The notes beneath the pieces are model-generated. The model did not search any database. It was not told the origin of the DNA and saw only the letters and a list, made by a program, of their open reading frames with translations. Both the position numbers and the translations under genes were made by a program. Below are positions 1-64,000 of a stretch of DNA of 64,000 bases, piece after piece; positions within the stretch are counted from its first letter, which is position 1; each line of letters opens with the position of its first letter. The DNA is from Acorus gramineus. Lineage: Eukaryota; Streptophyta; Magnoliopsida; Acorales; Acoraceae. The stretch spans positions 9,872,704-9,936,703 of the forward strand of contig CM060847.1 in assembly GCA_030737835.1 (NCBI GenBank), written 5' to 3'.

Positions 1-3000
1 GATCCATCACCGTCCATCCAGTGTTCTTCACATACAGTTATTTTAAGTGTGGAATCACATTCTTTCTCGAGACCTTAAAATGAAACACTGTAAAAAAAAA
101 AATTAAAAAAAAAAAATGCATTGCACCCGAAATCATGGTGTGGCTGGATGTAGGATTTGCGGGGAACACACGGCGTTTCTCCCGTTAAAAATGAAAACGA
201 GGGATCTGTTTTTTTCGGGATGGAACGTGGCCGGGGTTTTGAGAAAGTTGAAGGGGCTATTGGTAGTTGTGAAAAGGGAGGGGGGGGGGGACCAACATAC
301 CCCGTGAAAGAAGAAGAGGCTTTAAATGGAACCCGTCACGAACACGTGGTATGCTCGTGGTAGAGGGGGCAGGGTTCATTAGAGTCCCTATCAGTAAATG
401 AATAACATGTCGGAGGGTGTTTTTGTAATTTGGGTTTTGATTGAAGACAGATATAGAGAGAGAGAGAGAGAGAGGGGTCTGTCAGTCTGTGTGGTATGTG
501 AAGTAGATGTTGCGAATGTGACAATCATTAGACAATCATGACTAACAACTAACAAGCTTAGATGAAGCTGAGGAAATGAGCACAAACATTACCTGATGCG
601 GGGGATGTTTTATCCATCCATTTCTAAAATGTTACTGCCCATTCATATACACTTGGGGGGACCTTAGAGAACTTATCGGGCTAATGTATACTATTTTGAA
701 ATTAAAATTAATGCTACATTTTGAGATTGAAAATTGGCATTAACATTTTTCGAACACTTTAAATAGTTGTTTATATAGTGCTATTACATTCGGTTATTTT
801 TATGGTTCTAAAGAGAAACGTGTATTTCATTAGCTCTGTATTTTCATTGTAATGAGGTATTTATCAAGTTAAAAAAAATATAATTTAATTCATTGAAATA
901 TCTATTTTATATTTTATAAAAACATATATCTTATTCGAAGAGATAAATAATTTTTAAAAAAGGTGTATATGAAATCTGTGTTTTGGACTACAACTCTGTT
1001 TGACCACTTGTTTTGGGTTGTTTTCAGCTTCTTTAAAAACTAAAAGTCGTTTAATTAAAAAGGTGTCACCATCATTACAACAAAAAAGATGTCTCAAAAA
1101 CTGTGTTTATTCCAACAAAACCAGCTTGTTCTGTAATGAGCAACAAACATGATTCTTTGATTACTTAAAAAGTAGCTCTTATGATTATATCTGAAAAAAT
1201 TATGTATAAAGCTTAAAGATATTTTACAAATTATGTTTTTAAACGCACCATAGGGTAACCTCTTTTTTCCTTTTTCTTTTCTGCATGTTAAGGCTGAATA
1301 GAGTTGAAAATGGGCCGCACATTAGTTGAAGTTTCAACGTTTGATACCCACACACGTGAAAAAGGCAGTTCAGGTTTCAGTTGGATTTGTACAAGGAAAA
1401 AGATACATTTAGCATCCATTACAGCTCCAATTACAATCTATATATACTATTTTTCTTTTTTAAAAAAATCATCTCTTCATTTGAAGTGTATGTTGTTATA
1501 TGAAATGATGTATATGCTGAGATACAATAGTGTATTTTTTTTTAGTTAAAAAAAAAAAAGAAATTGTGTCATAGACCACGATAAAAACTATATACTATGA
1601 TAGAGCAGTATATAATGCACTATCATAATGTATCAGGCTGCGAACGAGACTATAAACAGGGCTGCGTGTATCAGCGCTCTTTGTACAAATTGTACCTAAC
1701 CCATTCACTTCGATCTTGAGTAAAAATGCTCGTCTGATCTTTATTTCGGAATTAGTTCATTACATTGCCGATTTTACTTGTAATTATTTTGGAAATTAAA
1801 TTAAAGTGATTCACAAGGGATGAATCTTATTGAAAAGGGTTAAAAAAAATATTTTAAGCTCTATTTGGATAGATAATTAAATTATACTGAAGTTTATAAT
1901 TATTCTAGTATAGATAAGGAATAAATGATTTTCTTTTGTTTGATTTTTTTTAATAATTCCCGTTAGAAAACATAATAATAATAAAAACTTTGTTTAGTTC
2001 ATCATTGATAAATTATAAATGAAATGTGAATAAGGTGTGGATAATGATTTATAAAAAGTAAAATAAATATTTGATATGTAGTTGGACCCTTTAATTTACA
2101 AGAGTTGATGACAGATGATTTGACAGTGGAGCCCACATTCAAATGGATTGAATAACCTGTAATAACTTAATTTCAGGGATAGCAGAAAAAATTATACTAT
2201 TTTATACTAATTAATTATGATATATAATTTCTCAATTATCCTAACTTTCCAAACACTCATTTTATCATTATTACATTTTATCCTCATTCATTCCACTCTC
2301 AATTTTCCAACCAAACATGGGCTAAAGGGTGTTATACCTATCAAAGTTCCTAAGATCAAAGTACCTACCAAACATGTTACAAGACAAATTACAATCATAA
2401 GTTCCTAGGATTAAGTCATACCGCTTACCTATCAAAAAAAAACAAAATTTGAAATAGAAATAGAAATAGAAATAACATTTGTAACTTAATTGACTGGATT
2501 AATTAATGTGATTTTACTATTTGATTAAATGTATTGAACCAAAACAAATGCACACACATATCAAACAGAAATATTTTTCATACAAATCTTTCACATATAA
2601 CCCAAAGAAATATTTCAAAATCTTTCCCAATCTCTTCAAAATTTAGGTAAATGAGAAGAAGCAAGCGAGGAAGAGCTGACTTGGACAAGTTAGGAGTCAC
2701 ATCATATATTCATATATATGTCTAATAATAATGCAGTGGATCTAAAATCGTTGGGTACGTACGGACAGAGTGTGAAAGCTTCTTCAAAGTTTTTTGAAAT
2801 GATGGAAAAAAATAATTCAATTGTACGATCCAAAATACATGGGGACGCCTTAAAAGAGTCAACACTGAACATGCATGACAGGAAATCTAAAAATGAGAAG
2901 GGACCACACGCATCTGGTATTTCTACTTGTCATAAGTTTGATTCAAATGGAATCACTCTTCTTATATATAACCTTGATTTTTGGCTTTCAGTGATCATCA

Positions 3001-4573
3001 GATAAATCATATATGGTGATCTCAGTGTTTTTTTCTTTTTTTTTTTTTGAAAATTATGGTGATCTAAGTTAGATTCAATAAAATTTATGCATTCACGACA
3101 ACTAGTATTGAATAAGATGTCATCAAATTGTTAAAACATATTTTCGTGCCAAAAAATTACACCATTATTGCTCAATTATGAAAGCCACCACAAAAAACAT
3201 ATATCACATGCAAATTTTACGTGTTTAGTTTTAAACCTACATCTACGTGAGAAAATTTGAGAGACTCCATTACAGTATAATAAAAGTGAGATGTGGGACT
3301 TACGAGAGATTTACAAAACTCTCTCTACTTGCTCTCCTCTTAATATCTCCCTAGATCTCTCCATATTAATCTCATGTGGCATTATTTATAGAGATAGATT
3401 TCAATAATCTCTGCAAGGAATTTTTAATAAATTGCAATGACATATACAAATATTGTTTACAAGATACTAGACTTTATCTAATTAATTAAAATCATATTTT
3501 AACTAATCTACCAATAATTGGGTGCTCTCCGAAAATAACTTCATCATAACCATCCGAAGTGTGTATACCAGATCTAAAGCATTATCCCAACAATAAAGGC
3601 CCATTTATAAAATACTACATGTTAATCTGTGTTGTATTGAACAAATGAAACGTGATTAGAAACAGAGACATAGCCAAATGTAAACTTGCATTGTACTAAA
3701 CACTTCTTTATGTGATTAATAAAAGACACATTCATGACCTGAAACTTTTTTTCAAATTTATTTTACTACACAAGTGATCAAACATGCGAGGAGTTCCATA
3801 GGGATTAGAATCATTAGATGCAAACATTCAATAGTGTTGATATGATGGCACCCATCAACATAAACTAATATAGATGAAAGCATTCAAGTTTTTGATATTG
3901 CTCATGTATCTCTCATTAATCATCCTCATAAAGAACTACAAACACGTGCTGTGGTCATTACAACCTTTCATTGTATCGATGAACATGGGCCCACTGACTC
4001 AACGTTGTCCAATGAGTCGGGCCGTGGGCCCCACTTACAGAGGGTCATCATTGGAAGGAAGCCCATGCCAAGCCCATGTGTTAATGGGTCCTGTGTGGGG
4101 TTTGGGTCAGACTCAAAATGTGTGTGTATTATTGGCAGAGAAGAAAAGGAGGAAAAGAGAGAAAAAAATTGAAGCTAGAAAGTGACATAACAATGATAAA
4201 GGAAGTTTCTTTTGCTTCCACGCCTGCATTTATTTATTTTTTTGTTGAAAAGCAGTTTTGTTCAAATGGCATGTGTTTTTTATGGAGGTTGTTGTTTTTC
4301 TTTTGCTTTTTTTCAGAAGGTTTTATATAATTTTTTATTACATGTATTTAATGCTTTCAAATAAATCAAAATATTGGTCTCGTCTGTATTCTAAAAGCAA
4401 TCTCCTAATCGATTGTACATTTCCTTAATAGAGTATGTATTATAATGGTACAATATATATTCCATTAATGCAGACTGTGCAGTGTATTTATGATTAAAAA
4501 ACTAATTTTTTTTTAAAAAGAAATGTATTTTGTTTCATTTAGGTTTGTATTCTATTTTTTAAAATAATATATA
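1..4573. other. Intergenic, AT-rich, no gene recognised
   Basis: I find no convincing gene here. The stretch contains a (GA)n microsatellite at about 452-473, poly-A/T runs, short (AAATAG)n repeats at about 2447-2474 and the Harbinger-like MITE listed separately at 1858-2322. A G-box (CACGTG) near 340 and a GC-richer patch at 120-480 could be part of a promoter for a gene left of the window, but nothing proves it. The open frames are short and have no recognisable similarity. Confidence 0.5.
1858..2322. mobile_element. PIF/Harbinger-like (Tourist-type) MITE
   Basis: The left end reads GCTCTATTTGG and the right end is its near inverted complement (CCAAACATGGGC). TAA flanks both sides (1855-1857 and 2323-2325), which fits the 3-bp target duplication of PIF/Harbinger elements. 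It is 465 bp and AT-rich with no coding capacity. The ends match only partly, so it is an old or degenerate copy. Confidence 0.5.
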
Positions 4574-4971
4574 GGAAAAATTAATTATGGGTCCTCACAG
4601 TCACCTCCTTGTTATTTTTAGGTCTCTTGTATGTTTCAATTTTTTTTTTTTTTTTTGTCTCTATCTCTCAATCTTATTATTTCTAGGTCTAAACTAATCC
4701 TTTTATGTTAGTAACCCCATTTGACTTTTAAAAATGCCTTTTAAACATGGATACATTATTAGTCACTCCTACCAACGGATAAAAGGTTCGACTAACAATG
4801 TACCCATGTTTTAATGATATTTTCAAAAATCAAACGGAGTTACTAACCGAAAGGGCTACATTGGACTAAAAAATAATGAGAGAGAGATAAAGACCAAAAA
4901 AAAATTAGAAACGAACAAGGGATTTAAAAATAACAAGAGGGTCACTGTGAGAACCCCTGATTAATTTTTTC
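4574..4971. mobile_element. Long-hairpin MITE (foldback-like), ~400 bp
   Basis: The left half (from GGAAAAATTAATTATGGG) and the right half (ending CCCCTGATTAATTTTTTC) are inverted copies over almost the whole length. Matching blocks include the AGTCAC/GTGACC region near the ends, the TTATTATTT(C/T) region and the TTAGTAAC(C/T)CC region near the centre. There is no coding capacity. The flanks are AT-rich and I could not fix a target duplication, so the superfamily is left open. A transcript would fold into a near-perfect double strand and could feed small RNAs. Confidence 0.75.
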
Positions 4972-5592
4972 TTTAAATATAATTCATTTGACAATATATA
5001 TTTTAAAAAATATATTAAAACGATTGGACACAAACGGGATTTCAAACAATATCATTTTACTCCCCATTAACACGAGATGGGTCAAATGTAATGTGATGTG
5101 AACTAGTCATGTGAACATGTGGGCCCAATTGGAGTGGACTCTCATTACAGGGCCCACAATGACTACGGTTCCTAATCATAGGACTCATGAACGGCTCTTT
5201 CCAGCGAGAACAAGCATGGCGAACCATAGCCTTTTCTTTTTGTAATGTTGATATATATCTATATATATATATAACATAATATAAGCATTTGGCATTTCTT
5301 TATACATTATTGATACCTTAATATAAGCATTTCCATGCAACAAATCATTCATCAGATTTTCGAGGAACTGGCACACCACGGTCTCTTACAGCCCATTAAA
5401 GGTGCTTGTTTATTTAGAAAGACTACTGTTTAAACGTGTGAACATATTTAAACGTTGTTGAAATTTCTTGCATAAACATTGAAACTTTCCACAACTTTCG
5501 TATGAAAATGTTTGAACTTTTCTAGCAATTTACGAGAAAGATATCGAAACTTCATTGAACAATATTTAAAATGAGGTATATATAAGGTCAAT

Positions 5593-5942
5593 CAGGCCCG
5601 GCCCTGGGTGTAGGCCCAGTAGGCAGGTGCCTAGGGCCCCACCCAGGGAAGGGCCCCCAAATCATTCTACCTCACTAATATCATACATAACCTGTTTTAT
5701 CATTTATGGGCTTCCCTACGAATGAAGAATCTGTAAATATATAAGCCCACTACGAATGATGAATCTGCAAATATATAAGTCCACTACGAATGATGAATCT
5801 TGTTGTTTTAACTCATCCAAGGTTCCAAATGGCAATAAAAATTGCAATCAATCCCACCCATGCATAATTAAAATTTTAAAATCTCTTTTTAGAATGTCAA
5901 TAATCACACTCTTAAATTAGCCTAACTTTTAATTTTTCTCCC

Positions 5943-5983
<41 letters not shown>

Positions 5984-6394
5984 AATCTCTCTTCCATAAT
6001 CTCTCTATCCCTCTCTCTCTCAAGTTTCAACCATTTCAAAATTTAAGAATCAAAATATAAAGATTTTATAACAAATTCATCTCTATTATAAGGTATGTAG
6101 CCCTTTTTGAATCTAAGTTTTGTGAAATCCGTATTATTCGTAGAAAATTGGGTTATATGTATGTGCTTGTAATTTATAATTGTTACAAGATGGATTATAT
6201 ATGATAGTTAAGTTGTGAAATAAAATTGATGAGAGTATGTATTTATATTTTATACTCTTTTAGTAGATCAATGACAAATGATAATTTATTGTGTTATATT
6301 TAAATAAGATGAATTTTTTTTTAGGTGATAGGGCCCCATTTTAAAAGATCGCCTAGGGCCCCACCCAAATTTTCAAATCTCAGGGCCGGCCCTG
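5593..6394. mobile_element. Non-autonomous hAT element with 8-bp target duplication
   Basis: The ends are CAGGCCCGGCCCTG and CAGGGCCGGCCCTG, the terminal motif of a widespread plant hAT family. Inside them are subterminal inverted copies of a GCCTAGGGCCCCACCC block at about 5626-5643 and 6350-6367. The element is flanked by the exact 8-bp duplication AGGTCAAT (5585-5592 and 6395-6402), as expected for hAT transposition. The 802-bp interior holds a (CT)n tract and no transposase, so it depends on an autonomous relative. Confidence 0.88.
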
Positions 6395-6402
6395 AGGTCA
6401 AT

Positions 6403-7440
6403 GAGAATATCTAGTAACTCATTTGAGATGTTAGTATTCAGTGATACAATAGCTATTAGGATAATATATGTTTCAATACATTTTTTTATTTTTTCATCAA
6501 TACTTATGCCTTAAGTCTAAATTGAGGTGAATAATTTATTTTTCCTCTCACATGTACTAGCGAAGTTCATATTAACTTGTGCATATATAATTGTTGGGTT
6601 TTATTCACGTGAAACAAACAATATTTTTCTTTTTTGTTATTCTGCCTCCATTAGATTATTCTTCCATTTTTCTGTGTCATTAAAGGGGACTTAATTAGGC
6701 ATTCATATTTAAGAGTACCTTCTTTGCTCTTGAGCTGCATGGGATAGGAGTCCATGAACTTTAATATAAATATTAACGATATTAATCAATTGTGAGTTTA
6801 CAGACCAAATCATGTAAAATTCATCTCAAACTAGTCTAGGTCAAAAATTAATCTTCATCAGTGTACTTAATTCTTAAACTATTTTTCCCTAAATTATGAA
6901 TGATGGTCAAGAAAGTTCTAATATTTTCATTCATTTCAGTCATGTTCTTTTTTACTGTTGGAATAAAAAAAAATTGTTAGAATAGCAAATAACTACATTT
7001 TATTAAAAAAAAAAAAAAAGTTATGATTTATAAACAAAAAAAAATCAATGAATTCTATGATGGGTGAGAATCCGACCCAACCCATTGAAATGCCTAACTA
7101 GGCCCATCGTACAGTTGAGTCTAGCCCATGGACCTCTTGACTAAAGCCCATGGGCTTTGCCATTAACCGAGATCAAATGCTATGACTTCATGCTTAACCT
7201 AACCTAATCCAACCAACACAAAAGACAAAAACAACCTTAAATAAACACACTCACTAACACCACACAAAAGACAAACAACAGGCGGAGCAAAGTCCAAGAT
7301 CTTTTCGTCCTCAAATCCACTTTTCAAGACAAACATCATTAATTAAGTGTAAAATTCACTGCACCCAGACAGTCACAAAAAAAAAAAAAAACCTCTAATA
7401 AGTAATTATAAACCCCACCAAGTTCCCATACTTTCCAACA
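6403..7440. other. MFT upstream region, nothing else recognised
   Basis: AT-rich DNA between the hAT element and the MFT promoter. It contains poly-A runs at about 7004-7019 and 7377-7391 and several GGCCCA/TGGGCC-type motifs at 7080-7160 that are common in plant promoters. No coding signal is seen on either strand. Confidence 0.4.
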
Positions 7441-7455
7441 GACAGCCAGAACCAC

Positions 7456-7580
7456 GACACGTATCATAAACCCTTTCCGACCCCCCTATCTGACTCATAC
7501 GACACGTGGCAGCCTCTGAAACTCTCAGTCCTTGCTGGCCACTGCAAGCCAAAAAGCACCCCATTTTCAGCTCTATAAAA
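7456..7580 (+). promoter_or_regulatory. MFT core promoter with G-box/ABRE and TATA box
   Basis: A G-box inside an ABRE context (ACACGTGGC) lies at 7502-7510 and a second ACGT core (GACACGTATC) at 7456-7465. A TATAAAA box lies at 7574-7580, about 140 bases before the MFT start codon, so transcription should begin near 7605-7612. In Arabidopsis, MFT is a direct target of the bZIP factor ABI5 through G-box elements and of the B3 factor ABI3 through RY elements. The elements here fit that ABA-linked, seed-type control. Factor binding is inferred, not shown. Confidence 0.65.
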
Positions 7581-7716
7581 CATATAATAATATAAAAATA
7601 ATACAATAGCACCCCATTTTGAGTCTCTTCTGTTGTTGTTGTTGTTGTTATATATTGTTTGGTCTCTCTTTATAAAAAAAAAAAAAAACACAAAGAAAGT
7701 TTTTATATATGATATA

Positions 7717-9099
7717 ATGGCGAGTCATGTAGATCCTTTGGTGGTGGGACGAGTGATCGGGGAAGTGGTGGACATGTTCGTGCCCGCTGCGAGCATGTCG
7801 GTCAACTATGGGTCAAAGCATGTCAACAACGGCTGTGATGTGAAGCCTTCCATGGCTGTAGACCCTCCGACGGTCCAGATCTCCGGAAGGAGGTCCGACT
7901 TGTACACCTTGGTTAGTCAACCATTATATGATCCATGCATGCATGCATGCATGTTCAAAAGATTATGATTTATGATTTTATGTGTTTGTGATCAAAATTG
8001 TTGTTGTTGTGGGTGGGTTTGGTTCAGGTGATGACTGATCCGGATGCACCGAGTCCGAGTGACCCCACCATGCGAGAGTGGGTCCACTGGTGGGGAAATT
8101 ATATGTAGCACCTTATATGAATTTTTTTTTTTTTTTTAATGTTACTTGGGATCACTTGGGAGCTGTATTTGTGTTTTTTTAGTTCTAAAATGTTTGGTGT
8201 GTGTGTGTGTGTTTTTATTGCAGGATAGTTGTGGACATTCCTGGAGGAACAACTGTTGTGCAAGGTGAAGTTGATTATTTTTGTTGTTTTTGTTTTTTCT
8301 TAATGGTTTATAGTTTTGGCTTTGTTCGGCTCTATTCAGAATAATTTCTCTTTTCATTATTTTAAGCTCACCATTTTTCAAGCAATAGTTGAATCTCTAC
8401 TGCTATTTGAAAATTAATATTTAGTTGAATCTCTATTTCTCTCATTTTGAGGCAAAAGTCAGACTAATTTAAACTTTCTTTAAATATTATATAAGCTACC
8501 ATTTCCTTAAAAAAAAAAAAACAAGTTTACATGTGTGTGTGGTTTGATTTTACGTTTCGTAATCTCAAAAAATAAAAAATGTAAATTCAAATAGTACATT
8601 TTATTTCCGCATCTCAAACTCACGTGAACATTTTTAAGTGAAAAAGGTAGCGTTTGAAAAGTCTTGAAAATTGCTTTTTTTTTACATAAATTGAGTTTGA
8701 AAAACGATCATCAATCAATTTTTTTAATCTCACATCATCTAAATTTACACAAGTATGATACAGTAAGAAAAAAAAAAAATCAACTATTAATTAGATCAGT
8801 CACACTAAGATGATCGCATCCCACCAAAATATGATAGGATGACAAATACTCTTATTATGACTGTCCGGTCAACAGGAAGGGAAGTGCTCCCATACATGGG
8901 ACCTCGCCCTCCGGTGGGTATTCACAGGTACGTGTTCGTGCTGTTCCAACAGAAGGTGCCCGGGAACGCCATTGCCCCTCCGATGGGCAGGCCCAACTTC
9001 AACACGCGTGCCTTCGCGGCCCAGCACGGCCTGGGTCTGCCCGTGGCGACCACCTACTTCAACTCTCAGAAGGAGACCGCCAACAAGAATCGCAAGTGA
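7717..9099 (+). CDS. MFT: MOTHER OF FT AND TFL1 (PEBP family), 4 exons, 173 aa
   Basis: A phosphatidylethanolamine-binding-family protein of the MFT clade. In other plants it is mainly expressed in seed and modulates dormancy and germination through ABA and GA signalling. Exons are 7717-7911, 8028-8089 (62 nt), 8224-8264 (41 nt) and 8876-9099, which is the canonical FT/TFL1 structure with the same small middle exons, and all junctions are GT-AG. Visible motifs are [10 protein letters not shown] (about residues 69-78, the ligand pocket), MREWVHW (80-86) and GIHRY (114-118). Residue 83 is Trp, where FT has Tyr and TFL1 has His, and this marks the MFT clade. The total length of 173 aa is typical and there are no interruptions. 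The start is the first ATG after the TATA box in frame with the conserved [14 protein letters not shown] start. The leader contains a (TTG)n run. Confidence 0.96.
7934..7953 (+). promoter_or_regulatory. RY (CATGCA) array in MFT intron 1
   Basis: Five CATG units in perfect tandem, giving four overlapping CATGCATG RY repeats, lie 22 bases after the intron 1 donor. RY repeats are the binding sites of the B3 factors ABI3, FUS3, LEC2 and VAL1/2. Such a dense array in a seed gene may recruit these activators or repressors. It could also be a plain tetranucleotide microsatellite; the sequence alone cannot decide. Confidence 0.5.
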
Positions 9100-11201
9100 T
9101 AAAGATAACATGACATAATATAATATAATGCATGTGGTGATGGTGGTGGTGGTGGTGGTGATAGTTTTATGTGTAGTAGAAATGTTGGTGGTTGTAGTGT
9201 TTTCTAGCTAATTGGATGTTTCTATAGTTACAGTTTCATGGTTTTAGGGTTAATGTCGTGTTAGCGCTTTATGTATATATTATATATAAGTTATGGTTTC
9301 ATTAATTATATTGTAGTGTGTGAAGTTGTGTGTTTTGGTTCTGTTTAGGGTTTGGAATTGAATCTCATATTTATGTGTATTAATGTCTTGGTTTTTTTTA
9401 GTCGAATGTAGACATATCTATTTCAAGAAACATACTATGTTTAAAGTTGAAGTTACAAGAAAATGATGAAAATGAGCAAAAAAAAAAAAAAATAAAGGAA
9501 AAAAATAAAAGGAGTGGGGTGGATGACCCTCATCAACACCCTAAAAAAAAAAAAGTGCGGAACTGGATAAATAAAGGATCTATCCAAACTCAAACCCTTT
9601 CTTTATATTACATGGTTTTCAAGATAGTTTCGCTCACTTAAACGCCCACGTATTAATTATGTTTCGTTTTGATGATGGTATTGTTTTGAACAGTTGGTAT
9701 GTTGTTCATGTGGATTCTGGATGGTTGGTTGACTTGTCTTATTCTTTATTTATTATATTTTCAATTATGACTTCATAACTTTGACCGGGATTGCAAGTGA
9801 GTATGTTCAATAGAAAGTTCATATATATTTATTCATATTAAACATCATGCATGAGATTCATCTGTTTATATTCGTAAAATATATAATAAAAAAATTAATT
9901 TGTTGATTAAGATCTCATATTGTGCTAATTAAAAGTGGGATTAATAGGGTCCACGAGACCGACTTTATTTTTTTTATAGTTTCTGTGTCATTCCCTTGTG
10001 AACCTATATATATATTCTCCAAAGTGAATGCATTTATTATGTTATCTGTTGATTGTTGTGACAATAAATAAATAAATAAATAAACTTTTTTAAATTTCTC
10101 TAAAGTGTGAGGGGGTAAATAGATCATTCTCGCCTTTACCAAATCATACATTATTTTAATTAAACATATAATATCTTATACATTCATGGTGGGAGGACTC
10201 ATTAAGGGTTGTGTATATCTGATTTTATTAAGAATTTGGAATTTTACAATATGACACAATAACTATATAAATTATTAAATTTTACAAACATATTCTCTTC
10301 ATTACTTAAGAAATTCAAAACAGAAAACAAAAACAATATTAATAAAATTATTCTCTAATTTGTATGGTCTGAAGTTTTCCAATGTGACCATCCACCCAAA
10401 AAAAAAAAAAACTTTTCATATATACATGGTTCGATGTATGATTTTTTTTTTTGTTTTATAGATGACAAGGTCTTTTTATATACATAAATATTATTGAGTC
10501 ATTAGAAGCACTAAGCCATCCACTTTTCGTATCCTATTGTCAGTATGTACTTATATAGATTCGATCTATCAAAGTAAGTTTGTTATTTTCTTTTTTCACA
10601 AAGATTTGGTGACATTATCACCATAAATTGATGCACTAAATAGATTTCTTGGTTGCATCACATCATATTTATGACAAAAATAGTTATAAGATTTGTTAGA
10701 CCACAAAGATGAAACAGTAATAAAAGAATAAAATTTAATTGGCCCCAGGACACTTGGTGAGAAAATATTATACTTCGATGTTTTTATTTTTAAAAATTAT
10801 ATACATTATATGTATTTTTATAAAAAAAATAAAATATATAATTTAATAAATTAAATAATATTAATCATAAAGAATGTAAAAAAAAAAATTTAATAATGTA
10901 TATGTAAAGGACACAATAAGTGACCATCGATTAGGTGTAGTCACTGTCAAAAGTTGGGGAGCTTCCACTATCATGTTCACTGTGGCGGGGCCCATAAGCA
11001 TGCTTTATTAGACCTGTTTGGATGGTCGGCTTTATTCTCAAATAATCTATCACCAAACAACTTAATTTGTCAGTGTTGAATTGCAATTCAATTTAATATT
11101 CACTTCTTAGTGCAACCAAACCGCCAGACTCCACGCATTCTACACCTACTGGTATTCACATATAAAGTCCACTTAGACTGCTTTTGCTTTCATAATTTTT
11201 C
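9100..11201. other. MFT 3' region and intergenic DNA
   Basis: Just after the MFT stop lies a (GGT)n microsatellite at about 9129-9160, probably in the 3' UTR. The rest is AT-rich, with poly-A runs (9479-9492, 9542-9554, 10396-10411) and an (AAAT)n repeat at 10063-10084. I see no gene on either strand. Confidence 0.45.
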
Positions 11202-11747
11202 AAAAGGGAAAAATTCAAATAACACCTTAAACGGTCTAAAATCTATATAACCCCCTAACTTTTATTAAAATTCGTATAACCTCCTGAACATACCTATGTA
11301 AATCCACAAAACCTTTTCAGTAAAAATTTCATTGACAGATGAAAAATATTATGTGAATATTTCATTTAATAACCATGACTGAAAATATAATATACAAAAA
11401 AAAACCGTACAATTTATTAAAAATGTAAAAAATGTTCTGTAATTGATGATTTTACTCATTAGAATAGATTAGAAAACTCTATCTGGAGGGTTAAAATCGT
11501 CATTTACAAATGATTTTTCGTATTTTTAACACATTGTAAGGGGGTTTTAGTATATTATATTTTCAATCATGGTTAACCAGACAGAATATTCGCATAATAA
11601 TCATAATCTATCAATGAAAATTTAACTCATGTGGTTATTTAGATTTATATATGTGTTTTCAGGGGAGTATATGGATTTTAGAAAAAGTCAGGAGGTTACA
11701 TGAATTTTGAGCAGTTTACAAGTGGTTATATGGATTTTTCCCTTTTT
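11202..11747. mobile_element. Long-TIR MITE, ~545 bp
   Basis: The left arm (AAAAGGGAAAAATTCAAATA...) and the right arm (...ATATGGATTTTTCCCTTTTT) are inverted copies. The match extends through blocks around TATATAACCCCCTAAC and GTATAACCTCCTGAACA on the left and their complements on the right (about 11640-11740). The interior is AT-rich with no coding frame. I could not fix a clear target duplication, so the superfamily is unassigned. Confidence 0.65.
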
Positions 11748-12762
11748 AAAAACATTATTTTCTTAACAAAAAATATATATGTGTGTTCTGAAGATGATTT
11801 GGAGTAGATTTTAAATAAATAAAAAACTGATTGAGCACCGTTTTCATGAAAACAAAAGAAAAATGATACATATCACACTAATATTCCATATACTAGCTAT
11901 TTGTTTGGGGCTTCTATCAAAACTCAAACAAAATGTTCATAAAAATTGGCTCCATACGAGGTTCATTGGGGACGCGATGTTAAAAAATATTTTAATTTAA
12001 GTCAAAGAAATATAAGTAGAAACACAGTTTAATACCTATATCATATCCTAAATCATTTCAATATATTAAACATTTAAAATATCATGATTGTAACCCATTC
12101 ATGTATAATAATAATTTTTAAATATGAATAACATATATATAAATAATTATAATTTTACAATATAAGTTAGATTTAAATAATTTTTTAAATAAAAAATATT
12201 GATCAACATATGCATTTTATATATTCAAATGTTAAAAAAATTCACAATTTTTAATATAGAGATTGCATATTTAAATGACAAGATTAGATTACGATTCAGA
12301 TTCTATAACGCGCTTTCGGCGTCCAAAAATTATATCCGTCTTTTATTAGATTTTATATTTGAAAAATAAAAGATTCTCAATAAACATATTTTTCTAACCT
12401 TTAACTTTTCAATCTCTCACCTTACATTTCAAGTCAAAACATTCAACAATTAAAAAAAAAAAATTAATAAAATAATATTTTTTTAAAATTTTATTTGAAA
12501 CACATTATTTTAAAAATACGGGTATTTCAATCCCACGTCCCAAAGTCGAAAAAGACTGAGAAGGATTTGGTGGTGGGTGGACCACGTGCTGGGACATGAC
12601 AAAGCACGTTGCATTCGTGCACAGGATTGTGTTGGTACCACGCACCCTCTCCCGTGTTCACGTGTCTTTCACTTGACATCTGGCCCCCCACCATGCACTA
12701 CAATCGTGACTGTAGTATTTTTAATAAATGATAGTATTTCAATTGTATTTTAAAACCAAAAC
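11748..12762. other. Intergenic, no gene seen
   Basis: AT-rich DNA. A GC-richer patch at 12575-12710 holds two G-box cores (CACGTG near 12587 and 12659) and related ACG motifs. It might be a regulatory region, but no adjacent gene start explains it. Confidence 0.35.
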
Positions 12763-13757
12763 ATGGTGCAATTCCATCTGTTTTGTTCAATTTTTAACAA
12801 ATTTAGATTTGAACCGAATTGAAACTGAATCGAAAACCCAAAATCGAACCGAATTGATTTTTGTTTGGTTAACCCAAACTAAAGTGAATTGAACTATTAA
12901 AGATAAACATATACATGCTCAATTATTTTTTAGGTTTTTTATTTTTAAATCCTCATGGACTACATGATTTAGTGATCGATCCTTCGCTTCTTCATATTTC
13001 AGTTTAAATCTTTATATTTAAAGGATATGTTCCTTTTAGTCTCTCCGAGATACTAAAAACAAAATTAAATAATTTAGTAATAGATCTCTCACATAGACTA
13101 ATAAGAAACATATCTTTATGTCTATGGTTTTACTTTTCTGTTGTGCCTTGTTTGATATCTATTTGCCCCCAGTTCAAATTTTGTAATTCGAATTTAGCTA
13201 TGAAATCGGGTAACAAACATCTATCTTTTTTCAAAAAAAAAAAAAAAATCTAGAGACTAAAATTGAAATATGAAGAAATGAGAGATCGATCACTAAATCA
13301 TATAGTCTACATAGACTAAAAAATAAAAAATAAAAAAACCCTTGTGTTTTTTTTTTCTTACTCAGTGTTGGTTGGTTAATACTTTTTTTTTGGAGGTTGG
13401 TTTACAACCTTACATAAATATATCAAAATGCTATGATTGATAATATAAACAAATATATTCATTTTTTTATGAATATTAATGATATAATAACAATATAAAT
13501 TTTAATATAAAAAAAATTATTTAAGTGTATTAATTATGAATAATTATGTGCCTAAATTTAATTTAATTCAATTCAATTAATTCAATTTTTTTTTTAAATA
13601 AAACAAAACATCAACCAAAATTGATCGAATCGGTTTATTAATTTTACCATCTATACCCAAACTAAATCATAATATTATTGACCCAAACCCAAAAAAATCA
13701 ATTTAAATCAATTTGAATCGGTTTGGATTTGATTTAACCGAACAAAGTTACACCCCA
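12763..13757. mobile_element. Probable hAT-like MITE hosting a nested hairpin MITE
   Basis: The outer parts are rich in AACCGAATTGA / TCAATTTGAATCGGTTT blocks that face each other in inverted orientation (about 12800-12880 and 13680-13745). Together with GGTG-like/CACC-like ends, these are typical of old plant hAT-derived MITEs. The outer boundaries are approximate because the ends match only partly. The middle is occupied by a separate inverted-repeat element at 12933-13341. Confidence 0.4.
12933..13341. mobile_element. Hairpin MITE nested inside an older MITE
   Basis: The left arm contains GGTTTTTTATTTTT, then GGACTACATGATTTAGTGAT and CTTCTTCATATTTCA. The right arm carries these blocks in inverted order and orientation, ending AAATAAAAAAACCC. 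The arms match over about 80 bases with few differences. No coding frame is seen. It interrupts the AACCGAATTGA-rich element around it and is therefore younger. Confidence 0.7.
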
Positions 13758-14274
13758 ACAAACAGAGAATGATAGATGAGGAATCATCCATCAAAATAAA
13801 AAACAAACCAACGCCCACTACTCAAATCACTATTTTTTCCCAGTATGCAACAACACTCTTTGTTTGCCCCAGCACGATCAATCCCCCAATTTTTTATAAA
13901 ATTTTCCAAATATACAGACTAGTATCCGTGCCAACAAGAGACAAATGGTCCAGACTCCAAACCCTGAAAATCATATTGGGGATACACGACTGTGTTAATT
14001 ACATCAATCCGGAAAGACACCTCCCCCCAGTTTTTACGGTGAAACATCATAGGAAATCCATTCATTCGAGCACAGTCCCCAATATGATTTAAATTTTTTG
14101 AATAGTGTATATTTATCTAACTGTATATACATGGAGTTGAATGTTAGTATACAGTACACCAGGAAGAAGGTAAACTGAGTTTTTCAGCGCCCCAAACACT
14201 TACAATAAGTTTTTCAGCGCTCCAAACAGCTTCCAAATTCCTTCAAAAATTTGAACACATCTGACATCGGCCCG

Positions 14275-17200
14275 TCAATCGCCGAGCAAACAGAGGGGCT
14301 GCCGCATACTGAGCTCAGCCTTCAGCTTCGGAAAGCTCGATAGATCACTTGAGTTACTCAACACTTTCTGGATATGAAAATGAATTACATTAACAAACCT
14401 ATCAAGTAATAACGACATGGAAGCGCAAATGTATAAGAAGAATTTAGTTACCAGTGCAGCATGATGTGCTTCCTGCAATATATTTCCATCGACCTCCAAT
14501 CTAGCTATTGGGAACTCTGGAACATGTCCTGACTGTTTCTTGCCAAGCAAGTCCCCGGGGCCACGCAGGAGGAGGTCTGCGTTGGCCAGGTAAAAGCCAT
14601 CGCTTGACTTCTTGAGTACTTTCAAACGTGGCACGGCTGCTGCGGTAGACGTTATGAAAATGCATTTCGACTTCCTCTCTCCACGACCAACTCGTCCCCT
14701 CAGTTGATGAAGCTGAGCTATTCCAAACCTCTCTGCATTCATGACAACCATCATGGATGCAGTGGGAACATCAACCCCAATCTCAATCACTTGGGTTGAA
14801 AGTAGAATACGCGTTTCTCCGGATCTGAAATTTCGGAGTTGTTCATCTTTCTCCTCGCTCTTCATGCGCCCGTGTAAGAGCCCACACTGGTAACCCTTGA
14901 ACTTTCCAGATATGGAATCAAAATCTGCAGTCACAGCGCGAAGCTGTGGCAGATGCTCTGATTCATTGATAATTGGATAAACGAGGTACACATTTCCTCC
15001 TGTGAGTAACTCATCCCTTATTTTCTGGATGCATTACAGATCGATAAATATGAGGGTATTCAAAGGTAAGGCAAAATTTCAAAAGCATACATCTAATAAT
15101 GTAGAAAGCAAAACCTATCAATGAAGCAACATAGATATTAGCAGCAATATTTATGAAAATGTAATATAGCTTTTGGAAACTACGTTGTATTACAGAGGAT
15201 GATTTAATGTAATGTAATAGAAGAATGTTCCTATGGCATGGTGGGGAATATGCCTACAATCTGAATTCATATGTACAAAGGTAATCAAATCAGATAATGG
15301 TACATAAGAAAGGTAGGAGCCTAGGAGCGAAAAAAAAGGACCAAGATTGTAGGCATGTTAAAATGCGTTTAGTTGTCCTTTGGGTCCATATGATAGTGCT
15401 AACACTGGTTAGCAGGAACCTCCAGTGGTCCATAGGAGGTTTAGAGTCTATTAAGAATTATTATTGATGAAACTAATTCAATAAACTGTTAAGTACAGAA
15501 GTTTAACATCAAAATGTAAATATCACCTGATACATGTCTTCAAAACCGGTCTCATTGCCTTGAAGGATATGGACATCTATAGGCATTCTTCCAGGTGGTA
15601 GATCAGTAATCTACATTAGAAACCAAGAAAATCGCTCAGTATCTCCAAGCTAAAATTAATTGATGAGTTTACTTAAAAAACATGCTCAACAAATTATTAA
15701 ATGAAATTGTTTTCCAAAATATATAAACTCTAATAAACTATGAATGAACGCAATGAATTTGGGGATGATGAGTGGCAGACGTTTGGGAGTTTATTACTGT
15801 CACAGAGGAAGAGGTGAATGCATTCTCTCATGAAAAATAAAATGACCTCCCCAAGCATGTGTGGACTTTGATAGTTAAAATCAGCTGTGAAAGGCTTGTG
15901 GTAACAATCTCAAGATGTACAAGACCAGTAAACTTAAAGTGCACAGAGAATCCGCAACTTCTACTTTTTCACAATTAAAAACAAAACATTACAATAAAAT
16001 AAGGCCGCCACAAAAATACATGACTTAGACTATTTTAACAGTAGAAGCATATTCCATTTATGGAACTGAAAGGGCATGTAAAGTAATTACACATACCTGA
16101 GTAAGTGACATATCCCCATATAATGCCAAAGCAAGTGTTCTTGGAATAGGAGTGGCTGAAACAGCAAGCACATGAGGAGCCATATATGTTTTACCAGAAG
16201 ATGAGTCATCTGAAATTGTATCACTTTTAGAGCTTGCTGATACTGAGTATAACTGCAAACAAAAGAAGTCCAATGCTATAGGTGAAGCCAGATGGTAGAT
16301 TCCCAGTATGAACAACTAAATAAATAACCAATTTCAACACAGAATTGCCATAAACAGAAACAATAAACAAACTCTTATCCCATACATCCTGGAAAGGACT
16401 TGAGAAAAGTTTAATAACCAGCTATTCACCTAAATAGACCTCAAGAATCTGGTGAAGATCCTGGCTAAAATCACTCAGCAGGTAATATTTCAATACAGAA
16501 TTAAATAAACATACACAGGTGTCATGATTGCCTGAGCACTATATTACTGCCCCAAGCAATAGTCCCTACATGTCTTACCATGCAGCAATGGCGGCCTCAA
16601 TGCACTATGGCTCCAAAAGCCATCTTCAAGGGGATGGCTTTTTACATAGAAAATATTGGAGACCATGATTCAATTCATAGAAGATTGGGGATGTTATTGT
16701 GCGAGAGCTTCGTAGCTCAGGGTTTTTGTTTTGAGTTTTGCTTTTTGTCTATGGGCATTTATATCTGTTGAGTAGATTGGGTAAGATGCCTACCATTTTT
16801 TCAAAAAAAATAAAAATCCCTCAAAAGCAAATGCATTGTCAAAAAAAATGTCAAAGTTTATCTCATTTCTTCCTTCCCAGCATGCTGCTATGTGGGATAT
16901 CTCCCAGTGATAGCCCTTTTATATAAGATAAATGGAGGTCCATGATCAGGATCCGGTTTTGGAAAGAAGAGATAAGAGATGGATCATTTCTACTCTTCCT
17001 CAATTTAAGAAAGAAGTTTAAATTAGAGAAATAAAGAGGTCCAGATCCCTGATATTTTGCCCAATTCTGGAAAAAACAGAGACAAAAATAAAAGATGAAG
17101 AAAAAATAGGGGGCTTTATACCTTTTTCACTTATAATTTTATTTATATATAAGAATAAAGAAGGATTGGATCCCGTAACTTGCTGCCCAGTTTTGAAATA

Positions 17201-20200
17201 AGAGGAAGAAGAGTGTTATCTATTATATGCTTGACATTACAATAGAAAAAAGAAGTGCAATTTATGATAATCTATGAAATTTAATTAGATAATCTGTTAA
17301 GATGAGAAACAAATGAATTTATATAAAAAGACCGCCTCAGGCTCACAAGCATAGCCAGAGGTGCTTGCCTCAGTGAACCCCCCCCCACATCACTGACCAT
17401 GTCCAGTGTGGTACTATGGGGTGGCCATGCTAAACCTCACCACCATGGTGACCACCATGGAATTTCAATGTGGTATTCATTGTCAAAAAGAATGACAGCA
17501 CAAAGGTAGAAGAAGATTGATTTATCAAAATTATCTCAATATGTATGAATTTTTAATCAGTTATAAAATATAATACTAAAAATTTGCTTTTGCAAAAGGA
17601 ATGCAGCAATAAAATGCTGAGCAGAAGACAGTGTATCACCTTGCTGTTGAACCTTCCTCTCTGGACTACACCAAAACGCTGTTGCTCATCAATAATAGCA
17701 ATTCGTAAAGCAGAAAACTCCACATTATCAGATATCAAGCTGTGTGTTCCAATGACCAGTGCAATATCTCCATCAGCAAGGCCCTGGCAAATAACAAAAA
17801 TCAGAAAAAGAAAAGACAGACCAGCATCCATATCTACAATAGACAACCAACCAAGAAGCAGCATGCCTTACGAATTAATCGTGACTGCTTTGAAGGGGTT
17901 GATCCTGTCAGTAAAGCAACAGAAGGTTTGCATTGACCATTTCCAACGTTCTCCAGCAAAGACATCAGGTGCTCATAATGCTGGACTGCAAGTAGTTCAG
18001 TTGGTACCATGAAGGCTGCCTGAGCAGATATTGAACAAAATGATTACCTGATATAGATACTAATGATAGCTTGATGTGCTCGCTCAACTCACTAAACATG
18101 CAGAAATTTATCTTTCATTTCAATGAAATCTAAATATAACTCTTAATTTATTGATAAAGTAAATGAGTCAAATTACATATATTTACACACAGACATATCA
18201 GCAAACCTGATATCCTGAGCCAACGACCTCCATGCAAGCTAGGAAAGCGACCACAGTTTTTCCACAGCCAACATCCCCCTGGAAAAGAATAATTTTATAC
18301 CATATTTAAATCACTAAATATCACTATTTAAACTATTATAAGTGTATCAATCAATGAATAGCTATTTTTCACAAACTTGAAAGAAATGAAAAGATCAAAA
18401 AATTTCAATTATAATATGCAAGGCATAAATTTAAATTATGATATGATATGTAAGACACCAATGCTGTTCTTTTAGTTGACTCATTTTTGATTGCTTGGAA
18501 ATATCCTAATGTGTGCCTGAGATAAAAATTAGGGGATTCATGATGATATAGAAAATGAGAAACGAGAGGGCCTGATTACTGTTCAAATTCCTGTTTCTGT
18601 ACCAGCATTGGAGTGTAACCAATACTAAGAAGCAACACTGATGCAGTGACCCATCAGTTGTGTGTGATCAAGATCATTCCAAGCAAATATGTGGCCTGCG
18701 AGGGTAGTCAACAAGAAGGCCGATTTCAGACTTTTCCCATTATAGGAGGGATTTTCATGATTCGAAGTCCATTATTTGATAAAGGTGAATATGGCATAAC
18801 TTACCTCTAAAGATCCATAAAATTGTGGGACCAGTGGGATTCATGTACTGGGAAGCCATAGAGATACTCTGGCCTGCCCCCTCTCCATACCCAATAATAG
18901 ATGGAAAAACAACTATACCACATTGTGTTGAGGGAATGCCCCTGCTTTATCAGCACTCGTGTTTAAAAAAGAAATATATCCTTATCTCTCATCACCAACC
19001 CCCACCCCACTCCACCTCCACACCCCCCCCCCCCCCCTCCCCATTTTGAAGCATGCAAGTAAACTTTCTTTCTAGCACTTAATGCTGACAAAAAAAGATA
19101 ATATTGAAAAAATATCAAGACATGGCCCAAATTGAAATTATACCACGAGATTAGGATGAACAGCCTAGAATTCTAATATAGAGAAGCACAGACGGCATAT
19201 AATTGCATGATCACGTTGGATGGTCAGATAGCAGTAGGCTTCTCAAAAAAAATTACATTTTTTTTTTAACCAAAGGTGGTGTCCACCAATTTTATTGAAT
19301 TGATAGACTACTTGGTACAAAAAAGAAAGAGAAAACTAAAGAGGAGAAAGGGGTGGTTCATAAACAATGGACCACTCTTAAGACATAGAACATCACCGGG
19401 TCCCCTTACTCCACCCAGAAACACTCCGCTGTGATGGTGATCTGAGACTCAGCTTTCAAATCCTTAAGAAGGTACATAATGCTGAACCAAGTGTTATCCA
19501 CATTCCACATAGCACAATTTGTTTGAAACAGATTTTCATTTTGAATCTTCCATGTAGCTCAAAAAAATCACTGAACCACCCCCACGGGTACAATGTTTAA
19601 GTGTTTATGCATCTGCACGCTATCACACGACAGAACATTAAGACTATATAATCAGTGTTGTGCCAAAGGCTTCAAGAAATTTGAGATTGCCATAGAAAAA
19701 GTTCAACTAAATGAAAAATTAACTGATGGAAAAGATTATGTATGACAGGCGTCCAGATTGTGAGACACTGAATTAGGATGAAAGAATGAAGTCATTCCCC
19801 ACCCACCTCTATGTTTTTCATTGATATGATTGGAGGAGAGTTACAAAGAGGGTTCCAGGCTTATTGCAGTAAAATTTGAAGACTCAATATGGGGTGTAAA
19901 GGAGGGGAGGGGGGGGAGGGAGGTGGCTTATAGCACTAAACTTTGAAGATTCGGGGTGGTGGAGGCCAAGATGTCCACTCATAAATAAGTTAGATTATCT
20001 ACAAATAACACTAGAAAAAAAGGGGAAAAAAAAGGTGGTATCAACTGGTGTCCTGGTTTACTCTCACCAACCTTATATCAGCCTCATCTTTCTCTTTCAT
20101 TAAAGTCATGCTTCTCTTTCATTAAAGTCATGTTCATGCTCATGCCATGCAGTTATCCACTACATCAGGTCATATTCACAGAATAACTCAAACTAATAAA

Positions 20201-21305
20201 AGCAGGATGGGGATACAATTCTCTTGAACTAATAAATTAGACCTAGTTAGCCAGAAGAATACAGTTGATAAACTTATCAAATGACAAGGAAAGTAGATGT
20301 CACCTATCTCCTGGATTGTCTGTAAACATAAAACATCAATAAATAGTGGGCTGCAACAAGTTTTAAAAAAAAGGAATACCAAATGCCATTGAAAGCAGTA
20401 AAAGTTAGGATACTAACATAACTGTAGCGAACAAAAATGTCCCTTGCAAATTTTAAAATGATGATATGCTCGGAGAGCAAATCAATACATAAAAAGGGTA
20501 ACGTGGGTACAACTCGATCTTTTAATCCTCTAATCCTCGGTCTCCTTTGAAGAGTGTCTCGAGAATTACAACTTCAGAGATTTTTACAAGTTTGTGAAAA
20601 TTTAAAAGGAAGATGAAGAGGCTTGCGGTGCGTGATCCTTCGGGTCTTTTGAGTTTGAGCCTTATTGTTTAGGACCAGCGGTGCTTTGTTCTTCACCCTT
20701 CTTGGATTTTTTTGAACTTGTGATTTGATTTGAAGCCGCTTTTTCTTGATCTTCCCTTCTCTGGACTTTCTCCTTCGTGAACAAAGTGAAGATATTCTTC
20801 AAGAAGAAGGTGGAATCGAGGGAGAGTTAGTATTTCTCTCCCTTGGATTTTCTCCACACTTTTCTTTAAGAAGAAGGTGGAATCGAGGGAGAGTTAGTAT
20901 TTCTCTCCCTTGGATTTTCTCCACACTTTTCTTTTTCTTCTTCTTTGGCTTTCTTGACTTCTTCTTCTTTTGGTGGATTCTTCAAGAAGATGGTGCAATC
21001 GAGGAAGAGTTTGTATATCTCTCCCTTGGATTTTTCCCCACACTTCTTCTTCTTCTTCTTCTTGCTTTGGCTTTCTTCCTTCTCTCCCTTAGGCTTTTTT
21101 TTTGTTCTTGCCTTTCTTCCCCCTTCCCTTTTTTTTTTTTCTCTCTCCCCCCTCCCTCCTATTTATAGAGGAAGGGAGGGGTGGTTATAAAAGGTAATGG
21201 GTAGTTTTAGGGGGTGTGGGTAGTTAGGAAAATTTTTTGTTGACTTTTTCTTTATTTATTTATTGATTTGATTTGATTTTAATTAATTTTGACTAATTCC
21301 TTTTC

Positions 21306-21340
<35 letters not shown>

Positions 21341-24300
21341 AGGCAGGGCCAAATTTGGGCCCTGCCCTGGCAGGGCTCAGTGGGCCGGCCCAACAGGCCC
21401 GTTTTGGCCAAGCCCTTTTTTTTTTTTTTGTCTACAAATTGCCCCCCTCAAGGATGGATAAAAGAGTCCAAGGACGAATTTTGTCATCCTTGATTAATTA
21501 ATTAATTTATTTACTTTTATTTTTTTAATTCAAACTTGATTTCATTTACATAGGGATGACATAACTATTAAGTATGTTATGATGTTAAAATTTTAAATTT
21601 TGAATTTTGAATTTGATTTTATTTAGATATAGATGGCACAACTAAAATGTTTGTTGTGATACTCAATATTTCAAGTTTAAATTTTATCTGTTTAGATATA
21701 TATAAAAACTTATGGAAAAAGTGGCTATAAATAGGAGTTACTCTCTTTCACAAAACAATTAAATTAAATTAAAAGAGATAGAGAAGAAACAGTCAATTTC
21801 CTCAACAAAACCATCTTGAAGCCATTAGAGGTTAGTATATGTGAATATAGGAATTTTTTTATTTGATTTGATTTGTTTACTTCAAAGATAGCATGATGCA
21901 AACATAGATAATTCATGAATTTATGTTTTTTTGTTCATACTAAAGAGTATATGCATATTTATTCATTTATTTTATTATTATTATTACTATTATTATTAGA
22001 TTTTAAAAATAAAAAATTTATTATTATTAAAATCATTGAATGAATGCATGGCAGCAATCTTTGGATGAATGCATGAAGATCCACGTGGATCTTCATGTGT
22101 GGTTTACTACCATCAAATTTTTTTTTTTTTTTTTTTTAAAGAATCTCGGTGATTTATACACATCATAAGATAAATCTCAAAATGAATTAAATGATATCAA
22201 ATCTGATTTTATTAACATAGGGTCAATAGTTTTTTTTTTTTTTTTTTTTTTTTTTGAAAATGACAAAACTTCATATTAAATTGATTGTAATCAAAGATTG
22301 ATTTATTTATGGAGTTATTAAATCTGATTTATTATCATTGTTGTTCCTAATATTATTATGATTATTTTATCCTCTTTTTTTTTTTTTTTTTTAGAGCCCT
22401 GTATAGCAGGGCCGTTCTGGGCCCGGGGAAGCAGGGCCAAATTTTTTTATTTTTTTATTTTATTTTTATTTTTATTTGATACCTGTATTGTTTTTTTTGT
22501 AGATGACACGAAGGAGCTTCCGCGGTAGCATGTTTTCTCAAAATATCCAACCTTCGTCTGGCAAGGAAAATATAGCATACGTTCATCTTCCTTCTGATGG
22601 TTGGATCGTGGAAGAGGTAGTCAAAGGAGTCAAATATTTACTTTTTCCCGATGTGATGATTGCGCGACATGGGACAGTATCGAAAGAGAACCGTACGACA
22701 TTGTCGCGTCTGAGGCTGATAGTTCATGGATGGAATGATCCAGATGGTGTACAATTTGACCCCAGTCTGTCTATGCCATACATAAGCGAAAATATGCGTT
22801 CAGACAAAGAACCTCTTTCAGCTCATCCAAGACCTCTCTTATCACTTCCCTTTCATCATAATGAAGCGGAGAGTCATCCAACTCCTCTCATAGCATCTCG
22901 GATCTGCTCTCGTTCAGCTCGCTGGGGTGAGAGAATAAGGAGTCGAGGCGACATTCAGTATTTGAGCGGTTTTTGTGAATGGATGACTGAAGTCTATGAG
23001 GGGCTAGCAGCTCGGCAGGAGACCAAAATTTTTAGCCATTTTATGGAGCCAGCATGTTTCGAATATTGTCGTCCTGATAGTATGTACAGAGCTCTTTGCG
23101 AACTTTGGTGCCCAGAGACGAATTCATTCGTTACAAGTGATGGAGAAATTAGCATCTCAATTTTTGAGATCAGCTTGATTTCTGGATGCCCCTTGGGAGG
23201 AAGCTATTATGAAGAGTTCGTGGTTGACTTACAGCATATGATGGAGTTACCTGAATCACGTATTTGCTTGCTTTTGTATCGCGCATATGCTATTCTTGCT
23301 GTCACACGCCGTTCTGAAAGAATCAGGCATTCCGACTGGATGGAGTTTTGGTATAGAGGTGACTTTCGCTTTCCAAATCCTTTGCGATCGCATATAGTAA
23401 GGAATGCGAAGGTAAAGCGGGCTTCTGATATCAAGAGACCATTACTCGTTTACAAGGGCGAAAAATGTTCGCAATACGGAAAGATGGACCCCTTTGATCT
23501 TCTTAATGTTCATAAGGGAAGCAAAGAGGGCAAGGCAGTATATGAAGCAGCCTGTATTGTTCTTTTCCTCTGCAGATTTGCACTGCCTCAGAGCGGAGAC
23601 TTAATTCGTCCGGGCACTTTTGTTTCTGCTGCACATATAGTGACCGGGTTCCATTACAATTTCACGTCTGCCATCCTTTGTAGCCTGTATAAAGGGTTAT
23701 CTCGTACTTATACAAGTTTGTCGACACTATCTTCCGCTCGTGGTGAAATCGGTCAAGCTACATCTTATTGTCCTCTCCATTACCTTTATGGTTGGATTGG
23801 GCTTCATTTCAGGAAAGGAGTATATGGTATAGTGAAATCCAAAAGTAGATTCCCCTTTTTGCCCAGCATCGCTGGTGCTCTAAATGCTTATATTGACTGG
23901 GAACCGTCCTTCTTTGAGCCTCGTGCTAATTGCGTCGCACAAATGAAATAGGCTTCGATTTCTGTCCCAGAAGATCAATTATGAATTTTGGCGAAGTTAG
24001 TCTTCTCGATGACCAAGATATGCCGCTGGATGCCTTTTATTTTTCTATCAGCTGCAGACCAGGGTATCTGATTTATCGTCGTGGAGACGTAATTGATGTG
24101 GAGTCTTATAACCCACACCGGTTTGCACGACAACATGGTTTTGGACAAGACACTCCTGGAACTCCAATACGATTAATAGATCCAGTTGGTCCTTCACGAG
24201 CAATTCAGTTTTTCATGGCCCTTTTTAGAAGGAATGGATTGAGCTGGTTTACACCGCCGGGTTCTTTGACAGGCTCGAAGAATGCACCTTCTATAGAATA

Positions 24301-27300
24301 TGACAGATGGCTTCGTGAAAAGATAAGACCCATGCTTGCTGATTTCTCGATTGAAATCCTTTTGGAGAGTGAAAAAGCTTCTTTCGAATACAACAAGAGT
24401 GAGGGGATAAGAGATCGCCAGCGCATCAACCCTGGTCCTTTACGGTTTAGATCACCTCAAACTTCTAAATCGGGAGATGTTGATATAACCACTAAAGACC
24501 AACAATCATCTTCTCATATTGCCAGAGATGGTGATGTCCCCAAGGTATTTACTGGGAAGCGAAAGAGATTGGCGAAACGATGCTTACAAATTCAGGCGGC
24601 ACCATCCGTTTTATTAGAACCAACGCCACTAATCAATGCTCCTCCAGTGACTACCTCAGAATTGATTCCCAAAGATGTGTCATCCCAGGGAATTGCTTTA
24701 GAGGTCGTCAGCGATGGTGAATCTGCATCAGGAGCTGTTGATGAAGTTCCTACTGCGAAAAGGATGGGTAAATTTTATTTTATTTTTTTGACCCTTTATC
24801 CTTCTTCTTTTTTTGTGTGCACAGTTTCGCCTGAGCATATGTCTAGCTTGGGCTTACCCATTCCTTTAGACGATCTGGACAATATTGGCTTTGATAATTG
24901 GGACGGAGGTCGTGACTTTTCCATGTTACGGGACTTTATAGAGAACAGCCACCATGACAATGATGCAGAAGGTGCATCGAAGGCTGCTGCTGATATGACT
25001 GAAGCAGAGTCTCAAGCAGTACATGTTGAAATTCAGCTTGATGCATCTGAACCAGTTGAAGAGATTTCACCAGAATTTTCAGTGGTAACAAAAAACAATT
25101 CGTGTACAAGAGAAGATTTTAAGCGTTCTACGGCGCCTGTGATGCTTGGACTTTGCCGTCAATTCATTGCTGCTACTCTTGAACCTTACTTGCATGCCGG
25201 TTTCACTGCTTTGAAGAACTGGTGGAGCTCGGCGGGAATATTTTTTTGCGAGCAACTTCAGAAGTTTGATGTAGATGATCATGCTTTTGCTACTCACATA
25301 GAGTCATTCCTTTCTGACTGTGATGCCTACCATACCGCTCGAGCGACGCTCACTATGAATGTTGTTTCAGACACAGATGGTGAGCTTTCCTCCCTTGGTG
25401 AGGAAATCAGATCTTTCACTGAGGGTCATGATGTAGCCATGTCTCAAGTTGTTGTTGCCAAGTCAAAGCTCGATACTGCAAAGTCGAAGGAAGTGGCCGC
25501 TAGAATTATATTTGAAGAGGCCCAGGCTCATGTCACTACTGCATCTAAAATTGTTTCTATGAAGGACAATGCACTAAATACTTGGGATATTGCTTTGACT
25601 GACAAGCAGAATAAACAGGATCATCTTCGACAGTTGAAAAAGGCGAGGGTTACGGACATCCGCAATGTTGACGTCAGGAGAAAGGAGTTGATGCAGCGCC
25701 TTCAGAACTTTAGCTCCATATATTAGCTTTTTTTTTTTGTGTATATCCTCTCTTTTTTTTTGTTATGAATTTGTAATAAAAAATTGTGAATGATGATTGA
25801 TGGTGATTTATTTATTTTTTTTTGTTCAAATTAAACCTGATATAATTTCTTAGGCTATTTGCATGAAGATTTGATAAGTGATGATTTTTTTGTCTGGACT
25901 GAACCTGATGTAACTTCTCAGGCTGCCTACGTAACCCCCTTACTTAAGGGATCAAGTCACACGTAATTGTTTTTTCTTTTTTTTTTATCCTTCCAACAAA
26001 GCCAGGCCGGGTTGGAACCTTTTTTTTTTTTTTTATGGATAGTACCTTTTGAGGAACTTTCCATTGATTGGACCAAGTTGAGTCCCTCCAGGAGTAGTTA
26101 ATAGGTAAGCACCATTGGTGTAGACTTCTTTGACAATATGGGGGCCATCCCATTTAGCATCGAACTTCTTCCCTGCTCTATGGGACATGATGATAGGCCG
26201 TTTAACCGCCAACACAAGATCGTCCTTTTGAAAGGATCGAGGACGCACTCTCTTATTGAATGCGCGAGAAAGACGTGCCTGGTAGCATTCGATGCGTTGT
26301 TGTGCTTCAAGTCGCTTTTCATCTAAAGCTTCCAGTTCCGTTAGACGAAGCCGAACGTTGTCATCTTGAGTAAGCCCTTCTTGAATAGCAATTCTTAATG
26401 AAGGAATTTGAAGCTCGAGAGGAAGAATGGCTTCTACTCCGTATACAAGAGAATATGGGGTTGCTTGTGTAGGAGTTCGGAATGATGTACGGTAAGCCCA
26501 AAGAACTTCGCCTATACGTTCATGCCAATCCTTTTTCGACTTGGAAACTACTTTTTGTAGTAGTTTACACAAGGTCTTGTTGAAGGCTTCCGCTAATACA
26601 TTGGCTAGGGCATTGTACATCGTTGAGCGCCTTTGTATGATCTTGAACTTGGCACAAAATTGGTCCATGGCAGCATTTTTGAATTGTTTACCATTGTCTG
26701 TCACAATGAAGCGAGGAATGCCATATCGAAAAATAATATTATCTTGGATAAAGTTAATGACCGAATTCCGATTGACTTCTTTGAGAGGAATCGCTTCAGC
26801 CCATTTAGAGAAGTAATCTGTTGCGGCTAGGATATAGCAATGTTGTTTAGATGACTTTGGCAGGGGTCCGACTATGTCGAGTCCCCAACTATCGAATGGC
26901 CATGAAGCAACAGTAGGATGTAGGGGCTCTGGAGGCTGATGAATATAGTCTCCATGGAATTGGCAAGCTTGACACCCTTTTGAAAATTTCATGCAGTCTT
27001 TAACCATAGTAGGCCAATAATAACCCATTCTTTTGATATGAAGATGAAGCTTTGGTTAGATTGATGTGTGCCACATATACCAGAATGTGCTTCTTTGAGA
27101 GCTGTTTCTGCTTCTTGCCTTAAACATCTCATCAAGACGCCATCATAACCACGACGATATAACTCGTCGTTGAAATGAAGGAACCTCGATGCACGACGAC
27201 GAATATCAATTTTGTGTTTTGCATCATCTGGAAGCCTGCCGCGAGCAAGATAATTTATCATTGGTTGCCTCCAATCTTGCTCTTCTGTCATAAATACATG

Positions 27301-30300
27301 GACCACATCTGTTTGTACTGGAATTTGATTGCTTGTATCATCTGTGACAACCACCCACTTGCGATAAAGAGGGATGACCAAGCAGTTAGTGTCCAGGAGA
27401 GTAAGAGTAGTAGCCAAATTTGCCAGAGCATCTGCTTGTCGGTTGAGGCCCCTTGGAACATGTTGAATAGTGGCATCATCAATAATATGGAACAATGTCA
27501 ATGCCCTTGTATGATACGGTATCAAGTCTTCTTTATTAACTTGATATTCCCCCATAATCTGACAAATAACAAGCTTTGAATCACCATGAATTTGGAGTTC
27601 TCGAATAATTCCTGCCCCTGCCGCTTCACGTCTTACAGCGCCGTCAAAGAACATCTTCCAAGATGGAACAATGTCAATAGAAAGCACTTCTTCGTCAGGA
27701 AAATTTTCAGTCAATTCCCATTCAGCAGGGATTGGATAATCTGCTAGAAAGTCGGCCAATACTTGTCCTTTTATAGCCTTTTGAGAGACAAAGATGATTT
27801 CAAACTCACTCAGAAGGAGAGCCCATTTTGCTAGCCGTCCTGAGAGAACTGGCCTGGACATAATATACTTGAGGGGATCTGCTTTAGAAATAAGTCTGAT
27901 CGTGTGTGCGAGCATGTAATGCCGAAGTTTCTTCGTGGTGAAAATGAGTGCAAGACACATCTTCTCAATTGGCGAATAGTTTAATTCGGCACCAATAAGA
28001 GTACGACTGAGATAATAGCACGCCACTTCTTTGCCAATATGATTTTCTTGAGCAAGGAGTGCCCCGATAGAGTGTTCTTGAGCACTAATATATAGAATAA
28101 GGGGTACACCAGGAACTGGAGCAGATAGAACTGGTGGCTTTAATAAATATTGTTTGATGCTATTGAGGGCGTTTTGGCAAGTAGCATCCCACTTGAAGAT
28201 GGTATCCTTCTTCATGAGTCGGCTAAAGGGGTGACACCTTCCAGCCAAATTTGAAATAAACCTTCTGATGTAAGCCAAGCGACCTTGTAGACTTCTAAGG
28301 TCATGTAATGATTTGGGTTCGGGCATGTTGAGAACAGCATCAATTTTGGATTGATCTATCTCAATGCCACGATGCCTAACAATGAAGCCAAGAAATTTCC
28401 CCGAAGTGACTCCAAATGCGCATTTGAGCGGGTTCATTCGAAGTTGATATCTTCGTAGACGATTGAAAATATGTCGAAGATCATCAAGGTGAGAGGTCCT
28501 TTGTTTAGACTTCACAACGAGATCATCAACGTAACATTCAACCGTTTGGTGGAGAATATCATCGAAGATCTTTTGCATGGCGCGCTGGTAAGTAGCACCT
28601 GCGTTCTTCAAGCCAAATGGCATCACTTTATAGCAATAGATGCCTTTTGGAGTGCGAAAAGCTGTGAGTTCTTCATCTTTGGGTGCCATTCGAATCTGAT
28701 TATAGCCAGAAGATCCATCCATGAATGATAGCGCTTCATGACCAGTTGTCGCATCCACCATAAGTTCAGTAATTGGCAATGGAAAATCATCTTTAGGACA
28801 CGCATTGTTCAGATCTCTGAAGTCTACGCATATCCTGATTTGTCCATTCTTCTTTTCTACTGGTACGATGCTCGAGATCCAAGTAGGATATTTGACCTCT
28901 CGGATGAAGCCGGCTTCAATTAGCTTGTTGACTTCATTCTCGATTTGTGGGATTAACTCGGGTCGGTAGCGTCTTTGCCCTTGTTTAATAGGGCTAGCGC
29001 CATGCCGAACAGCAAGTTGGTGTACAGCAATTTTAGGATCCAATCCTGGCATCTCTTTATAAGACCATGCAAAGACGTCTTTGTACTCCTGAAGAAGTTT
29101 AACATATGCAGTTTCTTCTTCTAGAGCTAGAAGTGCACTAAGGAAGGTTGGGCGTGGATCTTCTTCGGTGCCCAAATTGACTTCTTTTAAGTCATCTACG
29201 GTGGATCGTTCTCTTTCATCAAGATCAGGCTGTGCGTCCAGCAATTCGTCGTCCGAATGAGAAGTATTCTCAATGTTTGGCTCGTCATGAATGGAATTGT
29301 GGTTGACGGAGACAACAATGGATGTAGAAGAATCATCCATAGGGGCATCAGAAGGTGGACGAGTAGTGATGACTACTGTCCTTGGCTTGACACAAGAAGG
29401 ATCATTCGATGCAGACACTTGAATGGTAGTAAGCTTCGAGGAGAACGGATACATAGGGCTATTTGAGGATGTCGTAAGTTGTCGACCCTCTTTGTGATTG
29501 CCCCCAAGTCGGCGACGTTGTCGGGTGGGGCGAGTGGGCTCCATGGTTGTCTTCGAAATGGGAGCGATCGGTCCCAAACGACTGAATACTGACTGTCGAG
29601 TCGATGGAGCATGGACAACCTTGGATTTCGTCTTTGACTTTTCAGGCCTTCGGGATACTGAAGTAACCCTTTGTTTGGGGTTTTGTTGTACAGAATGAAG
29701 CTCTTGAATGACTTCATCATGCCCCCCAAGCCTAGCTTGATGTTGTGCTTGTCTGCCTCGTCTTCTTGTACGCCTGGATTTTGACTGAGTATTGTTGATG
29801 GACGCCGATGTTGGATTAACTTGAGGTGATTGCGACTCGGACGTGGAAGAATTGTTCGTCATTTCCACTTGAATATGATTAGAGGAGAGGTCTCCTCTGA
29901 TGGCTGACTTAACGACGATTGGAGTTGGCACAAAGCCCAGGCCACGTCTGGATATAGGCATCTTTTCTCCGGCATGAATGAGGTGAGCTTGAGTCTTGGT
30001 CATCCCGCACGGGATTGTTTTTGGGGGAAGCGTCCCTAGAGATGCCATATCGCTAATGTGGAAGCCCGCCTTTTGTAGCAATTTTGACGACTTCTTGCTC
30101 CAATGACCTTCTGGTACGAAGCCTGACAATGGAGGAATTGTCACTGATGTAGGTGTCAAGGCATGCAAGGGCAAAATCATCTTTTGCTGAAGTGCGACAA
30201 TGTCAGCTTCGGTGAATAATGACTGCAATTTCGTAGCTGCTGATGTGAATAGTGGTTGTTCTGATGTACGATGCGCTTTGGAAATGAGGCGTAACACAGG

Positions 30301-33300
30301 GCCAACTTGAGCATTGGTTGGAGGATGTGGATTGATTCCCCGTACATGCTTGATTCGCATCTTTCTGTTAGAAGTAGATGTAGTTTGCTCTTCAACATTT
30401 TTCTTGATGCCGTGTGGAGTTTTCATCGGCAATGCTTCGGCGACTACACCCGTTGCTTGATAGAATTTAGCATCAGCAAGATGTATTTCTGTTTTGGTGA
30501 AGGGTTTGCTGTCAGCAGCGACACATTTTTCCACACCGTCTTTATAATATTTGAAGCATTGGTGCCAAGTAGAGACGACTACCCCATTTTCATGTAGCCA
30601 TGGCCTCCCCAATAGAAGACGATATGAAGTTCTACAATCAATGACATGGAAGAGAATCATTGTATCAAGTTCGCCAATTGAGAGCTTTAGGCGTATGCCA
30701 ATAGTAGATTGTCCGGCTTGGTTGAACCCTTGAATAACCAATTGGCTTTGAGAAAGCTCACTGGTTGTAATGCCTAATTGTTCCATGGTCTGGACAGGCA
30801 TGATGTTGACAGCAGAACCACAATCTAGCAATATGCGAGTTATTTGCTTCTCTCTGATGTATCCTGACACATAGAGGGGCCTATTGTGAAGGCGGACTCC
30901 AAGTTGCAGGTCTTCATCAGAGAAAGATATGGTGAAGTTGCAAGACGGTGATGCCCCCTCTCCTTGATTGGCTTCAGATTCTCTCTTATAATCATCAGGG
31001 TTGGTCAAGACTGCTGCCATGGTGAGGCGTGCTTCTTATGCAACGCTTCAATGAGAGGTAGATGAAGAATAGCCTCCTGGTAGGAAGCAGAATGATCTTC
31101 AGTAGCTTGTGGGCTGACGAGGGCCTTTTCATCATCGGAATGGTCAACTTTGGAAGACTCCGCCAAGCTAGAGGTAGTAGGGAGCATTTCAACGCTCTTT
31201 ATTTCTGAATCATGGACCTCCACCATATAGCAAGTCTCCGTGGGAGAGGTTGAAAAAGAACTGGGAGGGAGTGTTTCAAGGGCGTCAGCTTCAATGGAAT
31301 CTGCCAGAGTAGGTGGACCCGGGAGATTCTTTTCAATAAGATCTGCAGGGTCTGTCTGGGTTGCTTTGGATATTTGCCTTGTAGCCATCCTCCTTACTTG
31401 GGGATCTGGGAAACACGACTCCTCATTGCGCATCTTCATAGTCCATCCTTCTTTGTCGATAAGGTCTCCCTCCCTTGGAGTTTGGGATTCCAATGCTTCG
31501 CCTCCCCACCCATCAGGGGCAGGATGTACTTCTGGTTCTGGCATAGGAGTGACATCAGTGTTAAGAGGAAACAACTCTCCCCTGAAGCAGCTCGAGCAGG
31601 GAGAGATGGAGCATTTGGGGCAAAGCCTTCTGAAATATTCTTCTTCTTTAAGAGTTCTTTCGTCAATCTTGAGACGATGTGTATTCCTCCCGAATGCTGA
31701 AACTTGATATTCATCCCGAGAAATGCGTTCCAGATGTGGATCATATCGCATACGAGCATGTGTGCAACCACAAGTCGGCAATGGCTTTGGTGGATCAAGC
31801 TCCTTTGGGATTTGAACAGATGAGAAGAAACCGAAGGAGACTGATGTTGTATTTGCTGATGCGACATCTCCCAAGTCAAGCTCAATTTTTCCCTGACGTG
31901 CAAGATCCATCACCTTCTCTTTGAACACGAAGCATTGCTCAATAGGGTGGCTAACTACCCTATGATATTTGCAATATAGCAGGTCATTGACACGATCTGC
32001 TTGTTCAGGCCTCTTTGACTCGGGGAGTTCAATCATCTTCTCTTTGAGTAACTGATCGAACATAGCGGAGACTTCGGAGTCTGGGAAAGGGTACACCTTG
32101 GCTTTAAGTTCTTCAAGGGTCATTCGTGGCGCTTTCTTATGAGAGGAGCCTGGATCAAGTTTGCTTTTGTCTGCTGCACCACTCGTCCCCCATGGTTTTG
32201 AGGAAGACGCGATATTGACGACATTCACATGCTTCTTCTTAGGCGCAGATGCTTTGTCTTTGTCATCTTTTGCAAAGTCCTTCGGCTTGAAGTCTCCGTG
32301 AGTGGCCAGGCTAATCTCCATATCGTGCGCTCGAGTAGCCAATTCTTCAAAGGTATGAGGTTTGATTCCCTTGAGAATATAGAGAAGGCCCCAATGCATG
32401 CCTTGGATGCACATTTCGATTGCTGAAGTTTCTGACAATCGATCTCGCGAATTAAGAGCAAGATTCCTCCACCGGTCAATGTAATCGATCACCGATTCTT
32501 CCTTGCGTTGTTTAACTGCAGCCAACTCCACCATGCTGACAGTACGGCGAGTGCTATAGAAGCGAGTGAGAAATTCTCGTTCTAAAGCCTCCCAACTGTC
32601 GATTGATGCGGGCAAAAGATCGACGTACCAATCGAATGCATTCCCCTTTAGGGAGCGCACGAATTGCTTCACCATCAAGTCGCCATAAGTGCCAGCATTG
32701 TTGCAGGTTTCGATGAAATGGGCAATGTTGTTTTGGATTGCCCTTCCCATCAAAATGCTGAAATTTTGGTGGTTGGTATCCCGATGGAAAGCGGAGCTGC
32801 TGGATACGTTGAGTGTACGGCTTTGAATATCCTGCTGAAGATTGGACATATCCACCATTTTGAGTGCGGACCATGTCTGCCACTAATGACTGTAATTGTT
32901 GTACAGTCATAGCCGGAGCAACTGAAGCTTGAGACGCCGCGAGAACTGTCGTTGGAGGAATGACCATCGATTGCTCAATGGGCAAAGTTGATGCAGGGAC
33001 AGCATTTGGTGACACAGGTATCTGATTCGAGACGCCGGTATCATCCTTCGAGCCCGATTTTTGGAGAAGAATACTAATTTGACGGTCCTTCTCCATCATC
33101 ATCTGCGCCATGGATTGATTGAGCTGCTTAATTTGCTCCTCGAGTTTGGACATCGAGGGATGGTTGTGAGTGCGCCTTGCCCCGGCGTGGGCCCATCGGA
33201 TCTGGCGTTGGCGTCGTCATCGGAGATGTAATTACGACGAATTACAGTCTCCACTTCATCTTCGGTACGCGATACTCGAACATGAGCACCAAGATCATTT

Positions 33301-34528
33301 GAATCGTCATGCACCTCTTGTGCTGTTGCATTATTGGCATTCTTCATCGTACCTTCGTCTTCCATTTCTGGAACGAGGGTTGATGTCGTAGCTCTAGCTC
33401 GCCTAGTGTAGACGCGCATGCCAGGAGTGGTGACTGGTATTGCATCGTGCGCCTCCTGGAAAAGATTTTCCAAGCCTCCTTGTTGAAGTGAAGTAGGGTC
33501 AACAAGAGGCGTTTCGCTTGCAGGAATGGCATTGGTGTTGGCTTCGGCCATGGTTGTACTTCGAACGCCTTAGAAGAAGGAAGTTCGAGCTTGACGGAAA
33601 TGAGGGATGAGAGGAGATGATGGTCCCACCGGGCGTGCCAAAAATCTGTAGCGAACAAAAATGTCCCTTACAAATTTTAAAGATGATGATATGCTCGGAG
33701 AGCAAATCAATACATAAAAAGGGTGACGTGGGTACAACTCGATCTTTTAATCCTCTGATCCTCGGTCTCCTTTGAAGAGTGTCTCGAGAATTACAACTTC
33801 AGAGATTTTTACAAGTTTGTGAAAATTTAAAAGGAAGATGAAGAGGCTTGCGGTGCGTGATCCTTCGGGCCTTTTGAGTTTGAGCCTTGTTGTTTAGGAC
33901 CAGCGGTGCTTTGTTCTTCACCCTTCTTGGATTTTTTGAACTTGTGATTTGATTTGAAGCCGCTTTTTCTTGATCTTCCCTTCTCTGGACTTTCTCCTTC
34001 GTGAACAAAGTGAAGATATTCTTCAAGAAGAAGGTGGAATCGAGGGAGAGTTAGTATTTCTCTCCCTTGGATTTTCTCCACACTTTTCTTTAAGAAGAAG
34101 GTGGAATCGAGGGAGAGTTAGTATTTCTCTCCCTTGGATTTTCTCCACACTTTTCTTTTTTTTCTTCTTTGGCTTTCTTGACTTCTTCTTCTTTTGGTGG
34201 ATTCTTCAAGAAGAAGGTGGAATCGAGGGAGAGTTTGTATATCTCTCCCTTGGATTTTTCCCCACACTTCTTCTTCTTCTTCTTCTTCTTCTTGCTTTGG
34301 CTTTCTTCCTTCTCTCCCTTAGGTTTTTTTTTCTTGCCTTTCTTCCCTCCCCCTTTTTTTTTTCTCCCCCCCCCCCTCCCTCCTATTTATAGAGGAAGGG
34401 AGGGGTGGTTATAAAAGGTAATGGGTAGTTTTAGGGGTGTGGGTAGTTAGGAAAATTTTTTGTTGACTTTTTCTTTATTTATTTATTGATTTGATTTGAT
34501 TTTAATTAATTTTGACTAATTCCTTTTC

Positions 34529-34562
<34 letters not shown>

Positions 34563-37500
34563 GGCTGGCCTAGGCAGGGCCGTTCCTGCCAAGGCAGGGC
34601 CAAATTTGGGCCCTCCCCTGGCAGGGCTCAGTGGGCCGGCCCAACAGGCCCGTTTTGGCCAAGCCCTTTTTTTTTTTTTTTTTTTGTCTGTCTACAATAA
34701 CATTATAAAAGAAAACATCAACCTAAAGCTTAATAGTATTCTTAATGATGTGGATCAAGCGGTATAAAGAAGATTGCTTAAATAAAACTTATACCTGTAA
34801 AAGGCGATTCATGGGTACTGGCCTTCTAAGATCCCATATTATTTCTGAAGCTGCATTTAATTGGCTAGGAGTGAGGGAGTATGGAAGAGCCTTCAACAAA
34901 TTCTTTGTAAGACTGGACCAGTCTTCAATGCTAACAATATTCAGTTCATGTTTTCTGTATTTATCTAACAATCCTTCCTTTTCGATCCGTGTTCCAAGAG
35001 CTTCAAGCATTTGAAACAATCTGCCCAACTGAAAACATAAATTGAAGAAAGTCAGATGTGTTTTAGAATTCATAAAACCAACCAAATACACAAAAAAAAA
35101 AATTATATCAAGACAGAATTAAAAATTCACTGTATAAAGAACAATTCTCCTTGAACTTTAGAAATGTTTTACAAAGTACCATGGGCATAAATAATTGCTA
35201 CCAGTGGCTAAGGCAAACCAAACTTTGGTTAGTCGGCTAGCACCCCTCCTCTCGTAAAGGAGGTCAGGGGATCAAACCTAGGGGGGCACCAATCTTCAAA
35301 AGAATAAAAAATGCCCAGTCATGTATGATATGAAGCAGGTACACTTCATGAGATACATTATTAAGAACATTTCCAATAGAATGATTGCTTATCCACAATT
35401 TCGCAGCTAGCAACTAGCTTATGATTTACATATAGTACAATTTGTATATTCTATAGCATAAGGAAACAAAATCACTACGTCTCATTTTACAAGATTGAAT
35501 ATCATGTCAAACACACAACAGACATCAAATCCAAGCACCCTTCTTCTTTTAATTCTTTCTTTTCTTTTTCATTTTGATAAAGGCACAGCCTTCTTTCTTG
35601 ACAAACCCAATTTTTCAGAGGAAAATTAAGGTCTACCATCTTCTTCTTTTTTAAATGTCCATTTGATTTCCTTGTATAATTACACTCCAGTTTATTTCCT
35701 CGTAAATTACACTTAGGCAACTTTTTTTATTCCATCCCCAGCCCTCATTGGGAACTACAAAATCTAGAATTCCCTATTGATTTATCTATTAAAACAGATT
35801 TTACTTAAGTAAAAACACAATTCTATAAGAGAGAACTACCTTCTGCAACATGTGCAATTTAAAGGTTATTCCACATAATGTTTTCAACATTTCCAACACA
35901 TGTTTCTCACAAATTTTCCAAATAGTCATGGATCACAGTATGATCCTGATGTACACCCTTCACCCAAATAGCTTAATTCCTTAAATAAACATATTCATTA
36001 ATCTCTTCATCACTTTACATTGTTGAATCAATCACCATACTAGCAATGCAATTATGTTATCCTAGTTATACTAAATTTCCATCCCTTTGCCTCCAAGTCA
36101 TTTCTCCAAGTTACCATTCGACCCTATGCTTATCTCACTAACCAACATTCTAATCTACAAACACAACACAGGAAGACATCATTCCAGAAGAAAGCATCTA
36201 ACATGATATAAATAAATCATTTAAGAAAACCACGCATTGAAAAACAGTTACCTGTATGTAAAAGAACTCATCAAATATTAACCTTCTACGTGCTAAATCA
36301 GCATCATTCAAATTCATTGGACAGTGAATTCTGACATATGCCTGCTTAAACAGGGAGAAAGGAACATTAGTTCTCCATTGCAAAATCCAAGTACCTGGTT
36401 CATCATAGCATTTGACTGTAAGTCTGTAACCATGACAAAAGTTTCACAGTAATATATTAATCAAAAACCTTGGTGGAAATATAACAATATCAATATGTCT
36501 GTACAGATTTGAGAAATTTAATCAGAAAAACAATTTTCTAGTACCACAATAACAAAAAACAATGTTGGATCATTGCTTTATGGAAGATGAGAACGTGAAC
36601 ACAACAGCTCAGCCAGTACACTGGAAATGTTAGTACCTAGGAATGACCCATTTTTTTACCAAAAAAATGCGGATAACACAGCTATACAGATATATGTGCA
36701 ACAACCATTTCTAAGAAATTACATCAAATCTCAGCTTTGATTAATTAAGAAAGTATGTTGTAGTTCATAATTTCAAAGCAATTATTTGAGAGAAGATAAT
36801 ATAAAGAGAATAATCATTACAATCCATCAAAGAGCACAAATTTAAGATATATAGTCAGCATTTTCCCCTCAGGGCAGTTATATTCAACCCATTTTATTGC
36901 TATCCCAACCCATTTTCTAATCCACCCAGCTCAAATTTGAAAATCTACAACCCCACCCTGCTATATATATCAAACTTTATACTGTGCAACCCTACCCCAT
37001 TAGATTTTTCCTTTCTTTGACTCTCTCTCCCTCCGTCAGTTACACCACCTCCTCCGCGGCAGAGTTGATAGACGGGTTGCTCCGCCCAACTCCCTCCAAT
37101 TATTCAAACCCCGGGAGGCTCACCAGCTCTGTCAAGTCCCAGTACTCGCAGGAGACGGACTTGTCAAGATCGGTGTTTGAAGAGGGAGAGGATCAAGGCG
37201 GCTGAAGGGAAGAAGATGTAGTGAAGGATGGCGAACTCGTCAATCGGCGACGTTGAAAATGTCGGTGCCGAAGAGGTCGACGACAAGGGTGGAGATGTGA
37301 TTGTTGATGGCAAGGGAGCGGAGGACATTGCGGAGGGAGGGGAGCGAGCAGGAGAGGGAAATGAGGGTCTTGATCTTGTCGTCAGAGGGGACACTGTCGA
37401 GAAGGGAGGAGGGGGGGAGAGGGTCCGCTCCAGTGAAGATGGGACGAGTTGGTGCTTGTTTTTCTTTGTTGTTGCTGCTTGTCCTTGGATGGGGTGGGAC

Positions 37501-39287
37501 CCTCACCTTAAAAAAATTTCAATTTTCACTTTTTAAAAGGGTGGGGTGAGTAACCAAGGGGGTGGAAATAATGACCCCCTTTTCCCTCTAACTTATTGCT
37601 AATCTTATAAACATGGAAGTAGCTTTGCTCTCATGGATGATGATTAAAAAAGACTTCTTGGTGAAATCCTTTAATGCTGCTATAACATAGAATCAGAAAC
37701 CTCTGGTGAACCTTAGAAGTTAGCATAGCTGGGAGGGTTGGAAAGTCACAGAATGTTAAATCACCTCTAAAGTTGCAGGTTTTTAGGTAGCTGACCAACC
37801 TACACCAGTTGACAAAGATTGTATTTATTCACACAGTACCAGTGCCACAGGATTAATATACCCACTAATGCTGGTGAAAGCAAGAAGCAGGAATGCAAGT
37901 GTGAAACTATTAGCAACCACTCTCACAAACATAGAGATTTATAATATGCCACACAGAAACTCAGCTCACAGTAAGTAAAATACCTGACAAGAACAATGAA
38001 AAGGAAAATAAAAGTACTGCCCCTCTTGTCTTAAAATAAATTACTTATATTTCAATTTTGAAGGCATGTACTCAATATAACTGCAAGAACTGGAGTTACA
38101 CATATGTAAAATAGCTTACATCATTAAGATCCAACAAATTGAACTCTTTGCGAACTTCATTAGGAATAGGATCAATATCTGAGGGCAACACTCCCAATGC
38201 TCTGTGGAAGATCAGAACAGGATACAAATTATCATGTAATTGTCATGAAAGAGAATAAGAAAAAGGGAAAGAGAGACTTGATGACGTATAAAATCTAATG
38301 ATTTGATGAAAATACTTCTCATATGTTGACCATAAATAAGAAGCAGATGATGTTAGAAGAAAACGTAAAGTGTACTTGTTCGTCATAATTATGAGAACAA
38401 AATATATTTAGTTACTTCTGATTTATATGCAAAGGTGCATTAAGAAAGACAATGAATGAGCAAAATAAACTTAAAAAATTAGTGTCAGAGAGAACAATAG
38501 AGAATCAGGCATTTCCAATAAAATATTAAAAAAAAGAGAATGCAAATAACAAGAAACAAAGGAAGCCCAAGATATAATCGGGGGTTAGGTCACAGTAGAA
38601 GAGTTATCTTCCGGCATCCAAACACCGGAAAAACACATGACCACCAGGTCCACCACTCTACTCAATCACAATTCTCCGCCTCCCCCAGGCCCCAACTAAC
38701 CTATGATATCATAGCAAAAATTTATTAAAAAAGGGAAAAAAAAATGGCATTCCATATGCGAACTCAAGAAGTGGATTTTATCTTTTCTAATAACTCCATG
38801 AGGTTTTCATAATGAGTAATTAGAAGAATCAGAAGTTAGCTAAGTGCTTTTCTAAGAAAAGGTGGGAGCTCACCGCCTGAATTTATCAAATTAGATGATG
38901 CTCCTGCAGAAGTCAGATATGTTTTTCTATAGGAAAAAAAGGACTTCAATAAGACTGAAAAATTGATAATAAAAAAAATGAAAGACTGAAAAAACAAAAT
39001 TTAAAATATATATAAAAGTGAAGTTACGAAGCACAAACCTAGATATGAAGTCCCTAAATTGGCTTGGTTTTAGTCCTGATTTAGAAGGATAAATAGGATA
39101 AGGCCTCCCCTCAACCCGAACATCTGACTCTTCCTTCTCTTCAAGCATGTCAATAGAGTATTCTGTCATTTCATAGTGATCTTCAGAGCGACTTTTCTTC
39201 ACCTAAATTATGAAAATAGACACCGTTATGCAACATCTACACTGCCAGGGGAAAACAATAAACTCATCATGTAACACAATATAGAAG

Positions 39288-39324
<37 letters not shown>

Positions 39325-42081
39325 CGGGGCTTGGAGATGGGATATCTTCTTTTAATTGTTGAAATATTCATTGAAGTCATAGGTATTCACCCAATTATGG
39401 AAAAAAAACAGCACATGAACCATGTTTTAACTGTGGATATCATGATCAGTGTCAAAAGAAGTAATAAAAATTCATTAGAATATTGGAAAAAAATATTCCA
39501 TCTATCAGATAAATGTATAAGCGACATAAAATTTTCTTCAGACATTCAACCAGAATCCAACCACCAACAGGCAGACAGAGATCAAAACCCCAAAACTCAC
39601 CTTACCACTCACAAACACAAGATTTCCTTCCGTGTACTTTGACTGGAGGTATAAGAGAAATGGTCTGGAAGTAAAACGAGCTCCACTGAAATATTTCTTC
39701 AGATGCAGATAAATCTTTTTCTTCTTTCCAGCAACATTTTCAATTTCAGATACAGACGTTCCCTCATCATTTGCTAACTCACAGGCAACAACAACCTCAA
39801 AAAATGCCAAAGAAGAACTAGCCTTGATTCCCCTAGAAAAATAAACTTTTCACATCAAACTCAACATGTTAAGAGAGATCCGTCTTAAGTGGCCTCATGT
39901 GCTTGTAAGCAATGCTATGAACTCAATTTTTCTTTTTTTTTTGAGAGAGAGAGAGAGAGAGAGAATTATGAACTCAATGTTACCTGGATGACAAAACATT
40001 CCCCACAAAAATCAGATACTGCCCGTCACCAACGGCATCTTGAGCATTTCTCAAATCAGCATAGGTTCGTGGAAAATGACTTAATAATTTTCGCAGCTAA
40101 GCAAATGAAAAAACAGACAACCCACCAAAAAAAAAAAAAACAGATGATGTTATCTCATGATAAAAAATAAAAAATAAAAACACAATGGATCTTGATCTGA
40201 GGTATGATTTCTAAAAATATTTTACCGTATGAAGGCCACACTTTTCAAGCAGACGACGTTGCCTAGTAGTTAGGCCTGAGAGAGAATTAATTGGGCTGTC
40301 TAAAGTTGGTTGAACAGTTTCATTTTTTAACTCATTGCATCTTTTACTTGTAGAAGATTTTTTCACAGCAGCCTTTCTGTGTCTCTTTGGTTCAACTTCT
40401 AATTCAAATGAATGAGAGACGACTAATGGCAAATCGGCAACTTCATGTTGAAATGAGGATTTCAATTTCAAAGGAGAAGTTTCCAATGAAAGGAAATTAT
40501 CACTGAACTTATCTGGCTCCACCCACTTCTCACCCATGGGAGCTGGAGTGATTCCACTGAAGTTTTCAGCAATTATAATTTTTGCTTGTTCATTACACAA
40601 ATTCTCCTCATAAAGTTCAATGAATGATGAATCACCCACTATAATAGCTGGAAATCTTCTACGGGCTAATGCAATATCAAAGCTGTTCATCATGCCTATG
40701 CCATCTCCACCTGGACTATTTTGTCGTCTTTGGTCCCCAATCCCATCTTGTAGACCATCATAACCCATCATGACTGCAACCTAAAAGACAATTATAATTT
40801 TGGTAAAAGACATGTTTAATGAAGAGCAGTTCCAAAAGCATGAACATGGAAATGAAAACATTTATGACCCAGAAAACATGTGAAAAAACCTAATTAAGAA
40901 TTTGTCCTTCCTTAAAGAATGAAAAAACATCCAATGCATTTGATAGAATAAGCTTCTCATACTGTTATATGAGACCATGTGATATCTATTACTCCATATT
41001 ACATTATTAAAATGAATATACTCGTTTTAGATTCTATTAAAAGCAAATCATGACCATCCACTTGCCTGAGCCCAACTATTACCACAAACAATTTTATAAT
41101 ATGTTACATCTCATCATCTATCTACTACCCATATACTGAAACCATCCATTCTTTTTTCGACCATTCAAATCCATGATGAAGATTTTTTGTCTAGTGAAGT
41201 GAGCATGTAGTAATCATGAACTAAACTTCCAGGCAACATCAACAACGGAACTGGGAAATAAAGGCAGAAAAGAAATCTATACATATTTTCCATATTGAAA
41301 CTATAACGCTATGAAAGTCTTCATACCTGATTGAGGTAGTATTTGAAAACACGTTTGGATGATTCTGCTTTTGCAAGAATCACATTTAACCCAAACACAT
41401 TTCAAAACACCCCAATTGGTCTCTGCTTTTGATGAAGTAAAAAAGTCAGCTTTTGGCTATAAATGATGAAAAAAAGGAACTTTTCAGGAATCTAACAAAA
41501 GTACGCTCCCTCGTAATCCAATTTCAAAAGCAGCTTTAAGTGAGAAGCCCCTTTTCAAACCCGTTTCCAAATGCTAAATCAATAATGACAACAGACTTGT
41601 GCTAGTACAATATCAAAGAAGAGTAAGCAAATCACACGAGCAATTCAACGTCGAACACCAAACCACATACCTTGTCCACAAATTTCGAATAGTAAAGCAC
41701 GCTTGTTGAGCCATAATAACTCGGTTTCTTCAACGGATTCCGAGCAGAAATTTTCAATCGAGACGGGCATCTCAAAAAACTAGTATGAAAAAACCTACAA
41801 TCCATGAAAAATTAACAAATGAATAATTATTATTGTACACAAAGCCAGAAGGGGGAGGAAGACACATAAAAGCATTACCTCATATTCCTATAGCATCGAT
41901 TCGAGTGTCGCCTATTGAGTCTGGAAGATATCAAACTTGAAAACCCCCAAATCTGAGATGGAGTTTCGGATAGAATAAGTGATTCAGATCATCATCGATG
42001 AATCACGGGGCAAGAGAAACAGAGAGATGTAGATGTTCATACCGTGAAGTAAGGTTTGGTTGATGATACAGCCCTCGCCAT
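14275..42081 (-). CDS. RECG: ATP-dependent DNA helicase RecG, organelle-type, 17 coding exons, 993 aa
   Basis: Superfamily 2 helicase that remodels forks and branched DNA. Its Arabidopsis counterpart (At2g01440) acts in mitochondria and chloroplasts and suppresses recombination between repeats. Coding exons: 42081-42043, 41952-41879, 41794-41671, 40780-40226, 40096-39984, 39832-39601, 39202-39039, 38201-38120, 36341-36252, 35028-34795, 18278-18207, 18019-17867, 17783-17640, 16252-16097, 15610-15527, 15024-14452, 14367-14275. All phases agree and the joined frame is open. The first ~70 residues are rich in Arg and Ser with few acidic residues, like an organelle transit peptide. The wedge/OB region spans about 260-440. 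Helicase motifs are Walker A GDVGCGKT (570-577), DEQQRFG (676-682), SATPIPR (724-730), QLRGRVGRG (879-887) and the RecG-specific RGPGDLLGKKQSG (926-938). Intron 10 is 16.5 kb because a Ty3/Gypsy element lies in it. Intron 12 uses a GC donor. The length fits the family. Confidence 0.95.
17784..17866 (-). other. RecG intron 12: GC-AG intron
   Basis: Exon 12 ends CGTAAG and the intron begins GCATGC, ending with TTTGCCAG before GGCCTTGCT. Only this GC donor keeps the conserved frame (...RLIRK / GLADGDIALVIGTHS...). The nearby GT (in CGTAAGG) would shift the frame. GC-AG introns are a known minority class, about one percent of plant introns. Confidence 0.75.
20423..21436 (-). repeat. 3' LTR of the Ty3/Gypsy element
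   Basis: 1,014 bp with the short inverted ends TGTAG...CTACA. It matches the other LTR along its whole length. It contains two near-identical copies of a ~67-bp unit (about 20795-20935) and a third, diverged copy, pyrimidine tracts, and a TATA-like CTATTTATAG block at 21158-21167 that reads as a TATA box on the - strand. The long open stretches seen across it on the + strand are low-complexity and not genes. Confidence 0.93.
21437..21451 (-). other. Polypurine tract next to the 3' LTR
   Basis: On the element's strand the sequence immediately before the 3' LTR reads TTGAGGGGGGCAATT. This is a purine-rich stretch in the place where plus-strand DNA synthesis is primed in LTR elements. Confidence 0.75.
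21725..22502 (+). promoter_or_regulatory. Putative promoter, leader and leader intron of the antisense PMD gene
   Basis: A good TATA box (CTATAAATAG) lies on the + strand at 21725-21734 inside the element, outside the LTR. It is followed by an AC-rich leader without ATG, typical of plant 5' UTRs. A donor site (GAG/GTTAGT) follows at 21831. A pyrimidine-rich acceptor (TTTTTTTTGTAG) ends at 22502, directly before the ATG of the PMD gene. This predicts a transcript starting near 21757-21765 with a 672-nt leader intron. The promoter and splice sites are read from sequence; activity is inference. Confidence 0.5.
22503..25726 (+). other. Antisense plant-mobile-domain (PMD) gene carried by the Ty3/Gypsy element
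   Basis: Opposite-strand coding region between pol and the 3' LTR; a fossil with about one break. The N-terminal part carries PMD hallmarks: ALCELWCPETNSFVTSDGE and an EISLISGCPLGG-type block (about residues 195-240 of the first open stretch). The PHRFARQHGFGQD block further on is also typical of PMD proteins. The C-terminal third is Ala/Lys/Glu-rich, heptad-like and probably a coiled coil. PMD proteins of host plants (MAIN/MAIL1 type) act in silencing and genome stability, and PMD frames are also known inside retroelements. It is convergent with pol, with about 300 bases between the two 3' ends, and an AATAAA-like signal lies near 25777. Confidence 0.75.
26033..31020 (-). other. pol region of the Ty3/Gypsy element (protease, RT, RNase H x2, integrase)
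   Basis: Fossil polyprotein region. In order: an aspartic-protease block (ILLDCGSAVNIMP), reverse transcriptase with RICVDFRDLNNACPKDDFP and the catalytic YVDDLV (28513-28533 region), a first RNase H/tether region (LRHYMLAH), a second RNase H module (WKMFFDGA, HGDSKLVI, ADALANLAT) and integrase with a zinc-binding HHCC-like start and core (GLDIVGPLP, VTDNGKQF). Two RNase H modules are a Tat-clade mark. The region is mostly open with about one or two breaks. In this family gag and pol products come from one genomic transcript. Confidence 0.9.
31005..33551 (-). other. gag region of the Ty3/Gypsy element
   Basis: Fossil capsid-protein region on the element's strand. A retrotransposon Gag domain is visible (around GNAFDWYVDLLPASIDSWEA and the following EREFLTRFY / QRKEESVIDYIDRW blocks, roughly 32700-32300). 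A downstream zinc-knuckle-like or linker region precedes the protease. The frame is interrupted about two times. It begins about 95 bases after the 5' LTR, after the primer-binding site. Confidence 0.85.
33623..33640 (-). other. Primer-binding site of the Ty3/Gypsy element
   Basis: Six bases inside the 5' LTR, the element's strand reads TGGCACGCCCGGTGGGAC. It begins with TGG as expected for pairing to the CCA end of a tRNA. I do not assign the tRNA identity with confidence. Confidence 0.75.
33647..34696 (-). repeat. 5' LTR of the Ty3/Gypsy element
   Basis: 1,050 bp, TGTAG...CTACA, about 99% alike to the other LTR by eye. On the element's strand a TATA box (CTATAAATAG) lies at 34392-34383, so transcription would start near 34355. 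It has the same ~67-bp repeated units as the other LTR and a GC-rich GGGCC motif block near its outer end that is partly missing from the other LTR. Confidence 0.93.
36871..37579. mobile_element. Mutator-like (Pack-MULE type) element with captured gene fragment, in RecG intron 8
   Basis: The left end (AGGGCAGTTATATTCAACCC...) and the right end (...GGTGGAAATAATGACCCCC) are diverged long inverted repeats. Both arms have runs of CCCAACCC/GGGTGGGG type over roughly 90 bases. They are flanked by an imperfect 8-9-bp duplication (TTTTCCC plus CTC or TCT), as expected for Mutator elements. The interior is GC-rich, unlike the surrounding intron, and carries a glycosyltransferase gene fragment. No transposase is present. 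The class is inferred from TIR length and TSD size. Confidence 0.55.
37095..37445 (-). pseudogene. Fragment of a UGT72-type UDP-glycosyltransferase gene
   Basis: On the - strand three short open stretches in successive frames carry N-terminal blocks of UGT72 (hydroquinone/monolignol glucosyltransferase-like) proteins. These are SLPSLRNVLRSL followed by LVVDLFGTDIFNVA, then EFAILHYIFFPSAALILSLF, then a SVSCEYWDL / LVSLPGF block. They follow the order of a normal UGT72 N-terminal half, but the frame shifts at least twice and the C-terminal UDP-sugar-binding PSPG box is absent. This is a dead fragment, probably carried in by the surrounding transposon. It is not expected to be part of RecG mRNA. 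Confidence 0.75.
39300..39329 (+). repeat. 25-base G run plus GGGG, in RecG intron 6
   Basis: An uninterrupted run of 25 G (39300-39324) is followed by C and GGGG. On the RecG coding strand this is a C run. Such a tract can form a G-quadruplex and is prone to length change and sequencing error, so its length may be inexact. Confidence 0.8.
41339..41574. mobile_element. Short MITE in RecG intron 3
   Basis: 236 bp. The ends GTATTTGAAAACACGTTTGG and CCGTTTCCAAATGC are partly inverted complements, and TA flanks both sides (41337-41338 and 41575-41576). No coding frame is seen. A TA duplication would fit a Tc1/mariner (Stowaway) origin, but the ends are not the classic Stowaway motif, so the class is open. 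Confidence 0.45.
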
Positions 42082-44944
42082 GCATGCTTTTCTTTGTGAG
42101 CTTTGCTTTACACGGTGAATGTGAAAAAAAAATGCCCTAATCAGAGATGAAACGAAGATAAAAAAAAAAAAACGGTGAAAAGTATAAATAAAGGACGAGA
42201 AAGGAAATATTTGGAATGGAGGGGTCGGAAGAGGGGTTTTGTACCGTTGAAGTGGGTGCGTGTCATGGTCCGCATAGAATGGGTGGTTGCAAACGCAATT
42301 ATAATACAATGACGTAATTAGTGGGACAAGACTTATTTATCTGGGAACAAGTGAGTGCAATGATAATTTATTTGTTTAGTATAAAAAAATAATTGATACA
42401 AAATATAGATAATTGTTCTGATTTTGAAATAAAAAATGATAATTTTTTGTTTCGCCTAACCTAACGATGGATTAACATTTATTTTTATTTTTTGTTTTAA
42501 TATTTACAAATGTAAATATGGATAAAATTGTTAGACTTTTTATCTCCTAAAATTATTATAACTTATCATCAAAATATTAACCCTTAATATAAAAAATAAT
42601 CATAATAAAGTATATATAAAAATAAAAAAAATTTTGTTTCACTTAAAAAACTGGAATAATGTTTATCATCACTTTTTGTTCTAATTTACATTTGATGGCT
42701 TTTTTTTCTTTTTTAAATTTTTGATCAATTCATCACGGTCACTAACCAAGACGTGACGTGTTTCATATCGACTAACATGTACTAAATCTCATCTTGTTGA
42801 TAAATTATTTCAACCCAACACTATCATTATTTTTTTTTATTTTAAAATGATATTTATCTATCAAAAGTTCAAAACTTGATTTTTTATTTTCTTACGTAGA
42901 AAACAAGTACCTATCAAAAACTTCACTAAAAAGATATATATGACAAATACTGAATGAATCAAATCCAAATTAGTCAAAATACATAAATATTAATTAATTA
43001 TATCTTGACATTGTGATATTTAAGTATAGATTGAATATATTCAATATTGATTTTATTTTAAATGTCGGATAATAAATTTTTCAAAGTATTAATTATATAA
43101 AAATGGAATACATGTAATCATAGTTATGTTGCTCTTGAGAGAAAAAATCAATCCTAATAATCTTCCGCATACGGAAGAAATTATGGGATCTCTAAAATAA
43201 ATACCTCATTTATAATATGAAAAATATACATTTCACTTTAAATATTATCCTAGATCGTCTCAAAAAATTCAATGTGTCAAATGATTGCTCCTAAAAATTT
43301 TCCACCGGAGAAACCTCTAAAAAACTAGTCTATACTGACCAAAATATTGTCTATTGTGTAAAGACTCGACTTCTCATCAACTGGGCTTGAAGTATTTCTC
43401 GTGAAGGTATAACTGAAGGTCCACACTGTGCTTTAGTTTGAACTCTGTTACACTTATGTCCTTTTAAAATTTACGGTGGGACAAATTTCATAATGAAAAA
43501 GTTACAGAAAAATCATCACAGATCTAAACGTCTTTTAACGCTTCCACAGTAGCATCATGCCTCCTCTTACACACATACCATTTTGGCCTTTATTCAAAAA
43601 ACCATGAAAACTACTTTTTCTCAACAATATCCCAAAGAGACCATCGGTCAATTTTAGAAGTTCAAATCGGAGGTGTCACCAATGTGACAATGTATATATA
43701 TAAGTTGTAAAGAATTCCAAAACCCCTAAAGAAATCATTAAAAACAATTGTGCCGTGTGTGGTGGATTTGTGACTAAATCTTTGATAGTGATGTATCAAG
43801 ATAAACTCATCAATTCACAGGATAAAAATAATCATGTCTTTTTTTAATAAGTCATTACAATCAACTTGAAATTTTAATACAATTTCTCGTCCAGTGTCCA
43901 TGTTTTAAAAAGAAAAATAGTTTAAAAATCTCGGCAAGATATAAGGTCATCATTTGACTTAAAGTCCGTAAGCCTGGCCCATCCAACCCGGATCCGTAAA
44001 GCCTAAGCCCAGCCTGGACGAGTTGATGGGGCAAGCTCGAACCAACGGCCCGCCTAAAATGGCTCCATCCAGGCTCACTCGTAGGCCCATCCACGGGCTT
44101 AGTATGTGTGTCCGTGAGTGCCCACCTCCCCCCTTCCTACTTTTTTTTTTTTTTTTTTTTTACATATTTTGGGGGCGAGCCCCCCAATCATTTTGGGATG
44201 TTGTTACACCACGATCCATTTTCAGTCTTATATGCGTCGATGGAATCTATCAACACATATGCTCACGTTAACAAAGCATATGTTTCGAAATAATTTTTTT
44301 ATATTTTTTATAAATGCATCTATGCAATTCATTGGAGTACATATTTCATTTTTTTTATAAAAGCATGTACCTCATTAGATGAGGTATGTTATTTTTTAAA
44401 AATTCAAAACACGTGTAGACTGAAAATGGAATTGGATGTAACATTATGCATAATTTTATATACATAATTTTTTTTGGGCCTTTGCAGGCCCATCCGCGGT
44501 CCAGAACCCAGGTATTGGATAGTGTCTGGACCTAATCATTTAGATCCAGACCGGACAGACCCTGTATTCACAGGCCGGGCCATTACCAATGCCTAGAGGT
44601 CAAAAGATCAGTTAGCACTCTCACAACTTGCTCGTGAAATCATGACCATCTAACGTCAAAAAAGATAAAAAAATATTTATCACTTTAAAAGAACAAACAT
44701 TTGTAGCAAACAATAGTTCCAATACCAAGCTGTCCATATCTCTCAAACCGGAAAATTGAACTGCTCCAAGAAAAAAAAAAAAAACATATTACACAGGAAT
44801 CAAATCAAGTGGACAGAAAAGATGAACCCCCCACCCAAATCTATCATTAATTAGATTCACAAGAGACACAGTGCTCCTCTCTCAGTTAACAAATAAAAAA
44901 ACAGGGAACACCTCGGTTTGAAGTTCAAGTGCAACAATAATTAA
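42082..44944. other. RecG upstream region and intergenic DNA
   Basis: 42082-42300 is the RecG 5' UTR and promoter side (- strand), with no sharp TATA box seen. 42300-43950 is AT-rich without a gene. 43970-44600 is a GGCCC-rich repeat, probably an old DNA transposon, with a MITE of the family described at 44203 nested in it. No coding gene is recognised. Confidence 0.4.
44203..44442. mobile_element. MITE family A, copy 1
   Basis: Ends GTTACACC..TCCATTTTCAGTCT and, inverted, GTTACATCCAATTCCATTTTCAGTCT give terminal inverted repeats of about 26 bp. The interior has the shared blocks GCAATTCATTGGAGTA, ATTTCATTTTTT and CTCATTAGATGAGGTAT. The same family recurs at about 55240, 60640, 61050 and 61430. 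It is about 240 bp and non-coding. Confidence 0.7.
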
Positions 44945-45874
44945 GGGTCCGTTTGGCAGCACGTTCTGCGTAACTTTTAATTTTTGGCTGGTCAAAAAGT
45001 TACAAATGGAATACCAAACACTTTTGCTTAATTGGGAATCATGCAATGGATTCATGTCATTTCTTGCCTCAAAATTTAGTATTTTCAAAGCGCAAAAAGT
45101 CTGCTTTTTTGAAAAGCCAGTTCTCCAAATCAGTTTTATCTCATCTATAATGTTTTTTTTTTACCCTTCAAAATAACCATTAATTACAACTCTTTTAAAT
45201 GTTTCCCCAACCACTCAACAATCTCACACCTTCTACCATTTATGTTGAGTTTTTTTTGCCTAGTGGAGCTTTGCAAAACCCTAACAAAAAAATTGATAAA
45301 ATAGACGCCATTGACTGAGTAATACTTCGGCCGCCTATAGACATATATACCTATGTATTTTCAGGTTAATAAATTAATGGGCTATTTGTATGAATCTACT
45401 AATTCTTGACATACATTTGATGATGTTTTTTTCATTCATTCTTTCCGATTTTTGAGCCACAGATGAGAAGGTGAAAACCCATTCATTCATTCGTGGCCGG
45501 GGGTATCCATGAAGGCTCGCCGGCGAGAGGGGATGAAGGTCGTCGGAGAGACGACTGAGGGGATGGAGGGGTTGCCCAGATGTTGGGAACCTTTGACAGA
45601 TCGGGGAGATGAACAAACCCTCGCAATGTTATTTTTATATCGGTGAAGAAAGGGTTATTTAGATAAAATTATATATGAGCTTTATAAAGAACTAGATTTA
45701 CAACCAAACAACCACCAGATTTAAAATGTGAATAAGCAAACTTTAGTTACCCACAACAAACGTGATTCTTAGATTAATAGAAAAGCAGTCCACAAAATCA
45801 CATGATCAAAAAATATCTTATAAAATAGTTTTACATTCAAAGCAACTTTTCAATACGTGTTTTCAAACGGACTC
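44945..45874. mobile_element. PIF/Harbinger-like element, 930 bp, with GC-rich insert
   Basis: The ends GGGTCCGTTTGG and CAAACGGACTC are inverted complements flanked by TAA on both sides (44942-44944 and 45875-45877), fitting the 3-bp target of PIF/Harbinger elements. Subterminal blocks (AGCACGTTCTGC and CAATACGTGTTTTC) also mirror each other. An unusually GC-rich patch at 45490-45615 may be captured host sequence. No transposase is seen. Confidence 0.6.
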
Positions 45875-45877
45875 TAA

Positions 45878-47657
45878 ATAAAAATTTAAAAAACATGAGT
45901 TTTGGATTTTTGGTTTTGTCTACAAGGGAAGAAAAAAAACAAACATGCCAGCAGTGGTGAAGTAGTTGCACCGACAAAAAAATGGGGGACCCTTTCATCA
46001 GGTTCAACATCACCCACTTGTGTCCCGGTTTCATGTACCAATCATTCACAGTGAGATGATGATCCACTATAAGAAGTGTAGATGTGTAATGATGTGTATG
46101 ATATTGTAATTAAGTAGTAATCCAGTTTCACGTGCCTATGATGAATGTATATTATGAGAATTGTTGGCATTTTCAAGTTTTCAACATTGGTGAGCAAAAC
46201 ATTCAATAATAGACTTGCTCCTGCTATGATACAAAATTAGTGATGATTAATATAGATAAATCTTGTACATATTATAAAGCATCAATGATATAGTGTTCGT
46301 ACGTGACAAAATTTCATAAGAGTCCAACTGCGATGTTCAGTCAGATTCAGTACATGTATCAGGGAATATTTCATATTGTGTTTGCTTCAGTTGTCCAAGA
46401 CTCCTCTTTTTGAGTGCACATCACATATATGTTGAGTAATGAAGGATCATTAAATTATTTTGTATGTATTTCAAATTTTGCTATAGATGGTGCATGCTTT
46501 TTTTTTTTTCTTTTTTTTTAGATCAGAGAACATCTTATATAGTATTTTAGAGATTGATAATGCTGTGTAAATGGACTTAGTTACCCTCTAACAAGGTATA
46601 TTATGTGATATATATATTAAACGAAATATATAATCCAAAATTTTCATTTTAAAAAAACATAAAATTATTTAAAATAAAAAAATTATAAACGCAAATGCTT
46701 TATTATAAAATATAAGATGGGCTCATAATATATACTTCTAAAAATAGAAACATTAAAAACTATACTCAATATATCATTCAGAAAGTGATGTCACAGAAGT
46801 GGTGGTTTTGATGGACCTGGTTAGTCCCGAATCAAAACAGATGACAAATTAATCCTACACGAAACTCAACCTAATCCCATGATGGGTTTGATTATTTATT
46901 TTAAAATTATTATTATTATTTTTTTGACGAAATGGTAGACATACGCCCTTAATTATATTTCAAAGAAAAAGGATATCCAAGTAAAAGAGCATAAGTACAA
47001 AAAATCTACTAAGAAAAATAAGATAAGAGAAGGTATCTACTCTATCTCTTAATAAAAGAGAAAAGACATTCAAAACAAACTACTCTTCTAAAACTTATAA
47101 GTACAATTTTTTAAAAAGTCTCAACTCGTCTGAATGGACCAGGTTTTAAAATCCAATTTTTAAATATGTTTTAATAATTCATTTTTTGTAATTTAAGAAC
47201 AAAGTAACTACTTTTAAGGTCAGTAACCCTCATTCGCGATCGATCGGGGACGATTTAAGCTACTCGAGTCTCGCGTTGTGTATTTTTTGATGTTTGTATG
47301 TTTTTTCTTTTCTTTTGCTTGTATCTCCCTTCCCCCTCTCGTTTGTAATTTTAGACTTCAATCATTTTGATAATACAATGTTGGAATAACAACTGACTAT
47401 CGTTTTTTTTAAAAAATGATAATTTTATTTATGTATTATAAATTAATTTTAAATGATATAAATAACATATTGACTTTTACAGCGAGATGAAACAATGATT
47501 TTAACCTGCGAAACTGATGTCCACGTTTTCATCCGTCATCCAGTCAACATTATCCGTTGAAAATAACAAAACCAGCAAACACGAATTAATTGACGAAAAA
47601 CATGTACATCGAACAAAGGAAATAAAAAAAGAAAGAAAAAAGAAGAAGACAATGAGG
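45878..47657. other. Intergenic, no gene seen
   Basis: AT-rich DNA downstream of the GPI-anchored gene. It has poly-T/A runs and short simple repeats, and no coding signal on either strand. Confidence 0.4.
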
Positions 47658-49718
47658 TTACAGGCGAGTGAGGATAAGAAAGACAACGCAAGAGATCCAA
47701 GCGACGACAACGGTTGCGGTGAACCCACATCTAACGGTGGAGGATGAGGTATCAGAAAGGAAGTCAGAATCAACGGCGAGGGGCATGCCATCGCGACGGA
47801 GACCACAAGATCGAGGGTGAGAATCGACCGGGCTTAACATGAGAACCTTGAGGACGGAAGTCAAGGTGGGCATGTAAGCGGTCCGGTTCTTCGCCAGCAG
47901 CCACGTCACCCCCATCGCCTCGCACTCTCTGCTCCTCACCTCGCCTTTCCTATCGTTGTTCGCGCTTCTGTTGTTCCTCTGGGTCCCACTCAGCTGTTCG
48001 TCATTAACCAACCCACAAACACTTGTTTAGTTCCCAAAATGGGGATTTTTTCACATTAAACTGAGGATTTTTTTTTTTTAATATTGAATAATGTAAATGA
48101 ATGTATTACAAATCTAAATAAATAAAGTGTCATGGAAATGAACTCTTTGAAGAAATCATTCAGCGAACTAAGTAACTTAATAAAACTTAATTTCTTAAAA
48201 ATTCACTTTTTTACTTTAAAAACATAATTTTTTTTTTTGTTAGAAGTCGAAATATTTTTTTTATTGATTATGTTTTTTTAGAATTGTCTGAAAACACATA
48301 TACTCTTGTTGATTTTTGTAAAAGCAAAAGATTGTTGAAACGAAGTTTCCATATTACCCTTTACATAGAAATTGAATCATTTGTGAATCAAACAAAATAA
48401 CCATAGGAATCTAAAATGAATAACACATGAATCTAATTAAAACAAGTAATATCAAAATGATCTGAACAACTCCTGCAATGGGTTGAACTTGCTAGATTTC
48501 TCACTCAACTGAACTAAGTTCACGTAAAACTAAAATTGAAATGAGCATGTAATTGATTTAATTGAACAAACTATATTGTTTACACTTTTAGACACATGAG
48601 CTGTCACAAATATATCCAAACTCTTGGGCTGTGAGTGGATGTGAGATTGAAATATTTAGATTTTTAGAATTTTGAGTTTCAAATTCAATTTTTAAAAAAT
48701 ATCATTTTATTATATTTTTAACCGTAAGATTTATAATTTAAAAATAAAAAATGTGTTTGAAATAAGTTTATGAATTTTAATTTTTTTCAAATGCAAAATC
48801 TAGATAAACTCATATTTAAATATGACCTTAACTTAATTAGGTAAACATAATTTTTATATTTTTTTTATAAAGGACCATTCAATGAATATAATTTATTTTT
48901 ACGAAACAAAATGTTTTCCTTATATACGGATTGCTCTTACAACAATTTTTTGACGTGGCGAAAAAAAAAAAAAAAAACTTTTTTTAACACTTCATTACAA
49001 CCAGACAGTAACAACGACAAATTCATCTGACGTCATCATTGCGATTTAAACTAAACATCATCCGCGGAGCACCGAATTTTAAACTCACCTGGTGGAGACT
49101 GCGGAGGCAGCGAGAGCAGCCGGCGACGCCGGACCGGGCGGAGCAGTCCCTCTCGATCCTCCGCACCTTATCGTCCTCCGCCCACCTCCCATCCGCACCA
49201 ACCCTGAAGGCCTCGGGACAACTCAACGGCCTCAATCGTACTCCGCAGTAACAGTAGACCACGTCGCACGTGCCGTTCGGGGCCCGCATCTCGACCCCCC
49301 TCGCATTGAGCGCCTTCTCCGCCGCGTACACGCAGGACTCCGAATCGTCGGGAAGGACGGGGAGGTCGTATTGGGAGGAGGTAGAGGCGGCGGAGTGGCG
49401 GAGTGCGGCGGCGGAGTGGGCGGAGTAGAGCCAGGCGGCGAGGGTCGGGCAACATCGGCCGCGGCTGACGGGTCCGTCGCCGGTGGAAGAGCAGGCGCGG
49501 CGAATGCCGGTGAATAGATCGTCGGGGAGGTCGAGGGGGCAGCCGGCGACGTCGGATTGCTCCGGGAAGGCGGGGATTGTGGAGGGATTGGCGGAGGAGG
49601 CGGCGGCGGCGCTGCCCGGATAGAAGGGCTGGATGAGGGCCGGGTCCGGGCCGGGCTGGCCCGGGAAAATGGGAAGGGCGGAGAGGAAGGTGAGGAGAGC
49701 AAGCATTGTTTGAAGCAT
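47658..49718 (-). CDS. GPI-anchored cell-surface protein, At4g28100/At3g18050-like, 321 aa
   Basis: Two exons, 49718-49089 (210 codons) and 47993-47658 (111 codons plus stop), joined in phase 0 at a GT-AG intron of 1,095 bp. An N-terminal hydrophobic signal peptide (LALLTFLSALPIF) is followed by a Pro/Ala-rich stretch. A Cys-rich SPARK-like domain has CPLDLPDDLFTGIRRAC and GRCCPTLAAWLYSAH, with further Cys at VYCYCGVRL and CSRCL. The second exon gives the conserved ECEAMGVTWLLAKNRTAY and MPLAVDSDFL blocks. It ends in a Ser-rich stretch plus a hydrophobic tail (VVVAWISCVVFLILTRL), the mark of a GPI-anchor signal. The molecular role of this family is not established; it should sit on the outer plasma membrane. 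Exon 1 is very GC-rich, exon 2 much less so. A second Met four codons in is an alternative start. Confidence 0.9.
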
Positions 49719-52700
49719 TTTTTTTTTTGGGGGGGGGTTGAAATTATTAGGGACTCCAATGTTGATGATGGTTTTTGTTCTTGAGTGCTGTTGTTTTGTG
49801 TTGGCGAGACTTATTTAAGGTGAGTTAATTTGTCTACGTGGAGGTTTTACAGGTACCTCGATTTGGGAACAGAATGCCACGTAGATGCTAGATCTTTTTT
49901 GCGAAAAAAGAGATTTTCGCGGGAAAAGAGTGCTAAAAACGATACACTCTGCCTGATCAGATATATGTGGTGATAAAAATGTATTTTGATTTATTTTATA
50001 TTTAATGAACACATTTTTAATACCCGCGAATTTCCAACTGGACCTCTCGGTATGATTTCAAGACGTTTTTAACTGCGCGCATCATAACCGTCTGTTTTTC
50101 TAATCAACGGTCTTGATGAAGACATCAACAAGAGTCCCATTGGTTCGTATTGCAAGTGGCAAGTAACGCGTGACTCCCAGTAGATATGACAGACTTATAA
50201 TTGTTCACGAAATGCCTCTGTCACACCTTAAAATTGACATGAATTTTTTGATTGGATTTGCTGCATGGGGTCCCATTGTTAATCACGTGTATCCCCTCCT
50301 GTATGAGTTTTAAGTGATGAAGACAGAGAGGTCTGGATATCAGAATCAAGCGTGGGTTGAAGTGATACAAGGTTGTGTGCTGTGCCCTATAATAAAGAGA
50401 GAGAGGACCAACTTTTATTTGTCTCCCACTATATCAAGTTGTTTTAAGTGGGGTTTAACCTATTGTCTTACTATTGTTTTACTGCGGGAGAATCCAAAGA
50501 GGGGATATGTTTTGACCGTCTGGTCCTGCCTTTTCTTTTTTTTTTTTTGTTACAGTTGCGAATGCGTGCGAGCGCGGCTTTTGAGAGCGGGTTTTTTGAG
50601 ACGTCTCGAACGGGAACAAATTAAAGACGGGCATCTACAGGGGGGTTCTGCAGAGAATTATCAGAGGAGTGACTTTTTCCTCGCAACGGACCATGCGCGA
50701 ATAGTATTGTATTGTAAAAATTGAGTTCAGGCTCGGGTTAATGGGCTCGGATTGGTATCGCAGAAAACCTAACCAAATCCGAACTCGACTGAACTTAATA
50801 CTTAACATGAAATACAATCTTGACCATTGGTTTTTTTTTTTGTTTAATATTTTACACAAACATAATATTAAAAAATTGTGTTATTGAGGTTGAGTTCAGG
50901 TTAGGTTAGGATCATCAGATTGAAAATCAAATTGGAACGGGTTAGAGTTGAATGTTTTAAAATTTATATTGTAAGTAGTCTTACACATTCACAACATGTA
51001 AAGAGTTTTCTTAACCATTCAATTAATGAAAACTCGCTCGGGAAGGCCGAGTGATGTGGAATCACTCCTCTGTCTCTCGCTATATATATAACACGACTCC
51101 AATAGACTGTGTGCATCTACAGAGGAAAATACACACACCATGTTTGTTATAGTTTCAATTCACATTTTATATATTATAACTTGTATATTATGAATATTAA
51201 TTGTTATGATGATAAGCAATAGATATGTTTGTTATAGTTGTAAATAAGTATTGAATAAGCATCAGTAAATGATGCTTATCATATTAAACTATAAAACAAA
51301 TTGTTACATGTAATTTGATTAAAATATTGAAGGAAAATTTTTATTTTGTGTTTGTATCAATTATTATTCTTGAACGTAGATTGAGGATGTTTATGTGCAA
51401 CTTAAAACAAAAAAAAATTTAAAAAGTTTTGTATAAGCTATAACGTGAAAATCACCAATGGCCAAGCTTTCATATTTAGGATTCTCAAAATTATTTTTAA
51501 CTTGAATAATCTCCATCACATTTAGAACACTCGTTAGAAGAATTTAATATAAGTTAAAAATTAGCATCTACAACTTAATTATAAATTAAATGAACACACA
51601 AACAATAACTTTCTTAAGCTTAAATTTAGATGGATGATAGAAATCGAGCTTAAATTTTTTATATACAAGACAAAAGGAGTCTCAGTTCTTAAGAGGGAGT
51701 GCCATATATGTAACAAAAAAAATTCATTTCAATTGAGATTTTACATGAGAAAACCATGCATCATACTCATTTATAATCTATATATCTCAAAATAAAAAAA
51801 AAAAAAACCTTTCATTCAACGCGTCACTTGAATTTGAATAGGATGTGTAGGATGATGTGAAAACACGGATATTTAAGAATCGAGTGACTGTCCATGATTT
51901 TTCAAAATCGAAGGTGTCGATATTCACAAAATTAATTGCACACGTAAGTGAACTGGATATCGATAATTGACAGAGCTCATATATTTATTATAATAAATCA
52001 TAAATTACATTTATTGTTGTTTCATTCATTGTTTGGTATACATAAATTATAAATTTGAATATGAGATTATCGAGCCCGTTGATTGTAAAGAGACGACATT
52101 AATTTGGAGTCATTAATTCAATTAATAAATAACTTGAAAATCTTGGATTTTAACCCAGGCTATACTGCCCATACAGGCAAAGCAAAAATCTTCTCCTAAA
52201 CAAGAGCCTATTCAAACTAGGATACCAAATCGGCATTGAATAACATTTATTATTTATTGAATCAGTTGATTCGTGTTTCCGACCTTTGAAGCATGAAAAA
52301 TTCATCAAAGGTCAGTGTCGATGCATTCAAAACGTGGGTTTCTATGATCCTAATAAATGGGCTCGCCCATTTGGATGGCTCGACCAACGAAAACAATGTT
52401 GTCCTTTTTACACCAGTTATTCACATCACCTAAAAAGATTTTATACTGTCTAAATTTAAATTTGAATAAAAATAATTCAATTATCTCTCAAAACTATTTA
52501 TCCATATACCCATATGGATTCAAGTTTTTATTCAAATTTTACTTAAATCAAGAGAGACTCAAATCTTTACCTAAATTTACAAATGCTATTTTTTTCTTCA
52601 ACTACACATTTTTAAAAGATTTGAATAAAACACAAAATGATGAGATACACCATATCAAATGAAGCTTATTTTTAGTAAAATTTGACTATAGATTTGAATA

Positions 52701-53585
52701 AGAACATTATATACTTACTCAATTTATTTCATTTTTTTATTATAAAAATATGCGTTTTATTGGAGCATCTTCAATGAGATTATCTGTTAGAAAAATTAGA
52801 AAACCCCAAATATAATAAAAAATTAAAAAATGTTTTTGTAGCACAACCTGAAATATTATTACAACACAACATCTCTGTCTCTATTTTTGTTTTATTTAAA
52901 AAGTAATATTCATCTTCCAAAACATAATCCTAACATCTCTCATTTTTTTTTAATTATATAAAAAAGTTTTACTAAATAAATGCAAGCCCCTCCACCTCCA
53001 TCGTCTATCTTCTGCCAACTGTCTTATTTCAACTCCTACCATCGTCCTCATTTTCTCTGATACTTTTTTGTCTCTCTCTCTCTTCGCTGCCCCCTCCCCC
53101 AATTGTCCCCACCACCAAAAATATAATTTGGATGGTGGGGTCTGGGGATGAAACTTGAGTAGATGATGATAAATGTTTTCAAAATTTATACTGTATGTGG
53201 GTTATAGACTGCCCTTAACACTATCCCATATTATAATACTAGAAAATGTCAAGAACATTATGTGAGCATATATATAATTGAATTGCATGAATCTCGAGTG
53301 TACCAATACCCTAAAGTGTTTACATTGCATTGAGAAAAAATTAGATGGTTGATACCTTCGGATTATTTTATGGTCTCATTTGCAACCCCATACAATGTGA
53401 TAAACGCAATGTATAATTGTTTTATCACAGTGTATAAGATTATAATTATTTTTTCCAAAAAAAAAAAAAAAAAAAAAATTATGTATCTTAATGTATATTT
53501 GATTTTTTATAATAATATGTAATTCAATGATATATGATATTTTAATAAAAAAAAACGATGATGGACTGCAAACGGTGCTGCACAT
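49719..53585. other. Upstream of the GPI gene and intergenic DNA
   Basis: 49719-49830 is the likely 5' UTR/promoter of the GPI gene (- strand). The rest is AT-rich, with a slightly GC-richer patch at 50555-50700 of unknown nature and simple repeats. No gene is recognised. Confidence 0.4.
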
Positions 53586-53998
53586 AGGGGCGGTAAATGA
53601 GTCAAACGGGCTGAACTTTGACCTGTTCAAGCTGAGTTCATTGGGCTCGTGAAAAGCTCAGTTGAAGCTCGTTTATTAAACAAGCCAAACTGAAGCTCGA
53701 ACCAAGGCTCGGCTCGGATTCCTTTAGCTAAAAAAAAATCTTGTTTAACATTTGAGAAATCACATTTTACAAATCAAAACACTCTATACATGCGAAAGTG
53801 ATATAAGCTCAGGCTCAGACTCGGATCCTTCTCCATTTTTATGTTAAGTAAACAAGCTCGTATAAACTCAGGCACAGCTCGGACTTGATTCGTTTATAAA
53901 CCGAGCTTTAAAAATTATTCAAGTTCGAATTGTTTGTCTAATCGAACGAGTTTGAACGAGCTTTAATCGAGCGATGCTCGACTCGTTTAACAGCCTCT
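53586..53998. mobile_element. Short non-autonomous hAT element, 413 bp
   Basis: Left end AGGGGCGGTAAATGAG and inverted right end AGAGGCTGTTAAACGAG. The subterminal regions are full of short GAGCTCG/CGAGCTT-type repeats. This style of end is typical of a plant hAT family and matches the larger element at 58396. A clean 8-bp duplication is not visible next to these ends (a GCACAT motif occurs near both), so the boundaries may be off by a few bases. Confidence 0.6.
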
Positions 53999-55245
53999 GG
54001 CCGCACATGTCATTTTCCCGAAAATTAAGATATGGATCACAGTGACCAGAGAGCCTTATCCACAAACAACCAGCTCATCTTCCTTCTCATGGACCCCATT
54101 GGGCCCCCAGCCCAAAAGTTCCGGATATGGGTGTATGAGAGGTAACCCTTTTTTAGGATGTGAAGAATTAACTGATTGGTCCACTACGGTGGTCCTCCCG
54201 CTTCTAAAAGATGATCCACCGAATCTCCACCGTTGATACTTGATACCGACGCACAGTTCACGTGGAACACTAAACGACAAATAATCAACGGTTGATTTTT
54301 AAAACCCCACAGATCTGATCATGAACGGTCGGTCGCACGTGAAAGAAGACAAGTCACGTGATAATAAAAAAAATAAAAAGAAAAATCAAAATTCCGGAAC
54401 CCACGTCGAATAAAATGTGTTCACATAAAAATCGCCATGGGCCCCACGTATCGGCGGATCCCTAGCCAACCCATCAAATGGAGCGAAATCCCTCACTTCG
54501 AGTCCGCCGAAACTTCCATTAATACCCCTATAGAACCGCTTCTTTGGAGGTTTCCATTTGTAGGGCGAAGCATTATATCGAGAGGCGATGTAGCTTCGCA
54601 TATTTTTAGGGGGGATTTTTTTGTTTTTTGGTTTGGTTTATTGGGGTCTGATTTTTGGGAGTTTGTTGATTCTCGCTGGTCTCTCGAACTCGCTTGGTGC
54701 AGGTCGGGAATCGCTTACGATCTGCTCTTCGATCTTGTCCGTCTGTTTAGATCTGAACGGTTCCCGCCTTGCATCAACTGAATTCGAGGATTTCCGGCGG
54801 TGGCGGCGGTTTACTGTGTTTCCTTCCAAGGTCAGACGACTTCGTCAGTTCGTCTTGGATGCTATTGAATTTTGCGAGATCTGGTTTTGTTGTGTTTGGT
54901 TTCGATCTGTTGAGTTGGATTGTTTTTTCTGTATTTCAAAATTAGGAAAAACAAATTTTTGATCTGATCCAATGAAAAATCATGTTTTCCACGCAAGTAC
55001 TCGCTCGGCGGACTATCGTTGATATTGTATCCTAAATTGATGTTATTGATTTGATTTTGTTGATAAAATCTCGGTTCGGTTTTGTGATTCTGAAAAAATC
55101 AGCGCCTTTGATCTGATTAATTTGTGTGTTCCTTTTAATTTGTTTTGAAAGGAAAAGTGTTTCTGGATCAGAAGATGTGTTGAAGAAATAAAATTTATGT
55201 TTCATAGAGTGCTCTTAGATACAATTTTTTTTCTGGCCTCAATTC

Positions 55246-55469
55246 CAGTGTCTTATATGCGTCGATAGAAAATCATATGAGTATATACTCATGTTAATTA
55301 GTTATATGCCTTAATAAATTTTTTTTACATTTTCTATAAGTGCACATATGCAATTCATTGAAGTATATATTTCATTTTTATAAAAACATATACCTATACT
55401 ATTTTTTAAAAATTCAAAACATGTATGGATTGGGATCCAGGTTGGAAAAGGGACTGTACCTAACATTAT
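55246..55469. mobile_element. MITE family A, copy 2
   Basis: Shares the TCTTATATGCGTCGAT, GCAATTCATTGAAGTATAT and AAAAATTCAAAACATG blocks with copy 1 (44203-44442) in the same order. It is more diverged, with unclear ends, and non-coding. Confidence 0.6.
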
Positions 55470-55979
55470 CCTTTTTCATATTATTTGGCTTCCCATGATA
55501 ATTGATTTCTATGCCATGTATAATCATCATGGATGTCTTAGTTGTTATCTAACAGTTATTTTTTTTCAAATGTGTTGCTGCTTTGATTTCATTTTCTTAT
55601 GAATTATTGTTGATGATGCAGTATAGATTCACTGTCCTGTTGTTCTTTGCAATCTTAATTTGTTTCATTTTCTTGAGTAATTACTTGTGCTTGCTTCCTT
55701 GATGTCTGAAACAGTTTGAAATTCTTGAAGGGAACAGCTCGATAATGAATTGATATTCAGTTGAACTGATTATCTACCATTTACCAATCTTGGGAACATC
55801 TATCTTTGTTTGATGTTGAGGAATAAATTCTCAATTACTTTCCATCACATGGAGATGTTGAAATTCACTTCATTTGAACTGTTTTTGTTGACATGTGGAG
55901 CAATTTGATTCTGATCTGAGAGCCATTAAATATGTCAAGTTGCCTAATTCATTGTCTGCTTGGTTTTTGGATTTGTCAT

Positions 55980-56330
55980 TAGGTGCAGAAATAGAATTGT
56001 ATAAAAAATTAAATAATGTCTTGATCTATGCTGAGATGTACTAAATGTTGCATTTTCTTACCCCAACTTCTATAGCTGGATATTATCATAGGCTTCAAGT
56101 CATCAAGGGATTTATTTATGTTAATTTGGATCCATTCAGGAAATCAAATATTTATGTCTAGTAGGTGCAGAAGTCGATTTGTAGAAAATATTAAAATTAT
56201 GTTTCCTGTGTGGCTACCAATTGAGAGGTTGTGATGTTACAGTTTTTTTTGTCTTAACTTTTATAGCTGGATGTATTAGTGGCTTAAGTGAACAAAAGAT
56301 TTCTTTATCATGATTTGGATCCATCCAATT
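55980..56330 (+). repeat. Diverged tandem duplication, ~180-bp period
   Basis: Two copies can be aligned: unit 1 from AGGTGCAGAAATAGAATTGT (55981) to GATTTATTTATGTTAATTTGGATCCATT (about 56136), and unit 2 from AGGTGCAGAAGTCGATTTGT (56164) to the GATTTGGATCCATCC block (about 56328). Shared internal blocks include TTTTATAGCTGGAT(A/G)T and the following GGCTTAAGT-like stretch. It is an old local duplication within a non-coding region. Confidence 0.6.
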
Positions 56331-58313
56331 GGCTAGCTGGACACTAAACTTCCCAAATATAATATTCATGTTTCTTGATGAAGATTTGGGCCTTTTCTGT
56401 GATGTCATACTCGAGCATTGTTGTTTTATTTTCTAGGGGAATAAACTCCACATGGGTCATATGCATGCTTTGACTGAATAGGGTATTTGCTTATTTCAGG
56501 ATAATTGTATTGCTGACATTGAGACTTGCATTGTATATTGATAAAATGTTTCATGCAGGTGCAGCCATTAGTCTATTCAAGTTCTGATGCTACTGCTTAT
56601 TAAAAGCATAATGTTTCTTGACCATAGTAATCTGCATGATTCTTGTCGGTATTCAATTTCTCGTTCAATTTGATTTCCTATTTTGTAATGCTTGCCGCAT
56701 AGTTAAACAAGTCATACTCCCCAATTCCCACCTTTTATTTGTTAATTGCCAATTTCAACTTAACTGGTTCAACTGTGATCAGAAGTGCTTTTTCATAACT
56801 TTCTCTGGCAAGAGCTGCTATGTTACTAGCAAACTCTCCCATGAATAGACTTGAGGATTGACAATAGTGAATATTATGCAATAGGGGATATATTGAACTA
56901 GAACTTTTGAGATAAGGTTACTCTGATGATGACTGTGTTGGGTGACACCAGATTGGCTTCATTTCTTGTGATTATGTGATCCATTCATAACATCTATGAT
57001 TTTTTTTTGTTGGCTGTACTGATATGATAGCTCTTTGAGTAGTTGCAATCACTAAAGAGAATCAAAAGAGGGCCATGTTCTTAACATGAGGTTGTTGTTC
57101 ATAGGTACCTTTTTTGTGGTTATGCTTTATGAATGCATCACCCACCTCCCTTGAGATGCTCTGACAACCTGTTTGTCTTTCCACTTTTAGCATATTTTTA
57201 GAAAAATATTCGAGTAATGATATTATTAATAAAATGCCCCCGTAGGACATGGAGAAGAGGGATCTCCATGCACAAGAGAATTAAAATCAGAATTAAAATC
57301 AAGAATAGAAAACAAACAAAAAAGACCAGCTGGTCATGCTTTTAACTTTACTTTTAGTCTTGTATATTTATATAATGTATAATTTAACTTTCAAATAAAG
57401 ATATGTACATTTATGTGAATTCTGTTATAACTTAATAAAAGTGTGCACAGAATTTTTTTTTTATATTCTTGTAGCGTACCCAAGAAAGTTATTAAAATAC
57501 AGGTTAAGTATATTGGGACGTTGTCTTTTAATTTATTTTTAGTTTTTCCAGACGGGGCTATTTTTCTTATAACTTTTGTTGTTTATGAGAAAATACCTAA
57601 AAAAATCTTAGAAGTTAGAAATGTAAAAAAGTTTCATTTTTTAATTTTAGAAACTAAAAAAACTAATATATTCTTATCTAATTTTTAAGCTCTCTTTCAT
57701 CATATTTAAAATTTTTTATAACCATCACCTAATAGAAAAGTAATATCAATATAAGTTTTTTATTTAAGAGTGATTTTATGTGTTATTAAATTTTTGAAAT
57801 ATGTTATAAAAAATATTAAAATTGTTAAAATTTTCATTCATGAATTTTGAAGTTTTTTTTTTATTTTCCTGGATATCCCTAACTCTTTTAAGTAATTTTA
57901 AATTATTTCGTTAAATGTCTTGCATAAGGATTTTTTTACAATATTAAACATGTATAAGTGATTCAAAAGAATTTATAAAATTTAGAATATTTAAAAAATA
58001 TTTTGTAATAGAAAATTTTAATTTTTTTACTGTTTAACTCTTAATGATGTATATACACATACAAAAAAATAATAATAAGCTTCATGCAAAAATTAAAAAA
58101 TATTTTATTATTTATTAATTTTTTAATGGGGATGTTAATTAAGTATATGTAATGATGTTTAACTAGTAGATTATACAGGGATAGTCAAGTCATTCCACTT
58201 TTTAAAATTGTGAAAGATTTTAAGAATGACTTATTTGAGTATTTTTAATACTTAAATGATTTTTATGGGTATTCTCTCTTTTTAATTTATGCATTTTGTT
58301 TAATATAATGTAG

Positions 58314-59998
58314 GCTTCATGAACAAACAGTTGCTTTGATTAGTAAAGCCCAACAAATTGAGCATCTCTCTCATGTTTATGAGATGGAAGTGGCTAGGGC
58401 TGTTAAACGAGTCAAGTAGCTTGGGTTTAATTCGATTAAAACTTGTTCAGGCTCGTTCGATTAAACAAACGAGTTGTGAATGAATTTTAAAACTCGGTTT
58501 GTAAACAAGTCGAACCGAAACTCAGACGAGCTCGTTTACCAACCCACTAAGACATTTAGCCCAACCCAACCACCCGACTGCCCAGCCCAAGTCCAACAGC
58601 CCATTAACTCATTTGGTCTCTCATTTTGATTTTCTCTCTCTCAACTGTCATCTTTGTCTCTGCAATGAAAAGGGGAAAACCCTAGCCATCCGTCGATCCC
58701 TCTCTCGCGGCAGTCTCTCGGCGTTCCTCTGTGTTCTGTTGGCTCAGTGATCCCTCCCTCTCAGCAATCTTGGCGTTCCTCTGTGTCGGCTCGGCGATCT
58801 TCGGCGATCTCTCTCTCTCTCTCTCGGAGGCCTCTCTCTCTCAGGTATGATTTTTTTTTGGTGAGAATTGATTTATTGAACTTTCTTCATTGATTTCACT
58901 CCTAGTGTTCACTTGATTGAATGATTTTGGAAAGTGAGTGAAAAGAGAGAGATTTCTATTTTATAATGGTTTCATATAGTGGATGAGGTGTTTATCATCA
59001 TCTATTTTGGGTGGATTGTTAAAAGCTTAATTTTCTGCTTTGAAATTCAGATATGTTGGTTAGATCGTGTTTAATTAAGTTGTTACTTGTTACTCATTAT
59101 TTTGAATTTGATTTTTGGAACCTGGAAACTTAGTAATTCTGCTTGGTGTGTTGATCAAAGGTGTTCAAGTTGTTTCCTCAATCAATTTAGTCATGATAGT
59201 AATATTTTTGGTTTTAACGGGAGGTGTTCAAGGTGGTTTGGATACTTTAAATATGTTTGTTTATTAGTGTGGACTGTTATCTATTATCAAATATGTTTGT
59301 TTAGACTTTAGTGATGCCTTTGGTGGTTTCTTGTTTCTTGTTCTTCAAAAACATTGAATATGATGCATGATAATCTGGACGCTTGATTAGTGATACCTTT
59401 TTTTTCTTGTCATGTTTTCTTATAATCTAGGTTTTTTTTTTTTTGTCTTGTATGATTTTTGTGATTTTATCTTCACAGGAGAGAGTGTTAGAAAATTTTA
59501 TGTTGGTTTACTACATGTCTACATAACCCTTAAATAAAAGGGTTTCTGTCTGTATGTATATCAAAGTGTTTGGATTTATATGAGGAGTCCAGGGTTGTTG
59601 AGTTGGTGGTTGAATTATGAAATGATCAGTTTCTGTTTGTTGGTTGAATATCCCTCAATTTTTTATTAATAGGTTTGGTGTTGATTGGAGTTGTTCAAGG
59701 TGATTAGGTTGAATATGTTGTTTATTAGTGTTGAATTTTGAACATGTATAAGGTGTTGTGATTTATAAAAATTAACTAAAAAAATGTTAAAAAAAAAAAA
59801 AAAACTTCTAACGAGTCTGAGCCGAGCCTTGGCTCAAGTCGAGCTTTTCACGAGCCTAACGAGTCGAGCTTGAATACAACATTAAGCTCGTAACCGAGTT
59901 GAGCCTAATAATAAATGAGCCGAGTTTGAGTAGGTTAAAATTCGACTCATTCGGCTCGTTTACCCGTACTTGAAGTGGCTCAGCTTCTTTGTGGATAA
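58314..59998 (+). pseudogene. Exon-like coding stretch split by a hAT insertion
   Basis: After a good pyrimidine-rich acceptor (ATATAATGTAG, ending 58313) an open stretch encodes LHEQTVALISKAQQIEHLSH followed by VYEMEVA, a hydrophilic, helix-forming sequence. It is interrupted at the hAT element (58396-59971). One copy of the duplicated target and the bases after the element continue the frame for a few codons (QLLCG) to a stop. I do not recognise the protein. It is probably a relic exon of the unidentified + strand unit, disabled or altered by the transposon. A chance open frame is possible. Confidence 0.3.
58396..59971. mobile_element. Non-autonomous hAT element, 1.58 kb, with leader-like insert
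   Basis: The left end (T)AGGGCTGTTAAACGAGTCAAG and the inverted right end AAGTACGGGTAAACGAGCCGAA belong to a known plant hAT end style, with dense subterminal CGAGC(C/T)-type repeats. The element is flanked by the duplication GAAGTGGCT (58387-58395 and 59972-59980). This reads as 9 bp, or as 8 bp plus one shared base, and 8 bp is usual for hAT. The interior at 58620-58845 resembles a gene leader: CT-rich, with AACCCTAGCC and a donor CTCTCAG/GTATGA. It is probably the 5' end of a lost transposase gene. No transposase frame remains. Confidence 0.8.
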
Positions 59999-60634
59999 AA
60001 TTGCACTAAAGTGTTCTTTAATCATTCCCCCAAATAAATAAATAAAATAAAATTGAAATAATGTTCTTCTGATTTAAAAAATTGGGAAGATCGTGTGTTT
60101 GAATGTAGGACATGAATTTTATGGTTCCAGTCATTCAAAGCTGTACAAGTGTACAATTTATAATATATAGTGTTGCTTTCAATGGAACATAGGCTTGATG
60201 TGTGCAAGTTGGTTTCCTTTATTTATATGTCTGCACCTCGAGGTACTTACACATATTAATGATCAATGAAGAAAAATATTATAATACCTTTAAGTTATGA
60301 TTTAATAAATCTCCATATCACATGTCGAATGTATTGCATTGAATTGGAGAAGGCAATCCAGGGAAAACAAGTAGTCAATTTTATTTTATTTTGAGCGCAG
60401 GTAAAAAGCTATATTTATAGTGATCCTTGAGCTCTTCATTCTGTCATTTTGTAAAAGTTTTGATAGTAAACTTATGAATATTTAAATTACATTATTTAAA
60501 ATTTTCACTTGATATATTTATAATCATACGGATGTTGTGCATGATGATATGGTAGCCTCATATAAAGCAAGATTTAAGTATGAAAAAAATAGAAGAGAAT
60601 ATGAATTCTAAGACTTGGTGGTTAAATAATTACA

Positions 60635-60866
60635 ATAGTTTATACTTATGTTAATGAGATATATGTTTCGATATAAATTTTTCATATTTTCAATAAATGC
60701 ATCAACGCAATTTATTGGAGTACGTGTTTCATTTTTTATAAAAACATGTATTTTATTAAATAAGATATATTATTTTTGAAATATTTGAAACTTGTGTAAA
60801 CTATTATTTAAAAAAAAAAGCATGTGTAGACTGAAATTAGAGTTGAATGTATGGAAACATTATCAA
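60635..60866. mobile_element. MITE family A, copy 3
   Basis: Shares TATACTTATGTTAATGAG, CGCAATTTATTGGAGTA, TTTCATTTTTTATAAAA and the terminal GTGTAGACTGAAATTAGAGTT block with copy 1. Poly-A separates the last block from the rest. Non-coding. Confidence 0.55.
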
Positions 60867-61041
60867 CTGAAAAAATAGTGATGATGGCTCTCAGCCTCTC
60901 ACGGGCTGACTCCTGGGCTTTAAGACCATCCTCATTTTGTGGGCCTTTTGATGGCTCAAGTTGCAGTTGTAATAGCAAGTGGAGCCAGTTCAACCCAATG
61001 TGAACTTTTTTTTTTTTTTCTTTTCCTGAGTGCAGTTACAC

Positions 61042-61280
61042 ACAGTTTTTATTTCAACCTTAATTTTAGTCTCATATACATCCATTGAAAAATTATCATA
61101 GCATATACGCACCTCAGCTTTGATATTTTTTTTTTCACATTTTTTATAAATACAATTCATTAGTTTTATTTTTTATAAAAACATCCATCTCATTTAATGA
61201 GGTATACTGATTTCAAAAAAATTCAAAACACTTGTAGACTAGATCTAAGGCAGGAGAATGGATTAGATGGAACATTTTCC
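61042..61280. mobile_element. MITE family A, copy 4
   Basis: Shares TTAGTCTCATATACATCCAT, AATACAATTCATTAG, TCATTTAATGAGGTATA and the terminal CTTGTAGACTAGATCTAAGG block with copy 1. It lies less than 200 bases from copy 3 in the same orientation. Confidence 0.55.
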
Positions 61281-61426
61281 TTTTTTTTTTTTTACATTTA
61301 AAAGATCTAATTTAGACTTGTCTTTTATAAAAATTGAGTTCTCTTTCATAGCCAAGCATGTTGAGTGGCAAGGGTGTCTTAGGAAATTTTTTTTGAGCGA
61401 TTTTACACAATGATTTTTACAGTCCC

Positions 61427-61650
61427 AAATGCAGTTTCATATATTTCTTTAGCCATCCAATAGCTATGTGAGGTATATTTAAAATATAGCTTCTTAGGTG
61501 AGGTATACATCTTGTTAATTATTTTTAACATTGTTAAAAATGAACTCATTCTATTCGAAATAAGATTGACATACACTTTTCATTAAAGTATGTATCACAT
61601 TAGATGATGTTTACTATTTTTAAAAATTAAAACATGTGAGGACTGCATTT
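61427..61650. mobile_element. MITE family A, copy 5 (diverged)
   Basis: Retains a CAGTTTCATATATTTC start, CATTAAAGTATGTATCACATT, TAGATGATGTTTACTATTTTT and the CATGTGAGGACTGCATTTAGG end. It is the most diverged copy. Confidence 0.4.
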
Positions 61651-62640
61651 AGGGCTCCTTTTTTTTAAATTTATTTGGATGATTGAAGACAGTAAACTTC
61701 TGGTATCTTGCAAGATAATTTGTTGATGTTAAAGTAGATCAGATTCTGCCTTTTTCAGCTTTATTTCTTGTTCTTCTTTGACATCCAATTTTGCAACTGT
61801 ATGTATGTTATTTTGCAACCTACTTTGAATTTTTTTTTAAAATAGAGAAATAACGCCTACATGGTATTGGCAATTGATAATTGATATTTTAAAGCATCTT
61901 GGAAACATCATCCTTATAACTTATAAGTTATTATAACTGACTTCACATTGGAACAACAATCCATTATTCATTGTAGTAAGTGTTGCCTATTCATTTTCAT
62001 TGATTTTAACACAAGGAGGACATGTATTTTGTAGGTTAACATTTTTGCAAGATACATAATTCTCTTTTTCCCCTTAGTGCAGCTGCTGTACTTTTCGAAG
62101 ATGCAAAGCCACCACTGTTTTCATTGTCAATACCTGCTACCTTCCTCTGTTTTGATGTTAATAAACTCCAGATTTTTTCCATTGCTTTATTGTAAAATGC
62201 CAAGTGATCATTCATATTTGTTAGAGTAAGTCTTGAACCAGTGACTCAAAATTTGACTCATTTGGTAACCCAAAAGACATGTCATCCCATTTTTTTTTCA
62301 GGATTGGTCAGGTCACTAAATTAGTCAATCTTTTGTTTCTAAATCTTCATTATTTTTTGGCTATTAATTTTTTTTTCCTTTGTCAATGACCTGATATAAA
62401 AAATTCAGAACCTGCATGCATAAATATCATAACAATAATTATATATCAAAAGTTTGGTGGCAATAGGACACCCAGTGGGCAGAAATGAGAGCTTGGGGAT
62501 GAAGATAAAAATTGACATAATTAAGATTTTAATGGCACTTGTCTAATGATTGAATAATACAATATCACTAATACGTACAAAATTGGGACACCTACTTCCA
62601 TCTAAAATTCGTCTCCAGTTTATATACACTTATTTGAAAG

Positions 62641-63164
62641 TTATATGCACTTTAAATATACATAAAAAAAATCCACCAAAGTGTATATGACCTCAAACAA
62701 CTGAGTACATGACAATATATGGGCAATTTTGGGGCAAGATGCATCAAATTTCAAAATTATATAAAGTCCAAAATAAATGTGCATAAAAAAGCAATACAAT
62801 AAGGTTTCCCATTGGATTCTACAATAACAGTAACACATTAAAATAATGTAATGGTAATAATGTTAAATCAGGTCATCTCTTGACATTTTGTGAAAGCATA
62901 AATAACTGATACAAAAGTTTGGTAGCTCAAAAGGAAAAAAAAAATATATATATATCACCACACCAATTAGTCTGTGTTCTGAACTTTGGATCGTCAAAGA
63001 ATGACCTGTTAGCATCTTTAATATCACTCCTGCTGAACACCACAGCACAGATACTGTAAATCGCAAGGCTGCTGTTTGTGAACATGTTGAGGTTGCAGAG
63101 CTCTGCGAATCCGATCTGATCCGCCTATATAAATATTTATAGCTCTCTTGTTATTTCCACTGCA
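62641..63164 (-). other. 3' flank of the MAP kinase gene
   Basis: Non-coding sequence downstream of the stop at 63165, probably 3' UTR for the first few hundred bases. It includes a (TA)n-like tract near 62943-62958. No other gene is seen. Confidence 0.4.
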
Positions 63165-64000
63165 TCAGGCGTATAATGCCTCGACTTTGTGAGTCAACCC
63201 ATCAACCACCTCCTCTGTGTGTTCTGTGATCGGCTGTTCCTGCCAAATCAGAAAAGCAGGAGATATTCCATCACCGAAATGTAACTTGTGCTCATACAAT
63301 CAAATAATGGGGGAGTGTTTGCTCGATATAAAGCACACACCATCCTCCAAACTAATTGGGGAATGTGTAAAACTATGAGAAAATTGAAAATCCCCTTTCA
63401 TTCTCACTGAATTTGGTAAACAGTAATGCATGGATAGGCAGATATCACATTATAAGCTCACCTCTGAATCCCCTCTTGCCTTGACAACCACACACTTCGA
63501 TGCACTGATGCTTGCACTCTTCAAGAGGCTACGTGCACTACAATTTGGTTTGTTTAAACCATTTTCCGTACCCACATTGTTCCTGCATTCGGGTCCCTCT
63601 CCCTGCTGGGACCTTGGAGGGCTTTTCATGGTTGTGGCGACAGATTCTGTGGTTCTTTTTTCAAATTCCTTGTTTTCATCAGGAATGCCATTAGATGCAC
63701 CAACCCGCTCCCTGGAAAAGAAGAAATCAAAAGAGTAATTGATGATGGTTCAATTGGGAGAATTGGTTCAAATCGAACATTCATTGGGACCAATCAGTTC
63801 AATGGGGGGGGGTGGGGGATCAAGTGATTAGTTATAGTTCAATGACATTATCACAATTACTTGCCTGGGCAATGATGCATGCTGCCTCTGAAGTGGAGTG
63901 CTTCTTTCACCCTTACCATAGTGTTCCTCTAAATGTGCAAACTGCCGCTTGAATCGATCAACTCCACTGTTGTTCCAAAGAAAAACAGATTAGCAAGTGA
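63165..64000 (-). CDS. Group D (TDY) MAP kinase, MPK8/MPK9-like, C-terminal part only
   Basis: Partial gene entering from the right edge. Exons are 63966-63865, 63711-63462 and 63239-63165 (stop). Together they give about 140 residues of the C-terminal extension. The first exon carries the group D signature [15 protein letters not shown] followed by [10 protein letters not shown], just after the kinase domain. The second starts ERVGASNG and holds the conserved [12 protein letters not shown] and SKCVVVK blocks. The last exon, [20 protein letters not shown], matches the end of MPK9-type tails. The kinase domain and its TDY activation loop lie outside the window. Group D kinases act in stress and ROS signalling, and MPK9 in guard cells. 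The intron between the first two exons uses a GC donor. The frame is intact throughout. Confidence 0.88.
63712..63864 (-). other. GC-AG intron in the MAP kinase gene
   Basis: The exon ends TTGCCCAG and the intron begins GCAAGTAATT, a strong GC donor (AG/GCAAGT). The intron ends CTTTTTCTTTTCCAG-like before GGAGCGGGT. Only this junction joins LPR to ERV as in all group D kinases. The GT two bases further on would break the frame. Confidence 0.8.

Follow-up and report, generated by a model that had tools for sequence, protein, structure and literature searches.

The window, a 64,000-nucleotide stretch of the Acorus gramineus genome, contains a complete LTR retrotransposon of the Tat lineage of Ty3/gypsy and, antisense to it between pol and the 3′ LTR, a predicted three-exon gene for a plant-mobile-domain (PMD) protein (Table 1). 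The gag and pol genes lie on the minus strand and are split into several frames in this copy. The element is flanked at either end by the target duplication ATAAC, and its LTRs differ by 15 mismatches over 1007 aligned bases. Pfam searches found gag, reverse transcriptase (RT), RNase H, a second RNase H-like domain, and integrase, as well as a protease match below the cut-off. No Rfam families were found between 20 and 35 kb, no relatives were found in viral contigs, and no minus-strand open frame exceeds 83 codons in 21437-26040.

Table 1. Coordinates of the retrotransposon and of its predicted antisense gene, as positions in the window
Feature	Position	Strand	Basis
Complete LTR retrotransposon, Tat lineage of Ty3/gypsy	20423-34696	-	LTRs, flanking ATAAC, Pfam domains
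3′ LTR	20423-21436	-	Alignment to 5′ LTR
Conserved island: promoter, leader exon, donor, start of intron 1	21647-21916	+	23-copy comparison
TATA box CTATAAATAG	21725-21734	+	Matched exactly at 28 of 29 loci, counting the window
Predicted non-coding leader exon 1	21757-21830	+	Start placed about 30 bp past TATA box
Predicted intron 1 (leader intron)	21831-22502	+	Donor, acceptor, length variation among loci
Exon 2, PMD, frame broken near 23930-23951 in window copy	22503-24767	+	Pfam PMD
Basic stretch KRKRLAKR	24557-24580	+	GKRKRL in 18 of 20 full-region loci
Predicted intron 2 (coding)	24768-24824	+	Length variation, phase
Exon 3, coiled-coil tail and stop codon	24825-25726	+	Open frame, heptad periodicity
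Poly(A) signal AATAAA	25775-25780	+	Kept in 14 of 17 copies
pol, two frames: protease, RT, RNase H, second RNase H-like domain, integrase	26033-31020	-	Pfam
gag, three overlapping frames	31005-33551	-	Frames, Pfam
Primer binding site, 18 nt complementary to tRNA-Arg(TCT) end	33623-33640	-	Sequence match
5′ LTR	33647-34696	-	Alignment to 3′ LTR

Two LTRs, a target duplication, and an integrase downstream of RT-RNase H place the element in Ty3/gypsy. The available text of PMC6317226 gives as the Tat hallmark a second RNase H (aRH), located between RNase H and integrase in angiosperm clades, and the RVT_3 match of the element sits between RT_RNaseH and integrase. The element also has a PMD extra ORF, common in Ogre (57% of elements), and a primer binding site matching tRNA-Arg(TCT), tRNA-Arg sites being a further Ogre mark (available parts of PMC6317226 and PMC9289625). 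The Ogre layout, with gag-protease and RT-integrase as two ORFs about 274 bp apart, is not present; protease and RT lie in a single frame (26989-31020), and gag ends within the overlap at 31005. We therefore did not file the element as Ogre. An antisense ORF between pol and the 3′ LTR is a mark of Retand, but Pfam gives PMD only in this ORF, without the TRP28 that the accessible portion of PMC11963269 places in the antisense ORF of 97% of Retand clusters. In its antisense position and conserved upstream promoter sequence, the gene resembles Grande gene23.

The PMD (PF10536) was identified with 45.8 bits against a Pfam cut-off of 34.9 (22503-23948; E 6e-12; profile 9-188). A weak match to the remaining part of the domain begins at 23930 in another frame (profile 273-294; E 0.014, below the cut-off). 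Owing to this frame break the full protein is not encoded in the window copy, which is broken and at best a relic. Between the ATG and intron 2, exon 2 is an open frame at 4 of 20 loci and is interrupted at the other 16, the window included. Thus, the PMD protein with a coiled-coil tail described by the first-pass annotation holds in its domain and in the heptad periodicity of its tail (P 0.000-0.006 in 3 of 13 sequence windows tested), but not as an intact frame in this copy. The basic stretch near the end of exon 2 resembles a nuclear-localisation signal. AlphaFold models of the window's two open frames were unusable (mean pLDDT, 32.6 and 33.3), and a search of solved structures gave no relative, the sole match having an E value of 0.38.

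Upstream of the PMD exon, the TATA box, ATG-free leader (21760-21830), donor, and acceptor of the first-pass annotation are all where it had placed them. The donor reads AG/GTTAGT with its GT at 21831, and the acceptor, ...TTTTGTAG, ends at 22502, directly before the ATG that starts at 22503. An unspliced leader would contain 18 ATGs. When the upstream 1066 bp were dinucleotide-shuffled 2000 times, CTATAAATAG arose by chance in 0.05% of the shuffles, the looser TATAAATA in 14%, and TATAWAW in 85%, while the chance expectation was 0.022 occurrences for the donor AGGTNAGT (N not C) and 0.3 anywhere for a pyrimidine-tract acceptor. By these frequencies, the TATA box alone is weak evidence, whereas the ordered set of signals and its conservation are not. 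We dropped an apparent CpG depletion (0 in 21600-21916 of the window against 4.6 expected; P 0.006), since a comparable block holds 0 to 3 in other copies and CpG is also scarce in the LTR and intron 1.

Of 44 DNA matches in the genome, we read the upstream sequence at 29 loci, including the window, the remainder including fragments, multiple matches per locus, and a C-terminal piece (L033); the older relatives L059 and L060 were read separately. The TATA box, donor AGGTNAGT, and acceptor GTAG are kept at 28, 27, and 28 of the 29 loci, respectively, and the leader is ATG-free at 25 of 28, an ATG being present at the other 3. The spacing from TATA box to donor is constant at 101 to 106 nt, while intron 1 varies from 129 to 954 nt across the 29 loci. 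Within the conserved island, substitution among 23 copies is 0 to 5% per 30-bp window with gaps at no more than 1%, and DNA similar to 21600-21920 was found at 40 places. We also compared 17 of the 19 full-region copies, excluding two with truncated 3′ parts, and found substitutions of 0.8% in the promoter, 3.2% from TATA box to leader, and 1.7% on the donor side, compared to 4.8, 3.9, and 4.4% at synonymous sites in the three coding parts, a slower rate of change at promoter positions than at synonymous sites. Outside the island, two stretches of intron (22247-22306) are likewise well conserved, at 2.6 to 3.2%. The conservation is partly recent common descent, because the copies are closely related and the six PMD-deleted copies read also keep the TATA box and donor; the TATA box is altered in two older relatives, and a third is unalignable upstream of 22642. 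Conservation among sister copies nonetheless supports the predicted private promoter and leader intron that had been claimed from the window.

The island's closeness to the 3′ LTR (211 to 480 bp) and its retention in copies that have lost the PMD would both fit a role on the sense strand, in replication, packaging, or 3′-end formation of the genomic RNA, with incidental TATA and splice signals. However, the constant TATA-donor spacing, the acceptor immediately before the ATG, and the predominantly ATG-free leaders suit a plus-strand gene, and the acceptor is kept separately from the island across introns of very different lengths, so we consider a sense-strand role quite improbable.

The earlier gene model missed intron 2 and the poly(A) signal as well as the frame break. 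The predicted intron 2 (GT...CACAG) is present at 19 of 20 loci with a length of 33 to 85 nt, which is not a multiple of three at 15 of the 19, and its phase fits in all four copies with an open exon 2. Most plant introns are longer than this one, which in one copy measures only 33 nt. The AATAAA, for which one of the three copies not keeping it reads N, precedes the integrase stop at 26033, so the predicted mRNA ends before pol, and its antisense overlap is with the full-length sense RNA, in its 3′ part, and not with the pol coding sequence. The proposal that the intact gene could produce a sense/antisense overlap with pol is therefore unsupported as it stands.

In the part of the PMD before the frame break, dN/dS is 0.21, 0.23, and 0.29 against three older relatives, and the PMD has thus been under purifying selection as a protein. 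Relatives at 72 to 79% DNA identity carry the PMD gene too. A genome search with the PMD protein gave at least 81 matches (88 of 310 candidates scored), nearly all at loci known from the DNA search, with two weak matches outside them (C2:6999300 and C2:12016389). The gene's own promoter, introns, and poly(A) signal give it the look of a host PMD gene, newly captured and without a role in the element. Against such a capture, which we regard as highly improbable, stand its presence in a multi-copy family and in older relatives, the selection on the PMD, the near restriction of the scored protein matches to loci known from the DNA search, and the separate clades, A1 and A2, that Gypsy PMDs form in a published tree (PMC5418596, available portion).

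Deletions have removed the PMD gene wholly or in part at ten loci read and, by coordinates, at one more, a class of copies that the first-pass annotation had overlooked; the PMD gene is thus not needed in cis. Of the 11 loci that bear the promoter but no PMD start, six were read, and all six retain the TATA box and donor, while five have no AATAAA in the approximately 2 kb of downstream sequence examined. A comparison of 11 PMD-bearing and 6 PMD-deleted copies suggested relaxed promoter constraint after PMD loss (Fisher P 0.002, distinct changes), but this signal came from a T-rich stretch after 21850 and disappeared within 21647-21845 (P 0.65 for distinct changes and 0.05 for all changes). 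The PMD-less copies also bear on whether the antisense transcript, and not a protein, could be the functional product, by pairing with the 3′ part of the genomic RNA and feeding small-RNA silencing or limiting copy number. The predicted transcript is complementary to this part of the sense RNA, transcripts from derivatives without AATAAA could enter pol, and a dual role is proposed in the available text of PMC7264820. However, the dN/dS values indicate selection on the protein, and the conservation of introns and phase serves translation; we think a purely RNA-based function unlikely.

We consider it probable that this Tat-lineage LTR retrotransposon carries, in antisense orientation from pol to the 3′ LTR, an accessory gene complete in itself. 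Transcription by RNA polymerase II would begin approximately 30 bp past the TATA box without depending on the LTR. Removal of intron 1 would strip the 18 upstream ATGs and bring the start codon to the exon junction, removal of intron 2 would fuse the PMD exon to the coiled-coil exon, and the transcript would terminate near 25.8 kb. In the genomic RNA, the antisense orientation leaves the splice signals only as their complement, and introns and promoter would be copied through it intact; a sense-oriented gene with introns could lose them during retrotransposition. The product, with its nuclear-localisation-like stretch, is most likely a nuclear regulator of the element's expression or silencing, and would act in trans, since copies without the gene exist in numbers.

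Elements of this kind have been published with PMD frames, and in maize Grande the antisense gene23 is transcribed from its own upstream promoter and encodes a nuclear protein (PMC7264820, available portion). What is new is the combination of a PMD, antisense orientation, and introns in one gene. The antisense ORFs of Grande (gene23), RIRE2, and Silene Retand are likewise described, in the text available, between pol and the 3′ LTR, but those of Retand mostly carry TRP28 in place of the PMD (PMC11963269), and introns are not mentioned in the available parts of PMC7264820 and PMC11963269 for Grande or Retand. Ogre and other plant Gypsy elements (clades PMD-A1 and PMD-A2) likewise carry the domain in an extra ORF of a Tat element; the available texts give neither orientation nor gene structure for those ORFs, whereas the gene here is antisense with predicted introns. 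Mobile elements of the same genome also include MULE transposase-PMD elements, in which the PMD adjoins a MULE transposase and scores 180.7 bits in Pfam, compared to 45.8 for the antisense gene.

Arabidopsis MAIN and MAIL1 share the PMD with the antisense gene but are host genes of clade PMD-C, and they are required for transposable-element silencing, partly via MORC1 expression (available portions of PMC9899485, PMC7156037, and PMC5418596). The DOWN motif CATGCAGTTT of MAIN/MAIL1 target promoters is absent from both LTRs and from the antisense-gene promoter. Among regulatory roles, we tentatively favour competition with the host MAIN/MAIL1 silencing pathway. A fuller scenario, which we consider doubtful as a whole, is a counter-silencing gene acting in trans from its own host-style promoter, with its introns shielded by antisense orientation and its PMD-coiled-coil protein competing with the host PMD/PP7L complex; PMD-less derivatives that keep the promoter and donor would live off this gene and, with no poly(A) signal downstream in most of those read, may send antisense RNA into pol, making an arms race within one family.

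PMD frames have been catalogued in many plant Gypsy elements, and PMD proteins of the host contribute to transposon silencing. Within one 399-Mb genome, this family combines a conserved promoter, two conserved predicted introns, a protein under selection, and copies that either keep or lack the gene, and thereby makes both the expression of an accessory gene under a silent LTR and the role of a transposon PMD testable. The antisense position further hints at a simple explanation for how accessory genes of this kind can keep introns.

Judged by sequence, the antisense gene is a conserved accessory gene that contains introns and has a putative promoter of its own; it is carried by an element on the minus strand of a plant chromosome (window, C1:9872704-9936703 in a 398.6-Mb genome). 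The LTR pair of this element is flanked on both sides by ATAAC, and the two LTRs differ at 15 of 1007 aligned bases, which we take, at assumed plant rates, to mean an age of about half to one million years. Both gag and pol are present, split into several frames, and the pol domains found with Pfam run from RT through RNase H and a second RNase H-like domain to integrase, so we placed the element in the Tat lineage. It resembles Ogre in its PMD and in a primer site that fits tRNA-Arg(TCT), and Retand in its layout, with an antisense frame after pol, but one mark of each group fails, and because of this mixture we left its subclade unassigned.

Features of the element and its surroundings
Feature	Position	Strand	Note
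3' LTR	20423-21436	-	ends TG...CA
5' LTR	33647-34696	-	ends TG...CA
helicase + RecG domains	14275-14991	-	domain search

A RecG-type helicase gene of the same orientation (14275-35091) appears to hold the element in one of its introns, and the PMD gene would therefore also be antisense to this host gene. By their sequence, we take the pieces at 17553-17864 and 34789-35091 to be RecG; a Pfam search of the latter gave no match. Elsewhere in the window, an inverted repeat at 12927-13338 (93-nt arms, 78% complementary, 226 nt between) is perhaps a small transposon, and a minus-strand frame with a SPARK domain (49023-49718; E 1e-8) is probably a host gene.

In the interval 21437-26040, the only plus-strand stop-free stretches of at least 80 codons are 22503-23951 and 23930-25726, and the minus strand has none longer than 83 codons. 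The first frame matches positions 9 to 188 of the Pfam PMD profile and the second, weakly, positions 273 to 294; these being consecutive stretches of a single PMD, both frames belong to the same protein, which a frame break splits in the window copy. Another copy has the PMD in a single open frame (profile 16-294), and the path from the ATG to intron 2 is open in 4 of 20 loci read. The genome contains at least 163 PMD matches, the best of which (G000, loci L001-L008) adjoin MULE transposase sequence where examined; Pfam detected MULE at L005 (E 2e-15) and, below the cut-off, at L003, with no match in the tested piece of L008. In grasses and in Amborella, MULE-PMD elements have already been described.

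A DNA search with the first frame (22503-23951) gave at least 44 matches, and at least 19 besides the window were near full length, at 93 to 99% identity. We read up to 1400 bp of upstream sequence at 29 loci, including the window, and found the TATA box CTATAAATAG exactly in 28, the donor AGGTNAGT in 27, and both the acceptor GTAG before the start codon and the ATG itself in 28. The TATA box and splice sites described in the first-pass annotation are thus conserved in other copies. The TATA box lies 101 to 106 nt from intron 1 in the 27 loci with both box and donor, while intron 1 ranges from 129 to 954 nt among loci read; at 3 of 28 loci the leader includes an ATG. Across 23 copies, 30-bp windows within 21647-21916, an island spanning promoter, leader exon, and donor, have 0 to 5% substitution and at most 1% gaps, and those outside it have 2.6 to 43%, the lowest being two at 22247-22306. 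Among 17 copies, substitution was 0.8% in the promoter, 3.2% from TATA box to leader, and 1.7% on the donor side; synonymous sites of the first, second, and third coding parts stood at 4.8, 3.9, and 4.4%, and the remainder of intron 1 at 16%, a figure partly inflated by T-runs. A DNA search with the block 21600-21920 located it at 40 places, counting the window.

On the plus strand, the 13-mer CTATAAATAGGAG has a single occurrence in the window, in the antisense promoter (21725-21737); on the minus strand, it appears in each LTR (21156-21168 and 34380-34392), at the would-be LTR TATA box. Directly upstream of the antisense TATA box, a 77-bp unit is duplicated in tandem (21536-21685), and its two copies have diverged. 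CpG is absent from 21600-21916 of the window, against 4.6 expected (P 0.006, shuffling), and occurs 0 to 3 times in the similar block of other copies.

The predicted intron 2 (GT...CACAG; 24768-24824) is found in 19 of 20 loci, at lengths of 33 to 85 nt that in 15 of the 19 are not a multiple of three. In all four copies whose exon 2 is open, the donor phase demands exactly the sole frame open past the acceptor; in one of these, a stop follows 104 codons beyond it. The window's intron 2 is 57 nt and in frame by chance, so that it and the flanking exon sequence read as one open frame. Most of these lengths are short for plants, so splicing may be inefficient and the gene may yield two protein forms.

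Pooled pN/pS between close copies was 0.45 in the first coding part, 0.34 in the second, and 0.68 in the third, values to be expected where the signal is diluted by neutral changes that follow insertion. Compared to three older relatives (two at 72 to 75% and one at 79% DNA identity), dN/dS was 0.21 (440 codons), 0.23 (402), and 0.29 (138). Stop codons occur in all three relatives, whose upstream sequence has also drifted: the first has TATCAATAG at the TATA box position, with 21519-21746 still alignable at 70% identity versus a dS of 0.83 in the coding part; the second has TACAAATAG together with another block, CTATAAACAG; and the alignment of the third starts only at 22642. Thus, these comparisons show that protein selection holds across subfamilies and that the TATA box is exactly conserved only inside the element's own family. 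The older relative L060 (C2:3155600-3157500) has two promoter-like tandem blocks, one far from and one near the start codon, both with altered TATA boxes.

Some sister copies have lost all or part of the gene. A single internal deletion, joining 23020 to ~25226 at a AGCTCGGC repeat, is common to four loci read (L035-L038), and a fifth match (C69:1025106-1025624) has the same query end position; three of the four also lack most of intron 1, with TATA box, donor, and acceptor retained. A PMD start is lacking at 11 loci that bear the promoter; the 6 of these that we read all retain TATA box and donor. Five miss everything from intron 1 to ~25.8-25.9 kb; the sixth, L064 (C8:16993100-16995250), lost exon 2 between the introns, which leaves the intron 1 donor and intron 2 acceptor in one intron and makes a coiled-coil-only product conceivable. 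These losses show that an element can do without the gene in cis, its product being supplied in trans or not needed.

The sequences establish the anatomy, conservation, selection, and loss of the antisense gene, from which we infer its transcription, splicing, and function. Lying antisense to the genomic RNA, its introns and private promoter would be able to persist through the RNA stage. The first-pass annotation had proposed overlap with pol, but in an intact gene the mRNA is expected to end before pol, given an AATAAA at 25775 that 14 of 17 copies retain (one of the remaining three has an N), so that antisense overlap would be confined to the 3' untranslated portion of the sense RNA. An antisense transcript might reach pol only in PMD-deleted copies, 5 of 6 of which have no downstream AATAAA in the fetched stretch.

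In the sections available to us, the literature reports PMD extra frames in Tat elements (PMC6317226), PMD clades made up of Gypsy only (PMC5418596), a Grande gene that is antisense and has a promoter of its own (PMC7264820), and host PMD proteins in silencing (PMC5418596, PMC7156037, PMC9899485); we also compared sections of PMC11963269, PMC9289625, PMC11728184, and PMC12786077. An intron-bearing antisense PMD gene was not found in the available sections of PMC9289625 or in the index entry of PMC10673657; as our search did not extend to the original papers on Grande gene23 and extra ORFs, introns may have been described in such frames before. An anti-silencing role for PMDs captured by MULE transposons is already in print, as speculation (PMC5418596). 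With PMD frames in Tat elements and an antisense own-promoter gene in Grande already known, the present gene is a variant of them.
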